From assembly GCA_007127095.1 (NCBI GenBank), contig SKZY01000060.1, forward strand, positions 1 to 49,618: a DNA stretch of 49,618 nucleotides, read 5' to 3'. The position numbers and the translations under genes were made by a program. This DNA comes from Planctomycetaceae bacterium (GTDB taxonomy: Bacteria; Planctomycetota; Planctomycetia; Pirellulales; Pirellulaceae). This document shows positions 1 through 49,618 of the stretch, piece after piece; the stretch's first letter is position 1; each line of letters opens with the position of its first letter. The notes beneath the pieces are model-generated. The model was not told the origin of the DNA. It made no database searches and saw only the letters and a program-made list of their open reading frames with translations.

Positions 1-52
1 ATGGTTGAAGCTCAAAACCTCTCGACGTCGAGAGGTTTTGAGCTTCAACCAT
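1..52. repeat. Perfect 52-bp palindrome with no loop
   Basis: Bases 1-26 are the exact reverse complement of bases 27-52, with the centre at the GAC/GTC step. Because the window begins exactly at the outer end of the symmetry, the palindrome may extend further left. It has no T-run, so it is not an ordinary terminator. Its right arm overlaps the protein relic at 38-150, which suggests an inverted duplication of real sequence, or a fold-back artefact at a contig edge, rather than a selected operator. Confidence 0.85.
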
Positions 53-150
53 CACGTTGAAGTCTGGTCGCTACCGCCCGACCAACAGGACCAGCTACTT
101 GATCGCGCGGAGGCGGAAGGGCTGTCGCCGATGCTCCGTGGCAAATACGA
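38..150 (+). pseudogene. Scrap of a ParB/methyltransferase-associated type protein
   Basis: One frame reads FNHHVEVWSLPPDQQDQLLD followed by RAEAEGLSPM. This resembles the 'HH.EVA.LP...QD.LLD.AE.EGLS' segment I associate with plasmid or phage ParB-like and DNA-methyltransferase-linked proteins. The likeness stops near base 150, and no start codon or second conserved block is visible. Its first codons lie in the right arm of the palindrome at 1-52. I read it as a short relic of a mobile-element gene. The family assignment is from memory and tentative; the resemblance could be chance. Confidence 0.35.
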
Positions 151-374
151 CGCGACGTCGTTTTTCGGATCCTCGTCGGTGCCGACCTGGTGGCGCGGTT
201 GCTCGCTGGTGTCTGCGGCCATCGCTCACCGGTTCGATACCGAGAAATACCGAACAACCTCTCGATACCGCGATTCTTTACCCTCGTTTGCACTCTATGC
301 AACGGTTGCGGCATACTGTAAAACACGGCTAAACGGGGCTTTTCAGCATGAAAGGCCGTGACGGTAAGAGTGCA

Positions 375-416
375 CTCCGGAGCCGAAGGTTACAGGTTCG
401 AATCCTGTCGGGCGTA
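375..416 (+). pseudogene. 3' half of tRNA-Arg(CCG), possible att-site relic
   Basis: From 375 the sequence reads as an anticodon loop CTCCGGA (anticodon CCG at 377-379), a 3' anticodon strand GCCGA, the variable bases AGGTT, a perfect T stem-loop (392-408), a 3' acceptor strand CGGGCGT and discriminator A (416). The 5' half is missing: bases 370-374 do not pair with GCCGA, and no ACGCCCG acceptor strand occurs upstream. Homology beginning exactly in the anticodon loop is what is left when a tyrosine-integrase element recombines into a tRNA gene and displaces its 3' end. It cannot fold as a functional tRNA. Confidence 0.7.
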
Positions 417-658
417 TTCACGTACGACGATCGGCACATTCGCTGGCGTGGAATGTCCCTTCTCCCTCCCCGTGGGGTGTCTTCATCTACTCAAGTCCTA
501 TCCGTTCAAGCAGCATTAACCCTACCCCCGCCTTAGGGGCGATCGGTTGGTAGCGAGATGAGGGGCCCAGCATTTCCTCAGAATCAGCCACCGCCCTGCG
601 ACTCTGCCCCCAAGCGATCGTATTGCCGGTGCGGATGAGCCACTAAGCCGCCATTCCA

Positions 659-724
659 CGTCAGATTCGCGACATCTTTCGCCGCTACACCCCGCTGGTC
701 GAATCGCTCTTGCTGGACGAAGCT
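659..724 (+). pseudogene. dinB: Relic of DNA polymerase IV (DinB)
   Basis: This frame encodes RQIRDIFRRYTPLVESLLLD followed by EA. It closely matches the Y-family polymerase segment around 'IR.I..RYTPLVEPLSLDEA', where the Asp-Glu pair is catalytic. Similarity ends directly after the DEA and nothing upstream continues it, so only about 22 codons of a roughly 350-codon gene remain. The identification rests on this single, very characteristic segment. The neighbouring pyrD and tRNA relics support a decayed region rather than a chance match. Confidence 0.55.
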
Positions 725-803
725 GCCGAGGTCGACGCGAGGACACATCGGCGGGATCGATGCCAGCAGCTCGGACAGTTAACCGTTCAGACGGTCCACC
801 CGA

Positions 804-970
804 TTGATTCTTCGCCACTGTATTCGCCCGCTGCTGTTTCGGCTCGATCCGGAACTGGCCAATCCGATCGGGCTGGCGGCCGGTTGGGATAAGAGCGGCC
901 GAGCGATCGTCGTCAACTACGGGCTGCCCAATGACGGAGCCGAAACGGTCGCCCGGCAATTAGCTGTCCG
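804..970 (+). pseudogene. pyrD: Relic of dihydroorotate dehydrogenase (PyrD) with internal deletions
   Basis: In a single frame there are three colinear blocks of class 2 PyrD: RPLLFRLDPE (N-terminal helix), NPIGLAAGWDKSGRAI (the FMN-binding 'NP.GLAAG.DK.G' motif) and VVNYGLPNDGAETVARQLA (the 'NR.G..N.G...V...L' motif). In an intact enzyme they are separated by tens of residues; here they abut, so at least two in-frame deletions have occurred. The remaining roughly 55 codons cannot make an enzyme of about 350 residues. The normal role would be the fourth step of pyrimidine synthesis at the inner membrane, so a functional copy is expected elsewhere in the genome. Confidence 0.7.
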
Positions 971-991
971 TCGGCGACGTATTCCGATCGC

Positions 992-2365
992 TTAGACCTC
1001 GTTTAGCGGTTCGACTGCGTCGCCGAAGGTGTCGGGATGGACGTCCATCTTGTCCATCATCGAGAGAAAGAGCCTGCAGAGTTGCCGGTCGGATTGTGCT
1101 CGATAATCGATCACGCGTCCGCCTTCGATACGTCCGCCGGCGCCGCCGAGAACAATCACTGGTAATTGGTCGTTGTCATGCTTGGCGCCTGCCATCATGC
1201 TGGAACAGTACATCAACATGGTATTGTCCAATAGCGATCGTTCGCCTTCACGGATCGAGTCGAGCCGATCGGCCAGGTAGGCGACCTGCTCGACAAAAAA
1301 CTGATTGACCCGCAACCAATCTTCGCCGTCGCTGTGAGACAACAGGTGATGGATCATGTAATCGATCCCGTTGCCGGGTTGCTGTACCGACGGCAGATTG
1401 GGAAATCGCAACGCGCTGTGATCGTTATTCAGCTTCAACGTCGTCACGCGGGTCGTGTCGGTCTGGAAACCGAGCACCACGATGTCACACATCAACCGCA
1501 TGTGCTCGGCGATATCTTGCGGGATGCCGTCGGCGGGGCGGGGGCGATCGGGCTGATCGATCGTCGGCCGCCAGCCTTGCAGTTCGCCACGAGTCCCCGC
1601 ATTTTCGATCCGTGTTTCGACGTCCCGTACCGATTCCAGGTATTCATCCAGCTTCCGCCGATCGCTGATGCTGATCCGACGTCTCAAGTCACTAGCGTCT
1701 TCCCGCACAGCATCCAAAATACTCCGGTCGCCGGGCGTGACTTCGTCCTTAAACAGTCGATCAAAGGCGAGCGCCGGATAGAGTTCTAGCGGCGTCGGGG
1801 TCGTCGGCGAACTCCAGGAGATGTGAGAGCTGTAGAGCATCGAATAGTTCTTGTGCACCGAGGGATTCGATTGCTCGCACCCCAGGACCAAGCTGGGTAC
1901 CTTCGTCGAACGCCCGTAGGTTTGGGCCATCAACTGATCAAAGCTGGTGCCCGAACGGATCGTACCACCCGCGGCGATCGGGGCACCTGAGAGCAGATTG
2001 CCGGTCTGCGAACTGTGGATGTTTCCTTTCCGGGCTTCCTCATGGTAGAGGCCACCGACGAACAGCATTTTTTCGCGATGCGGGTGTAGCGGCTGCAAGA
2101 CTTGCCCCAACTCCATCGCCGAACCGGCTCCCTTGGCCCACCAATGCCGCGAATGAAAGCCGTTTCCCGAGAACAACACTCCCAGACGCACCGGCGGTTG
2201 AGCGTCGCCGCGACTACCGTCGACAGCATCGCCCCACACGGGTCGTGACTCCATCCAGGGCAAAGCCATCGACACGCCGACACCACACAGAAACGATCGC
2301 CGGGTCAGAAAATCACGCCGGGCTACCGACTTCTCCCGGGCTGTCGAATTGAATCGCGTGCTCAT
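992..2365 (-). CDS. DUF1552 family exported protein
   Basis: A protein of 457 residues from the ATG at 2365, chosen because GAAGG lies about 7 bases upstream and a twin-arginine-like leader follows (RRDFLTRRSFLCGVGVSMAL). The body carries the planctomycete DUF1552 pattern: LGVLFSGNGFH near the N-terminus, a central GTSFDQLMAQ segment, and a C-terminal LMYCSSMMAGAKHDNDQLPV block with the conserved His and Asp. The family is distantly related to DUF1501, and its reaction is unknown to me. It lies 61 bases downstream of the DUF1592-type cytochrome gene on the same strand. This is the standard pairing in planctomycetes and suggests the two exported proteins work together. Confidence 0.9.
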   Translation of the reverse strand: MSTRFNSTAREKSVARRDFLTRRSFLCGVGVSMALPWMESRPVWGDAVDGSRGDAQPPVRLGVLFSGNGFHSRHWWAKGAGSAMELGQVLQPLHPHREKMLFVGGLYHEEARKGNIHSSQTGNLLSGAPIAAGGTIRSGTSFDQLMAQTYGRSTKVPSLVLGCEQSNPSVHKNYSMLYSSHISWSSPTTPTPLELYPALAFDRLFKDEVTPGDRSILDAVREDASDLRRRISISDRRKLDEYLESVRDVETRIENAGTRGELQGWRPTIDQPDRPRPADGIPQDIAEHMRLMCDIVVLGFQTDTTRVTTLKLNNDHSALRFPNLPSVQQPGNGIDYMIHHLLSHSDGEDWLRVNQFFVEQVAYLADRLDSIREGERSLLDNTMLMYCSSMMAGAKHDNDQLPVIVLGGAGGRIEGGRVIDYRAQSDRQLCRLFLSMMDKMDVHPDTFGDAVEPLNEV

Positions 2366-2426
2366 GTCAAAACCTTCGAAAGGCGAGTCGGGTGGCACTG
2401 AGAAGGGGGCGTTTGCGGGTCATGGC

Positions 2427-5400
2427 TTACTTGTCCTGACCGCGAGTCATCAAAAACTGAGGACTCAATACGATCCGATCGATCACGGTGCTTGTCCGAT
2501 ATCGGCTGGCGTGCAGCTCCGTCATCATCGCATCGATCAACGGTTTGTCGGACAATTGGACGGAGCGGCCGAGGGCGTAACCGAGCAGTTTACGGCAAAA
2601 TTGTCGCAAGAAATCGTCACGCCGTGTTTCCATCAAGAAGGCCCGTAGCCCTTCCAATCCGCTCAATTCGGTACCGTCATCCATGCGGGTGAAGGTGTCA
2701 ATCGTTTGCCCATGAATATCGACATCCCGCCGCCGTCCGATGGCATCAAACCCTTCCAACGCGAATCCCGGTGGATCGATTCGACGGTGACATTTCGCAC
2801 ACGCCGGATCGCTGCTGTGGCGTTCGATCAATTGGCGTTCGGTGAGTCCCGCGGGGGCGACGTCGGGCAACAGCGGCACGTCCTTGGGCGGCCTCGGCAG
2901 CCGCTCGCCCAAAACCACTTCGCTCAACCAATTGCCGCGGAGGATCGGACTGGTCCGCGATGCCCCGCTCTGACGGGCCAAGATGCCAGCGAATCCGAGG
3001 ATGCCGCCGCGACCAATTGCTCGCATTTGATCGACCCGTTGCCAATCTTCGGTCGTGACCTCCAATCCGTAATGCCGTGCTAACGGACCGTTGACGAAAG
3101 TGTGATCTGCGTTCAGCAGAGTGAGGACCGAGCGGTCGGCTTGAAACAGATCGATGAAGAAGCAAACGATCTCTTCCTGCATGGCGTCACGCAAGTCGAC
3201 AAAGGTCGGAAAATGCCGCTCGCTTTTTTCGTCCAGCCTTTCGAGATCGCGGACTTGCAACCACTGGCAGCCAAACTCGGTCGCCAGACGACGAATTTTC
3301 GGATCGGATGTCATCCGTCGGACCTGGCGGATCAACACGTCGGGATCGACGATCTGGCCTGAATCAGCCAATCCACGCAGCTCGAAATCAGGCGTCGATG
3401 ACCACAGAAAATAGCTCAACCGGGTCGCCAATTCCCAGGGATCGACCGGACCGGGGTCGGGGCCTTCGACCATCTGTTCACCGCGATACAAAAATGCCGG
3501 GGCGATCAGGATGCGGGTGATCAAGGAGCGAATGGCCGCGTCGTGGTTCAGCTCCTGCGAGCGAAGCTGGTCGTACAATGCCGTCAAACCGCGGCGTTCA
3601 TTGTCGCTCAGCGGTCGACGCCAAGCGTGTTCCGCGAGTTCGATCGCAGCCCGCAACTGAATCGGCTCAGTGGCGATCTGCCGCTGGCGGAAATCGGCTG
3701 CCGCTTGATGGATCGGTTCCCGCAGCGGTTCAAACGCGGACGGGTCGGCGTCCTGAGTCGCGTATTGGTAAAGCTGCTCGTACGCATCGACCAATTTCAG
3801 CGGCGCTCGGCTGACAAACAGTAGTTCATCCCATAACCGATCGAGCTCCGCCGCCTCGCGGTCGTCGAGCATCAGTCGTTGCAGGTGATCGTCCTCGCGG
3901 TAGTACAACCGCAGCGTCACAACCTCGTCGACCGGGACGATCTCGCTATAGCAAAGTGCCGCAGGAAACCATCGACGAAAATCATCAAACGCCAACTCGA
4001 AGCGGCGACGCCCCTCGCTGGCGTCGTCGACGATCACCGGTACGTTAGGAACTGGACTCGTCAGCCGCTGGATGTCGACCAACGAAGCCTCACCGTTGGT
4101 TGCTGACTGGTTCGTGGGCGGCTCGGTCAAAAGCTGCATTTGCACGCTGCCCGAACCGTTGCCGCTAGGGTGCAGCGAACCGGTGACAACGAACTCCATC
4201 CCCGCTACCCATTCACCTGGCAAGCGGACTTCGATCACCGCGGGTGCTTGAACGCAGAGGCTATCATCAGCGACCGAACCGGCCACCGGGTGCTTACCGA
4301 ACAAACCGGGATCGATGCCGTATCGCCAGCCGGCAGCCGTCGTGGAAACATCCCCCTGCGCGACTTCCGCCGTCGTCGTGGACTCGTCATTTTCTCCACT
4401 CGCTCCGTACAGCGACCACAGCGGACTCTGCCAATCGAGCAGCGAGCGACGGAGCATCGCGTCGGGCGAATCGGTGACCGAGTCATCCGAGTCGGCGGTC
4501 AACAACCGCTGCAATCGTTCCGCCAGCCTCGGTCGCTGTTCAGGGTCGGCGGACGACAACCAGTCGTGCAACAGCGAGCCTGACGGGATTGTAGGGGAAT
4601 CAGCGACCTCGTTCGGTTCGCCACCGAGGTACCAAACCGCTTCGTTGCCATAACGGTCGGCCTTCGGGTTGGATCGCAGGATATCGGGGGCGACATCACT
4701 GTTTAAATCCCAGATTCGGTCTCCATCACGTTCGCCGATGCGCAACGCGACCGCGGTGGTGTCACAGAAATGGTTCCCGTCGCGTGGCCCGACGACCAAG
4801 GCGATCACGTCGCCGGCCGAGACGGCGAGTTCGCGGCTCGCTGCGAGGCTGACCGGCGTCGCACCGTTGCTCGTCCCACTGGCGAGACTGCTGCGTCGTC
4901 GGCCGCTACGGTGTTGCAGCGCCCAGCTGACTCCGTTGCCACAGTTGAGATGGGCATCAAACAGTTCACCATCGATCGCTACTCGGCCTGTCACCGGACT
5001 TCGCCAGGCGATCACGACTGAAACCGTTGGCGACGGATGGACGACTACACCGCCGGCCTTCAGCAGGCCCGGTGCACGCACATCGGCGTCGGACGCGTTG
5101 GACAACACGCTCAGTGCGTCAGCACCGACCCAACCTTTGATGAACTCGTAGTCGGAAGTGCCGTCGAGGGTTTGCGTCAAGCACGGCGGCAACGCTACCT
5201 CCGCATCGGCGCCGGCGTCGATTCCCAAGTAGCCGAGCCAGGCAACCAGTGCGGATCGATCGATTTGATGGCGCGTGACCATTCCGGCGAGGTCGATCGG
5301 GCCGGACGTCCGCTCCACTTCAGCGACAGCGGCGAGACAATCGGCGGTTTGGCTGAGCAGCTGTTGACGTCGCGACAACATCCGCTTCCAGGTCGAGTCG

Positions 5401-6656
5401 ACGTCTCGCAGCGGCACGTCGGGTTGACCTGGAACGACCAGTCGAGGCTGTTCCCAAACCGCCAAATCGCCTTGGTCGCCATCACCAGCATCGCCGGTCG
5501 CGAGGTACAGGACCACATCAGTCTCGCCATCAGCCGGCTGAAGTTTGACTCGCAGCTCGCGCTGCGAAACCAAAGGCGACACGGGTTCCTGCCACCGACT
5601 CGGGCCATTGACTTTGCCGATGTGCCCGACGCTGGTCAACCGCCACAAAGCGTCTTGCCATTCGCGGATCTCAGCGGCAGTCAACTCGTCGGCGGACCAC
5701 TTGCGTTGCAGTGATCGCAGCAGCAACGACGTTTGAGGCTGTGAGAAAATTTCCCACAGCGACGTCAAATACTTTTCGTTCAAGCCCGACTCGGCGGCGA
5801 CCGCCGCAATCGACTGAGTCCCATCAGCCAGTCGTTGACGGTTCGTTTGCAGCGCCGCCAGATAGGCTGCGACGGGGAGACGCCCACCGGAGTTCGTCTC
5901 GAAGACGACACCCTGCAGGTTCACGGCGGTCGCCCCGTCGTCGCGAACGTAGCGAGAGTAAAACGCACGGATCGCGTCCAGCCGTTGGTTCGCCCAATCG
6001 CTGGCGCTGGTGCTGTCAGAAAAACCGATCGAATCGGGCAGTATAACGGCGTGCCGGGCAACGTCCTTGGCGGCATCGATGTACTTCGTTAATAACGCTG
6101 GCGACATCACCAACGCCGCACCGGCATTCGTGAACCCTTCACCGGCGGCACCATCGAGCGGAAATTCGGCTGCCGGGTCGAGTGAATCGATCCCGGTCAG
6201 ATCACGGATCGTATAGGTGTACTCGACCTTCGACAGTCGCCGCAGCACGACCTCGCCGGGGTCACCGGCGTTGGCCAGCGCGATTTTGTCGAGCGTTCGG
6301 CGAACCCAGGTCAGCAACTGAGTCCGCTCCGCCGTCGACATCGGCGACTGTTCCTTGCCCGTCCCATCCTTGCTCGGTCCCCCGGAGGGCGGCATTTCGC
6401 CACTTTCGACCTGTTCGATCACCGACAACCAAACGTCGGGATTCTGATGCACTTCAGCAAGTGTCGCAAACCGCTGCAGATCCAGTTCGCCGGCTGGCGA
6501 CTCAGTCGAGTGGCAGACGATGCAGTACTCGTCGAGCAGCGGGCGAATCTGGCGTTGAAAAACATCGTCAGCAAGTGTCGGGCAATCGTTACCAACGAAC
6601 GCCATCAGCGAGAGCAAGAACCAGTATCTCGGGTTCAAGAAAAACCATCGCGTCAT
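2427..6656 (-). CDS. Giant DUF1587/1595/1592/1588/1585 cytochrome-type protein
   Basis: About 1409 residues from the ATG at 6656, preferred over an in-frame ATG at 6716 because GCGGAG precedes it and a hydrophobic leader follows. After the leader come a haem c motif CIVCH (about residues 45-49, PSCyt1-like), a DUF1587-like block (LRRLSKVEYTYTIRDLTG), a very long middle of about 700 residues without recognised motifs, and then DUF1595 (HAWRRPLSDNE), DUF1592 (ATRLSYFLWSSTPD), DUF1588 (with a second CAKCH motif) and DUF1585 at the C-terminus. The usual size that I know is 800-1100 residues, so the extra middle stands out. It is presumably periplasmic. It is followed by its DUF1552 partner; the substrate is unknown. 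Confidence 0.9.
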   Translation of the reverse strand: MTRWFFLNPRYWFLLSLMAFVGNDCPTLADDVFQRQIRPLLDEYCIVCHSTESPAGELDLQRFATLAEVHQNPDVWLSVIEQVESGEMPPSGGPSKDGTGKEQSPMSTAERTQLLTWVRRTLDKIALANAGDPGEVVLRRLSKVEYTYTIRDLTGIDSLDPAAEFPLDGAAGEGFTNAGAALVMSPALLTKYIDAAKDVARHAVILPDSIGFSDSTSASDWANQRLDAIRAFYSRYVRDDGATAVNLQGVVFETNSGGRLPVAAYLAALQTNRQRLADGTQSIAAVAAESGLNEKYLTSLWEIFSQPQTSLLLRSLQRKWSADELTAAEIREWQDALWRLTSVGHIGKVNGPSRWQEPVSPLVSQRELRVKLQPADGETDVVLYLATGDAGDGDQGDLAVWEQPRLVVPGQPDVPLRDVDSTWKRMLSRRQQLLSQTADCLAAVAEVERTSGPIDLAGMVTRHQIDRSALVAWLGYLGIDAGADAEVALPPCLTQTLDGTSDYEFIKGWVGADALSVLSNASDADVRAPGLLKAGGVVVHPSPTVSVVIAWRSPVTGRVAIDGELFDAHLNCGNGVSWALQHRSGRRRSSLASGTSNGATPVSLAASRELAVSAGDVIALVVGPRDGNHFCDTTAVALRIGERDGDRIWDLNSDVAPDILRSNPKADRYGNEAVWYLGGEPNEVADSPTIPSGSLLHDWLSSADPEQRPRLAERLQRLLTADSDDSVTDSPDAMLRRSLLDWQSPLWSLYGASGENDESTTTAEVAQGDVSTTAAGWRYGIDPGLFGKHPVAGSVADDSLCVQAPAVIEVRLPGEWVAGMEFVVTGSLHPSGNGSGSVQMQLLTEPPTNQSATNGEASLVDIQRLTSPVPNVPVIVDDASEGRRRFELAFDDFRRWFPAALCYSEIVPVDEVVTLRLYYREDDHLQRLMLDDREAAELDRLWDELLFVSRAPLKLVDAYEQLYQYATQDADPSAFEPLREPIHQAAADFRQRQIATEPIQLRAAIELAEHAWRRPLSDNERRGLTALYDQLRSQELNHDAAIRSLITRILIAPAFLYRGEQMVEGPDPGPVDPWELATRLSYFLWSSTPDFELRGLADSGQIVDPDVLIRQVRRMTSDPKIRRLATEFGCQWLQVRDLERLDEKSERHFPTFVDLRDAMQEEIVCFFIDLFQADRSVLTLLNADHTFVNGPLARHYGLEVTTEDWQRVDQMRAIGRGGILGFAGILARQSGASRTSPILRGNWLSEVVLGERLPRPPKDVPLLPDVAPAGLTERQLIERHSSDPACAKCHRRIDPPGFALEGFDAIGRRRDVDIHGQTIDTFTRMDDGTELSGLEGLRAFLMETRRDDFLRQFCRKLLGYALGRSVQLSDKPLIDAMMTELHASRYRTSTVIDRIVLSPQFLMTRGQDK

Positions 6657-6731
6657 GACCGCTCCGCCTGAGAAAAGGCTGGAAACTGGGTCACCAGCCG
6701 AACAAGAATTCACCAACCGCCTATCCGCGGG

Positions 6732-7142
6732 TCATTTGTGGGACTCGTGACAGGCCTTGCAGTTGGTCGCGACCTTCAGCGTCTCGATGCCGTCGGGACG
6801 TCCGACGACCACTTTGGCGGCCGCCAAGGCCGAACCACCGGCCAGCTGCTGCCACGATTGGAGGTCGCCTTTTTCCGGCTTCGATTCAAACATGGTGATG
6901 TAGAGATCCAACAGTAACTGCTTTTCCTCCTGGGTCGCATCGCCATCGAGAATCTTCTTCAAGAGCCCATCCTTGTGCCCAACCTTCATGATCTCCTTGA
7001 TCGACAACTTCGCCGTGTCGGCCTCTTTCGCCTCCGGCTGCTGAGCCACAGCCGCTTGGCCCAATCCCGAGAACGCACCGAACAACCAGCCACCAACCAG
7101 ACAAATGCCAATCGAAGTACACATTTTGAACGACGCACGCAT
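6732..7142 (-). CDS. Cytochrome c'-like small exported haem protein
   Basis: 136 residues: a signal peptide of about 34 residues, then a roughly 100-residue, probably all-helical domain with its only haem motif, CKACH, five residues from the C-terminus (CKACHESHK). A short helical protein with CxxCH at the extreme C-terminus is the layout of class II cytochromes (cytochrome c'), which bind NO or other small ligands. The pattern HKDGLLKKI...EEKQLLLDLY fits a helix-bundle surface. It lies in line after nrfA and 75 bases before the DUF1592 protein on the same strand. A role in nitrogen-oxide handling is inference; a plain electron carrier is equally possible. Confidence 0.8.
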   Translation of the reverse strand: MRASFKMCTSIGICLVGGWLFGAFSGLGQAAVAQQPEAKEADTAKLSIKEIMKVGHKDGLLKKILDGDATQEEKQLLLDLYITMFESKPEKGDLQSWQQLAGGSALAAAKVVVGRPDGIETLKVATNCKACHESHK

Positions 7143-7454
7143 GAGCTAAGCACCTTGGTTAAGGAGAAAACGAAACCGTACCGGCCGAGAAAAAAAGGGT
7201 TACCGGCAACGGCACACCGAACGATCAAAACCGAACAGCAGTTTACCTGCCCCCCGTATCCGGATGGTCGATCGCATCGCCGATTTTTTCCGGCTGGCGG
7301 TCCGCAACGGAATTGCCCGTACCGCATTGCCGGTCGGGAAATCCCTGAGCCGTTTGGGAAATCGCCATCAAAAGCGTCCGCAAAACCAAGCTAGCCGCAC
7401 AGCGTTAGCCGCGGTTTCTGTCGAGGCGGCAGTGGTGGCAGGGTCGTGAACAAG
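7143..7454. other. Intergenic region between nrfA and the c'-like gene
   Basis: 312 bases without a credible gene. An imperfect palindrome near 7383-7417 has ends AAACC and GGTTT around GCTAGCC and GTTAGCC cores; it looks like a dispersed planctomycete intergenic repeat and may end nrfA transcription. I see no convincing -35/-10 pair for the downstream gene. Confidence 0.4.
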
Positions 7455-9059
7455 CTAGGGAGCCGGGGTCAACAATCGCAATGCGGCGGCTTGGGCTTGG
7501 CGGCTGTAATCGATCGATTCGGCGAGGATCCGAGCCGATTCTTGGCTGGCGTGAAAACCTTTCGAATTTTCGCTGCTGATGAAGTCGAGACGCCACATCG
7601 ACTTGCGTTGCAGGCGGAAGATTTCCGCCAAGGCGTCATCGTCCGCGCCGGCGGCTTGTGCTTGCAGAATCGCGTCAAGCATGTCGGTCATCGCGGTGGC
7701 GGCGATTTCCATCAGGTCGACCGTCCGCTGCTGGATTCCTTCCACACGGGCCCGCAGGTCAGCTTCATCGACGTTGTGACACACCCGACAGGCGTGGCCG
7801 ATGTTTTCCATCGGACTGCGGACGTTGTGGTTGCTCAGTTTCGTCGCCCCGACCCGTTCATACGGCATGTGGCAATCGGCACAACTGACCCCGGAGCGGG
7901 CGTGAATCCCCTGACTCCATAATTCGAACTCGGGGTGTTGGACCTTGAACAGCGGGGCGCCGGTTTCACCATGGTCGTAATCGCTGAACGGTTCACCGTC
8001 GGGGAACGTTTTTTCTTCCCAGTGACGCTCTTGGGCATCCATGGTCAGCCCGTGCCGCCAAGGAAATTCGAGTGTATCACGGTTGGCGCAGTAGTATTCG
8101 ACGTGGCATTGGCCACAGGTAAAACTTCGCATTTCTTGGCGACTCGCCAATTGATTCGGATCGTAAGGGGCGGCCCGATCACCACGTCGCCACCGCTCGA
8201 TGCTGGGAAACGGTGGTACCGGTTCGTCCGAAGCGGCCAAGGCGGCGATGCCGGTCATGAATCCGGGGCGAGTGATCCGCACCGCCATCGATTGCGGGTC
8301 GTGGCAATCGATACAGCTAACCGGATGGACGTTGTCCAACGCATCGGGATGCCGCAGCGGGTGATCGTCGGGAACCTGGTCGGTACCCGCGAAACCACCG
8401 ACCGGGGGCGCCGGAAAAGCCGGCGCTGCCGAACCACTGCCGTCGGGGACTTGCGTCAGCATCGCGAGCACCTCGTGGTAAGGGCGAGTGCTTAGCAGTT
8501 CAAAACCCTTGATCACCGCCGGCATGTTGAAATCGTCAGCCAGGTCGGCTTCCTCATGCGGTAATCCCATCGCCTCCAACCCGACTTGGCGATAGAGCAC
8601 GACCGGAGAAGCGTGACAATGCAGGCAGGCGCCCGATTGGCTGCGTTGGTTGACCCGTTCGGTGACGACCTGGTCGTACAGCATGTATGCATGCCCGCGG
8701 GCTTCGCGATAATCGAGGCTGAAAGCATAGCCGGCGTAGAGCCGTCGCAACCACGGGCTCTGGTCGAGTTTGCTTTCGGGCATCGCCGACGATCCGCCGT
8801 AGAATTCGTCTCCGGCCGTCATCAGGTATTGCTCATAGTGATGCGGCCAATTCTTACCCCACGGTTTCGGATCGGTGCTGACTTCGTTGACGTCGACGAC
8901 CCGCACGTACCGCTGACGGGCGTCCTGTTTGTGGGTGAAGATCGTCGTCAACAAAAAGGCGATCCCGATCGTGGCGACCGCCGATACGATCAAGACCGTG
9001 AGCCAGACTTTGGGGGAAAGACCACGACTGCGGACCGGTGTGTCTTCGGGTGAGGTCAT
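7455..9059 (-). CDS. nrfA: Cytochrome c nitrite reductase catalytic subunit NrfA
   Basis: 534 residues. NrfA reduces nitrite to ammonium with six electrons in the periplasm. One N-terminal transmembrane anchor (about 18-40) is followed by five haem motifs in NrfA order: CLHCH (145-149), CIDCH (249-253), CGQCH (315-319) followed directly by the NrfA signature VEYY, CADCHMPY (393-400) and CRVCH (424-428). The active-site Tyr of VEYY, the distal His of GIHARSG (386) and an Arg in YREARGHAY match known catalytic residues. The first, active-site haem has CxxCH, where E. coli has CxxCK; His-type enzymes are known (for example Campylobacter). The gene starts 31 bases after nrfH, so they are surely co-transcribed. 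Confidence 0.95.
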   Translation of the reverse strand: MTSPEDTPVRSRGLSPKVWLTVLIVSAVATIGIAFLLTTIFTHKQDARQRYVRVVDVNEVSTDPKPWGKNWPHHYEQYLMTAGDEFYGGSSAMPESKLDQSPWLRRLYAGYAFSLDYREARGHAYMLYDQVVTERVNQRSQSGACLHCHASPVVLYRQVGLEAMGLPHEEADLADDFNMPAVIKGFELLSTRPYHEVLAMLTQVPDGSGSAAPAFPAPPVGGFAGTDQVPDDHPLRHPDALDNVHPVSCIDCHDPQSMAVRITRPGFMTGIAALAASDEPVPPFPSIERWRRGDRAAPYDPNQLASRQEMRSFTCGQCHVEYYCANRDTLEFPWRHGLTMDAQERHWEEKTFPDGEPFSDYDHGETGAPLFKVQHPEFELWSQGIHARSGVSCADCHMPYERVGATKLSNHNVRSPMENIGHACRVCHNVDEADLRARVEGIQQRTVDLMEIAATAMTDMLDAILQAQAAGADDDALAEIFRLQRKSMWRLDFISSENSKGFHASQESARILAESIDYSRQAQAAALRLLTPAP

Positions 9060-9090
9060 CGGATTTTCAAAGTCGGTGGTTGATTTGCGT

Positions 9091-9615
9091 TCAGCGGAGA
9101 CCGTGGCCGGCGGAACGGTGGCAATGGATACAAAGGACGGACGTGTCTTGCTCGTCTGGATGCCAGGCGGAATGTACGAAATCCTGGTGACAGCTCATGC
9201 AGGCGGCCTGGGTGACGCGGCGATTGCGAGGCTTGATCCGGATCGGTTCGGGAAATACCCCGGTCGTGAAGGCGAGCGAATGGAGCAACCCGTTATCGGC
9301 CTTGGTCACCCACTTGCCAACCCGGTGGGGAGAGAGGTGGCAATCGTTACAGACGGCGACGTGTCGGTGACTGGAACCCTGCCAGGAGTCGAAATGGCCG
9401 TTCATCACGTGGCAGTTGATGCAAGCCGTCGGTGAGTTTGACAGATAGCTGGCGCCACCCCCGTAGCCAAATGTGAACAGGCCGAGTCCGATCGCGGAGC
9501 CGACCGCAGCGACGGCCAAAACCGGCAACCGATTCCGCCAGCGGCTCTGCCGGCTGGGGGAACATCGCGCGCGATCCGCTGCGTCGGCTACATCGGCTGG
9601 TTCATTCGTCGACAT
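9091..9615 (-). CDS. nrfH: Cytochrome c nitrite reductase membrane subunit NrfH
   Basis: 174 residues of the NapC/NirT/NrfH family. It takes electrons from membrane quinol and hands them to NrfA. One transmembrane helix (about 31-50) is followed by four haem motifs: CINCHVM (65-71), CNDCH (89-93), CMSCH (139-143) and CIHCH (162-166). The first motif has the CxxCHxM arrangement seen in NrfH, where the Met ligates haem 1. The N-terminal 30 residues are polar and Arg-rich, giving a cytoplasmic tail longer than usual. No Shine-Dalgarno sequence is obvious before the ATG. It forms the classical nrfHA pair with the gene downstream. Confidence 0.95.
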   Translation of the reverse strand: MSTNEPADVADAADRARCSPSRQSRWRNRLPVLAVAAVGSAIGLGLFTFGYGGGASYLSNSPTACINCHVMNGHFDSWQGSSHRHVAVCNDCHLSPHRVGKWVTKADNGLLHSLAFTTGVFPEPIRIKPRNRRVTQAACMSCHQDFVHSAWHPDEQDTSVLCIHCHRSAGHGLR

Positions 9616-9767
9616 CGGAGGATTGTCCTAGCAACGGATCATCGGCAAAGCGAGACGAGCGCCCCTCGAACCTATCCGCTCGCGGTTGCGATTCGCTCAA
9701 AACCACCAGTAGAGCCGAATTGGTCGTCCTTGTCGCCATCGTCTGCTTGCCGCACGGCAGATGCCCA

Positions 9768-10223
9768 TCAACGCAACATGCGAGTGTCATCGACACCGCA
9801 GACCCGTTTTACAATCGATTTTGAAAACAGCACCTCTCGCATCACAACTCCGACAATAGCACCCACAATGGCTAAGACGGTACCAGTAATCAGGCCGATT
9901 AGCCAAGACATCATCACACCCAGTATGATGCCGAAAATGGCTCCAGCAAGAAACCCGATTCCAGCGAGGAACGCTAGTCCACCATTTCCGCACCACCATA
10001 GGTCAAGAGCCGTAGCGTTTTTCCGATGTCGACCGTAGTAGTCGGAGATCCGCTCGTCGGTATCTGACCATGAAAACTCACTGACGGGGAATTGATCTTC
10101 GCATGATACACAATACGTAGTCCGCATCCCCGCCAGCGGATCCGACATGGCACGAAACTCCGGTCCATCGACCGTGGTCTCGGTGCGACATCGATGATGT
10201 AAATAGGTTCGAGAATCTTGCAT
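9768..10223 (-). CDS. Small membrane protein with N-terminal Cys/His motif, unknown function
   Basis: 151 residues. The N-terminal 60 residues contain HHRCRTET and later YCVSCEDQFP, which could form a small metal site (His/Cys plus CxxC). An amphipathic stretch follows (DYYGRHRKNATALDLWW), then two glycine-rich hydrophobic segments (about 82-105 and 110-130) with GxxxG spacing, typical of tightly packed membrane helices, and a short basic tail. I recall similar proteins only from planctomycetes and know no function. It lies 152 bases upstream of nrfH on the same strand, and nothing links it clearly to nitrite reduction. Confidence 0.65.
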   Translation of the reverse strand: MQDSRTYLHHRCRTETTVDGPEFRAMSDPLAGMRTTYCVSCEDQFPVSEFSWSDTDERISDYYGRHRKNATALDLWWCGNGGLAFLAGIGFLAGAIFGIILGVMMSWLIGLITGTVLAIVGAIVGVVMREVLFSKSIVKRVCGVDDTRMLR

Positions 10224-10456
10224 GTGAACGGTTCCAACTGCATTTGTTGACCATGGCCGATACCGCCAACGTGCATCAACGCCCGAAGGTCATCGGCAAA
10301 AAACACCCAAGTAACGCGTCAGTGTAGCCGTTCACGCTGTGTCCCTGAGTGTCTCTTTCGGAAATGTGCGTTTAGCAACCAGCGTAGCCGCACCGCAGGA
10401 ACGCGGGTTGCCCTGGCTGGGTGCCGATTTCTTTACCCACTCATCCGCAATCAAAC

Positions 10457-10485
10457 TTGACAGCCACGCCCCTGTCGCCTACTGT
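10457..10485 (+). promoter_or_regulatory. Sigma70-type promoter with possible autoregulatory operator
   Basis: TTGACA (10457-10462) and TACTGT (10480-10485) are separated by exactly 17 bases, 36 bases before the GntR-family start codon. The odd palindrome TGTACTACA (10483-10491) overlaps the -10 element and is placed where an autorepressing GntR dimer could bind. The promoter call rests on sequence alone, and the operator is inference. Confidence 0.5.
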
Positions 10486-10520
10486 ACTACATCACACAGC
10501 ACAGTGGTGGAGGGTGTTTG

Positions 10521-10916
10521 ATGCTTCGTATCCAAATCACGACCGGCAGTTCGTTGCCGATCTATCGCCAGGTCGTCGACCAGGTCCGCTGCGCGGTCGC
10601 GACGGGCAAGCTGGCCGTCGGCGATCCGCTTCCCAGCGTGCGAGCGTTGGCGGGCGAACTGGTCATCAATCCCAACACGATCGCGAAAGCCTATTCGATG
10701 CTGGTCCGCGATGGCGTGCTGGAGAGCCACCAAGGGCGCGGCTACTTCGTCGCCAGACAGCGTGACATCTACACCCGCAAAGAACGGCTGCGTCGGCTGT
10801 CGGACATCATCGACCCGTTCTTGGCCGAAGCGGTGTCGCTGGGGTTCGACGAGTCCCAGATCGTGGACGAAATCCAAAAACGAATGCAGAAACTGAGCGT
10901 TGGCCGGACCGAATGA
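10521..10916 (+). CDS. GntR-family transcriptional regulator, YtrA type
   Basis: 131 residues. The ATG at 10521 has GGTGGAGGG just upstream; an in-frame TTG at 10518 is a poorer start. The N-terminal 75 residues are a GntR winged helix: PIYRQVVDQVRCAVATGKL, then PLPSVRALAGELVINPNTIA as the helix-turn-helix and the wing GRGYFV. The C-terminal part is a short helical dimerisation tail of about 50 residues, as in the YtrA subfamily, with no ligand-binding domain. Such regulators normally sit in front of an ABC transporter they repress. Here the next gene is a truncated ABC ATPase, so the regulator appears to have lost its target operon. Confidence 0.92.
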   Translation: MLRIQITTGSSLPIYRQVVDQVRCAVATGKLAVGDPLPSVRALAGELVINPNTIAKAYSMLVRDGVLESHQGRGYFVARQRDIYTRKERLRRLSDIIDPFLAEAVSLGFDESQIVDEIQKRMQKLSVGRTE

Positions 10917-10972
10917 AACGAGTCCCGGCGGCCCCAAAAAAACGCGGTCCGGCAACAACCAGGTGAAACCCG

Positions 10973-11227
10973 ATGATCGATCCCGTCATTCACACATCCC
11001 GGCTGACACGGTACTTCGGCAGTCGACCGGTCGTTCGCGATCTGGACATCGCCATTCCAGCGGGTCAAGTCACAGCACTCTTGGGGCTCAACGGAGCCGG
11101 CAAAACAACGACGATCCGCATCATCATGGGCTTGCTGCGCCCGACGCGTGGTTTCTCTGCCCACAGCAGAAGCAGCCCGATGGCTTGCCCGCCGAACCGA
11201 ACAGCTAGGGCCAATCGATTTTCATGA
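10973..11227 (+). pseudogene. Truncated ABC transporter ATP-binding protein
   Basis: The frame starts as a normal ABC ATPase of the YtrB type: [20 protein letters not shown], then a Walker A loop [10 protein letters not shown] (about 38-47) and [13 protein letters not shown]. Similarity stops at about residue 60 (base 11153). There is no Q-loop, signature motif or Walker B, and no permease gene follows. The frame runs on through unrelated sequence to a stop at 11227, 23 bases inside the 3' end of the opposing lactonase-family gene. A deletion removing most of the ATPase and the permease is the simplest explanation. The intact part lies 56 bases after the GntR gene, as expected for the original operon. 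Confidence 0.85.
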
Positions 11228-12320
11228 ACCGCACGCATACCGGGCTCGGCACCTGGATGCTCACGTCGGTCGGCGTCAGCTGGCCGCTTTGCGGATCGAT
11301 CTCGAACACAATTACGTTGGAACCCGACTGGTTCGCGACCAACATGTATTTGCCGGTCGGGTCGATCGCGAAGTTTCGCGGTGTTTTGATTCCTTTGCCC
11401 TGGTGACCAACAGAGGCCAGTTCGCCCGACTGCGCGTCAATCGAAAAGATAGCGATCGAGTGGTAAGGGTCGCGGTTGGATACGTAGACGAACTTGCCCG
11501 ACGGATGTACGGCGACCTCCGCGGTGCTGCCGCCGCGGCGGGTGACGTCAGCGGGCAGCGTTGACAAAACTTGCTTTTTCGTCAGTACGCCACTCTGAGC
11601 GTCATAGTCACAGGCGATGATCGTCAGATCGGTTTCACCGTTGATGTACGCTCGCTTACCATCGGGGTGCCAAGCAAAGTGCCGCGGCCCGGCACCTTCA
11701 GGGGTCTTCAGCTCGCCGTGCGGCGTTAGCGTACCTTTGTCAGGATCGAACGCATAGATGACGACTTTGTCCAAGCCGAGATCACAACAGAAGGCGAAGC
11801 GATTGGCCCGGTCAACATGGATCGCATGTCCATGTGTCCTAGGGCCAATGTGTTGCTGGAATGAGGACGCTTCCAATAGTCTGCCGTCGTCGGCAATCGG
11901 GATGCAGATGCAGCTGCCACCAGAATAGTTGGCGGCAAGAACGTTTTGGCCACTCGGGTCGACGATCAAGTGGCATGGAGCACCTCCGCGGGACGGCTCG
12001 GAATTGAGTAAGCTGAGCAAGCCGGTTTGCGGGTCAATCGCGAAGCCACTGACCGAAGCTCGATCTTCGTTGACGGCATACAGGAACTTGCGATTGGGGT
12101 GAATCGCGAGGAACGATGGGCTGCTCGTTTCGCCCGCGAGCACGGGCTGTGACAATGAACCGTCCTTGAGATCCAGTTCGCACTGGTAAATCCCCTTACT
12201 CTCACTGCTTCCGTCGGAGCGTCCTGTGTAGGTACCGAGATAAACGCGGTACTTTTCCTCGGCGCTAGCAGCCGAGCAGGCGACCAACAGCAAAGCAACG
12301 AGCGGTTGAAAATAGGTCAT
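11205..12320 (-). CDS. Lactonase-family seven-bladed beta-propeller, exported
   Basis: 371 residues from the ATG at 12320, which opens a clear signal peptide ([20 protein letters not shown]); an in-frame upstream ATG at 12377 would only add a polar extension. The mature part shows the repeating blades of the lactonase/6-phosphogluconolactonase family: YLGTYTG at the start, [57 protein letters not shown] and [20 protein letters not shown]. Cytosolic members hydrolyse 6-phosphogluconolactone, but the signal peptide makes that reaction unlikely here. A periplasmic sugar-lactone or structural role is a guess. Confidence 0.9.
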
Positions 12321-12495
12321 GGATGCGGAACCCGTGTGAGTTGGCAAGGGATCGTCGGAGTGTCGACAGGCTTGCAATTATTCATCAAAACGCCCGCAAA
12401 ATCTATCCTGCTGATTCGCCTGCTCATCGATGGCGTGGTTTCTGGTGCAGCGACACACATCGGTTGGTGTGCGTCCCAGGTAATGCGATCAATGT

Positions 12496-12665
12496 TCACC
12501 CGCCGTGTTGTGAAATTGCGAGCATTGTAAAACCCAGGGTAACGAGTTCAGTACCGGCAAGCAAGCAAGCAGCACCACGAACGCGATCCGACTTGCATTC
12601 ACGAAACCAGAATCCGGTTGCAACAAGCAACGTCATCGCCGCAAGGACTGCCTGTTCGACGTGAG
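12496..12665 (-). other. Possible small membrane protein or fragment
   Basis: An open minus-strand frame encodes two hydrophobic segments, AVLAAMTLLVATGFWF and GAACLLAGTELVTLGFTMLA, joined by a charged loop (RECKSDRVRG), and stops at 12496. The only ATG before the first helix lies inside the reverse-transcriptase relic (12720), in another frame, so a proper start is not evident. It could be the end of a gene interrupted by an intron-related insertion, or chance. The rest of 12321-12495 shows nothing. Confidence 0.25.
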
Positions 12666-12896
12666 TTAGCGTGATACAAGCTCTTTCGCCGCTTGGCGGA
12701 ACTTCATCAGGCAGGGCCAATTGTCATTGATCCCGTAATACTGATAATGTCCGCACAGTTTCGTATTCAAACTCTTCCAAACTACGGGTAGCGGCTTTGT
12801 CAGTTGGCTGCGAAACCAGTCCTTCAGGTCGCGTACTTTGGCCCGGTATTTTTTCTTGGTTGTCTTCCTCTTCAGTTTTTCGAAAGACTTTCCGAT
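12666..12896 (-). pseudogene. C-terminal relic of a group II intron reverse transcriptase/maturase
   Basis: The minus strand encodes 76 codons ending in TAA. They contain KRKTTKKKYRAKVRDLKDWF, then LPVVWKSLNTKLCGHYQYYG and INDNWPCLMKFRQAAKELV. The 'LN.KL.GHYQYYG..DN...L..F' pattern is the characteristic C-terminal end of group II intron-encoded RT/maturases (LtrA family). A stop codon directly upstream (TGA) and the absence of an ATG show that the RT palm, X domain and start are gone. I did not recognise intron domain V/VI nearby. This marks past retroelement activity in the accessory segment. Confidence 0.8.
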
Positions 12897-12921
12897 TCAT
12901 ACGAACCGTTGGCGATGACGA

Positions 12922-13194
12922 ATGTCAAATTTGATGCGTGATATTAAGAGTTCTTATCTGCTGTATGTCAAGGGTATGCTGATGCTCACGGTCGGCATAC
13001 TTGCCTCGCTACTTTTGATCCTACATAATCCCGATCTGAAGTCAGCAGCTTTACTTGCGGCAGCCGTATGGGGGTTTTGCAGGGCCTACTATTTTGCATT
13101 CTATGTCATCGAGCACTACATCGACCCGGATTTCCGGTACGCGGGGCTTTGCTCGTTCTTCTGCCATGCGGCTCGAAACCGTTTTCGGAAATAG
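12922..13194 (+). CDS. Small planctomycete membrane protein, unknown function
   Basis: 90 residues; the ATG at 12934 is an equally possible start. Two hydrophobic helices (about 15-35 and 42-60) are followed by a conserved-looking segment rich in aromatic residues, FCRAYYFAFYVIEHYIDPDF, and RYAGL. I recall this type of short protein, with the YYFAFYVIE..DP.F.YAGL ending, from planctomycete genomes only. No function can be given. It begins 25 bases past the intron RT relic on the opposite strand and is followed by repeats. Confidence 0.65.
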   Translation: MSNLMRDIKSSYLLYVKGMLMLTVGILASLLLILHNPDLKSAALLAAAVWGFCRAYYFAFYVIEHYIDPDFRYAGLCSFFCHAARNRFRK

Positions 13195-13347
13195 CGATAA
13201 GCTGATAAATGAGAATGAGGGGGGACGGGGACACTGCATCTTGGAGTGCCGGCCGCGAGGTAGCTGCTTGGCCTGGTTGGGGGTGGGCGGTTTTCCACGG
13301 CCTGGGCTGCGACCCCTGCGGGGTCGATCATTGTTTTGACCGCCTGC

Positions 13348-13496
13348 CCCCCGGGTGCGCTGCGCGACCCGGGGCTAATGACTGTCATGCCTTCGGCATA
13401 TTGAACCGCAACATCCCGAAGTCCCCCGGGTTCGCTGCGCGACCCGGGGCTAACGGCTGTCATGCCTGCGGCATATTGAACCGCAATATCCCGAAG
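13348..13496. repeat. Two tandem copies of a 75-bp repeat
   Basis: Unit 1 begins at the CCCCCGGG at 13348 and unit 2 at 13423, exactly 75 bases later. Both run through a short hairpin (arms CCCGGGT and ACCCGGG), a GGGGCTAA, a TGTCATGCC, a GGCATATTGAACCGCAA and end CCCGAAG (13421 and 13496). They differ at only a few positions. The surrounding 489-base gap (13195-13683) has no credible gene, so this is probably a dispersed intergenic repeat of the lineage that has duplicated locally. Confidence 0.85.
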
Positions 13497-13512
13497 GGAT
13501 ATCAGCCATTAG

Positions 13513-13542
13513 CCGGCGGTCGAGCGGAGCGAACACCGCCGG
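13513..13542. repeat. Hairpin next to the tandem repeat
   Basis: Arms CCGGCGGT (13513-13520) and ACCGCCGG (13535-13542) pair perfectly around a 14-base loop. There is no T-run. It lies 16 bases after the second 75-bp unit and may be part of the same repeat family. Confidence 0.6.
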
Positions 13543-13683
13543 ATTTCCAACGACCACACGATTCGCTAGGCTTTCGGGCCATATCGGCCGCCGGAGAAGA
13601 TCATCATGTGAAGCAGAGCGGGCAACACGGTAGTATGATGCGGTTTTACTCTTTTCGCGCCTCCTCAGCCGGTCCGAATTTCG

Positions 13684-14103
13684 ATGGACGAATTTTCCAG
13701 CGGTAGTTCAAGTGGTCTGAGTCTAGCGCTGCGTCTGGGCAACGGATCGGCGGGAGCGTGGCGGGAGTTGCCGGGTCGGGGAGGGAGCACGGGGCAGCAC
13801 TTTTTTGCGGAGCTCGCCGCGCCGTTGAGCGAGAGCGGTTCGGCCGAAGAGCCGCTGACGACGCCGGCCGAAACGACCGCGTTGCTGCAGCGAGCCTTAC
13901 AGCAGATCCGTCCGACGGTAGAGGCGACGACCTGAACTGCGTTTTGGAATACGACGGTACTCGGCCAGAGCGCACCCGAAGTGGCCCAACAGTTGGGCCT
14001 CACCCCGGCAGCCGTCCGTAAGGCAAAGAGCCGCATGCTTCAGCGTCTCCGTAAACAGCTGGGAGACTGCCCATCAGCGTCGGCAGCTAACTCGGAGAGC
14101 TGA
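13684..14103 (+). pseudogene. Broken ECF-type RNA polymerase sigma factor
   Basis: Read through one stop, the frame gives 139 codons that match both ends of a planctomycete ECF sigma factor of about 190 residues. The N-terminus is LSLALRLGNGSAGAWREL; the region 4 part is TAFWNTTVLGQSAPEVAQQL followed by GLTPAAVRKAKSRMLQRLRKQLG, a clear helix-turn-helix. Region 2 (about 50 residues: core binding and -10 recognition) is missing between WREL and PGRGG. The in-frame TGA at 13933-13935 stands where homologues have Trp (TTW.AFW), so a TGG-to-TGA change is likely. With both lesions it cannot act as a sigma factor. Confidence 0.85.
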
Positions 14104-14177
14104 TCGGATCTGAACTCGGCAGTCACTCATTTGAGAAATCGCAGAAGAATCAACCGCAAACGAATACGGCTTTTCGA

Positions 14178-14660
14178 ATGGATGAAATTCGACCCGAGTA
14201 TCTGGAGGCTGTTTCAGCCGCTCGTTGGAACGGATGGCTGGGTCCTCTGTTTGCCTCCGCGCCTACGATATTGGCCATTTGCATTATCAAGCGATGGCAT
14301 TGTGCTTGGCTCGTGGCAGCGGTTCCGATTGCTATGTTCATTACTTGGGTTTCACTCATTCTTTATGCAGACCATATTTGGGAAGCGATGCGAGCCCATG
14401 CGGTTACCAAGGCAGAATGGCGCGAAGTCACATCGGATACCGGCCGCCTGTACGGCCCGATTCTCGTCGGCATACCGTTTGCTGTGCTCTATACGCTCGT
14501 CTGGCTTCCTGTTATCGCGATTGGAGTCGGGTGTCTTCGGGGAGTAGGCTCGCTATTTGGTGGAAAGCAGAGCGAAACCGACGAAATAAGCACGAGCTAT
14601 GAATCTTACCGCAAGTCGTTCGATGCCGAACTCGCTCGGCAAAGCGGTAAGGAATCCTGA
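14178..14660 (+). CDS. Hypothetical integral membrane protein
   Basis: 160 residues with three hydrophobic segments: about 24-36 (extending to 52), 45-63 and 95-118 (YGPILVGIPFAVLYTLVWLPVI by composition). The N-terminus is acidic (MDEIRPEYLEAV) and the C-terminus is a polar, charged tail with Ser and Glu. No family is recognised. It starts 75 bases after the broken sigma gene on the same strand and could once have been under its control. Codon usage and frame look normal, so I think it is a real gene. Confidence 0.6.
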   Translation: MDEIRPEYLEAVSAARWNGWLGPLFASAPTILAICIIKRWHCAWLVAAVPIAMFITWVSLILYADHIWEAMRAHAVTKAEWREVTSDTGRLYGPILVGIPFAVLYTLVWLPVIAIGVGCLRGVGSLFGGKQSETDEISTSYESYRKSFDAELARQSGKES

Positions 14661-15045
14661 AGCCTAAACTAGGACTACAGTCGCCCCACGTGCTCGATGC
14701 ATCATTGACGCACCGGCGACTAATTTCTCCCTTCTTCCCAAGTTGCACCTCTGCAGAGCCCGGGTCCGTTTCACCTAGCGGCTGTAGATTACCGCTGCGC
14801 GCAGCCGGAGCCAAACGGCCAATTGGTCATTGAACACCGGCGTCATGCCTGAAAAACCTCGGAGGCCAGGGGCCCACACAACCACCAGTGGGGGGGCGTG
14901 GAGCGACATCAAAAAATTCAAGATTTTTGATCGGCTTATTGATCTTACCTAAGACCGTCGCTCCCCTCGCTTTGCGATTGGTGATTAGGATGGGGGGCGA
15001 TGATTTTGGACGTGTGACCGTTTCGATCGTGGGTGAGGCATCAAG
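14661..15045. other. Gene-free interval before the carboxypeptidase gene
   Basis: 385 bases with no supportable coding frame. An A/T-rich hairpin with arms ATCAAAAA (14908-14915) and TTTTTGAT (14924-14931) could terminate transcription in either direction. A G-run lies just before it (14890-14897). GAGG at about 11 bases before 15046 is the ribosome binding site of the next gene. Confidence 0.5.
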
Positions 15046-17631
15046 ATGAGTTGTGGACTGGGGAAGGTAGCGTTGCGGATCGGTTGCTGGTGCTGCCTGC
15101 TGCCGTTGGGGATGGCTGCCGTGGCGGCGGAAGGGTTGCCTTTTTCTTTGCCGGTGCCGTCAGCCGTGGTTGATGGGTACACCGCGACCGTGCCCCGTCC
15201 GGAGGCGGTGATCGGGCATCGGATCGGCGAATCGCATACGGAGCCGCACCAGTTGGTCGACTATTTTCGCGCGGTCGCCGCGGCTTCGGATCGGGTTGCG
15301 TTTCATGAGCATGGCCGCAGCTATGAACACCGTCCGTTGATCCATGCCGTGGTCAGTTCGCCGGCAAACCACCGGCGGCTCGACAAGATTTTGGCCGCGA
15401 ATCGGCGGCTCAGCGACTCCGCCGAGGAGGTGACTGACGAACAACTCGCCGAGATGCCGCTGGTGGTTTACCAGGGTTACAACGTTCATGGTGACGAGGC
15501 GAGCGCATCGGAGGCAGCGGTGCTGCTGCTATATCACCTAGCCGCGGGACAAGGGGCAGAGGTGGAGAAGATGCTCGACCGGGTCGTGTTGTTGATCGAT
15601 CCGGTACTGAATCCCGACGGACGTCATCGATTCACCACATGGGTGAATCAGAACCGCGGTGCGACGCCGGTATCCGACCCGGCCGACCGCGAGCATCGGC
15701 AGCCGTGGCCGGGAGGACGGACGAATCACTACTGGTTCGACCTCAATCGCGATTGGCTGCCGATGCGGCATCCCGAGTCGCAGTCGCGGATGGCGCTGTA
15801 CCATCACTGGCGTCCGCAGGTCGTCACCGATTTTCACGAGATGGGTTCCGAGTCGCACTATTTCTTTCAGCCGGGGGTGCCCGAGCGGGTCAACCGAAAT
15901 GCTCCGCCAGCCAATCAGGAGTTGACGGCGCGGATCGGCGACTTCCATGCCGAGGCGTTGGACGAGATCGGTTCTTTGTACTTCACCCGCGACGCATTCG
16001 ACGACTTTTATCCGGGAAAAGGATCGACCTATCCAGACGTGACCGGGGCGATCGGAATCCTGTTCGAACAAGGCTCATCGCGGGCGTTGAAGCGTGATAC
16101 CGAGCACGGTTTGCTGTCATTCGATTTCACGATCCGCAACCAGTTGACGACATCGATCTCGACGATGCGGGCGGTGGTCGATTTGCGTGAGCAACTGCTG
16201 CGATATCAGCGTGATTTTTTCCGTGACGCACCTGCGCTGGCACGAGAACGCAAATTAAAGGCCTATCTGATTTCGCTGCAGTCGGAGCGAACCGAAGCCC
16301 AGGAATTGATTCAGCTGCTACTCGATCATCGGATTCAGGTGCATGAGTTGATTGAGCCGGTGAAGGCCGGGGGAACGACGTTTCGCCCGGGGGCTGCCGT
16401 GGCGGTACCGGTCTCGCAACCGCAGATCCGACTGCTGACGGCGATGATGGAACGGCAGACCGAGTTCGACGACAACCAGTTCTATGACGTATCGACTTGG
16501 ACGCTGCCGTATGCCTTCGGCGTGCGGTGGGCGGAAACCGAACAATCACTCGAGTTGGGTGAGCGACTGGAGCGGATCGATATCGACGGGGGTAGGTTGG
16601 TCGGCGGGGAAGCGAGTTATGCCTACCTGATGCCGTGGAATCGATACTTTGCCCCGCGAGCGCTTTACAAACTGCAGGCTGCCGGTATCCGCACGCGATT
16701 GATCACGCAGTCGTTTTCGACTGAGGTCGACGATAAAACCGAGACCTTTCCTCGCGGAACCGTCTTGGTCACGGTTCACCAGCGAGCGCCGGGAGGAGCG
16801 ACAGAGGACGTCATTCATGAGACGGTTCGCAGGGTTGTCGAGGAGGACCACGTCGAGATTTTCGCGGTCGGGTCGGGGTTAATTCCGGGTGGCCCCGACT
16901 TGGGAAATCGGCGACAGATCCATGTTTTGAAAAAACCTGAAATCGCGTTGGTAACCGGCGATTCGGCCACGGCGGGGACAGCTGGCGAAACCTGGCACTT
17001 GTTGAGCGAGCGGTTCGGCATACCGGTTTCGCTGGTCGACGCCGGTACGGTCAGCGAATCGGTGCTCGATCGCTACAACACCTTGATCCTGGCGGGCGGG
17101 TCGTATGGGAAGCTTTCGAGCGATGTCGTGGGTAAATGGGTGCGCGCTGGCGGGCGATTGGTCGCGATGTCCAGCGGTGTCGACTGGGCGGTCAGGAACG
17201 GGTTGGTCAGTTTGGAATCGAAGCCGTTCGATCTGAATGCCGTGGTCGGGGACCGGCCGTTCGACGAATTAGCCGATGCTCGCGGGGCGCACGAAATCGG
17301 CGGAGCGATCTTTGAGGTGCGACTCGACAAAACGCATCCGCTGGCGTTCGGTTACGGCGACCGAGTAGCGGTGTTTCGCAACCGGACCAGCTTTTTCGAG
17401 CCTTCGCCGCGGGCAGGGATCACCGTCGGGACCTACACTCCGAAGCCGTTACTGAGTGGCTATATCTCCCAAGAACGACTCGACCAGGTTCCGGGCAGTT
17501 TTGCGATTGGCGGCTGGCGGTTGGGGAGTGGGCGGGCCGTGTTGATCCATGACAACCCGAACTTACGCGCGTTTTGGTATGGAACGAACCGGTTGTTTTT
17601 GAATGCGGTTTTCCTGAGTGACGCGTTCTGA
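15046..17631 (+). CDS. Exported M14-family zinc carboxypeptidase
   Basis: 861 residues with a signal peptide (cleavage near residue 28). The M14 zinc site is visible: HGDE (His148, Glu151, the HxxE motif) in the strand VVYQGYNVHGDEAS, and a later zinc His in VVTDFHEMG (264). The catalytic Glu is probably Glu341 in GILFEQGSSR, and RDWLP and substrate-type Asn/Arg residues (NLNRDW-like DLNRDW) lie between. The C-terminal half resembles a class I glutamine-amidotransferase-like fold (TLILAGGSYGKLSS, AGGRLVAMSSG), a combination I know from large secreted M14 proteins. It would trim peptides in the periplasm or outside the cell. The gene stands alone. Confidence 0.92.
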   Translation: MSCGLGKVALRIGCWCCLLPLGMAAVAAEGLPFSLPVPSAVVDGYTATVPRPEAVIGHRIGESHTEPHQLVDYFRAVAAASDRVAFHEHGRSYEHRPLIHAVVSSPANHRRLDKILAANRRLSDSAEEVTDEQLAEMPLVVYQGYNVHGDEASASEAAVLLLYHLAAGQGAEVEKMLDRVVLLIDPVLNPDGRHRFTTWVNQNRGATPVSDPADREHRQPWPGGRTNHYWFDLNRDWLPMRHPESQSRMALYHHWRPQVVTDFHEMGSESHYFFQPGVPERVNRNAPPANQELTARIGDFHAEALDEIGSLYFTRDAFDDFYPGKGSTYPDVTGAIGILFEQGSSRALKRDTEHGLLSFDFTIRNQLTTSISTMRAVVDLREQLLRYQRDFFRDAPALARERKLKAYLISLQSERTEAQELIQLLLDHRIQVHELIEPVKAGGTTFRPGAAVAVPVSQPQIRLLTAMMERQTEFDDNQFYDVSTWTLPYAFGVRWAETEQSLELGERLERIDIDGGRLVGGEASYAYLMPWNRYFAPRALYKLQAAGIRTRLITQSFSTEVDDKTETFPRGTVLVTVHQRAPGGATEDVIHETVRRVVEEDHVEIFAVGSGLIPGGPDLGNRRQIHVLKKPEIALVTGDSATAGTAGETWHLLSERFGIPVSLVDAGTVSESVLDRYNTLILAGGSYGKLSSDVVGKWVRAGGRLVAMSSGVDWAVRNGLVSLESKPFDLNAVVGDRPFDELADARGAHEIGGAIFEVRLDKTHPLAFGYGDRVAVFRNRTSFFEPSPRAGITVGTYTPKPLLSGYISQERLDQVPGSFAIGGWRLGSGRAVLIHDNPNLRAFWYGTNRLFLNAVFLSDAF

Positions 17632-17689
17632 TAGCCAGCCGTTGTGACGGCCGATCGTTCGGATGCTAGGCATCTTGCGGCAAATAAGT

Positions 17690-17748
17690 GTCGCCTTTCG
17701 CTCCGCGAAAGTTGCTTTCTGGCGTTCTTTCGCGGAGCGAAAGGCGAC
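17690..17748. repeat. Perfect inverted repeat with 22-base arms
   Basis: Bases 17690-17711 are the exact reverse complement of 17727-17748, separated by a 15-base loop. It lies between two convergent genes (stops at 17631 and 17811), where it could stop transcription from both sides, although there is no T-run. The arm core CGCCTTTCGCTCCGCGAAAG looks like a repeat scattered through Rhodopirellula-type genomes. Confidence 0.85.
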
Positions 17749-17810
17749 TATAAAAATCCGCACAATGCTAGGGTGTTTTGACCGTAGGATCGATCGTGGT
17801 CGCGTGAAAA

Positions 17811-18407
17811 TCAATCTCGCTCGGCTGCCTCGTCGATCTGTCGGATGACACGGCAGGGGTTTCCGACGGCCAAGACACCGGCGGGGACATCTCGCGTGAC
17901 GACGCTGCCGGCACCGATGACTGTCTTGGAGCCGATCGTCACGCCGGGACAGATGATCGCGCCACCGCCGACCCAGACATCCGAACCGATCGAAATCGGC
18001 TTACCGAATTCTTCGTTCCTGCGGAGCTGGGCATCCAAGGGATGGGCGGCCGTATAGATTTGCACGGCGGGTCCGAAAAACGAAAAGTCGCCGATCTTCA
18101 CTTCACAGACATCGAGCACGACGCAGTTGAAGTTGAAGTAGACCCGTTCACCGAGGTAGGTATTGCAGCCATAGTCGCAATAGAATGGTGGCTGCATCCA
18201 GACCGACTCGCCACCGCTGCCGAACAAGTCGTTCACGATGCGTCGTCGAACGTCTTGGTCGCTTTCGCGCGTGGCATTCAGGTCGAAGCAGAGGTCACGG
18301 GCACGTTGCCGCTGGCGAACCAATTCGGGATCGAGAGCGTTGTAAAGTTCGCCCGCCAGCATCTTTTCCTGCTCGGTCTGCATCGGGTCACGGTTGTTGG
18401 GGTTCAT
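17811..18407 (-). CDS. Maltose/galactoside O-acetyltransferase-like protein
   Basis: 198 residues of the left-handed beta-helix (hexapeptide repeat) acetyltransferase family. The N-terminal helical domain begins EQEKMLAGELYNALDPELV, typical of Maa/LacA. Then come hexapeptide turns YLGERVYFNFNCVVLD, IGDFSFFGPAVQIYTAAHPLD (the His is the catalytic base) and GSDVWVGGGAIICPGVTIGS, ending GNPCRVIRQI. It transfers acetyl from acetyl-CoA to a sugar hydroxyl in the cytoplasm. Its ATG overlaps the stop of the preceding gene (ATGA, 18404-18407), so the two are translationally coupled, although no functional link is obvious. Confidence 0.93.
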   Translation of the reverse strand: MNPNNRDPMQTEQEKMLAGELYNALDPELVRQRQRARDLCFDLNATRESDQDVRRRIVNDLFGSGGESVWMQPPFYCDYGCNTYLGERVYFNFNCVVLDVCEVKIGDFSFFGPAVQIYTAAHPLDAQLRRNEEFGKPISIGSDVWVGGGAIICPGVTIGSKTVIGAGSVVTRDVPAGVLAVGNPCRVIRQIDEAAERD

Positions 18408-19186
18408 GGCTGCGCCGATAAGATTTTCAGCCCAGACTGCTCGTCGGGAACTGCCAGGCTGACGCTGCCGGTGCAGCCTTGATTAGGAGTGCAAGTGCCG
18501 GTCGCCGCCCACAAGCGGCCGTCGGGCAGGCCCTCGATCCCCAACGAGCAATCGAACTGATGGCGGCCCAGCAGCCGAAAGTCAGCATCGGTGACGAGCA
18601 GGATTTTGGGATTTCCGTAGCAGCCGAACCACCAGCGGTCGTGGGCAAACGTCGCCGTCTGGATTCCCAAACGCGTGTAACCGCTGCGGACGACGTGCTT
18701 TTTTAGGAAGGTGAACGAATCGTCGTATTCGTAGACGTAATTTTCTTCGACGCCTTCGGGCAATCCTCCGACGACGAAGAAGTGCCCGTCGCGAAAGCCG
18801 ATCCCGCCGGCGCCGTGGAAGACCTGCTGGACCTCGTACTTGGCGATCGAATCGAGTGACTCGGCATCGTAGACGTAGACCCACGAATCGGCATTTCCCT
18901 GGGGGTCATTGAACTTGCCGAGATTCACAGCGACGTAGATTTTGCCGTCATGGTGGCAGAGATCGCCGTGGTGATTGGCGACGGCGACTTGGCTCAGCAA
19001 TTTACCGCTGCGATCGGTTTTCACCAGAGTTGTTGTAAAACACCAATAGATCGCCTGATCGTCGACACAGACGCCCTGCAGGTGGTGCGGGTAGGTTCCC
19101 TCGCAGGTAACGTCTGCCGGCGAATCGGCCAGTACCGCAACCAGTGGGGCAAGCAGCAGAATCGTCAGTGTGGTGAGTAATCTCAT
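18404..19186 (-). CDS. Exported beta-propeller-like protein, unknown function
   Basis: 260 residues with a signal peptide (MRLLTTLTILLLAPLVAVLA). The mature part has blade-like strands: HHLQGVCVDDQAIYWCFTTT, GKIYVAVNLG, SWVYVYDAESLD, GAGGIGFRDGHFFVVGGL and TATFAHDRWWFGCYGNPKIL. This suggests an incomplete or small beta-propeller that binds a ligand. No catalytic motif is recognised. It is upstream of and overlaps the O-acetyltransferase gene by four bases. An extracellular binding role is inference. Confidence 0.75.
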   Translation of the reverse strand: MRLLTTLTILLLAPLVAVLADSPADVTCEGTYPHHLQGVCVDDQAIYWCFTTTLVKTDRSGKLLSQVAVANHHGDLCHHDGKIYVAVNLGKFNDPQGNADSWVYVYDAESLDSIAKYEVQQVFHGAGGIGFRDGHFFVVGGLPEGVEENYVYEYDDSFTFLKKHVVRSGYTRLGIQTATFAHDRWWFGCYGNPKILLVTDADFRLLGRHQFDCSLGIEGLPDGRLWAATGTCTPNQGCTGSVSLAVPDEQSGLKILSAQP

Positions 19187-19409
19187 GGCAGGTCGCGTTT
19201 GCGGACGTTGGAAGGGTGGAAGGCTACGAGGCTGGGCGGAGCGAGCTGATTCGCCGGTGCGACGGTCAATATCTCATCTTCGCGGAGCGGAATGCAACCG
19301 TGTCGGTCGGCGGAGCGGGTATCTCGATCGCTGTCGCGGTTATACTGTTGGCCCCCGATTCTGGTTTTGGTGCCCGGCGGATACGCAAGTCCATTTGGAG
19401 ATCGCAACG

Positions 19410-20570
19410 ATGACCGTTCATTTGTTCAAACGCCGAGAATTTATTCGCAGTGCGACGGTTGCTGCCGGATTGATCGCAGCACCGCGGATCGGCCGGGCCG
19501 CAGAGCCCTCGGCGACCGCCTTGAGTACTCGGGTGATCAGTCACCAGCTGGAATACTATTGTGGCTGGCCGACGCTGGCCCGTCAGGCGTCGGGCCGGTT
19601 ATTGGCCGTCTGGTCGGGGCGTCGAGAGGAACATGTTTGTCCATTTGGTACGGTGCAGTGGATGACCTCGGATGACGACGGTCAGACGTGGACATGGCCG
19701 CGAACCTTGATCGACAGTGCGATCGACGACCGCGATGCGGGGGTGCTGGAGACGGCTGAGGGGACAATTTTGGTAACGACGTTTTCGTCGTTAGCCTATG
19801 AGAGCGGGTTGAGACGAGCGGAGGAATCGGGGGATTGGCCCGCGGAGCGGCTGAGCCGTTGGCGGGCTGCCGGTTACCGACTCGCTCCCGCCGAGCGTCA
19901 AGCCGAGCTCGGAACCTGGCTGATCCGATCGACCGACGGGGGCCTGAGTTGGTCGGCTCGGATCGATCCGTTGGTCAACAGTCCGCATGGGCCGACGCAG
20001 TTGAGCGATGGTCGCATCTTGTACGCGGGCAAACAGTTATGGCGAGACAACCCACGGATCGGTGTCTCGGTTTCGGACGACGACGGGGCAACTTGGCAGT
20101 GGCTTGCCGAAATCCCAGCCCGCGACGGTGACGACCCGAACGACTATCACGAGCTGTACGCGATCGAAGCGGCGGACGGTCGGATCATCGCCCAAATCCG
20201 CAACCACAACGCAGAGAATCGGGGCGAAACGTTGCAGGCGGAATCGACCGATGGCGGGCGGACTTGGAGTCGTCCGCGATCGATCGGCGTTTGGGGATTA
20301 CCATCGCACCTGCTGCGATTGGCCGACGATCGACTACTGATGACTTACGGTCACCGTCGGGCGCCGATCGGCAATTTGGCGAGGATCAGCGACGATCATG
20401 GTCAGAGTTGGTCGGAGCCGCTGACGATCAGCGACGACGCGCCGGGCGGCGACATGGGTTATCCCAGCACGGTGCAGCTCGCGGACGGGACGCTGTTGAC
20501 GTTGTGGTACGAAAAGATGGCTCAATACCCCAAGGCGGTCCTACGGCAAGCTCATTGGCGGCTCGATTGA
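19410..20570 (+). CDS. Exported sialidase-like BNR-repeat protein
   Basis: 386 residues from the ATG at 19410, chosen because it opens a twin-arginine type leader (KRREFIRSATVAAGLIAAPR); the frame is open further upstream but without a leader. Five Asp-box (BNR) turns are visible: SDDDGQTWTW, STDGGLSWS, SDDDGATWQW, STDGGRTWSR and SDDHGQSWSE, giving a six-bladed sialidase fold. HELYAIEAADGRI and GYPSTVQLADGTLLTLWYEK are typical of the planctomycete exo-alpha-sialidase-like family. A glycosidase acting on host or algal sugars is likely but the substrate is unknown. A possible -10 (TATACT) lies at 19341-19346. Confidence 0.9.
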   Translation: MTVHLFKRREFIRSATVAAGLIAAPRIGRAAEPSATALSTRVISHQLEYYCGWPTLARQASGRLLAVWSGRREEHVCPFGTVQWMTSDDDGQTWTWPRTLIDSAIDDRDAGVLETAEGTILVTTFSSLAYESGLRRAEESGDWPAERLSRWRAAGYRLAPAERQAELGTWLIRSTDGGLSWSARIDPLVNSPHGPTQLSDGRILYAGKQLWRDNPRIGVSVSDDDGATWQWLAEIPARDGDDPNDYHELYAIEAADGRIIAQIRNHNAENRGETLQAESTDGGRTWSRPRSIGVWGLPSHLLRLADDRLLMTYGHRRAPIGNLARISDDHGQSWSEPLTISDDAPGGDMGYPSTVQLADGTLLTLWYEKMAQYPKAVLRQAHWRLD

Positions 20571-20827
20571 GGCCGAATGAACCGCCACGGTCGCGAGTGT
20601 AGGGGCGGTTTGCGGCGCGTGGCCGGGAAGCGAGTGGCGAGCGGCGGTTCGAATTCCGATAATCGAGTGGAGCCTCGATCGCCGATCGGGTACGATTTGG
20701 GTAGCAGCGGAAACTGACCGTCAAGCTGCTGGCGATTTGTTCGTCCACCCACCGACCTTCGGTCACCCACCCACCGACCGCCGCTCGTCAGAGCGTTTCC
20801 CGCCACTGTTGATTACGGAGTCCTGCT

Positions 20828-22174
20828 ATGCGTATTTCTCGAAATTGTGAAGGCGCCAGTCGTCGTGATTGTCTGCGTCTCGGATTGGGAGGCCTGTTTG
20901 GCGGCGGGCTGGTCAATGCTTTGCAGGCGCGAGATGTCTCGGCCGCTGTCGGTGGCGCTCGCAGCGCCGCCAAGGCGAAGGCCTGCATTTTGATTTGGAT
21001 GGACGGTGGTCCGACCCATTTCGAGACCTTTGACCCGAAACCGGATGCACCAGCGGAGATTCGCGGCGAGTTCGAGCCGATCGCGACGAAGGTGCCTGGT
21101 GTCTTTTATTCGCAGCACATGAAGCGGTTGGCGGCATCGCTCGACAAGTACGCGATGATCCGTTCGATCCGTCACGACCAGGGCAACCACGGGGCCGGCA
21201 ACCACTACATGATGACCGGAGCACCGACGCGCATCCCGGTCGGCTGCGGTGCTTTCGTCAGTTTTCACCCGAGCATGGGATCGGTGGTGTCTCGCGAGCG
21301 AGGATCGGATTCGGCGCTGCCCGGTTATTTTTCGATGCCGTCGATGGCGCGTAGCGGTGGCCCGAACTTTTTGGGCGCGAAGTACGCCCCGTTCGTCGTC
21401 GGTGACGACCCCAACCGCAAGAACTTCCGCGTCCGCGACGTCGCGGTACCGCTCGATCTGCTCGGCGACCGATTCCAGCGTCGTAACGATTTGCGTCAGG
21501 CGATCGACCACATGCAGCGTCTGAACGATGAAGCGGCCGGCGATCCGGTTTTGGCGGCGGACGAATATTATCGCCAAGGTCTCGATTTGGTGACGTCACC
21601 CGACGCACAAGCAGCATTCGACATCAGTCTGGAAAAGGACGAGGTACGTGACGCGTACGGTCGCAACGCCTTTGGCCAACGGGCCTTGTTGGCTCGGCGG
21701 TTGGTCGAGGCCGGCGTGCCGTTCATTACGGTTTATGACGGTGGTTGGGATCATCACGCCAACCTATTTGATGCGCTCGACAAGCGATTGCCGAGTTGGG
21801 ACCAGACGGTCGCGGCCTTGATCGAAGATCTCGATCAGCGAGGGATGCTCGAATCAACGTTGGTGGTGGCGTTGGGTGAGTTCGGCAGAACCCCCAAGAT
21901 CTCGACTTTGTCGGGACAGACGAAGGCGGGACGCGACCACTGGGCAAACGCGATGAGTGTGCTGATGGCCGGTGGCGGAACGCCTGGTGGGACGGTGGTC
22001 GGGGCCACCGACCGCAACGGGTACTCGGCGGTAGAACGCGTTTTGTCGCCGGAAAACTTCGTTTCGACGATTTACACGAAGCTGGGGATCGACCCCAACA
22101 AGATTCTCTACACCCCGCAGGGTCGGCCGACACACTTGGTCAGCGATCCGACGCCGATCTCCGAACTGATCTGA
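20828..22174 (+). CDS. DUF1501 family exported protein (first of a trio)
   Basis: 448 residues; GGAG lies about 8 bases before the ATG. The leader is SRRDCLRLGLGGLFGGGL, twin-arginine like. DUF1501 belongs to the alkaline phosphatase/sulfatase superfamily. The expected blocks are seen: ILIWMDGGPTHFETFDPKP, RSIRHDQGNHGAGNHYMMTG, YDGGWDHHANLF (metal-type Asp/His), GEFGRTPKI and AGRDHWANAMSVLMAGGG. Its activity is not known to me. It stands 166 bases upstream of a DUF1549/1553 cytochrome gene, which is itself followed by a second DUF1501 gene. Confidence 0.93.
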   Translation: MRISRNCEGASRRDCLRLGLGGLFGGGLVNALQARDVSAAVGGARSAAKAKACILIWMDGGPTHFETFDPKPDAPAEIRGEFEPIATKVPGVFYSQHMKRLAASLDKYAMIRSIRHDQGNHGAGNHYMMTGAPTRIPVGCGAFVSFHPSMGSVVSRERGSDSALPGYFSMPSMARSGGPNFLGAKYAPFVVGDDPNRKNFRVRDVAVPLDLLGDRFQRRNDLRQAIDHMQRLNDEAAGDPVLAADEYYRQGLDLVTSPDAQAAFDISLEKDEVRDAYGRNAFGQRALLARRLVEAGVPFITVYDGGWDHHANLFDALDKRLPSWDQTVAALIEDLDQRGMLESTLVVALGEFGRTPKISTLSGQTKAGRDHWANAMSVLMAGGGTPGGTVVGATDRNGYSAVERVLSPENFVSTIYTKLGIDPNKILYTPQGRPTHLVSDPTPISELI

Positions 22175-22340
22175 TTCGGGCGGTGGTGATTACACCGCCG
22201 CGGAGACCGTGGCGGTCAACTGTTTCGTTCTGCTTTCACCGTTTCGCCGATCTTTCAAATATCTCGCCATGATCGCGTCCGTCGGGGACGCCGGACGTGA
22301 AGTCGGCGGGAAACACCGCTGATTTAAACGTTTGCCTGTC

Positions 22341-25300
22341 ATGCTGTCGAATCGATTTGTACTATGTCGCCACTCGCGTCGCCGTGTTGTTCGGCGACTC
22401 GAAGAGGTGATTCTCTGGTCGGCGTTGATTTTGCTCTGCTGGCTTTGGCCCGGTATCTGTACTGCGGAGACTCCCGCTGCAGAGCCAACCGCGGCAGAGG
22501 CCGAGGTCTTTTTCGAGACGCACGTTCGACCGTTGTTGGTCGAGCACTGCATCGAGTGTCACGGACCTGATGAGCAGGCTGGCGAGTTGCGGCTCGATCG
22601 TGGCGCGGCGGTCCGCCGTGGCGGCGGTTCGGGACCGGCGGTCGTCGCCGGAAAGCCGGCCGAGAGCGTCTTGATTCGGGCTGTCGGCTATCACGATTCG
22701 TCGTTGCAGATGCCGCCCGAGGGCAAATTGCCGGCAGAGGCGATCGAAATCCTAACCGCGTGGGTTCGCAGCGGCGGTTATTGGCCTGAGGAGTCGGAGC
22801 ATCCCGATTCGGCTTCGGAGCTACCGCCGGCGGAGCGATTGGAGGAAATCCGTCAGTCTCATTGGGCGTTTCGACCGGTGAATGCTGTCACTCCGCCGGA
22901 AGTGAACGACGTCGATTGGCCGCTTCAACCGCTCGATCATTTCGTATTGGCGGAGTTAGAGAAAGCCGGTTTGGAGCCGAGCGAGCCAGCGGACCGACGG
23001 ACCTTGATCAAGCGGGCCTATTTCAGGTTGATCGGGTTGCCGCCAACGTACGAAGAAGTCGAGACGTTCGCGGCCGACACGTCGCCGGATGCCTTTGAGC
23101 GGTTGGTCGATCGATTGTTGGAAAACCGCCACTATGGCGAGCGGTGGGCGCGACACTGGTTGGACATCGCCCGATATGCCGACACGACGGGTTATCTCGG
23201 GGCGAGTCGTGAAACGCGATATCCGTATGCCTACACGTACCGCGATTACGTGATCGACGCGTTCAATGACGACAAGCCGTTCGACCGGTTCATTGTGGAA
23301 CAGCTCGCGGCCGACCAACTCGATTTGCCGCCGGATCATCGCGATGCCTTAGCCGCGATGGGATTTCTGACGGTAGGTCGCCGCTTCATGAACCGTCAAC
23401 ACGACATCATCGACGACCGGATCGACGTTTTGACACGTGGCTTTTTGGGCGTCAGCGTCGCTTGTGCCCGCTGTCATGATCACAAGTTCGATCCGATCCC
23501 GACCGCCGACTACTACTCGCTCTATGGGGTGTTTGCCAGTTCGCTGGAACCGGACGAATTGCCGTTGTTGGGTGAACCGGAGCCGTCGGCCGAGTACGAC
23601 GCGTTCTTGGCCGAGCAGGCGAAGCAGCAGCAAGAGGTCGATCAGTGGCTGGAAACGCGTCGGGTCGAGACTGAGGACGAACTGCGGTCGCGAGTGGGCG
23701 ATTACCTGGTTCATTTGGCTCGCACGCTGCCGCAATATGAAGGTGACGGGGTCAAGCAGCAGGGGGAACGTGGCCCGTTGCGGCGGCAAGCCGTACGTCG
23801 ATGGCAGAGTTATGTCGCGTCGCAGGCGAACCGTTCGCATCCGATCTGGACGTTGTGGCATCGGCTCGCCAGGTTGCCGGTGGACGAGTTCTCTTCGGCG
23901 GCGACCGAGTCGTTGTCTGAAACAGACGTTGCCCAATCGCCGATATCGCCAAGGCTGTTGGACGTTTTGCGGGAATCACCGCCGGGCTCGATGATCGAGG
24001 TAGCCGAACGTTTGGGGGCTGAGTTGGAGTCGGTTTACGCCGATTGGAAGCAAGCCCGGGAAGCGGATCCCGAGGTGGAACGCTTGGATGACGACCTGGC
24101 AGAGACGCTGCGGGAGGTGCTGTTTGCGGATGATTCGCCGACGACGTTGACGACTGCAGAAATGGTATCGCACCTCGACCAGGGTGAGCGGAACCAGCAC
24201 AACAATTTGATCCGCAAGGTCAAGGAAGTGGAAGTATCGCATCCAGGTGCCCCGGCGCGGGGGATGGTGATGGTCGATAAGGCGAAGCCACAGGAACCGG
24301 TGATTTTTCGTCGCGGTCAACCTGGCAATCGCGGCGATCGAGTCCCACGACGGTTTTTACAAGTCCTGGCGCATGTCGATGGCGGTCAGCCATTCAGCCA
24401 GGGCAGCGGCCGTTTGGAGCTGGCCGAAGCGATCGCCAATCCGAACAACCCGCTGACCGCTCGCGTGATCGTCAACCGCATCTGGCAGCACCAGTTCGGG
24501 GCCGGTTTGGTACGGACGGCGAGTGATTTTGGGACTCGCGGCGAGCCACCGACTCACCCCGAATTACTCGATCATCTGGCGGCCGAGTTCATCGCCGACG
24601 GATGGTCGATCAAGCGGTTACAGCGGCGGATCATGTTGTCGGCGACCTGGCAGCAAGCGAGTCAATTTCGTGAGCAGGCTCATCGTGAAGACCCGGAAAA
24701 TCGGCTGCTCTGGCAGCAGTCGCGGCGCCGACTGGAGTTTGAACCGTTGCGGGATCGGTTGCTGGTCGCCGCCGGGCAGCTTGACGATCGGATCGGTGGC
24801 CGTTCGGTGATGATTCACAAAGACGCCGCGAGACGCGGATTGTATGCCTACGTCGATCGCGAAGATGTACCGGGGTTGTTAGCCAGTTTCGACCTGCCGA
24901 GTCCTGATGCGAGCCAATCGATCCGCGCCCAGACGACCGTGCCGCAACAGGCATTGTATTTCATGAATGCCGATTTCGTAATTCGCCAAGCGCGCGGATT
25001 AGCCGATCGGACGGCGGGCGAACCGGATGCGGTGGACCGTGTTCGGTTGCTTTATCGATTAACACTCGCCCGCGAGCCCGATGATCGGGAGCTAGCGGTC
25101 GCGGTCGAATTCGTCGACTCTTCGGTGGCTGTGGTAGCCGAGGCGATCGATGTGGAATCGGAGGCTGCCGACCCGAGCGGCGAATCGGCGGAGGGATCGG
25201 CGGGTACCGGCAGCGAAGCCGAGGGGGTCGAAGTCGACGCAAAGAGCAATGAGAACGCCGAAGTCGACGGACCGCAGGTGGACCGGTGGGTCCAATTGGC

Positions 25301-25343
25301 TCAGGTGTTGTTGAGTAGTAACGAGTTCGCGTTCGTCGATTGA
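22341..25343 (+). CDS. DUF1549/DUF1553 exported cytochrome (PSCyt1 type)
   Basis: 1000 residues from the ATG at 22341 (an in-frame TTG lies 9 bases upstream). A basic N-terminus and one hydrophobic leader (about 25-42) are followed by a PSCyt1 haem motif CIECHG (70-75), then DUF1549 (ALEKAGLEPS-like AELEKAGLEPSEPADRR, ERWARHWLDIARYADT, ARCHDHKFDPIPTADYYSLY with a second CxxCH-like ARCHDH), a helical linker rich in Gln and Glu, and DUF1553 (LTARVIVNRIWQHQFGAGLV, RRRLEFEPLRDRLL, TTVPQQALYFMN). The C-terminus has an acidic insert. It is presumably periplasmic and pairs with the flanking DUF1501 proteins. Confidence 0.93.
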   Translation: MLSNRFVLCRHSRRRVVRRLEEVILWSALILLCWLWPGICTAETPAAEPTAAEAEVFFETHVRPLLVEHCIECHGPDEQAGELRLDRGAAVRRGGGSGPAVVAGKPAESVLIRAVGYHDSSLQMPPEGKLPAEAIEILTAWVRSGGYWPEESEHPDSASELPPAERLEEIRQSHWAFRPVNAVTPPEVNDVDWPLQPLDHFVLAELEKAGLEPSEPADRRTLIKRAYFRLIGLPPTYEEVETFAADTSPDAFERLVDRLLENRHYGERWARHWLDIARYADTTGYLGASRETRYPYAYTYRDYVIDAFNDDKPFDRFIVEQLAADQLDLPPDHRDALAAMGFLTVGRRFMNRQHDIIDDRIDVLTRGFLGVSVACARCHDHKFDPIPTADYYSLYGVFASSLEPDELPLLGEPEPSAEYDAFLAEQAKQQQEVDQWLETRRVETEDELRSRVGDYLVHLARTLPQYEGDGVKQQGERGPLRRQAVRRWQSYVASQANRSHPIWTLWHRLARLPVDEFSSAATESLSETDVAQSPISPRLLDVLRESPPGSMIEVAERLGAELESVYADWKQAREADPEVERLDDDLAETLREVLFADDSPTTLTTAEMVSHLDQGERNQHNNLIRKVKEVEVSHPGAPARGMVMVDKAKPQEPVIFRRGQPGNRGDRVPRRFLQVLAHVDGGQPFSQGSGRLELAEAIANPNNPLTARVIVNRIWQHQFGAGLVRTASDFGTRGEPPTHPELLDHLAAEFIADGWSIKRLQRRIMLSATWQQASQFREQAHREDPENRLLWQQSRRRLEFEPLRDRLLVAAGQLDDRIGGRSVMIHKDAARRGLYAYVDREDVPGLLASFDLPSPDASQSIRAQTTVPQQALYFMNADFVIRQARGLADRTAGEPDAVDRVRLLYRLTLAREPDDRELAVAVEFVDSSVAVVAEAIDVESEAADPSGESAEGSAGTGSEAEGVEVDAKSNENAEVDGPQVDRWVQLAQVLLSSNEFAFVD

Positions 25344-25455
25344 GAGCGGAGTAACGCCACGGCGGCGAATCGATCCGCGGGTACACCGTGTTCGATCGAC
25401 AAGCCGCGCTGCCGTTGGTCAAAATTGGGATCGAAAGAGTGGAGTATTGAGGATC

Positions 25456-26928
25456 ATGCAAGGCGATCATACGGTGCAGGGTGTTGAGGCAGCGGTCCGT
25501 GCCTGGGAGCGGTTACCGGCGACTCGGCGAGAGTTTTTGCGTCGCAGTGGGACCGGCTTGGGGGCGCTCGGCCTGGCCGGTCTGCTTGCCGACGAGAACC
25601 CTCGCGCGCTTGCCGCGGCGCATCCCAATCCGATGCATCCCAAGGAGCCGCATTTCGCCCCGCGGGCTAAGGCGGTGATCCACCTGTTCATGAATGGGGG
25701 ACCGTCGCAGGTCGACACCTTCGACCCGAAGCCGGCGCTCGACAAGTACCACGGCAAGCCGCTGCCGATGAATCTGCGGACCGAGCGTGAGACGGGTGCG
25801 GCCTATCGATCGCCGTTCAAGTTCCAGCGTTATGGCGAGAGCGGGATCGAGGTCAGTGAATTGTTTTCGCACGTCGGCGAGATGATCGACGACGTTTGCG
25901 TGATCCGTTCGATGCACGCCAACGTGCCGAACCACGAACCGTCGTTGATGCTGATGAATTGCGGCGATTCACAGTTTGTCCGGCCGGCGGTCGGTTCCTG
26001 GGTTACCTATGGGCTGGGCAGTGAGAACCAGAACCTGCCTGGGTTCATCGCGATGTGTCCTGGCGGCTACCCGATCAAGGGCGCGGAGAATTGGCAATCG
26101 GCATTCTTACCAGGGGCGTATCAGGGAACGTACATCGACACCAAACACCAGGAGATCGAGCGGTTGATTGCCAACATCCGCAACGCTGCCGGCCTCGGAC
26201 GAGGCGAACAACGCCGTCAACTCGACCTGTTGCAGGAGATCAACCGGCGGCACCAGGAGGCTCGTCAGGGCGATGCCGAACTCGAGGCCCGGGTGCAGAG
26301 TTTCGAACTCGCCTATCGGATGCAGATGGAGGCGAGCGACGCGTTTGACATCAGCACCGAGCCGGAGTCGGTTCGCGAGCAGTATGGCGATTCAGTGCAG
26401 GCTCGGCAGATTCTGATCGCTCGGCGGTTGGTCGAACGCGGAGTCCGTTATGTGCAGTTGTGGCACGGCAGCGGCCAACCGTGGGACAGTCACGATCGGA
26501 TCGAAGACAACCATCGGCGGTTGGCGGGTGAATGCTCGCAAGCGATTGGCGCGTTACTCCGCGATCTGAAGCAACGTGGCCTACTGGACGACACACTGGT
26601 CATCTGGGGTGGCGAGTTCGGCCGCACGCCGACGGTGGAACTGCCGAAACCGGGAGCCAACGCAGGTACGACCAGCGGCCGCGATCACAACCATTATGGG
26701 TTCACGACCTGGCTAGCGGGTGGTGGTGTGAAGGGCGGCTACGTTCATGGCGCGACCGACGAGTTCGGTTTTCAGGCGGTCGAGGACCGGGTCCACGTCC
26801 ACGACCTGCATGCGACCGTCTTACAACTGCTCGGCTTTGACCATACGCGACTGACGTATCGGTATGCCGGTCGTGATTTTCGGCTGACCGATGTCCATGG
26901 CCGCGTCGTCGATGAGATCATCGCGTGA
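25456..26928 (+). CDS. DUF1501 family exported protein (second of the trio)
   Basis: 490 residues from the ATG at 25456, with GGAG and GAGG just upstream; an in-frame TTG at 25447 is less likely. A twin-arginine leader (TRREFLRRSGTGLGALGLAG) precedes the DUF1501 core: VIHLFMNGGPSQVDTFDPKP, VIRSMHANVPNHEPSLMLMN, LPGFIAMCPGG, YVQLWHGSGQPWDSHD, WGGEFGRTPTVE and GRDHNHYGFTTWLAGGG, ending HDLHATVLQLLGFDH and RYAGRDFRLTDVHG. This is the common long form of the family. It lies 112 bases after the DUF1549/1553 gene and is its likely operon partner. Confidence 0.94.
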   Translation: MQGDHTVQGVEAAVRAWERLPATRREFLRRSGTGLGALGLAGLLADENPRALAAAHPNPMHPKEPHFAPRAKAVIHLFMNGGPSQVDTFDPKPALDKYHGKPLPMNLRTERETGAAYRSPFKFQRYGESGIEVSELFSHVGEMIDDVCVIRSMHANVPNHEPSLMLMNCGDSQFVRPAVGSWVTYGLGSENQNLPGFIAMCPGGYPIKGAENWQSAFLPGAYQGTYIDTKHQEIERLIANIRNAAGLGRGEQRRQLDLLQEINRRHQEARQGDAELEARVQSFELAYRMQMEASDAFDISTEPESVREQYGDSVQARQILIARRLVERGVRYVQLWHGSGQPWDSHDRIEDNHRRLAGECSQAIGALLRDLKQRGLLDDTLVIWGGEFGRTPTVELPKPGANAGTTSGRDHNHYGFTTWLAGGGVKGGYVHGATDEFGFQAVEDRVHVHDLHATVLQLLGFDHTRLTYRYAGRDFRLTDVHGRVVDEIIA

Positions 26929-27176
26929 TTTCAGATTCGCCTTGCAACGCGATCGTGTCGGACCCTACAAGACCGATAAACGTCTCCCCTTGGCCGGGAT
27001 GATCGCGTCACGATCGGACTCGGTCTCGGCCCCGTTTTGACTCCGAGAATTGGAACCGACCAAGACCGATGACAGCATCGAGCCAACCCTTCGCCGAGGC
27101 TACGTGTGCTCGGGGCGGAACATTCGGTCGCTTCTTGCCATCGCCGGTTGGCGGTTGGCGGCCGAGCTTGAGTCGG

Positions 27177-28370
27177 ATGCGGGCAGCGGCCTGTCGGATC
27201 GTCTTTTGCGTCACGATCACGGCTGTATTGTCGGTGACCCCGTTGGTGGAGGCCCAGCAACCGCCAGGTCGGCCTGGTGGTAACCCTCAGGGGCCCTCAC
27301 AGGAAGCGATTCGCAAGGCATTGGAGACCGAATTGCCGAGTGATCCGGCGGCGATCATCGCCGTTGTCGGACGCACCGTGATTCTGGCTGGCGACTTGAT
27401 GCCGCGGGTCGAAGCGAGGGTTGCGGAAATCATCGCGCGTTCACCCAACGAGCCGAGCGAAGTCGAGCAGCGTTATATCCGCGCGGTGATCTTTCGATCG
27501 TTGCTGAATCAATCGATCCAGTTGAAGATCCTACGCGAGTCGTTCTTGCTTTCTCAGGTCGCCACGCAGGCGGCAGACAAACGCTACGAAGCGGAAAAGA
27601 AGCTGCAAGCCCGTGCCCGACAGATGTTTCAAGAGCAGGAGGTGCCGCGGTTGTACAAGAAGTTTGGTGTGAACACGGTTTCAGAGATCGACCAAAAGCT
27701 TCGCGAGCAGGGCGGATCGTTCGAGTCATCACGGCTCGACTTTACCGATCAGATGTTGGCGCACCTTTACCGCAGCGACGCGATCCCTCGTGACCCGCCG
27801 ATCGCCTTGATCGAAATTCGCAACTACTACGAAGACCACATCGATTCCTACCGGGTCAAGGCCCGAGCACGGTGGGAGCAATTGACGGCGACCTTTGAGC
27901 GTTGTGGCAGCCGTGAGGCGGCGATCGCATTAATCAATGAGATGGGTCGGGAAGCTTACTTCGGTGGGAGCATGCAAGCCGTCGCGCGAGCGAAGTCGCA
28001 GGAGCCGTTTGCGGCTCGTGGCGGGGTGCATGATTGGGCGTCGAAGGGTTCGTTGGCCTCTACGGTGCTGGAGGATCAGATTTTCTCGTTGCCCATCGGG
28101 GTCATGAGCGAGGTGATTGAGGACGACGACGGTGTACACATCGTCCGCGTACTCGAGCGGCGGGAAGCGGGCACGAAATCGATCAGCGACCTACAGGACG
28201 AGATCCGCGAACGGATCAAGGAGCAGAAGATCGAAGAGGCGATCAAGAAAACGACGTCGGAGATGACTCGGCGGGTCGCGGTCTGGTCGATTTTCCCGGA
28301 AGACATCGACGGCGCCTTGAAACTCGATTCGCCTCAAATCGCTCGCAGTCGTCCGGCTGACTCGAGATAG
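27177..28370 (+). CDS. Exported PpiC/SurA-type peptidyl-prolyl isomerase
   Basis: 397 residues from the ATG at 27177, which opens a compact signal peptide (MRAAACRIVFCVTITAVLSV); an in-frame ATG at 27069 would add 36 residues in front and is the alternative. The helical N-terminal half (IIAVVGRTVILAGDLMPRVE, QRYIRAVIFRSLLNQSIQLK) resembles SurA chaperone segments. The parvulin domain is near the C-terminus: VKARARWEQLTATF, GGVHDWASKGSLASTVLEDQ, IFSLPIGVMSEVIEDDDGVH and IVRVLERREAG. It would fold outer-membrane or secreted proteins in the periplasm. Its last 37 coding bases overlap the 3' end of the convergent cysC gene. Confidence 0.9.
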   Translation: MRAAACRIVFCVTITAVLSVTPLVEAQQPPGRPGGNPQGPSQEAIRKALETELPSDPAAIIAVVGRTVILAGDLMPRVEARVAEIIARSPNEPSEVEQRYIRAVIFRSLLNQSIQLKILRESFLLSQVATQAADKRYEAEKKLQARARQMFQEQEVPRLYKKFGVNTVSEIDQKLREQGGSFESSRLDFTDQMLAHLYRSDAIPRDPPIALIEIRNYYEDHIDSYRVKARARWEQLTATFERCGSREAAIALINEMGREAYFGGSMQAVARAKSQEPFAARGGVHDWASKGSLASTVLEDQIFSLPIGVMSEVIEDDDGVHIVRVLERREAGTKSISDLQDEIRERIKEQKIEEAIKKTTSEMTRRVAVWSIFPEDIDGALKLDSPQIARSRPADSR

Positions 28371-29008
28371 CGGATGATCGCGGCAGCCGAGGCGTCGACG
28401 GACGATTCGTCGCCACCGTCGAGCCGGACTTCGGGATCGGTCGGCGGTTCGTAGGGGTCGCTGATCCCGGTGAAGTTGGGGATCTCACCGGCGCGAGCTT
28501 TTTTGTAGAGTCCTTTGGGGTCTCTGCTTTCACAGATTTCCAGCGGAGTATCGACGAAGACTTCGACGAAATCGCCGGGACCGCCGGCCGATTCGATTTG
28601 ACGGCGGGCGCGGAGCCGGTCTTCGCGGTAGGGGCTGACGAAGGCGGTGATCGCGATCAGGCCTGCCGAGACGAACAGTTCGCCAACGGCTGCGATCCGG
28701 CGGATGTTTTCTTCGCGATCCTGTTGGCCGAAACCGAGTCCGAACCGATTTGCGAAGGCGTCGCCGTGAAGTTCCGCCAGCCGATTCGGCGGTGCGCACA
28801 AACCGTGGCGGACGTTATCACCATCGAGCAGGATGGTCGCCTGGCCACGGCGAAAGAGTTGCTGATCGAGTTCGTTAGCGATCGTGCTCTTGCCGCAACC
28901 GCTCAGGCCGGTCAACCAGACGACGGTCCCCTGTTGGCCGAGTCGCTCTTGGCGGTCTTGGCGAGAGACTGTCGTGGGGTGCCAAACGATTTGGTCGCGA
29001 GAAGTCAT
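28334..29008 (-). CDS. cysC: Adenylylsulfate kinase CysC
   Basis: 224 residues from the ATG at 29008, chosen because the family begins with the 'IVWH...V....R...LGQ.G...WLTGLSG.GKST' block; the frame is open to an ATG at 29080. Walker A is GLSGCGKST (34-42), followed by LLDGDNVRHGLC, DREENIRRIAAVGELFVSAG, AFVSPYREDR and DPKGLYKKARAGEIPNFTGI, all hallmarks of APS kinase. It phosphorylates adenylylsulfate to PAPS, the sulfate donor. No cysN, cysD or sulfotransferase gene is adjacent. In a planctomycete a PAPS supply for sulfated polymers is plausible, as is assimilation. Confidence 0.95.
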   Translation of the reverse strand: MTSRDQIVWHPTTVSRQDRQERLGQQGTVVWLTGLSGCGKSTIANELDQQLFRRGQATILLDGDNVRHGLCAPPNRLAELHGDAFANRFGLGFGQQDREENIRRIAAVGELFVSAGLIAITAFVSPYREDRLRARRQIESAGGPGDFVEVFVDTPLEICESRDPKGLYKKARAGEIPNFTGISDPYEPPTDPEVRLDGGDESSVDASAAAIIRYLESAGRLRAI

Positions 29009-29207
29009 GTCGGGATCGCCGGGGGGGATGCATCGGAGGCGTCCGGGTCGGTGACCGACGGACGTTCGGTTCGCTATCATATGCGGCAGCGGGCGGACAG
29101 GTTAGCTGGCGCCGGTCGAGCTTTCATCCCCCGTATTCAGTTTCCGCCCTTTTTCCGCCGTCCGGACTCGATTTCGCCGGGCATCGATCTTTGTTCAAGG
29201 TTCGCTA

Positions 29208-31025
29208 GTGGCTTATCTTTTGGTCCGTTCGGGGCCCGAATTAGGAAGGCAATTTCCGCTCGATCCGAGCCGCCCGATGCACATCGGCCGTGGCGACAGT
29301 TGTGAAGTGAAGCTGACTGATCCGATCAGCAGCCGGTTCCACGCGGTCATCTATTTCGAGGAGGGGAACTGGCAACTACGCGATACCGGCAGCCGCAACG
29401 GGACGCTCGTCAACGGCCAGAAAACGGATCACGCGATGTTGGTCGACAAGACCTTGGTTGCCGTCGGCGAGACCGAGATCGAGTTGGTGGAACCGGCTGA
29501 AGATGAAGTCGGAGACGCCAACCAGCAGACGATCATCCTCGATCGGCCGATCGATTCGCCGCTCGGGATCAGCGGCAAGTTTGAGTCGCTGGAGGCGCTG
29601 CGAAACAACCCCTTCGTCGGTCGATTGTTGGACTTGTACCAACTGAGTTTAAATCTGTTGCGGAGCGAACGTGTCGAGGACGTTTGCCAATTGGCGATCG
29701 AGTTGTTGCAGACGCGGACCGTCGCGACGGTCGTCGGGTTTTCGGTAGACGGTGGCGACGGACGGTTGACGCCGCAGCGATTCGTGCCGGCCGACGCCGG
29801 CAACGTGATGAAGGTTGGCCAACGATTGGCCCGGCGGGTACTCCGCGACGGTGAGGCGATTTGGTTCAGCGTGTCTGACAACGCCGACGAGTTGACTCCG
29901 GATTGGTCCGATGCGATCTGGGTACCGCTAGCCAGCGGCGAGCACGTGGTCGGCGTGTTGCACCTTTATCATCGGAACGGCAGTTTCAAGTCGGACGACT
30001 TCGAACTCGCAGCGGCAGCCGCGCGACTGCTGGGGGCCGCACTTCATCGCGTCCAGCAAAGCGGCAGCTTGAAGGAAGCCAATCGGCGGAATGCCGACCG
30101 GCACGCCGACAGCGGCGAGATCATCGGTGAGAGCCGACCGGTCAGCCGATTGAAAGAAAAGATCGTTCGCATCGGACGGGCCAACGGTTCGGTGTTGATC
30201 CGGGGCGAAAGCGGCGTCGGGAAGGAATTGGTGGCACAGGGGATTCATCAGGCCAGCCCGCGACGTGATCGCCCGATGCTGGCGGTCAATTGTGCAGCGA
30301 TTTCACGCGATCTGGTCGAAAGCCAACTGTTCGGCCACAAAAAGGGATCGTTCACCGGTGCTGACACCGACCACACCGGATGGTTTCAGCAGGCTCATAC
30401 CGGAACGCTATTTCTCGATGAAGTCGGCGAATTGACTTTGGAGGCCCAGGCCAAACTGTTGCGGATTCTAGAGGGACATCCGTTTTTGCCGGTCGGCGGC
30501 ACCCAGCAGATCTTGGTCGATGTCCGTGTGATCGCGGCGACCAACCGCGACTTGGCAGAGTTTGTCCGGGAGCGACGATTTCGTGAAGACCTGTTCTATC
30601 GGCTCAGCGTGTTCGAATTAGTGGTACCGCCGCTGCGGGAACGCGAAGACGATATCGACCGTTTGATCGATTATTTCTTTGAGCACTTTCGGTTGGAACA
30701 TCACCGCCCCGGATTGATGATTTCCGCCGCGGCGCGGCAGCGGATGCGGGGCTATCCGTGGCCAGGTAATGTTCGGCAACTGCGTAATGTGATCGATAGC
30801 GCTGTCGTGATGGCCGACGACCCAGAGATTCTGCCGTCTGACCTCGGGCTTCATGATGCCGGGTTGGCGGAGGTCGATACGCTGAGGATCGATGATTGGG
30901 AACGCCGGTTGATCAAATTAGCACTTGACCGTTCCTGTGGCAGCGTGCCGGACGCGGCTGAGTTGTTGGGCGTCAGTCGGGCAACCGCCTACCGTAAGAT
31001 CACGGAATATGGCATCGAGCGTTGA
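29208..31025 (+). CDS. FHA-GAF-sigma54 activator (bacterial enhancer-binding protein)
   Basis: 605 residues; the start is GTG at 29208 with AAGG 7 bases before it. Domains in order: FHA (about 23-75, with GRGDSCEVKL, SSRFHAVI and GSRNGTLVNG), which binds phosphothreonine; a GAF-like sensor (about 140-280); an AAA+ domain with Walker A GESGVGKE (333-340), loop GSFTGA (380-385), Walker B LFLDEVGE (401-408) and sensor region FREDLFYRLSVFE; and a Fis-type helix-turn-helix at the end (AAELLGVSRATAYRKITEYG). The sigma54 contact loop has Ser in place of the usual Ala of GAFTGA. It probably activates sigma54 promoters in response to Ser/Thr kinase signalling; the targets are unknown. It overlaps the next gene by 17 bases. 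Confidence 0.95.
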   Translation: MAYLLVRSGPELGRQFPLDPSRPMHIGRGDSCEVKLTDPISSRFHAVIYFEEGNWQLRDTGSRNGTLVNGQKTDHAMLVDKTLVAVGETEIELVEPAEDEVGDANQQTIILDRPIDSPLGISGKFESLEALRNNPFVGRLLDLYQLSLNLLRSERVEDVCQLAIELLQTRTVATVVGFSVDGGDGRLTPQRFVPADAGNVMKVGQRLARRVLRDGEAIWFSVSDNADELTPDWSDAIWVPLASGEHVVGVLHLYHRNGSFKSDDFELAAAAARLLGAALHRVQQSGSLKEANRRNADRHADSGEIIGESRPVSRLKEKIVRIGRANGSVLIRGESGVGKELVAQGIHQASPRRDRPMLAVNCAAISRDLVESQLFGHKKGSFTGADTDHTGWFQQAHTGTLFLDEVGELTLEAQAKLLRILEGHPFLPVGGTQQILVDVRVIAATNRDLAEFVRERRFREDLFYRLSVFELVVPPLREREDDIDRLIDYFFEHFRLEHHRPGLMISAAARQRMRGYPWPGNVRQLRNVIDSAVVMADDPEILPSDLGLHDAGLAEVDTLRIDDWERRLIKLALDRSCGSVPDAAELLGVSRATAYRKITEYGIER

Positions 31026-32331
31026 GCGGAGCCCGCTGGCGATTTTGTCGGCTCCCGGCAGTCGTGGAGACGTCAATCCGATGATCGCGATCGGTGCTCG
31101 GCTTCGCAGCCGAGGCTTCGACGTCGCGGTTTCGCTGGCCGAACCCTATGCCGAGCTGGCTGCCGCAGCGGGTTTGGAGCCGTTTCCGCTGATCAATCGT
31201 CAACGGTTCGACGAATTGCTCGGGACCGCCGAAGTTTGGCAGCCGTTGTCGGGCCTGCGGACGGTACTGAGTGGGGCGGCCAGCGAATTTCTGCGACCTC
31301 ATTTTGACTTGATTCGACGGCTACGGCGGCCGGGGCGAACCGTCTTGGTTTCGCACCCACTCGATTTTGCTTCGCGGATTCACCGGGACCTCGCCCCCGA
31401 AACGCCGCTGGTCGACGTGCTGTTGTCGCCGGCGATGGTGCGGAGTTTACGATCGCCGCCGCGGATTACACCGTGGTGGTTCGAACCACGTTATCCACCT
31501 TGGTTGATGGCGATCAGCTACCGGATCGGCGATTATGCTCTGCTGGACCGATACCTTTCGCCATGCGTCAATCGACTGCGTCGGGAACTCGGATTGCCGC
31601 CGGTGCGGAGGATCATGGATCGCTGGTGGCTGTCGCCCGACCGAGTGCTGTCGCTGTATCCGGAGTGGTTTGGTCCGACGCCGCCGTCGGACGACGGCCG
31701 TTGGCAGGCGTGTGGTTTTCCCTTGCGGGTCAACCGCGACCGACCGATCGGTGCCGCTGAGTCGATCGTTAACGATCGCAGGGATCCGGAAACCGGCGGT
31801 CCCGCCCCGACCGTCGCAGGTGGGAGACGTCCGATATTTTTCACTCCGGGGACAGCCCATCGTCATGCCCGAGCATTTTTTCGGGAGTCGATCGAAGCTT
31901 GTCAGACACTCGGCATGCCGGGCGTCTTAGCAACGACGCATCGTGCAAACCTACCGAACGACTTACCGCCTGGAATTCGCGGGGTCGGGTATGTCGACTT
32001 GGCGACCACGTTGCCAGGTTGTGCCGCGATCGTTCATCACGGCGGGATCGGCACGACGGCCCAAGCGATAGCGGCGGGGTGTCCTCAAGTGATCATGCCG
32101 ATGGCGTTTGACCAATTCCACAACGCCGAGCGGGTGGTGCAGCTCGGTTTGGGGCAAGCCGTGCTGGGCCGGTCGCTTTTAAATCGCTCTTCGCCCGGGT
32201 TGATAGCCGCGTTGGCGAGTGTGACGACCGATGCGACGATCAACGAAGCCTGCCGAGGGGCGGCAGACCGTTTAACCGGCCGCGACGGAGCGGACGTCGC
32301 GGCTGAGCAGATCAGCGAGTTGGGGAGGTAA
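31009..32331 (+). CDS. GT1-type (UDP-sugar) glycosyltransferase
   Basis: 440 residues from the ATG at 31009. This start overlaps the preceding regulator's stop by 17 bases and directly precedes the N-terminal Rossmann strand LAILSAPGSRGDVNPMIAIG, which is the standard beginning of the family. The C-terminal donor site is clear: GVGYVDLATTLPGCAAIVHHGGIGTTAQAI followed by AAGCPQVIMPMAFDQFHNAE, where HHGGIGT and the DQ pair bind the UDP-sugar. It would glycosylate a lipid or small molecule in the cytoplasm. The overlap implies joint transcription with the FHA regulator, but a functional tie is inference. Confidence 0.92.
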   Translation: MASSVERSPLAILSAPGSRGDVNPMIAIGARLRSRGFDVAVSLAEPYAELAAAAGLEPFPLINRQRFDELLGTAEVWQPLSGLRTVLSGAASEFLRPHFDLIRRLRRPGRTVLVSHPLDFASRIHRDLAPETPLVDVLLSPAMVRSLRSPPRITPWWFEPRYPPWLMAISYRIGDYALLDRYLSPCVNRLRRELGLPPVRRIMDRWWLSPDRVLSLYPEWFGPTPPSDDGRWQACGFPLRVNRDRPIGAAESIVNDRRDPETGGPAPTVAGGRRPIFFTPGTAHRHARAFFRESIEACQTLGMPGVLATTHRANLPNDLPPGIRGVGYVDLATTLPGCAAIVHHGGIGTTAQAIAAGCPQVIMPMAFDQFHNAERVVQLGLGQAVLGRSLLNRSSPGLIAALASVTTDATINEACRGAADRLTGRDGADVAAEQISELGR

Positions 32332-32333
32332 AC

Positions 32334-33227
32334 TCAGTTTCGAGGAGGACGTCCGCCGCCGCCACGACGACCGCCGAAATCGCCCCCGGGGCCGCGGCGT
32401 TGAGGACCACCGGCGCCGAAACCTCCACGACCTCCGGGGCCACCACGGCCGAACATGCCGCCGACAAGTTCGAACGGTTTGCCCTTGAGCTGCTCGTATT
32501 CGGCCATCTGTTCAGGTGACAGTTGAGCGAGCAGTTTTTCGTTTAACTCGGTCGTCATCTCCGCCATCTTTTCGCGGATCCCCTCGAAGTTTCGATCTCG
32601 CATCGCGGCATTCGCCATTTCTCGGGCAGCTTCGGCACTCGATTCCATCATTTCGGTCATCTTGGCCACGACGTCGTCACTGAGACCAATTTTCTTGGAC
32701 ACCTCCGGGGTTACCAATGCCGCCGGTCCGGCGACTTGCATGGCGATTTGCTCCAGTCGGGTCAACTGTTCGGGGAGCAGCAATTCCTCCAGATTGTCTT
32801 TCATTTCGGCCGCCCGTTCGGCCTGCTCGGCCTGCATTTTGGTAGTGAACGCTTGACGCTCTTCCTGGCTGGCGTTTTGGAAATCAAAGTTTGGCCGTTC
32901 GGGACGGAGTCGCTCGTTGAGTTTTTGCAGACCCTCGACTTGATCGGGAAGCAATTGCAGTTCGTCTCGAACATCTTCGCGGGCGAGCAGACCGACCATC
33001 ATCATGTCACCGACGGCTTGGCCCCGCCCCCGCAAGCCGACACCACCGAATCCGCCACCGAATCCGCCACCACCGAAGCCACCCTGTCGACCGCCGGGTG
33101 GGCCACCACGGTCTCGACCGCCACGCTCACCGCGTTGGCGGTCGTCCTGAGCCGAGACAAACTGAACAGAGGCCGTGGTCACGACGATCGCGGCCAACGA
33201 CGCGGCAAGGAAGGTTTTCAATTTCAT
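32334..33227 (-). CDS. Exported Gly/Arg-rich helical protein, Spy/CpxP-like
   Basis: 297 residues. A signal peptide (MKLKTFLAASLAAIVVTTAS, cleavage near 26) is followed by a Gly/Arg/Asp-rich low-complexity stretch (about 28-70, with repeated GGFGG). A helical centre (about 75-245) is rich in Met, Gln, Glu and Leu, with two LPEQLTRLEQI / LSPEQMAEYEQL motifs that resemble the LTxxQ repeats of Spy/CpxP chaperones. A second RG/GG-rich tail (255-297) follows. Such proteins are common in planctomycetes; a periplasmic chaperone or stress role is a guess. It converges on the glycosyltransferase gene with only two bases between the stops. Confidence 0.75.
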   Translation of the reverse strand: MKLKTFLAASLAAIVVTTASVQFVSAQDDRQRGERGGRDRGGPPGGRQGGFGGGGFGGGFGGVGLRGRGQAVGDMMMVGLLAREDVRDELQLLPDQVEGLQKLNERLRPERPNFDFQNASQEERQAFTTKMQAEQAERAAEMKDNLEELLLPEQLTRLEQIAMQVAGPAALVTPEVSKKIGLSDDVVAKMTEMMESSAEAAREMANAAMRDRNFEGIREKMAEMTTELNEKLLAQLSPEQMAEYEQLKGKPFELVGGMFGRGGPGGRGGFGAGGPQRRGPGGDFGGRRGGGGRPPRN

Positions 33228-33573
33228 TTCGGTGCTCGACTTTTAAGCCAGTGAATAGATGGTTCGCAGAGGGACGCACGCGATCGTCCCGACAGTCTGA
33301 TTAATAACCACGAACGTGGTGATAAGTTTCGCGGTACCGGGGACATCGGGTTGCCAGCAAGCGAACGACTTACCGGTACCTGACGGCGAGTTTCGTCGCC
33401 ACAGCCCTTTAGTGTAACCGAGTTCGCGGACCGTCGCGGGTCGCGTTCGTGTGTGCTCAAGGGTGGCGAAGCGTTTCGTCCCAGTCTGGTTTTGGGGTAG
33501 AATAGGGTCCTTCGGCGTCGAGCCGAGTTTCCCGCCAAGTCATCCCGCCCGCGTTTAGCGTTAAGTTTCGAAT
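33228..33573. other. Divergent intergenic region
   Basis: 346 bases between two divergent genes with no credible coding frame. A small hairpin ACCACGAACGTGGT lies near 33307-33320. A possible -10 element TAGAAT (33497-33502) faces the DUF1549/1553 gene but lacks a good -35. Promoters for both flanking genes must lie here. Confidence 0.4.
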
Positions 33574-36500
33574 ATGAATCGCCCCCACCGGTCCCGCTTC
33601 GGTGTGACGCCGATGCTTGCTCCCTTACCCGTCATCGTCCGGTTGATCATCGTCTCGTTGATCGGAGTCGGTACCGTTGCGGCGGACGAGTCGTCACGGC
33701 CGATCGACTTCAATCGTGACATTCGTCCGATCTTGTCGGACCACTGCTTTGCCTGCCATGGCCCCGACGAAAACTCGCTGCAAGCGGGCCTGCGATTGGA
33801 CATCGCTGAGTCGGTATTCGCACCCGCGGATTCGGGAGAGCGGCCGGTCGTTGCGGGTGATCCGCAGGCGAGTGAGTTGCTGCGGCGGGTGTTGTCCGAA
33901 GATGCTGGCGAACAGATGCCACCGCCTGACGACGGCAAACCGTTGACGCCGGAACAGATGGAATCTTTGGTAAGGTGGGTGGAGCAAGGGGCAGAGTGGT
34001 CGCAACATTGGGCATTTGAACCGATCCGCAGTCCCGCACCGCCACGAGAGGAGTTAGCCGCCGGCAGCGTCAACAACCCGATCGATGCGTTCGTCTTGGC
34101 GAAGCTGAAGACATTGCAGTTGTCGCAAGCGCCTCGCGAGACGCGGGAACGGCTGATCCGCCGTGTGTCGCTTGACCTAACCGGTTTGCCGCCGACGATC
34201 GCGGAGGTCGATGATTTTCTAAACGACGATTCGGCTGACGCCTTCGAGCGAGTCGTCGATCGCCTGCTCGGAAGTGTCCACTTCGGTGAACGGTTGGCGA
34301 TTCCCTGGCTCGACCTTGCCCGCTATGGCGACACCAGCGGCTATCACAACGATTCGCTCCGTGACATGTGGTTGTGGCGTCAATGGGTGATCGAAGCATT
34401 CAACGCCAATTTGCCGTTCGACCAGTTTACGATCGAACAGCTCGCCGGCGACCTGATTCCCGATGCTTCGATCCGTCAACAGATCGCCAGCGGTTTTCAT
34501 CGCAACGTGATGACCAGCGATGAAGGCGGCTTGATCGATGCCGAGTATCGGAATCTGTATGTCGTCGATCGGGTCGCTACCACGGGCGTCACCTGGCTGG
34601 GGATGACAATTGCTTGTGCCCAATGCCATGACCACAAGTACGATCCGGTCTCGCAAGCCGACTACTATCGACTCTACGCGTTCTTCAACAACGTTCCGGA
34701 AAGTGGCAAGGATGGGGTTCGCGACCGCAATCCGGTTCCGTTCCTCCGCGTGCCATCAGCGGAACAGGAGTCGCGATTGGAGTTGTTGGAGCGGGACTTG
34801 CAGACGTCGGAAGCCGCGTTAGCTGCCTTCGAAGAATCGCTCCCAGCCCGTCAGACTGCTTGGGAGCAAGCGTTGTTGGCAGCCGACGAGTTACCGAAAC
34901 CGCCGATCGCAGCCGCTCATTTTCCGCTCGACAGCGACGGTGACGCGAAGCTTGAAGCGGGTGAATCGTTAAGCGCCACGGCGCATGGAGAGGCTCGCTT
35001 TGCTGACGGGGTCGTCGGGGCCAGTTTTGATGCCGACCAAGAAAATTGGTTCGAATATCGCGATCGGTTCGGGTTCGAGAAGGACCAGCCGTTTTCGGTC
35101 GCCAGCTTTTTGTACGTCACGGCTGAGGGCGGCGCCCCGCTGGGAAAGATGGATGATGCCAACGGTGCCCGTGGCTGGGATATCGAGTTTCATGGGTTGC
35201 GGCCGAGTGTCCACCTGATCCACCGCTGGCCCGACGACGCGATCCATATCCAAGCCGACCAGGACTTGCCGGCCGATACGTTTTCGCACGTGGCATTCAC
35301 GTATGACGGTTCGGGCAAAGCCGAAGGTTTGAAGTTGTACGTCAATGGAATGCTCGCCCAAACGTCGGTCAAACGAGATGGATTGCAAGGTTCGATCCGC
35401 AACGAAGTGCCGTTTGCGATCGGTCGCCGTGGCGCCGCCAGTACCCGCTTCACCGGTCGCATCGATGACGTGCGGATCTATCAGCGGGAGCTGTCGACGA
35501 CGGAGGTAGCGACGATCGGTGCTGGTGAGCGATATGAATTGGTCGCGATCGCGCCGGCTGACCGCAGCGACGAGCAGCGAGATCGCTTGGCCGAATTTTT
35601 TCGGCAGACGCAGTCGAGCGAATTGGCTCAACTGCAGAGTGACGTGAAGTCGGTGCGCCAGGCGAAGGACGAATTGATCGCTCAGATCCCGAACACCATG
35701 GTGATGGCCGAACGGGATGAACCTCGAGAAACGTTCATCAAGGTTCGTGGCGAATATGACCTCGACGGCGACCGCGTCGAGGCCGGCGTTCCCGGATTCC
35801 TGCCTCCGATCGAGGCGGACGCCGAGCCGTCGGCTCTCAATCGGCTCGACTTGGCCAAGTGGTTGGTGTCGCGTGACCATCCGCTGACCGCGCGGGTCAC
35901 GATCAACCGCTGGTGGGCGATGCTGTTTGGCAACGGGCTGGTTAAGACCGTGAACGATTTCGGATCGCAGGGTGAACCGCCGAGTCACCCTGAGTTACTC
36001 GATTGGTTAGCGGCCGACCTGATGCGGGACTGGGATACCAAGCGGGTGATCAAGCAGATCGTGTTGAGTGCGACGTATCAGCAAGCTGCGCGGGTATCGC
36101 CCGAATTATTGGCCGTTGACCAAGAGAACCGTTGGCTCGCCCGGGGACCACGTCAGCGGCTCGACGCCGAGTTGATTCGCGACAACGCCTTATCGATCGC
36201 GGGAATTTTGAATCCGGAGCTCGGTGGAAAGAGCATCAAACCGGCGCAGCCGGCCGGTACTTGGGAAATCAACGAAATGAGCGGCTATCGCTATGAGAAG
36301 TCGCGAGGAGCGGACCTCTATCGACGCGGGTTGTATGTCTACTGGCGGCGGTCGACTGTTTATCCTTCGTTCGTCACGCTCGACGCCCCGACTCGCGAAT
36401 TCTGTGTCGCCCAACGGGCCAACACGAGCACTCCTTTGCAATCGTTGGTGTTGATGAATGACCCGGTGTTTGTCGAGGCGGCACGGGCATTCGCGCAGCG

Positions 36501-36774
36501 GATTTTGGCCACACCAGGGCTCGATGACGCCGCCCGATTGCGACTGGCGTGGCGATTGTCGCTAGCGCGGCAGCCGACCACGGACGAGTTCGCGGTGCTC
36601 CAGCGGATCCTGAATCAACAACTCGAAACCTTCCGGCAAGATCCGCAGGCTGCTGCGGAATTGGTCGCCGTCGGTGACTTTGCCAGGCCTGAATCGTATG
36701 AAGCCGCTGAACTGGCAGCTTGGACCGCGGTCGGCAATGTACTTCTGAACCTCAATGAAACGATTTCGAACTGA
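33574..36774 (+). CDS. DUF1549/DUF1553 exported cytochrome with LamG-like insert
   Basis: 1066 residues. A leader (about 15-36) is followed by a PSCyt1 haem motif CFACHGPDE (58-66), DUF1549 (DAFVLAKLKTLQLSQAPRET, ERLAIPWLDLARYGDTSGYH, CAQCHDHKYDPVSQADYYRL), a LamG/concanavalin-like domain (about 450-640: RFADGVVGASFDADQENWFE, FSHVAFTYDGSG, LKLYVNGMLAQTS, GRIDDVRIYQRELS) and DUF1553 (LTARVTINRWWAMLFGNGLV, GPRQRLDAELIRDNALSIAG, PLQSLVLMNDPVF). The LamG part suggests carbohydrate binding, which the 22341-25343 paralogue lacks. The TGA stop overlaps the ATG of the DUF1501 gene by one base (TGATG), so translation is coupled. Confidence 0.94.
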   Translation: MNRPHRSRFGVTPMLAPLPVIVRLIIVSLIGVGTVAADESSRPIDFNRDIRPILSDHCFACHGPDENSLQAGLRLDIAESVFAPADSGERPVVAGDPQASELLRRVLSEDAGEQMPPPDDGKPLTPEQMESLVRWVEQGAEWSQHWAFEPIRSPAPPREELAAGSVNNPIDAFVLAKLKTLQLSQAPRETRERLIRRVSLDLTGLPPTIAEVDDFLNDDSADAFERVVDRLLGSVHFGERLAIPWLDLARYGDTSGYHNDSLRDMWLWRQWVIEAFNANLPFDQFTIEQLAGDLIPDASIRQQIASGFHRNVMTSDEGGLIDAEYRNLYVVDRVATTGVTWLGMTIACAQCHDHKYDPVSQADYYRLYAFFNNVPESGKDGVRDRNPVPFLRVPSAEQESRLELLERDLQTSEAALAAFEESLPARQTAWEQALLAADELPKPPIAAAHFPLDSDGDAKLEAGESLSATAHGEARFADGVVGASFDADQENWFEYRDRFGFEKDQPFSVASFLYVTAEGGAPLGKMDDANGARGWDIEFHGLRPSVHLIHRWPDDAIHIQADQDLPADTFSHVAFTYDGSGKAEGLKLYVNGMLAQTSVKRDGLQGSIRNEVPFAIGRRGAASTRFTGRIDDVRIYQRELSTTEVATIGAGERYELVAIAPADRSDEQRDRLAEFFRQTQSSELAQLQSDVKSVRQAKDELIAQIPNTMVMAERDEPRETFIKVRGEYDLDGDRVEAGVPGFLPPIEADAEPSALNRLDLAKWLVSRDHPLTARVTINRWWAMLFGNGLVKTVNDFGSQGEPPSHPELLDWLAADLMRDWDTKRVIKQIVLSATYQQAARVSPELLAVDQENRWLARGPRQRLDAELIRDNALSIAGILNPELGGKSIKPAQPAGTWEINEMSGYRYEKSRGADLYRRGLYVYWRRSTVYPSFVTLDAPTREFCVAQRANTSTPLQSLVLMNDPVFVEAARAFAQRILATPGLDDAARLRLAWRLSLARQPTTDEFAVLQRILNQQLETFRQDPQAAAELVAVGDFARPESYEAAELAAWTAVGNVLLNLNETISN

Positions 36775-38234
36775 TGATCAACGGTAACGAAAACTCATTC
36801 CGCCGGCTTCAGCGGCGGGCCTTCCTGCAAGCTAACTCAACCGGGTTGGGGGCATTCGGTCTGGCGTCTTTGGTGAACCCCGCCGCCTTCGGTCGTGAGG
36901 TCGCTGCGGCCGAGGAAAACCTCGCCGTCCCGGGCGCTTTGCAGCGACTTCACTTTCCGCCGCGGGCGAAGCGGATCATTTATCTGTTCATGTCGGGGGC
37001 GCCTTCACAACTCGACCTGTTCGACCCCAAGCCGACACTGATCGAAATGACCGGCAAGGACCTGCCGGAAAGTGTGCGTCAGGGGCAGCGGATCACGACG
37101 ATGACGAGCGGCCAAAAGAATTTGTTCTGCGTCGGTTCGCCGTTCAAGTTCGCCAAGCACGGCGAAGTCGGGATGGACATTTCGGAGTTGCTGCCCAAAT
37201 TGTCCGAGGTTGCCGATGAGTGTACGTTTCTTCGGTCGCTGCACACCGACCCGATCAACCATGACCCGGCTGTCACTTTTTTCGCCACCGGGAACCAACA
37301 GCCGGGCCGACCGACGATGGGTGCGTGGCTCGCCTATGGTCTCGGCAGTGACAGCGAAGAATTGCCGGCGTTTGTCGTCTTGACCAGCGGTGGCGGTGGT
37401 CAGACGCTGCAAACGCGGTATTGGGGCAGCGGTTTTTTACCGGCTCAATATGGCGGTGTCCAATTTCGGAACGCTGGCGATCCGGTGCTGTTCGTATCGA
37501 ACCCGCCGGGTATCAGCAGCGACAGTCGGCGAAAATTGCTCGACGCGACCAATGATTTGAATCGGATGGCGCTCGACACGGTCGGCGACCCGGCGATCGA
37601 GGCACAGATCGAAAATTACGAACTCGCCTTCCGGATGCAGACGAGTGTCCCCGAATTGACCGACCTGTCGCAGGAATCGACCGAGACGCTCGACCTGTAT
37701 GGCGCCACGCCGGGCCGTCCTTCGTTCGCCAACAATTGCTTGCTGGCCCGTCGGATGGCCGAACGCGGCGTCCGGTTCATTCAACTGTGCCACCGTGATT
37801 GGGACCACCACGGCGGCCTGCCGTCGGGGTTGCGGACCAAATGCGAGGAAACCGATCAGGCCGCCGCGGCATTGGTGATCGACCTGAAACGTCGTGGTCT
37901 GCTCGACGATACGATCGTCGTTTGGGGGGGCGAGTTCGGACGGACTGCCTACAGCCAAGGGGCGATCAAGCCGGACAACTTCGGACGCGATCACCATCCC
38001 CGTTGCTTCACCGTATGGATGGCCGGAGGGGGACTGAAACGGGGGTACATCCACGGGGAGACCGACGATTTCGGCTACAATATCACCCGTGACCCGGTTC
38101 ATGTTCACGATCTGCACGCGACGTTATTGCGGCAATTGGGCGTCGATCATAAGCGTTTGACCCATCGGCACGAAGGCCGCGATTATCGGCTGACCGACAT
38201 TGCCGGCAACGTGATCGACAGCTTGCTCACCTAA
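36774..38234 (+). CDS. DUF1501 family exported protein (third copy)
   Basis: 486 residues, starting in the TGATG overlap with the cytochrome gene. A leader of the RRAFLQANSTGLGAFGLASL type is followed by the DUF1501 core: IIYLFMSGAPSQLDLFDPKP, FLRSLHTDPINHDPAVTFFA, LPAFVVLTSGGGG, FIQLCHRDWDHHGGLP (metal-type DxxHH), WGGEFGRTAYSQG and FGRDHHPRCFTVWMAGGGLK, ending VHDLHATLLRQLGVDH. It is a sulfatase-superfamily relative of unknown activity. The one-base overlap argues that it and the LamG-bearing cytochrome are made in fixed ratio and act together. Confidence 0.94.
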   Translation: MINGNENSFRRLQRRAFLQANSTGLGAFGLASLVNPAAFGREVAAAEENLAVPGALQRLHFPPRAKRIIYLFMSGAPSQLDLFDPKPTLIEMTGKDLPESVRQGQRITTMTSGQKNLFCVGSPFKFAKHGEVGMDISELLPKLSEVADECTFLRSLHTDPINHDPAVTFFATGNQQPGRPTMGAWLAYGLGSDSEELPAFVVLTSGGGGQTLQTRYWGSGFLPAQYGGVQFRNAGDPVLFVSNPPGISSDSRRKLLDATNDLNRMALDTVGDPAIEAQIENYELAFRMQTSVPELTDLSQESTETLDLYGATPGRPSFANNCLLARRMAERGVRFIQLCHRDWDHHGGLPSGLRTKCEETDQAAAALVIDLKRRGLLDDTIVVWGGEFGRTAYSQGAIKPDNFGRDHHPRCFTVWMAGGGLKRGYIHGETDDFGYNITRDPVHVHDLHATLLRQLGVDHKRLTHRHEGRDYRLTDIAGNVIDSLLT

Positions 38235-38314
38235 GCGTGATGAAGCTGATGAGGGAGTTCAATCCGATCCTGACGTCGCCGCGGGGAATGCAACCAACCC
38301 GTACGCCCGCCGAC

Positions 38315-41300
38315 TCAGCGCGACAGGTTCGGCAATGTCCCCAATTGCAGCCGATCGAACTCGACGTTGATCACCTCCATCGTCCGGGTGTTGACGCTCA
38401 TCCGCTTCACCGCGACGTTCTCGCCGGCGGCACCGGTCGGCAACGTGCGGTGCATCGTCGCGCTGCGGGCGGCATCCCCCTCAATCAAGAAGACGTCCTT
38501 GGCGGCTGTGTAGGTTGCCCGTTGGGCCTGGCCGTTGAACAACCCGCGATCGTTGCGGGTTTGGAACAGAACACCGCCCAACGCTTCCATTTCCCAGGCG
38601 ATGTCGAGATCGCTTCGTTGGCGGGTCGAATCGACGCCGAGCCGTAGACGCTGGCAATCGAGCGTCGATTCACCCAACCGTAAACCTTGCATCGCTTCGG
38701 CGTCGATCAGGTCATCCCAGGCCTTCACCGGTCGACTGGCGACACGGACACCGGTGTAGAAGTCGAGACTCTGATTCGCCAAATTCGCCTCGAACGACTC
38801 CTTATATACCAAATGCATTCCGGTCAGTGAGAATCCGCCCAGCTTCCGGCCGTCACTCGTCACGCCGGCGCTCAACGATGTCGCAGCCGTCTGCATCCAA
38901 GCCCGATACCAGCCGGGGCCGGGACCACTCAGGAGGCTGCTTTCGGGGACGAAGGTCAATTCGGGGGCGGCCAACAAGTGACGCCCCTTGCGGACGCCGC
39001 GGGAGGTCAATTGGTTTGCCGTGACCAACAACGGGTTGTTATCCGATGAGGTCACCATGACCTGGCGTATGGTCGTCGACCGAATGCTGTCGAGTTCTCG
39101 CATCGCGACCGGTTGATCGAAGGCGACCCTTAGTTGGTCGCCAATCAAGCTGATGTCCCAGACATCCTGTTCGCGTCCTACCATCACCGTGCCACGGATA
39201 TCGATGCCGTCGGTCAACACGACGCGGGCACCATCGAACAGCATCTGGCCTCGCCAACGGCAGCGTGGCGGTGAGACCCACTTCAGCGGCATCGTCCCCG
39301 GGTTCAAAACTTCACCGCCGCGCCCAGACCGTCGGTCGGTAGGCTGATTGGCAACGTCGGCGGACGACTCCAACGGCGTCGGGGTCGGCTTGCCCGCAGC
39401 GACTCGCGGCAGCATCTCTGACGGCAATTGAAACTCGCCGGCATCGTTGATCCAGACCAGGTTGTCGGCCAACCGGACCTGGATCATCGGGCCGATAAAA
39501 TAGCCATCACCGACCGCCAATCTTGCCGGATCATCGATTCCGCTACCGATCTGCAGGATCTCATCACCCGATGAATCACGGATCTGTAGACGTTGGCCGG
39601 TCAACACGGCCGGCAGCGTTCCCGTCGGGGTCCGCAAGCTGTGTTTCAATGACACGTCGCCGACGACGGTCAGATCGCTGGCGGTCAGTTCGGTTCCCGA
39701 AATCCGTAGCCTGGCGTTGATCGTATCGCCATGGACCGTCGGCCGTGGACCGCTGACCGGTGACGCTGATCCGACCAGATTTGCTGTCGTCCCGTTTTCG
39801 TTTCTCCGTTCGTCATCCGGTTGGCGGACCCACTGACGGAGCGGGTGTGCCGTAGCCGTCGTTGCGGTGGCCGATTGCGTCTCCGGCGTTTCGTCGAAGT
39901 CAAAATAGAGCCGCAGTAAGCGGGTGGCGACATCGACCATCGGCGACTGCATGTTGACCCGGCCGGTCGCTTGGAATCGTTGTGGCCGCACCGAACGGAG
40001 CCAGGAGTCACCGGTCAAATCGTGGCTGCCGGCTTGCATCACCAGCAGCACCGAATCACAGGAAAACCGTCCGTCGTCATTCATCAAGGCGGTCACATCG
40101 CCATCGACACGCAACGAGAACTGTCCGTTCTCGTCCGGTTGGTCCAACTTGATGCCATCGGTCCAACGCAGACGCTTAACCGGCAACGGTGTCGGGCCAC
40201 CGAACTCGACCAATCCTGAACCGATCGCGTCGAAGGCGCCGATCTGAGTCGGGTCTTGCGGGTTGAGCTGATAAGAAAATTGCTTGAATCGCCAGGTGTG
40301 CCCCGAGTAGCTGATCCGTGCCCCGGCGCTGCCAGTCATCTGTAGTAACCCCGCCCGAGCGTCAAAATGGATCTGCTCGGCGGCGACCTCCGCCAAAAAA
40401 CTCGGCAGCTTGATCCGTGCCGGTTGTCCCTCGGCGACGATCGAATGCAAATAGTCGCCGATCTGCTCGGCGGCCGGTTGCGAATGTCCAGCGGGGTTCT
40501 TCAGTCCGAGAGAGGGCGACGGTTCGTCGACCGGTCGGAACAGGTTTGCGAATTGCAGTTTGAGCAGTTCGCAATCGAATTGATCGATCTCAGTCGCGGT
40601 ACGGTGTTCGAGTCGTACGCGGTCGTGCAGCGTCAGTTCATTCGACGCGAAATTGAATATCACTCGTCCGGCACAGCGGAGCTTCGCGCTCGCAGGTTCG
40701 GGGCTTGTGTCGGAGCTGTTGCCAAAGCTTCCGCCATCGCCGCTAATCGAATCGGTGGTCTGCGGCTCCTGGTCGAACTCACCCGCCGAACTAACCGCTG
40801 CATCGGACGTCTGGGATGGTTGATTGCCGACCTGCCAAAGCCCGCCACCGGGCAGCGGCACGGTCAGTTCGTCCAGGTAAATCAATTCCATCCGGTTAAG
40901 GATCGATAGGCCCCCTTCGCCGCCGGGTTGAATCCTGCCGAGCGGCGCCAGGTGCAACGTCAGGTCGCGGCCGGCCAGCCGAATCCCACCCATTCGTACC
41001 GAGATCGGCTGGGTCGTCCAGATCTTGCGAAAATCGATCCCGAAATCGCTGGAGACGATTTCGAGGTGTGCGGCTTCTCCGCCAGGCCTACCCATGTCGA
41101 AGCCGTTACCGACACTCCGGATTCGTACTTGGCCGATCATCCGGCCACGCTCGATCGGCGGCGCCCCGCCGCTCATCACGTCGAGCGATTCGCTGAACTT
41201 GATTTCAGCTCCCTCCTCAGCTTCGAGAATTAGCGGCGATTCGCTGTTCATCCCCAACACGACGGTCAATGGCCACAATTTCCATTGGTCGTCGCCAATC

Positions 41301-41548
41301 TGCTCCCAATTCTCGAACAGCAACGCCCCATCGCGGGTCTGCAATCGTTTGCAGTTTTCTTGTTGCCAGGCATCGGCGGGGAACAGAGCTGCCAACGATT
41401 CGTTACGGTGAAGCCCTGGTGTTTGTGCGAACTCGAGCGGTTCGATCGGGTCAGGCTCCAACCAACGAACGAACGTCAACTCATAGGTCACGCCGAGCGT
41501 CACCAGAGCTAGCATCGTCACGACGTATCGCTTCAATCGCTGCTGCAT
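38315..41548 (-). CDS. Giant envelope protein in the lptC-lptA position, LptA/OstA-like
   Basis: 1077 residues with one N-terminal transmembrane helix (about 9-26) and the rest predicted extracytoplasmic and beta-rich, as in LptC. Several segments have the look of LptA/OstA strands: RVIFNFASNELTLHDRVRLE, FDGARVVLTDGIDIRGTVMV, and near the end RATYTAAKDVFLIEGDAARS, very like the OstA 'A.YD.....L.LEGDA' unit. Gene order supports this: it follows kdsD and kdsC on the same strand, as lptC-lptA do in proteobacteria. I infer a periplasmic LPS-transport bridge protein, several times longer than LptC (about 190) plus LptA (about 180). This is not proven by sequence alone. Confidence 0.75.
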   Translation of the reverse strand: MQQRLKRYVVTMLALVTLGVTYELTFVRWLEPDPIEPLEFAQTPGLHRNESLAALFPADAWQQENCKRLQTRDGALLFENWEQIGDDQWKLWPLTVVLGMNSESPLILEAEEGAEIKFSESLDVMSGGAPPIERGRMIGQVRIRSVGNGFDMGRPGGEAAHLEIVSSDFGIDFRKIWTTQPISVRMGGIRLAGRDLTLHLAPLGRIQPGGEGGLSILNRMELIYLDELTVPLPGGGLWQVGNQPSQTSDAAVSSAGEFDQEPQTTDSISGDGGSFGNSSDTSPEPASAKLRCAGRVIFNFASNELTLHDRVRLEHRTATEIDQFDCELLKLQFANLFRPVDEPSPSLGLKNPAGHSQPAAEQIGDYLHSIVAEGQPARIKLPSFLAEVAAEQIHFDARAGLLQMTGSAGARISYSGHTWRFKQFSYQLNPQDPTQIGAFDAIGSGLVEFGGPTPLPVKRLRWTDGIKLDQPDENGQFSLRVDGDVTALMNDDGRFSCDSVLLVMQAGSHDLTGDSWLRSVRPQRFQATGRVNMQSPMVDVATRLLRLYFDFDETPETQSATATTATAHPLRQWVRQPDDERRNENGTTANLVGSASPVSGPRPTVHGDTINARLRISGTELTASDLTVVGDVSLKHSLRTPTGTLPAVLTGQRLQIRDSSGDEILQIGSGIDDPARLAVGDGYFIGPMIQVRLADNLVWINDAGEFQLPSEMLPRVAAGKPTPTPLESSADVANQPTDRRSGRGGEVLNPGTMPLKWVSPPRCRWRGQMLFDGARVVLTDGIDIRGTVMVGREQDVWDISLIGDQLRVAFDQPVAMRELDSIRSTTIRQVMVTSSDNNPLLVTANQLTSRGVRKGRHLLAAPELTFVPESSLLSGPGPGWYRAWMQTAATSLSAGVTSDGRKLGGFSLTGMHLVYKESFEANLANQSLDFYTGVRVASRPVKAWDDLIDAEAMQGLRLGESTLDCQRLRLGVDSTRQRSDLDIAWEMEALGGVLFQTRNDRGLFNGQAQRATYTAAKDVFLIEGDAARSATMHRTLPTGAAGENVAVKRMSVNTRTMEVINVEFDRLQLGTLPNLSR

Positions 41549-41612
41549 GCTCTCGATCGCGGGGCGCCGGTTCCCGAGCGAAGTCCGATTTCGCCGCCGG
41601 GATCGATGACCA

Positions 41613-42182
41613 TTACGCCCTGACGTATCCCTCCCAGATCGATTTGGCTTGCATCAAACGTTCGACCAACTCACGGACTGCTCCCTCGCCACCCCGACAC
41701 TCGGTCAGCCAACTTACCGAGTGGCGGACGTCTCGACAGGCGTCGGCCGGGGCGACCGATAAACCGACCCATTCCAACACGGCCAAGTCGGGTAGGTCGT
41801 CGCCGATGTAGGCGACTTGGTCAGCGACTAATCCGAGTTCATCGACCAATCGCTCGACCACCGGAAGTTTCGACTCAACTCCTTGAAATAGATGCCCGAT
41901 CCCCAATTCCGCTGCCCGTCGGGCGACCACCGAACTGTCTCGCGAACTGATGATCCCGAACTCCAGTCCAGCCGACATCCAGGCCTTGATCCCCATCCCG
42001 TCACGGACGTGAAATTGCTTGATCTCGTTGCCCGCGGTGTCGAAATAGAGCTGGCCTCCCGTCAACACGCCGTCGACATCTGACAAGAGCAATCGGATCG
42101 GCGCCGCGATCGCCGCATCAACGGCGGCAGGTTCATCGTCGGCCCTCGACTCTTGGCCGCTCCGCGTGGTTCGGTCAGCCAT
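41613..42182 (-). CDS. kdsC: Kdo-8-phosphate phosphatase KdsC
   Basis: 189 residues of the HAD superfamily without a cap domain. Motif I is LLLSDVDGVLTGG (DVDG at 35-38, nucleophile and acid/base Asp), motif II GIISSRDSS, the motif III Lys is in GVESKLPVV, and motif IV is YIGDDLPDL. KFHVRDGMGIK-like FHVRDGMGIKAW is a KdsC signature. It removes phosphate from 3-deoxy-D-manno-octulosonate 8-phosphate to give Kdo. An extra N-terminal 28 residues are polar. The start lies 3 bases after the kdsD stop, so both are surely in one operon. Confidence 0.93.
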   Translation of the reverse strand: MADRTTRSGQESRADDEPAAVDAAIAAPIRLLLSDVDGVLTGGQLYFDTAGNEIKQFHVRDGMGIKAWMSAGLEFGIISSRDSSVVARRAAELGIGHLFQGVESKLPVVERLVDELGLVADQVAYIGDDLPDLAVLEWVGLSVAPADACRDVRHSVSWLTECRGGEGAVRELVERLMQAKSIWEGYVRA

Positions 42183-42185
42183 CGG

Positions 42186-43277
42186 TTAAGCCCTTCGGCG
42201 AAGTTTGCCGTCGTGGCCGAACTCCACAATCGTAGCTGCCGATTCGCGACCACGACTGCCGCCCGCTGCACGGGTCGCTGGAGCCATCGCGATCGCATCG
42301 GTGATGTCGAGTAAACCGAGCGGGCGCCCCGATCGATCGAGTACCGGCAATTCACTGATCCGGCGATCCTTCAAGATCTCGATCGCATCGATCAGCAGTA
42401 CTCCTGAATCGACGCTCTGGAACTTCTTGGTCATCACCGCCGCGATCGGCAATTCGAGCGAGTTGACTTGCGGGTTCTCCATCAGTCGCGCGAAATCGCT
42501 ATCGGTGAACAAACCCACGAGTCGTCCGGTGTCATCGACCAACATCACCGCCCCGGTCCGCCGGCCGCCGCGACCGCTGGCGATGATCGTCTCGCGTACC
42601 GTCCCGCCGGCTGCCGCGACCCGACATTCTGCGACGGGCCGCATCAAGCGGTTGACGGGGGCGAGTTTTTGGCCCAGGTTGCCACCTGGGTGGAATCTCG
42701 CGAAATCGGCTGCCGAAAAGCCGATCAATCGACTGGCTAGGATCGCGATCGCGTCGCCTACCGCCATCATCAGAGTAGTGCTGGTCGTGGGGGCGAGGCC
42801 CAGCGGGTCGGCTTCGGCGTGCGGGCCGAGCGTGATCACGAGGTCGGCCAGTTCGGCCAACGGATTGTCGTTGGTCGCCGTAATCGCCAGCAGGCTCGAG
42901 GCATGCCGGTGCAAGTGAGGGGCGATTCGCAACACCTCTTCACTACGGCCGCTGTTGGACAACGCCAGCACGACGTCATCGCGGCCGACACGGCCTAAGT
43001 CGCCATGAATCGCCTCGCTGGGATGCAAGAAGTGGGCCCGATTGCCGGTGCTGGCGAGCGTCGCGACCAACTTTTGGCCGATTAAGCCGGCCTTGCCGAC
43101 CCCGGTAACGACGACCGAACCGCGGCAGGCGGCGATCCGCTCGGCCGCTTCGACCGCCTCGGGACCGATCTGGCCGGCCAAAGTTTGTAGCGCTGCCGCC
43201 TCGATCGCGACGGCTTCACGGATCACCCGCAACCGTTCCAGTTGAGTCGCAGGGAGGCCCGATGGATGGCTATTCAC
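42186..43277 (-). CDS. kdsD: Arabinose-5-phosphate isomerase KdsD
   Basis: 363 residues. A SIS sugar-isomerase domain (about 35-170) contains SVVVTGVGKAGLIGQKLVAT, FLHPSEAIHGDLG and VLALSNSGRSEEVL, followed by HAEADPLGLAPTTSTTLMMA and FARFHPGGNLGQKL, all typical of KdsD/KpsF. Two CBS domains follow (about 205-330). It converts ribulose 5-phosphate to arabinose 5-phosphate, the first step toward Kdo, in the cytoplasm. The C-terminus has an extra 30-residue Arg/Gly-containing tail. It sits between hemA (121 bases) and kdsC (3 bases). Confidence 0.94.
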   Translation of the reverse strand: MNSHPSGLPATQLERLRVIREAVAIEAAALQTLAGQIGPEAVEAAERIAACRGSVVVTGVGKAGLIGQKLVATLASTGNRAHFLHPSEAIHGDLGRVGRDDVVLALSNSGRSEEVLRIAPHLHRHASSLLAITATNDNPLAELADLVITLGPHAEADPLGLAPTTSTTLMMAVGDAIAILASRLIGFSAADFARFHPGGNLGQKLAPVNRLMRPVAECRVAAAGGTVRETIIASGRGGRRTGAVMLVDDTGRLVGLFTDSDFARLMENPQVNSLELPIAAVMTKKFQSVDSGVLLIDAIEILKDRRISELPVLDRSGRPLGLLDITDAIAMAPATRAAGGSRGRESAATIVEFGHDGKLRRRA

Positions 43278-43398
43278 GCTTCATCTTCCTTGATGACGAT
43301 CAGGAAATTCGACGCCGGCGGATCGCTGCTGCGATCCGTCGACACGACGAAGCCGACGATAGCTTCCCCCACCGCCGCGTCACAAGACCAGCCGTTCC

Positions 43399-44703
43399 TT
43401 AATCGTCGTCGCCGAGCGAAAAGAGGCGTTTGATCGCGTCGAGCAAACTTCGCTGCTGCCCGTCCATCGCCGCTTCTCGCAGCGATGCTAACGGCGGGTG
43501 GAGCAACTTATTGATCATCCGATCGAGTGTCCGTTCGATCTCTCGCCGGACGTCGTCGGAAACATCCATCTGACTCAACTTGTTGGCCAATCTTTGCCAT
43601 TCCTCATGGCGAATCTCGTCGGCGTGGTCACGTAATCGCTGGATCACCGGCCCGGTCGCGCGGTGGTGCAATTCGCTGACAAATCGCTGAGTCTCCTCAT
43701 CGATGATCTTTTTCGCCTTGGGCCACTGACGCTGCCGTTCCTGGCGGTTCCGTTCACAGGCCGCCTGCAAGTCATCGACGCTGTAAAGGTAGACGTCATC
43801 GAGTTCGCCGATTTCCGGAGCGACATCGCGTGGTACCGCCAAATCGAGCACCAACAAGACCCGCTCGTAACGTTGCTCGCGAGCCCGCTGGAACCGCTGC
43901 AGCGTCACGATCGGCTCTGCGGATGACGTCGTACCGACCAACAGATCGGCATCGACCAAGGCCTGATCGAGCTGATCCCAGCCGAGCAACGTGACGTTGA
44001 AATCGCGAGCCAACGCGGCAGCCCGCTCGTGGCCACGGTTGAGGACGAAAACACGATCAGCCCCAGCATCGACCAGGTAACGCATCGCCTCTCGCCCCAT
44101 GTCACCGGCGCCAATCAGCACGACGGTTTTGCCTGCCAACGTCTCAAAGAACTCCGATGCCACTTCGCCGACCGCGACACTCGGCACGCTCACCCGCTTG
44201 CGATGAATCGTCGTCTCCCGCTGGACCCGCTTAGCCACCCGACTGGCAGCCTGAAACGCGGCATGCGTCAGTGGGCCCGCCGATCCCGACGAACAGGCCA
44301 GGTCATAGGCTTCCTTAACTTGAGACAAAATCTGGGTTTCGCCGACCACCATGCTGTCGAGGCTGGCCGCGACCGCGAACAGATGCGACACCGCATCGGT
44401 ACCGCTGCGATACATCATCGTATCGACCAACGCGTCGGCCGAAATCTGTCGCTGATGGGCCAAAAATTCGATCACCTCGGTCCGGTCGGGGCCACCGTCG
44501 AGGTCTTTGCCGGGGGCCGACTCCGCCGCCGCGGTGTAAAGTTCGACCCGGTTACAGGTACTCAACAAAACCAACTCGCATGCCGGAAACTGTTCGCGAA
44601 ACGCACCGATCGCCTGCCGAGCTTGATCGGACGTAAACGACAGTCGCTCACGAAAGTCGACGGCAGCCGTTTGGTGGCTGCAACCAATCATTTGCAGCTT
44701 CAC
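43399..44703 (-). CDS. hemA: Glutamyl-tRNA reductase HemA
   Basis: 434 residues. It reduces glutamyl-tRNA(Glu) to glutamate-1-semialdehyde, the first step of C5-pathway haem synthesis. The N-terminal catalytic domain has GCSHQTAAVDFRERLSF and STCNRVELY with the catalytic Cys50; SHLFAVAASLDSMVVGETQI is the classic HemA signature. The NADPH domain has VLIGAGDMGREAMRYLVDAG and LNRGHERA. The helical dimerisation domain ends with KLLHPPLASLREAA. The length matches the family. Its ATG overlaps the stop of the CcsA-like gene by four bases (44700-44703), so they are coupled. Confidence 0.97.
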   Translation of the reverse strand: MKLQMIGCSHQTAAVDFRERLSFTSDQARQAIGAFREQFPACELVLLSTCNRVELYTAAAESAPGKDLDGGPDRTEVIEFLAHQRQISADALVDTMMYRSGTDAVSHLFAVAASLDSMVVGETQILSQVKEAYDLACSSGSAGPLTHAAFQAASRVAKRVQRETTIHRKRVSVPSVAVGEVASEFFETLAGKTVVLIGAGDMGREAMRYLVDAGADRVFVLNRGHERAAALARDFNVTLLGWDQLDQALVDADLLVGTTSSAEPIVTLQRFQRAREQRYERVLLVLDLAVPRDVAPEIGELDDVYLYSVDDLQAACERNRQERQRQWPKAKKIIDEETQRFVSELHHRATGPVIQRLRDHADEIRHEEWQRLANKLSQMDVSDDVRREIERTLDRMINKLLHPPLASLREAAMDGQQRSLLDAIKRLFSLGDDD

Positions 44704-45674
44704 GATTCGTCACCCGTCTCACGACCGACAACCGTCGAATCGCCACCATCCCAAGAATCGCCCTTCAATGCGTTGCTGCTGACAATCGTTGACAATGCGG
44801 CGACGGTAACCGATCGCAGAGCCAGCGATGCCTCGGTCGATTGTCGACCATGGTCGCTCGACCACACCCCGTAAATCGCCAACACCAGAAAACCGAAACT
44901 CGCTAAGGTTAGATAGACGATTTTTCGGCCCTGGCGGGCGGGTCGGTAGAAAAATTCGACCGCCGTTGCGACCAACAACCAGGCCAACAGAACCGCCGAC
45001 AGGATCACACCACGCTCGGTCCAGCCGACGTTGCCCCAGCGGTTCAAGTTCATTACCACGCCCGACAACAGGCCGACACCCAAGGCGATCGTACTGACCA
45101 CCAAACAATGTCGATTCATCGCCTGCAAGCGTTCCAACGTCGGTAAACGCAACCGCTTGCCGCCAGCCCATTTCGACTTCAACCGATACGCCTGCGTCAA
45201 ATACATCAGTCCGGCGATGAAGCCCATCAAAACCGCCGCGGTACCGACCAACATCGCCAAACCGTGTACCGTTCGCCATAAGCCGACCGCTTCGACCCGC
45301 GAAAACGGCGGCCAAGTCCGCATCGGCCAAGCCAACGCGACCAACAACAACACCGGCGGCAGTAGGAACAGCCCGACGCTGGTGTCGGGCCGGCGGAAAT
45401 AGAGCGTCAAAAAGCAGGCCGCCAAGCCCCAGGCGACCAACAGCGACCAGTCGTACCACCCGGCCAGCAAACCGGCCTCACCGGCAGCGTTCTGCTCCGC
45501 CGCCCGGACCATCAAGTAAATCGCTTGCGAAAACAGGCCGGCCACGGTGAAGCCGATCGTCAACATCGCGCGGCCGGGAATCCGAACCGCCCACCGACTC
45601 AGCTCCAACAGCATCGCGACGATGTAGCTGCCGACAAAGCAAGTGGCCGAAATCCCGTGAAGAAAGTTCTGCAT
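44700..45674 (-). CDS. CcsA/HemX-type membrane protein (cytochrome c assembly family)
   Basis: 324 residues with about eight transmembrane helices. Segments GWYDWSLLVAWGLAACFLTL, LWRTVHGLAMLVGTAAVLMG (the conserved His of the family) and a later MNRHCLVVSTIALGVGLLSG fit the CcsA/HemX/YpjD family, but I do not see the full tryptophan-rich haem-handling WWD motif, so HemX-like is as likely as true CcsA. The C-terminal 50 residues are polar. It is coupled to hemA by a four-base overlap, a common arrangement in which the membrane protein modulates haem synthesis or exports haem. Its 5' side has 134 bases before the TlpA-like gene stop. Confidence 0.88.
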   Translation of the reverse strand: MQNFLHGISATCFVGSYIVAMLLELSRWAVRIPGRAMLTIGFTVAGLFSQAIYLMVRAAEQNAAGEAGLLAGWYDWSLLVAWGLAACFLTLYFRRPDTSVGLFLLPPVLLLVALAWPMRTWPPFSRVEAVGLWRTVHGLAMLVGTAAVLMGFIAGLMYLTQAYRLKSKWAGGKRLRLPTLERLQAMNRHCLVVSTIALGVGLLSGVVMNLNRWGNVGWTERGVILSAVLLAWLLVATAVEFFYRPARQGRKIVYLTLASFGFLVLAIYGVWSSDHGRQSTEASLALRSVTVAALSTIVSSNALKGDSWDGGDSTVVGRETGDES

Positions 45675-45808
45675 CGATCCCTGGTGGGGTACCGTTGGCG
45701 TCCTCGACGCGGAATCCGAACCCCGCGTCCTGTCAACTTACAGTCTACGCCAACGGGAACGATTTGTCCCCAACCCTCACCGAGTGAATGCCGCTACGCC
45801 GATTGCAC

Positions 45809-47794
45809 TCAGCGATTCTTGGCCGCCGGACGAGCGAGCTTCGCCAATTCGGCGTCGAGATTGGCCGCATAGATGTTGTTCGAAATGACCCGACCGTCGG
45901 CGTCGATCAGTAACATCATCGGCAAGGTCTGTACGCCGAGTTGCTTCGACAATCCGCTCGACTCGAGCCCGCCGTCTTCGTACAGGTGGGTCCACGGCAC
46001 CGAATTGGCTTGCAGGTACGCCACGGCTTGATTGCGAGTGCTGTCGACGTTGACGCCGACGATCTGCAAGCCTGCAGATTGGTACTTCGCTTGCAATTGC
46101 CGAAGCATTTTCATGTCCTGCTTGCATGCCTCACACCAGGTCGCCCAGTAGTGGATCACTACCGGCTTGCCCTGCAACCGCGCCAGATCGAACGGTTCGC
46201 CTTGGATCGTCCGACCGCGGAACGCCAAGCTGCGGCCCTTCGATTCCAAGCGGCGGATCGCGCCAGCCGCCTTTTCGGACATGTCGGTGCCGGCGAACGA
46301 CTTCGTCACCCGCGTGTAAAACTCCAAAGCGTCGGCCTGTTTTTCCTCAAACTCCTTGCTGAGCGCCAATTGCAGCAGCGCCTGCCCCGCCTCGGGACTC
46401 TTCGGATACTGCTCAATGAAGTCGGTCAACTCGTTCAAGTACCATTCCTGGACCTTGGCGAAATCGGCGTCGGGAACCTGCTTGCCGACATACTCGGTGC
46501 TGATTATCTGATACCGCACGTAGGCCTTCAGCGATTCTTCGCCCGCGGGCAACTGTTCGCTGAAACGCCGCAAACGAGCGATCCCGTCGGGGTAGGTGCC
46601 GCTCTGAACCGCCACGCTGACCGTATCGACGAGTTGCCGCATCCAAGTCTCGCGTTCGGCACCGCTGCTGGAGGTCGCGATCAAACGCTCGACGACATCG
46701 ACTCGGCGGCGGTTGAGGTCTGCCTGGTCACTCGCCTTAGTCGTGCTGGCGAGTTGGCGGTCGATCTTTTCGAGGTTGGTCACCAATTCCTGAGTTTCCT
46801 CTCCCAACGCCGCCCGAGCGGATGAAACCGAGACGCCGCCGGGGGTAAAGAAGTTGCCGGCCATTTGAGTCATTGCCCGGGTCTCATCGACCACCTCAGG
46901 CAAATCGATCAACCGCCAAGCGTCTCCGACCTGGATCATCGTGCCGATCAGTACTTGACCGCCCACGGCAGACGCCTCGTCGCCGGTTTCAAACATCGCC
47001 ACGGCGTTTTCGTAAACCTTCAAATCCTTGGTCGATTGCTCGGTCCCCGCCGGGACAATCCCGGGCGTCGGCGATGCGAATTGGACCCAGCGAGCGGTTG
47101 GGCCTACCTCCGTTTGCTCCTTCGCCATCGCTGCGAACCCTTCTGCGGCCCGATCGCTTTTGCCGGCGATCCGTTGCAGCGTTGTTGGCCCCAGTCCGAT
47201 CGACTTCAGTTCCTCGGCAGTCGCCAACAAGCGTCTGAACCGGGCCGAATCCTGGTTCGCTAGGGCCGCGATCACCTCGGCCGATACCTCCTCAGCCGAA
47301 ATCTGCTGCCAAACGTCGATTTTTCCGTTTTCGTTGCGGTCGACGCCCCAGCGGGTGCCAGCGGTACCCAACCAGCGATACTGATCGGCTTTGCCGTTAA
47401 AGTCCGAGTCGACATCGCGGTAGACCTCGACGCCCTGGTCGTAATAGCACCAGAGGTCGATCTTTTTATCGCCGTTGGTGTCGGCAAAGCGTCGCAGGCG
47501 CACGCCATCAGCGGTTTCTACCACCCAACCGGTCCAACCGTTCTCCTTCAAATCCTCGACCCGGCACTCCGCCACATCCGCCTCGGCGACCTGCTGGTAG
47601 GGAACGCCCGGCTGTACCGGTTTCAGCGCCAAAGCGGCTTCGGGACTCGGCGCCGCCAACGCGGCACTCGCCAGCGGAGTCAGGGCAATCGCGATCGCAG
47701 CCGCTCGGTGGAGTCGGCCGAGACGGTGGAGTCGATTGTGGCAGGGAAAAACGGAATGACCGAATTGCATACGACGGGGCAGCAGGCGTGGCAT
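45809..47794 (-). CDS. Exported TlpA/ResA-type thioredoxin with calcium-loop motifs
   Basis: 661 residues from the ATG at 47794, chosen because AAAGGA lies 6 bases before it; the in-frame ATG at 47812 has no ribosome site. A long basic signal region is followed by three EF-hand/dockerin-like loops (about 105-113, 129-137 and 152-160: DTNGDKKID, DSDFNGKAD, DRNENGKID), a helical middle with tetratricopeptide-like character (about 340-520), and a C-terminal thioredoxin domain with active site WCEAC in VVIHYWATWCEACKQDM and cis-Pro region VQTLPMMLLID. It probably reduces disulfides in the periplasm. Followed by the CcsA-like gene, a role in cytochrome c thiol reduction is likely but inferred. Confidence 0.88.
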   Translation of the reverse strand: MPRLLPRRMQFGHSVFPCHNRLHRLGRLHRAAAIAIALTPLASAALAAPSPEAALALKPVQPGVPYQQVAEADVAECRVEDLKENGWTGWVVETADGVRLRRFADTNGDKKIDLWCYYDQGVEVYRDVDSDFNGKADQYRWLGTAGTRWGVDRNENGKIDVWQQISAEEVSAEVIAALANQDSARFRRLLATAEELKSIGLGPTTLQRIAGKSDRAAEGFAAMAKEQTEVGPTARWVQFASPTPGIVPAGTEQSTKDLKVYENAVAMFETGDEASAVGGQVLIGTMIQVGDAWRLIDLPEVVDETRAMTQMAGNFFTPGGVSVSSARAALGEETQELVTNLEKIDRQLASTTKASDQADLNRRRVDVVERLIATSSSGAERETWMRQLVDTVSVAVQSGTYPDGIARLRRFSEQLPAGEESLKAYVRYQIISTEYVGKQVPDADFAKVQEWYLNELTDFIEQYPKSPEAGQALLQLALSKEFEEKQADALEFYTRVTKSFAGTDMSEKAAGAIRRLESKGRSLAFRGRTIQGEPFDLARLQGKPVVIHYWATWCEACKQDMKMLRQLQAKYQSAGLQIVGVNVDSTRNQAVAYLQANSVPWTHLYEDGGLESSGLSKQLGVQTLPMMLLIDADGRVISNNIYAANLDAELAKLARPAAKNR

Positions 47795-47902
47795 CGAGAG
47801 TCCTTTCGACATGCGGAACGGTGAACCCAGGTAAATCTCACCGCATCATTTAAGCAGAAAACCGCCGTCGCCGAAAACAGAAGTTTGTCGGCGCGACGGG
47901 GT

Positions 47903-47930
47903 TTGACATCCGCCGCCCGATTCGTAAACT
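47903..47930 (+). promoter_or_regulatory. Probable promoter of the tRNA-Ile/tRNA-Ala unit
   Basis: TTGACA (47903-47908), a 16-base spacer and TAAACT (47925-47930) point toward the tRNAs, whose first base lies 163 bases on. A 13-base palindrome GTGACCAGGTCAC follows at about 47944-47956. The remaining leader has no gene. The call rests on consensus match alone. Confidence 0.5.
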
Positions 47931-48093
47931 CTGGTCCTCGTCGGTGACCAGGTCACTTGGTGAAAGTCCTGACGAGGCCTGACGAATTCTGAAGAGTCTT
48001 GGCGAGTCGTTCGGGGGACAGCCCCTGCGAACAAAGCTGAATCTTGGCGGCAGGATAAGTCTTCAGGAAGATGTGAGCCTTCGGGAAAGATAA

Positions 48094-48167
48094 GGGCGTG
48101 TAGCTCAGTTGGTTAGAGCGCGTCGCTGATAACGACGAGGTCCCAGATTCGAGTTCTGGCACGCCCA
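48094..48167 (+). tRNA. tRNA-Ile (GAT)
   Basis: 74 nucleotides. The acceptor arms GGGCGTG and CACGCCC pair fully, the D arm is TAGCTCAGTTGGTTAGAGC, the anticodon stem CGTCG/CGACG holds loop CTGATAA (anticodon GAT at 48128-48130), and the T arm CCAGA-TTCGAGT-TCTGG is perfect. No CCA is encoded. The spacer to tRNA-Ala (48168-48296) contains TTCCACCACG, which can pair with CGTGGTGG just before 48256, a possible processing stem. Confidence 0.97.
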
Positions 48168-48296
48168 CTTTGATTTCCACCACGGTTTTGTCGTCTGGTG
48201 ATTCGCCGCTGGCGGAGACACCATCCGACGGGCCTGAATCATCGTGGTGGGGAATCGACAACCAATCGGCTGACGCAACAGCGTCGGACGCATCAG

Positions 48297-48369
48297 GGGG
48301 GTGTAGCTCAGTTGGGAGAGCATCTGCTTTGCAAGCAGAGGGTCATCGGTTCAAGTCCGTTCACCTCCA
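48297..48369 (+). tRNA. tRNA-Ala (TGC)
   Basis: 73 nucleotides. Acceptor arms GGGGGTG and CACCTCC pair with one G-U, the anticodon stem TCTGC/GCAGA holds loop TTTGCAA (anticodon TGC at 48330-48332), and the T arm ATCGG-TTCAAGT-CCGTT has one U-U mismatch. No CCA is encoded. With tRNA-Ile it forms the pair usually found between 16S and 23S rRNA genes, but no rRNA is seen within the window. Confidence 0.95.
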
Positions 48370-48378
48370 TGTCGGAAA

Positions 48379-48431
48379 CCTCGGTAAACACGGCGGAAAA
48401 CTCATTTCCCCCGTCTTTACCGGGGTTTTTT
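48379..48431 (+). terminator. Rho-independent terminator after tRNA-Ala
   Basis: CCTCGGTAAA (48379-48388) pairs with TTTACCGGGG (48416-48425) with one G-U, and the inside continues with ACGG..GGAAA against TTTCC..CCGT. Six T residues follow at 48426-48431. It lies 9 bases after the tRNA and covers the stop codon of the opposing integrase relic. Confidence 0.85.
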
Positions 48432-49170
48432 CGTTTCTTGCCCGGACGTTGCGTAATCCTTGCGGTGCCGGATTTGGTGCCACTTTTGACGGCGATCGTG
48501 CCGGATTTCGTGCCGCTTGCTCGCAACCCGCCAGGGGGAAGCGGTCGCCCGGTCAAAATCGCTATCCGTGACCAGCAGATAGTTTTTCTCGGCAACCGCA
48601 GCGGTGTTGCCCAGCCATGCGCACACGACGGGCCGCGGGAACTCCCGCTCCAACTCGGTTTGCCGACTGGCCCGCATCGAATGGAACAAACGCGCCCAGG
48701 GGACGATGCCCGCTCGTTTCAGGATCTTCAAAAACTGTGTTCGCAAGTTGACATTGGCCCAACCGCCCGGACGCATGGCAGCCGCCCGGTAACCTGGCTT
48801 GTCCACGACGTACTCGGCACCGTCGGCGGCGACCGCGAACGCTTTGTCGAGTATCTGGCGAAGCTCGGGGAACAGAGGTACCGATCGGATGCCCCGCCCT
48901 TCGTGGTGTTCCACCTTCGGCTCGGGAACGCTCATGCGGCCGTTCTCCCAGTCGATGTCGGACCATTTCAGCGAAAGTACCTCGGACGGACACCGTAGCC
49001 CGCCAAACCGACATCTTCATCACCTGCCCCCAGACGATCTTCGTCGCCGGCTTCTTGTTTGGCCCGTGCCGCTCCATGAACTCATCCAGGAACCTATCGA
49101 GACTGACTGCGGTTTTCACCTCGACCGGTTCGAGCGGGTCGCAACGGGCAAAACCGACGACGCTGCTGGC
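48417..49170 (-). pseudogene. Decayed tyrosine-type site-specific integrase
   Basis: Two minus-strand frames carry integrase sequence. From about 49170 to 49010 one frame has the core-binding segment VSLDRFLDEFMERHGPNKKP followed by ATKIVWGQV. From about 49005 to 48417 another frame has the catalytic domain: [20 protein letters not shown] (box I Arg), [29 protein letters not shown] (HxxR), VVCAWLGNT and AEKNYLLV (nucleophile Tyr). In the planctomycete family about 90 residues normally separate the two parts, so a deletion with a frame change has removed them. No intact N-terminal arm-binding domain was found. Its 3' end abuts tRNA-Ala, the usual place for an element integrated at a tRNA. Confidence 0.85.
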
Positions 49171-49341
49171 GCGACCGGCGACTGGGAACTCGCATCCGCT
49201 GGATTGCGACACGACACGACGGGATCGGACCATTCGGCCGCTCGTCGGTTGGGGGAAGAGCACGACCAGGATCACAAGGCGAGCGTCGAGGAGGAGCAAC
49301 CGGGAGAAGACACCAGTCGTTGCCGACAATGTGGCGATGAG

Positions 49342-49563
49342 ATGACGACCAGGAAGCAGGAGTGGCTCGGTGATATTCGAACGTTGGTACTGCTGAAGAT
49401 CGTAGCGGAGATTCTGCTGGGCCTACGCCACGACGGCGAATCGCTACTGATGCAGATGATGACCGCGCTGTTGGCCGTCAATTCGCGCCCAGGCGTGAAC
49501 CTGAGCGACACCGAGCTACAACAGGTCGAGTCGATGTTACTGGAGTGCCCGGCGGCGGATTAA
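49342..49563 (+). CDS. Possible small protein, unknown function
   Basis: 73 codons from ATG at 49342 to TAA. The sequence is amphipathic and helical (LGDIRTLVLLKIVAEILLGL, LLMQMMTALLAVNS), ending DTELQQVESMLLECPAAD. The frame is open upstream and encodes a CRQCGDEM CxxC pair just before this ATG, so a longer zinc-knuckle protein starting further left is possible, although that part would lie opposite the integrase relic. I recognise no family. The 55 bases after it show nothing. Confidence 0.35.
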   Translation: MTTRKQEWLGDIRTLVLLKIVAEILLGLRHDGESLLMQMMTALLAVNSRPGVNLSDTELQQVESMLLECPAAD

Positions 49564-49618
49564 TCTCGGCTTTACCAATCACTCGGGCATCGGATGGCAC
49601 GTCCCTGAGGTACATCGG

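Follow-up and report, generated by a model that had tools for sequence, protein, structure and literature searches.

In E. coli, separate proteins are strung together to form the Lpt bridge, and how many LptA copies a working bridge contains is not, to our knowledge, settled. In the window, by which we mean the whole stretch of 49,618 nucleotides analysed, a putative bridge gene follows kdsD-kdsC, as in the proteobacterial kdsD-kdsC-lptC-lptA-lptB cluster. However, a single gene replaces lptC-lptA here, and lptB is found on another contig (C347). The original prediction had described, on a single strand, the order kdsD, kdsC and then a beta-rich, single-anchor protein of 1077 residues (hereafter the giant). 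Both the coordinates (Table 1) and an AlphaFold2 model agree with this description. We consider it likely that the giant is a single-chain LptC-(LptA)n Lpt bridge, standing in for LptC and LptA. This reading rests on domain homology and fold, on an anchor helix in the model, on synteny with Kdo genes and on the presence of partner genes.

Table 1. Position of the giant gene, its predicted domains, its neighbours and other open reading frames of the window
Feature	Position	Strand	Remarks
Giant gene	38315-41548	minus	ATG start, 1077 codons, 1077 aa
Residues 2-30, N-terminal helix	41459-41545	minus	helix in model; hydrophobic N terminus aligned in relatives
Residues 64-232, LptC-like beta-jellyroll domain	40853-41359	minus	fold; sequence support weak
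Residues 235-551, LptA-like jelly roll(s)	39896-40846	minus	fold at 235-466; relative L055; profile match
Residues 600-874, jelly roll like LptD N-terminal domain	38927-39751	minus	middle piece folded alone
Residues 886-1069, C-terminal LptA-like jelly roll	38342-38893	minus	fold; LptD_N in relatives L057, L058, L067
kdsC, Kdo-8-phosphate phosphatase	41613-42182	minus	189 aa; TIGR01670, 163 bits vs cut-off 107
kdsD, arabinose-5-phosphate isomerase (SIS + 2 CBS)	42186-43277	minus	GTG start, 363 aa
CxxCH/DUF1501-like ORFs	992-2398, 2427-6716, 20828-22174, 22332-25343, 25447-26928, 33574-36774, 36774-38234		by-eye resemblance

The product of kdsD matched the KdsD/KpsF family (TIGR00393, 241 bits for a cut-off of 204), and its SIS and CBS domains were recognised. 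Three bases separate kdsD from kdsC, and 64 bases separate kdsC from the giant gene. A promoter scan of the region gave no sigma-70-like site and was uninformative. The gene order was then compared across 72 loci carrying the giant gene, taken from two collections in which at least six genomes are counted twice. Upstream sequence was available for 69 loci; 66 of them have KdsC upstream of the giant with the same orientation, mostly at less than ~200 bases and never at more than ~700. KdsD precedes KdsC in the loci of relatives. In family f21, from the same class, the order is kdsD-giant and BLAST shows no KdsC match in between. A protein match to the giant was observed in 152 of the 196 genomes of the order, usually in ORFs of about 1000-1200 codons, and the family profile matched in every one of the 16 genomes sampled from the class. 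Close homologues occur in Rhodopirellula, Rubripirellula, Stieleria, Roseimaritima and relatives. Because of this recurrence within the order and of the KdsC gene found upstream in nearly all loci, the giant is not a chance open frame.

The fold was modelled with AlphaFold2 on 34 sequences (mean pLDDT 78 and pTM 0.59 for the whole model). The model shows one long helix at the N terminus, the remainder being almost only beta strands. This helix is inferred to be an inner-membrane anchor. Comparison with solved structures using VIA-align showed that the first beta domain (residues 64-232) resembles LptC 4b54_B (Z 12.8, 2.5 A over 121) and 6mit_C, the LptC of an LptBFGC structure (Z 12.6, 2.9 A over 130). 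Residues 235-466 matched LptA 2r19_A (Z 10.4, 3.4 A over 127). The middle piece (466-895), folded alone, reached a pLDDT of 81 and a pTM of 0.74; its residues 135-409, corresponding to 600-874 of the protein, matched residues 49-248 of LptD 4q35_A (Z 12.2, 4.1 A over 170). A further match of this piece was LptA 2r19_B (Z 10.5). Finally, residues 886-1069 matched LptA 7zax (Z 9.0, 4.0 A over 131). Overall, all structured blocks matched LptC, LptA or the N-terminal domain of LptD, with the caveat that a single fold is common to these three. LptD matches spanning nearly the whole model had an rmsd of 16-41 A and were discarded as evidence. Low-confidence linkers were observed near 240-281, 554-599 and 717-750. 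Because of the pTM of 0.59 and of several long linkers with pLDDT below 50, the overall shape of the giant and the continuity of its groove are uncertain. By our own count, the model has ~60 strands. Since one LptA has about 16, the giant as modelled would roughly amount to one LptC and the equivalent of three LptA. With two sheets and 0.48 nm per strand, the rod would be ~14 nm long, an estimate without any measurement behind it.

OstA-like strand units had been proposed for the giant. By Pfam, the window protein remains sub-threshold whereas relatives pass. Taken alone, it gives only sub-threshold LptD_N/LptA matches at the C terminus (E 0.14 with Pfam and 0.079 with NCBIfam) and no Pfam LptC match. 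Among 31 family members, 22 match PF03968 (LptD_N/LptA; best E 1.1e-9) and 19 match the LptA model (best E 3.9e-9). The matches fall at two separate places, ~350-440 and ~870-1050, and several exceed the curated Pfam cut-off, the best relative scores on LptD_N/LptA reaching 36.8 bits for a cut-off of 20.4. LptD_N is above cut-off at the equivalent of giant residues 235-551 in relative L055, and at the equivalent of 886-1069 in L057, L058 and L067. For the collection scan, a family-level alignment (A2) was used, the full one (A1) being too diverse. In a PDB sequence search, LptA 8onu matched the family profile with an E value of 6e-4. In profile-profile comparison, moreover, blocks 236-600 and 751-1077 of the giant are mutual internal repeats (97%, P 6.5e-11; the reversed decoy gave P 0.02). 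Each of these blocks also matches the OstA region of the Brocadiae LptC-OstA proteins (96-97%; decoys P ~0.4-0.7). The match of the first domain to the Brocadiae LptC domain was weak (hhalign, P 0.006). The LptC identity of the N terminus, weak by sequence, is based on fold, position and homologues.

Pfam LptC matches were surveyed in 148 genomes of the phylum, of which 27 had one; PF06835 matched in none of the 16 genomes sampled from the window's class. Some of the longest LptC-containing frames in this survey may be mis-framed. Outside the class, a protein of 635-664 residues was found after kdsD-kdsC, in which Pfam places LptC at 53-216 and recognises LptD_N in three to four stretches, both far above cut-off (whole-protein E 1e-14 to 1e-26). 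In other lineages, the protein in this place has 559, 536-575, 981 or 1103-1124 residues and an N-terminal LptC above cut-off. LptC and LptD_N were both above cut-off in L218 (1112 aa) and L219 (931 aa), but no kds gene was found next to either. Just one of the 27 genomes, G216, has LptC as a protein on its own (174 aa), encoded directly behind kdsD-kdsC (L213:7507-8031). The size of the protein behind kdsD-kdsC hence ranges from 174 to more than 1100 residues across the phylum. Families f50 and f71 were taken by us to be 'Brocadiae' on the basis of gene content and size. The Brocadiae-type LptC-OstA protein (635-669 aa) shares with the giant its locus and an N-terminal LptC, followed by 3-4 OstA stretches; it differs in being shorter and in scoring far above the Pfam cut-offs. 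In the light of these proteins, the giant is best read as one, strongly diverged, of a series of LptC-(OstA)n proteins that runs through the phylum. We lean towards the broader view that the periplasmic Lpt bridge of Planctomycetota in general consists of a single polypeptide, made of LptC and several LptA units, with its length set genetically, no need for LptA oligomerisation, and a unit number varying by lineage. In G225, the protein encoded behind kdsC (L179:6933-7964) has 343 aa and a single LptD_N stretch, and a 405-aa ORF comes next; this protein is possibly a short form of the series.

Genes for the LptB2FG transporter and for LptD are present in the giant's genome. LptB (contig C347) scored 315 bits for a cut-off of 240, two LptF/LptG genes were found on contigs C236 and C180, and LptD (contig C34, L136:4485-7682, 1065 aa) has 38% identity to a planctomycete LptD. 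This LptD has no Pfam match and was found only with a planctomycete LptD query; the lack of any PF04453 or PF19838 match in the genome is indeed a false negative. PF03968 (LptA) and PF06835 (LptC) did not match in the genome either, in a Pfam search that is insensitive here. As neither the giant nor this LptD was recognised by Pfam, these negatives count for less, and a divergent LptA could have been missed. The assembly, moreover, is a draft that is about 96% complete. These gaps leave some room for the idea that the giant is only an extended LptC with extra jelly rolls, the last contact with LptD being made by a separate, highly divergent LptA. We regard this as unlikely, because the C-terminal domain of the giant is LptA-like by fold and, in relatives, by Pfam, because no separate LptA was found in the genome, and because neither lptA nor lptB (the latter sought by a simple ABC-motif test) was recognised beside the giant in the loci examined.

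The original prediction that one protein joins an LptC-type anchored domain to LptA-type jelly rolls and replaces lptC-lptA is thus supported by fold and profiles, by Pfam LptC and LptA/LptD_N fusions behind kdsD-kdsC elsewhere in the phylum, and by a genome with LptB, LptF/G and LptD in which no separate LptC or LptA was detected. Of the checks suggested with it, fold comparison of the predicted structure found OstA-type (LptC/LptA/LptD N-terminal) jelly rolls, the continuity of the groove being uncertain; in the profile comparison with LptA, LptC and LptD, relatives exceeded the Pfam cut-off, the N-terminal LptC match being weak; the genome search found lptB/F/G/D and detected no intact separate lptA or lptC; and lengths were ~1000-1200 codons in the order and 559-1124 residues in other classes. 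Neither of the results named beforehand as refuting, a predicted fold lacking an OstA-type groove or intact separate lptA and lptC genes, appeared.

A single anchor and a long beta groove would also suit a bridge-like lipid transfer protein of the AsmA/TamB or LPD-3/VPS13 type, carrying phospholipid rather than LPS and lying beside Kdo genes by chance. Indeed, LPD-3 (9cap) ranked 16 among Foldseek matches for the whole model and 1, with a probability of 0.35, for the middle piece; TamAB matches were weak and came alongside Lpt matches. However, the top VIA-align matches were LptC, LptA and LptD, Pfam LptC and LptD_N are above cut-off in homologues, and the Kdo synteny holds phylum-wide, so that we judge this possibility very improbable. 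Foldseek matches to Rhs, Tc-toxin and teneurin proteins, all with a probability below 0.3, were judged to be beta-architecture noise. Slightly harder still to credit is an all-beta periplasmic or surface protein without transport role, resembling LptA by common beta architecture only: Z values in the middle range are often obtained with beta proteins and the identity of the giant to LptA and LptC is just ~10-15%, but the same three Lpt proteins were found by four blocks, independent sequence evidence exists (8onu, Pfam in relatives, profile comparison), and the giant family, matched in 16 of 16 genomes sampled from the class, is nearly universal there and lies next to Kdo genes.

As a single-chain LptC-(LptA)n bridge, the giant would be held in the inner membrane by its N-terminal helix, and its LptC-like domain would dock on the LptB2FG transporter. 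The LptA-like jelly rolls that follow in the same polypeptide would form a groove in which the lipid A portion of LPS travels towards LptD, a separate outer-membrane protein. Bridge length would then be fixed by one gene, not by oligomerisation. LPS as the cargo and its transport, docking on LptFG and LptD, groove continuity and function as a single copy are all inferred, and no experiment exists.

Compared with known systems, the giant resembles LptC (E. coli YrbK, PF06835) in its N-terminal membrane helix, its periplasmic jelly roll and its gene placed directly after kdsC. However, LptC has ~190 residues and ends after one domain, whereas several further jelly rolls follow in the giant on the same chain. 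With LptA (PF03968 / TIGR03002) it shares the jelly-roll fold; an OstA signature in at least two blocks exceeds the Pfam cut-off in relatives but stays below it in the giant itself. LptA itself is soluble, has one domain and oligomerises, whereas the units of the giant form a single chain with one another and with an anchored LptC-like domain. Since the giant does not fit the single-domain definition of either family, it was filed as a member of neither. A transenvelope Mla bridge of Veillonella is likewise proposed to serve lipid traffic between two membranes; it is a different system from Lpt, with phospholipid as cargo (PMC10665443). LptD has been reported before in planctomycetes (PMC3422733), and in diderm Firmicutes two proteins of ~200 aa are the candidates for LptA and LptC (PMC5007114). 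No description of a natural LptC-LptA fusion was found in the open literature, most subscription papers and all bioRxiv preprints being outside the search. Within the literature searched, the parts (LptC, LptA, the Lpt pathway) are known and their union in one ~1000-residue chain is not described. A survey described the planctomycete Lpt system as largely reduced (PMC8871954); a single-chain bridge would explain this, LptC and LptA being fused and diverged beyond standard models, not missing. A natural single-chain bridge would also fix stoichiometry and order, so that bridge length and the continuous-groove model become directly testable.

Elsewhere in the window, several ORFs (Table 1) are similar, by eye only, to the paired large CxxCH-containing and smaller DUF1501-like proteins that are common in planctomycetes. 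In the region of 48094-48369 and 48417-48935, near the contig end, tRNA-Ile(GAT) and tRNA-Ala(TGC) are adjacent, and a minus-strand ORF beside this pair resembles the C-terminal part of a tyrosine recombinase.
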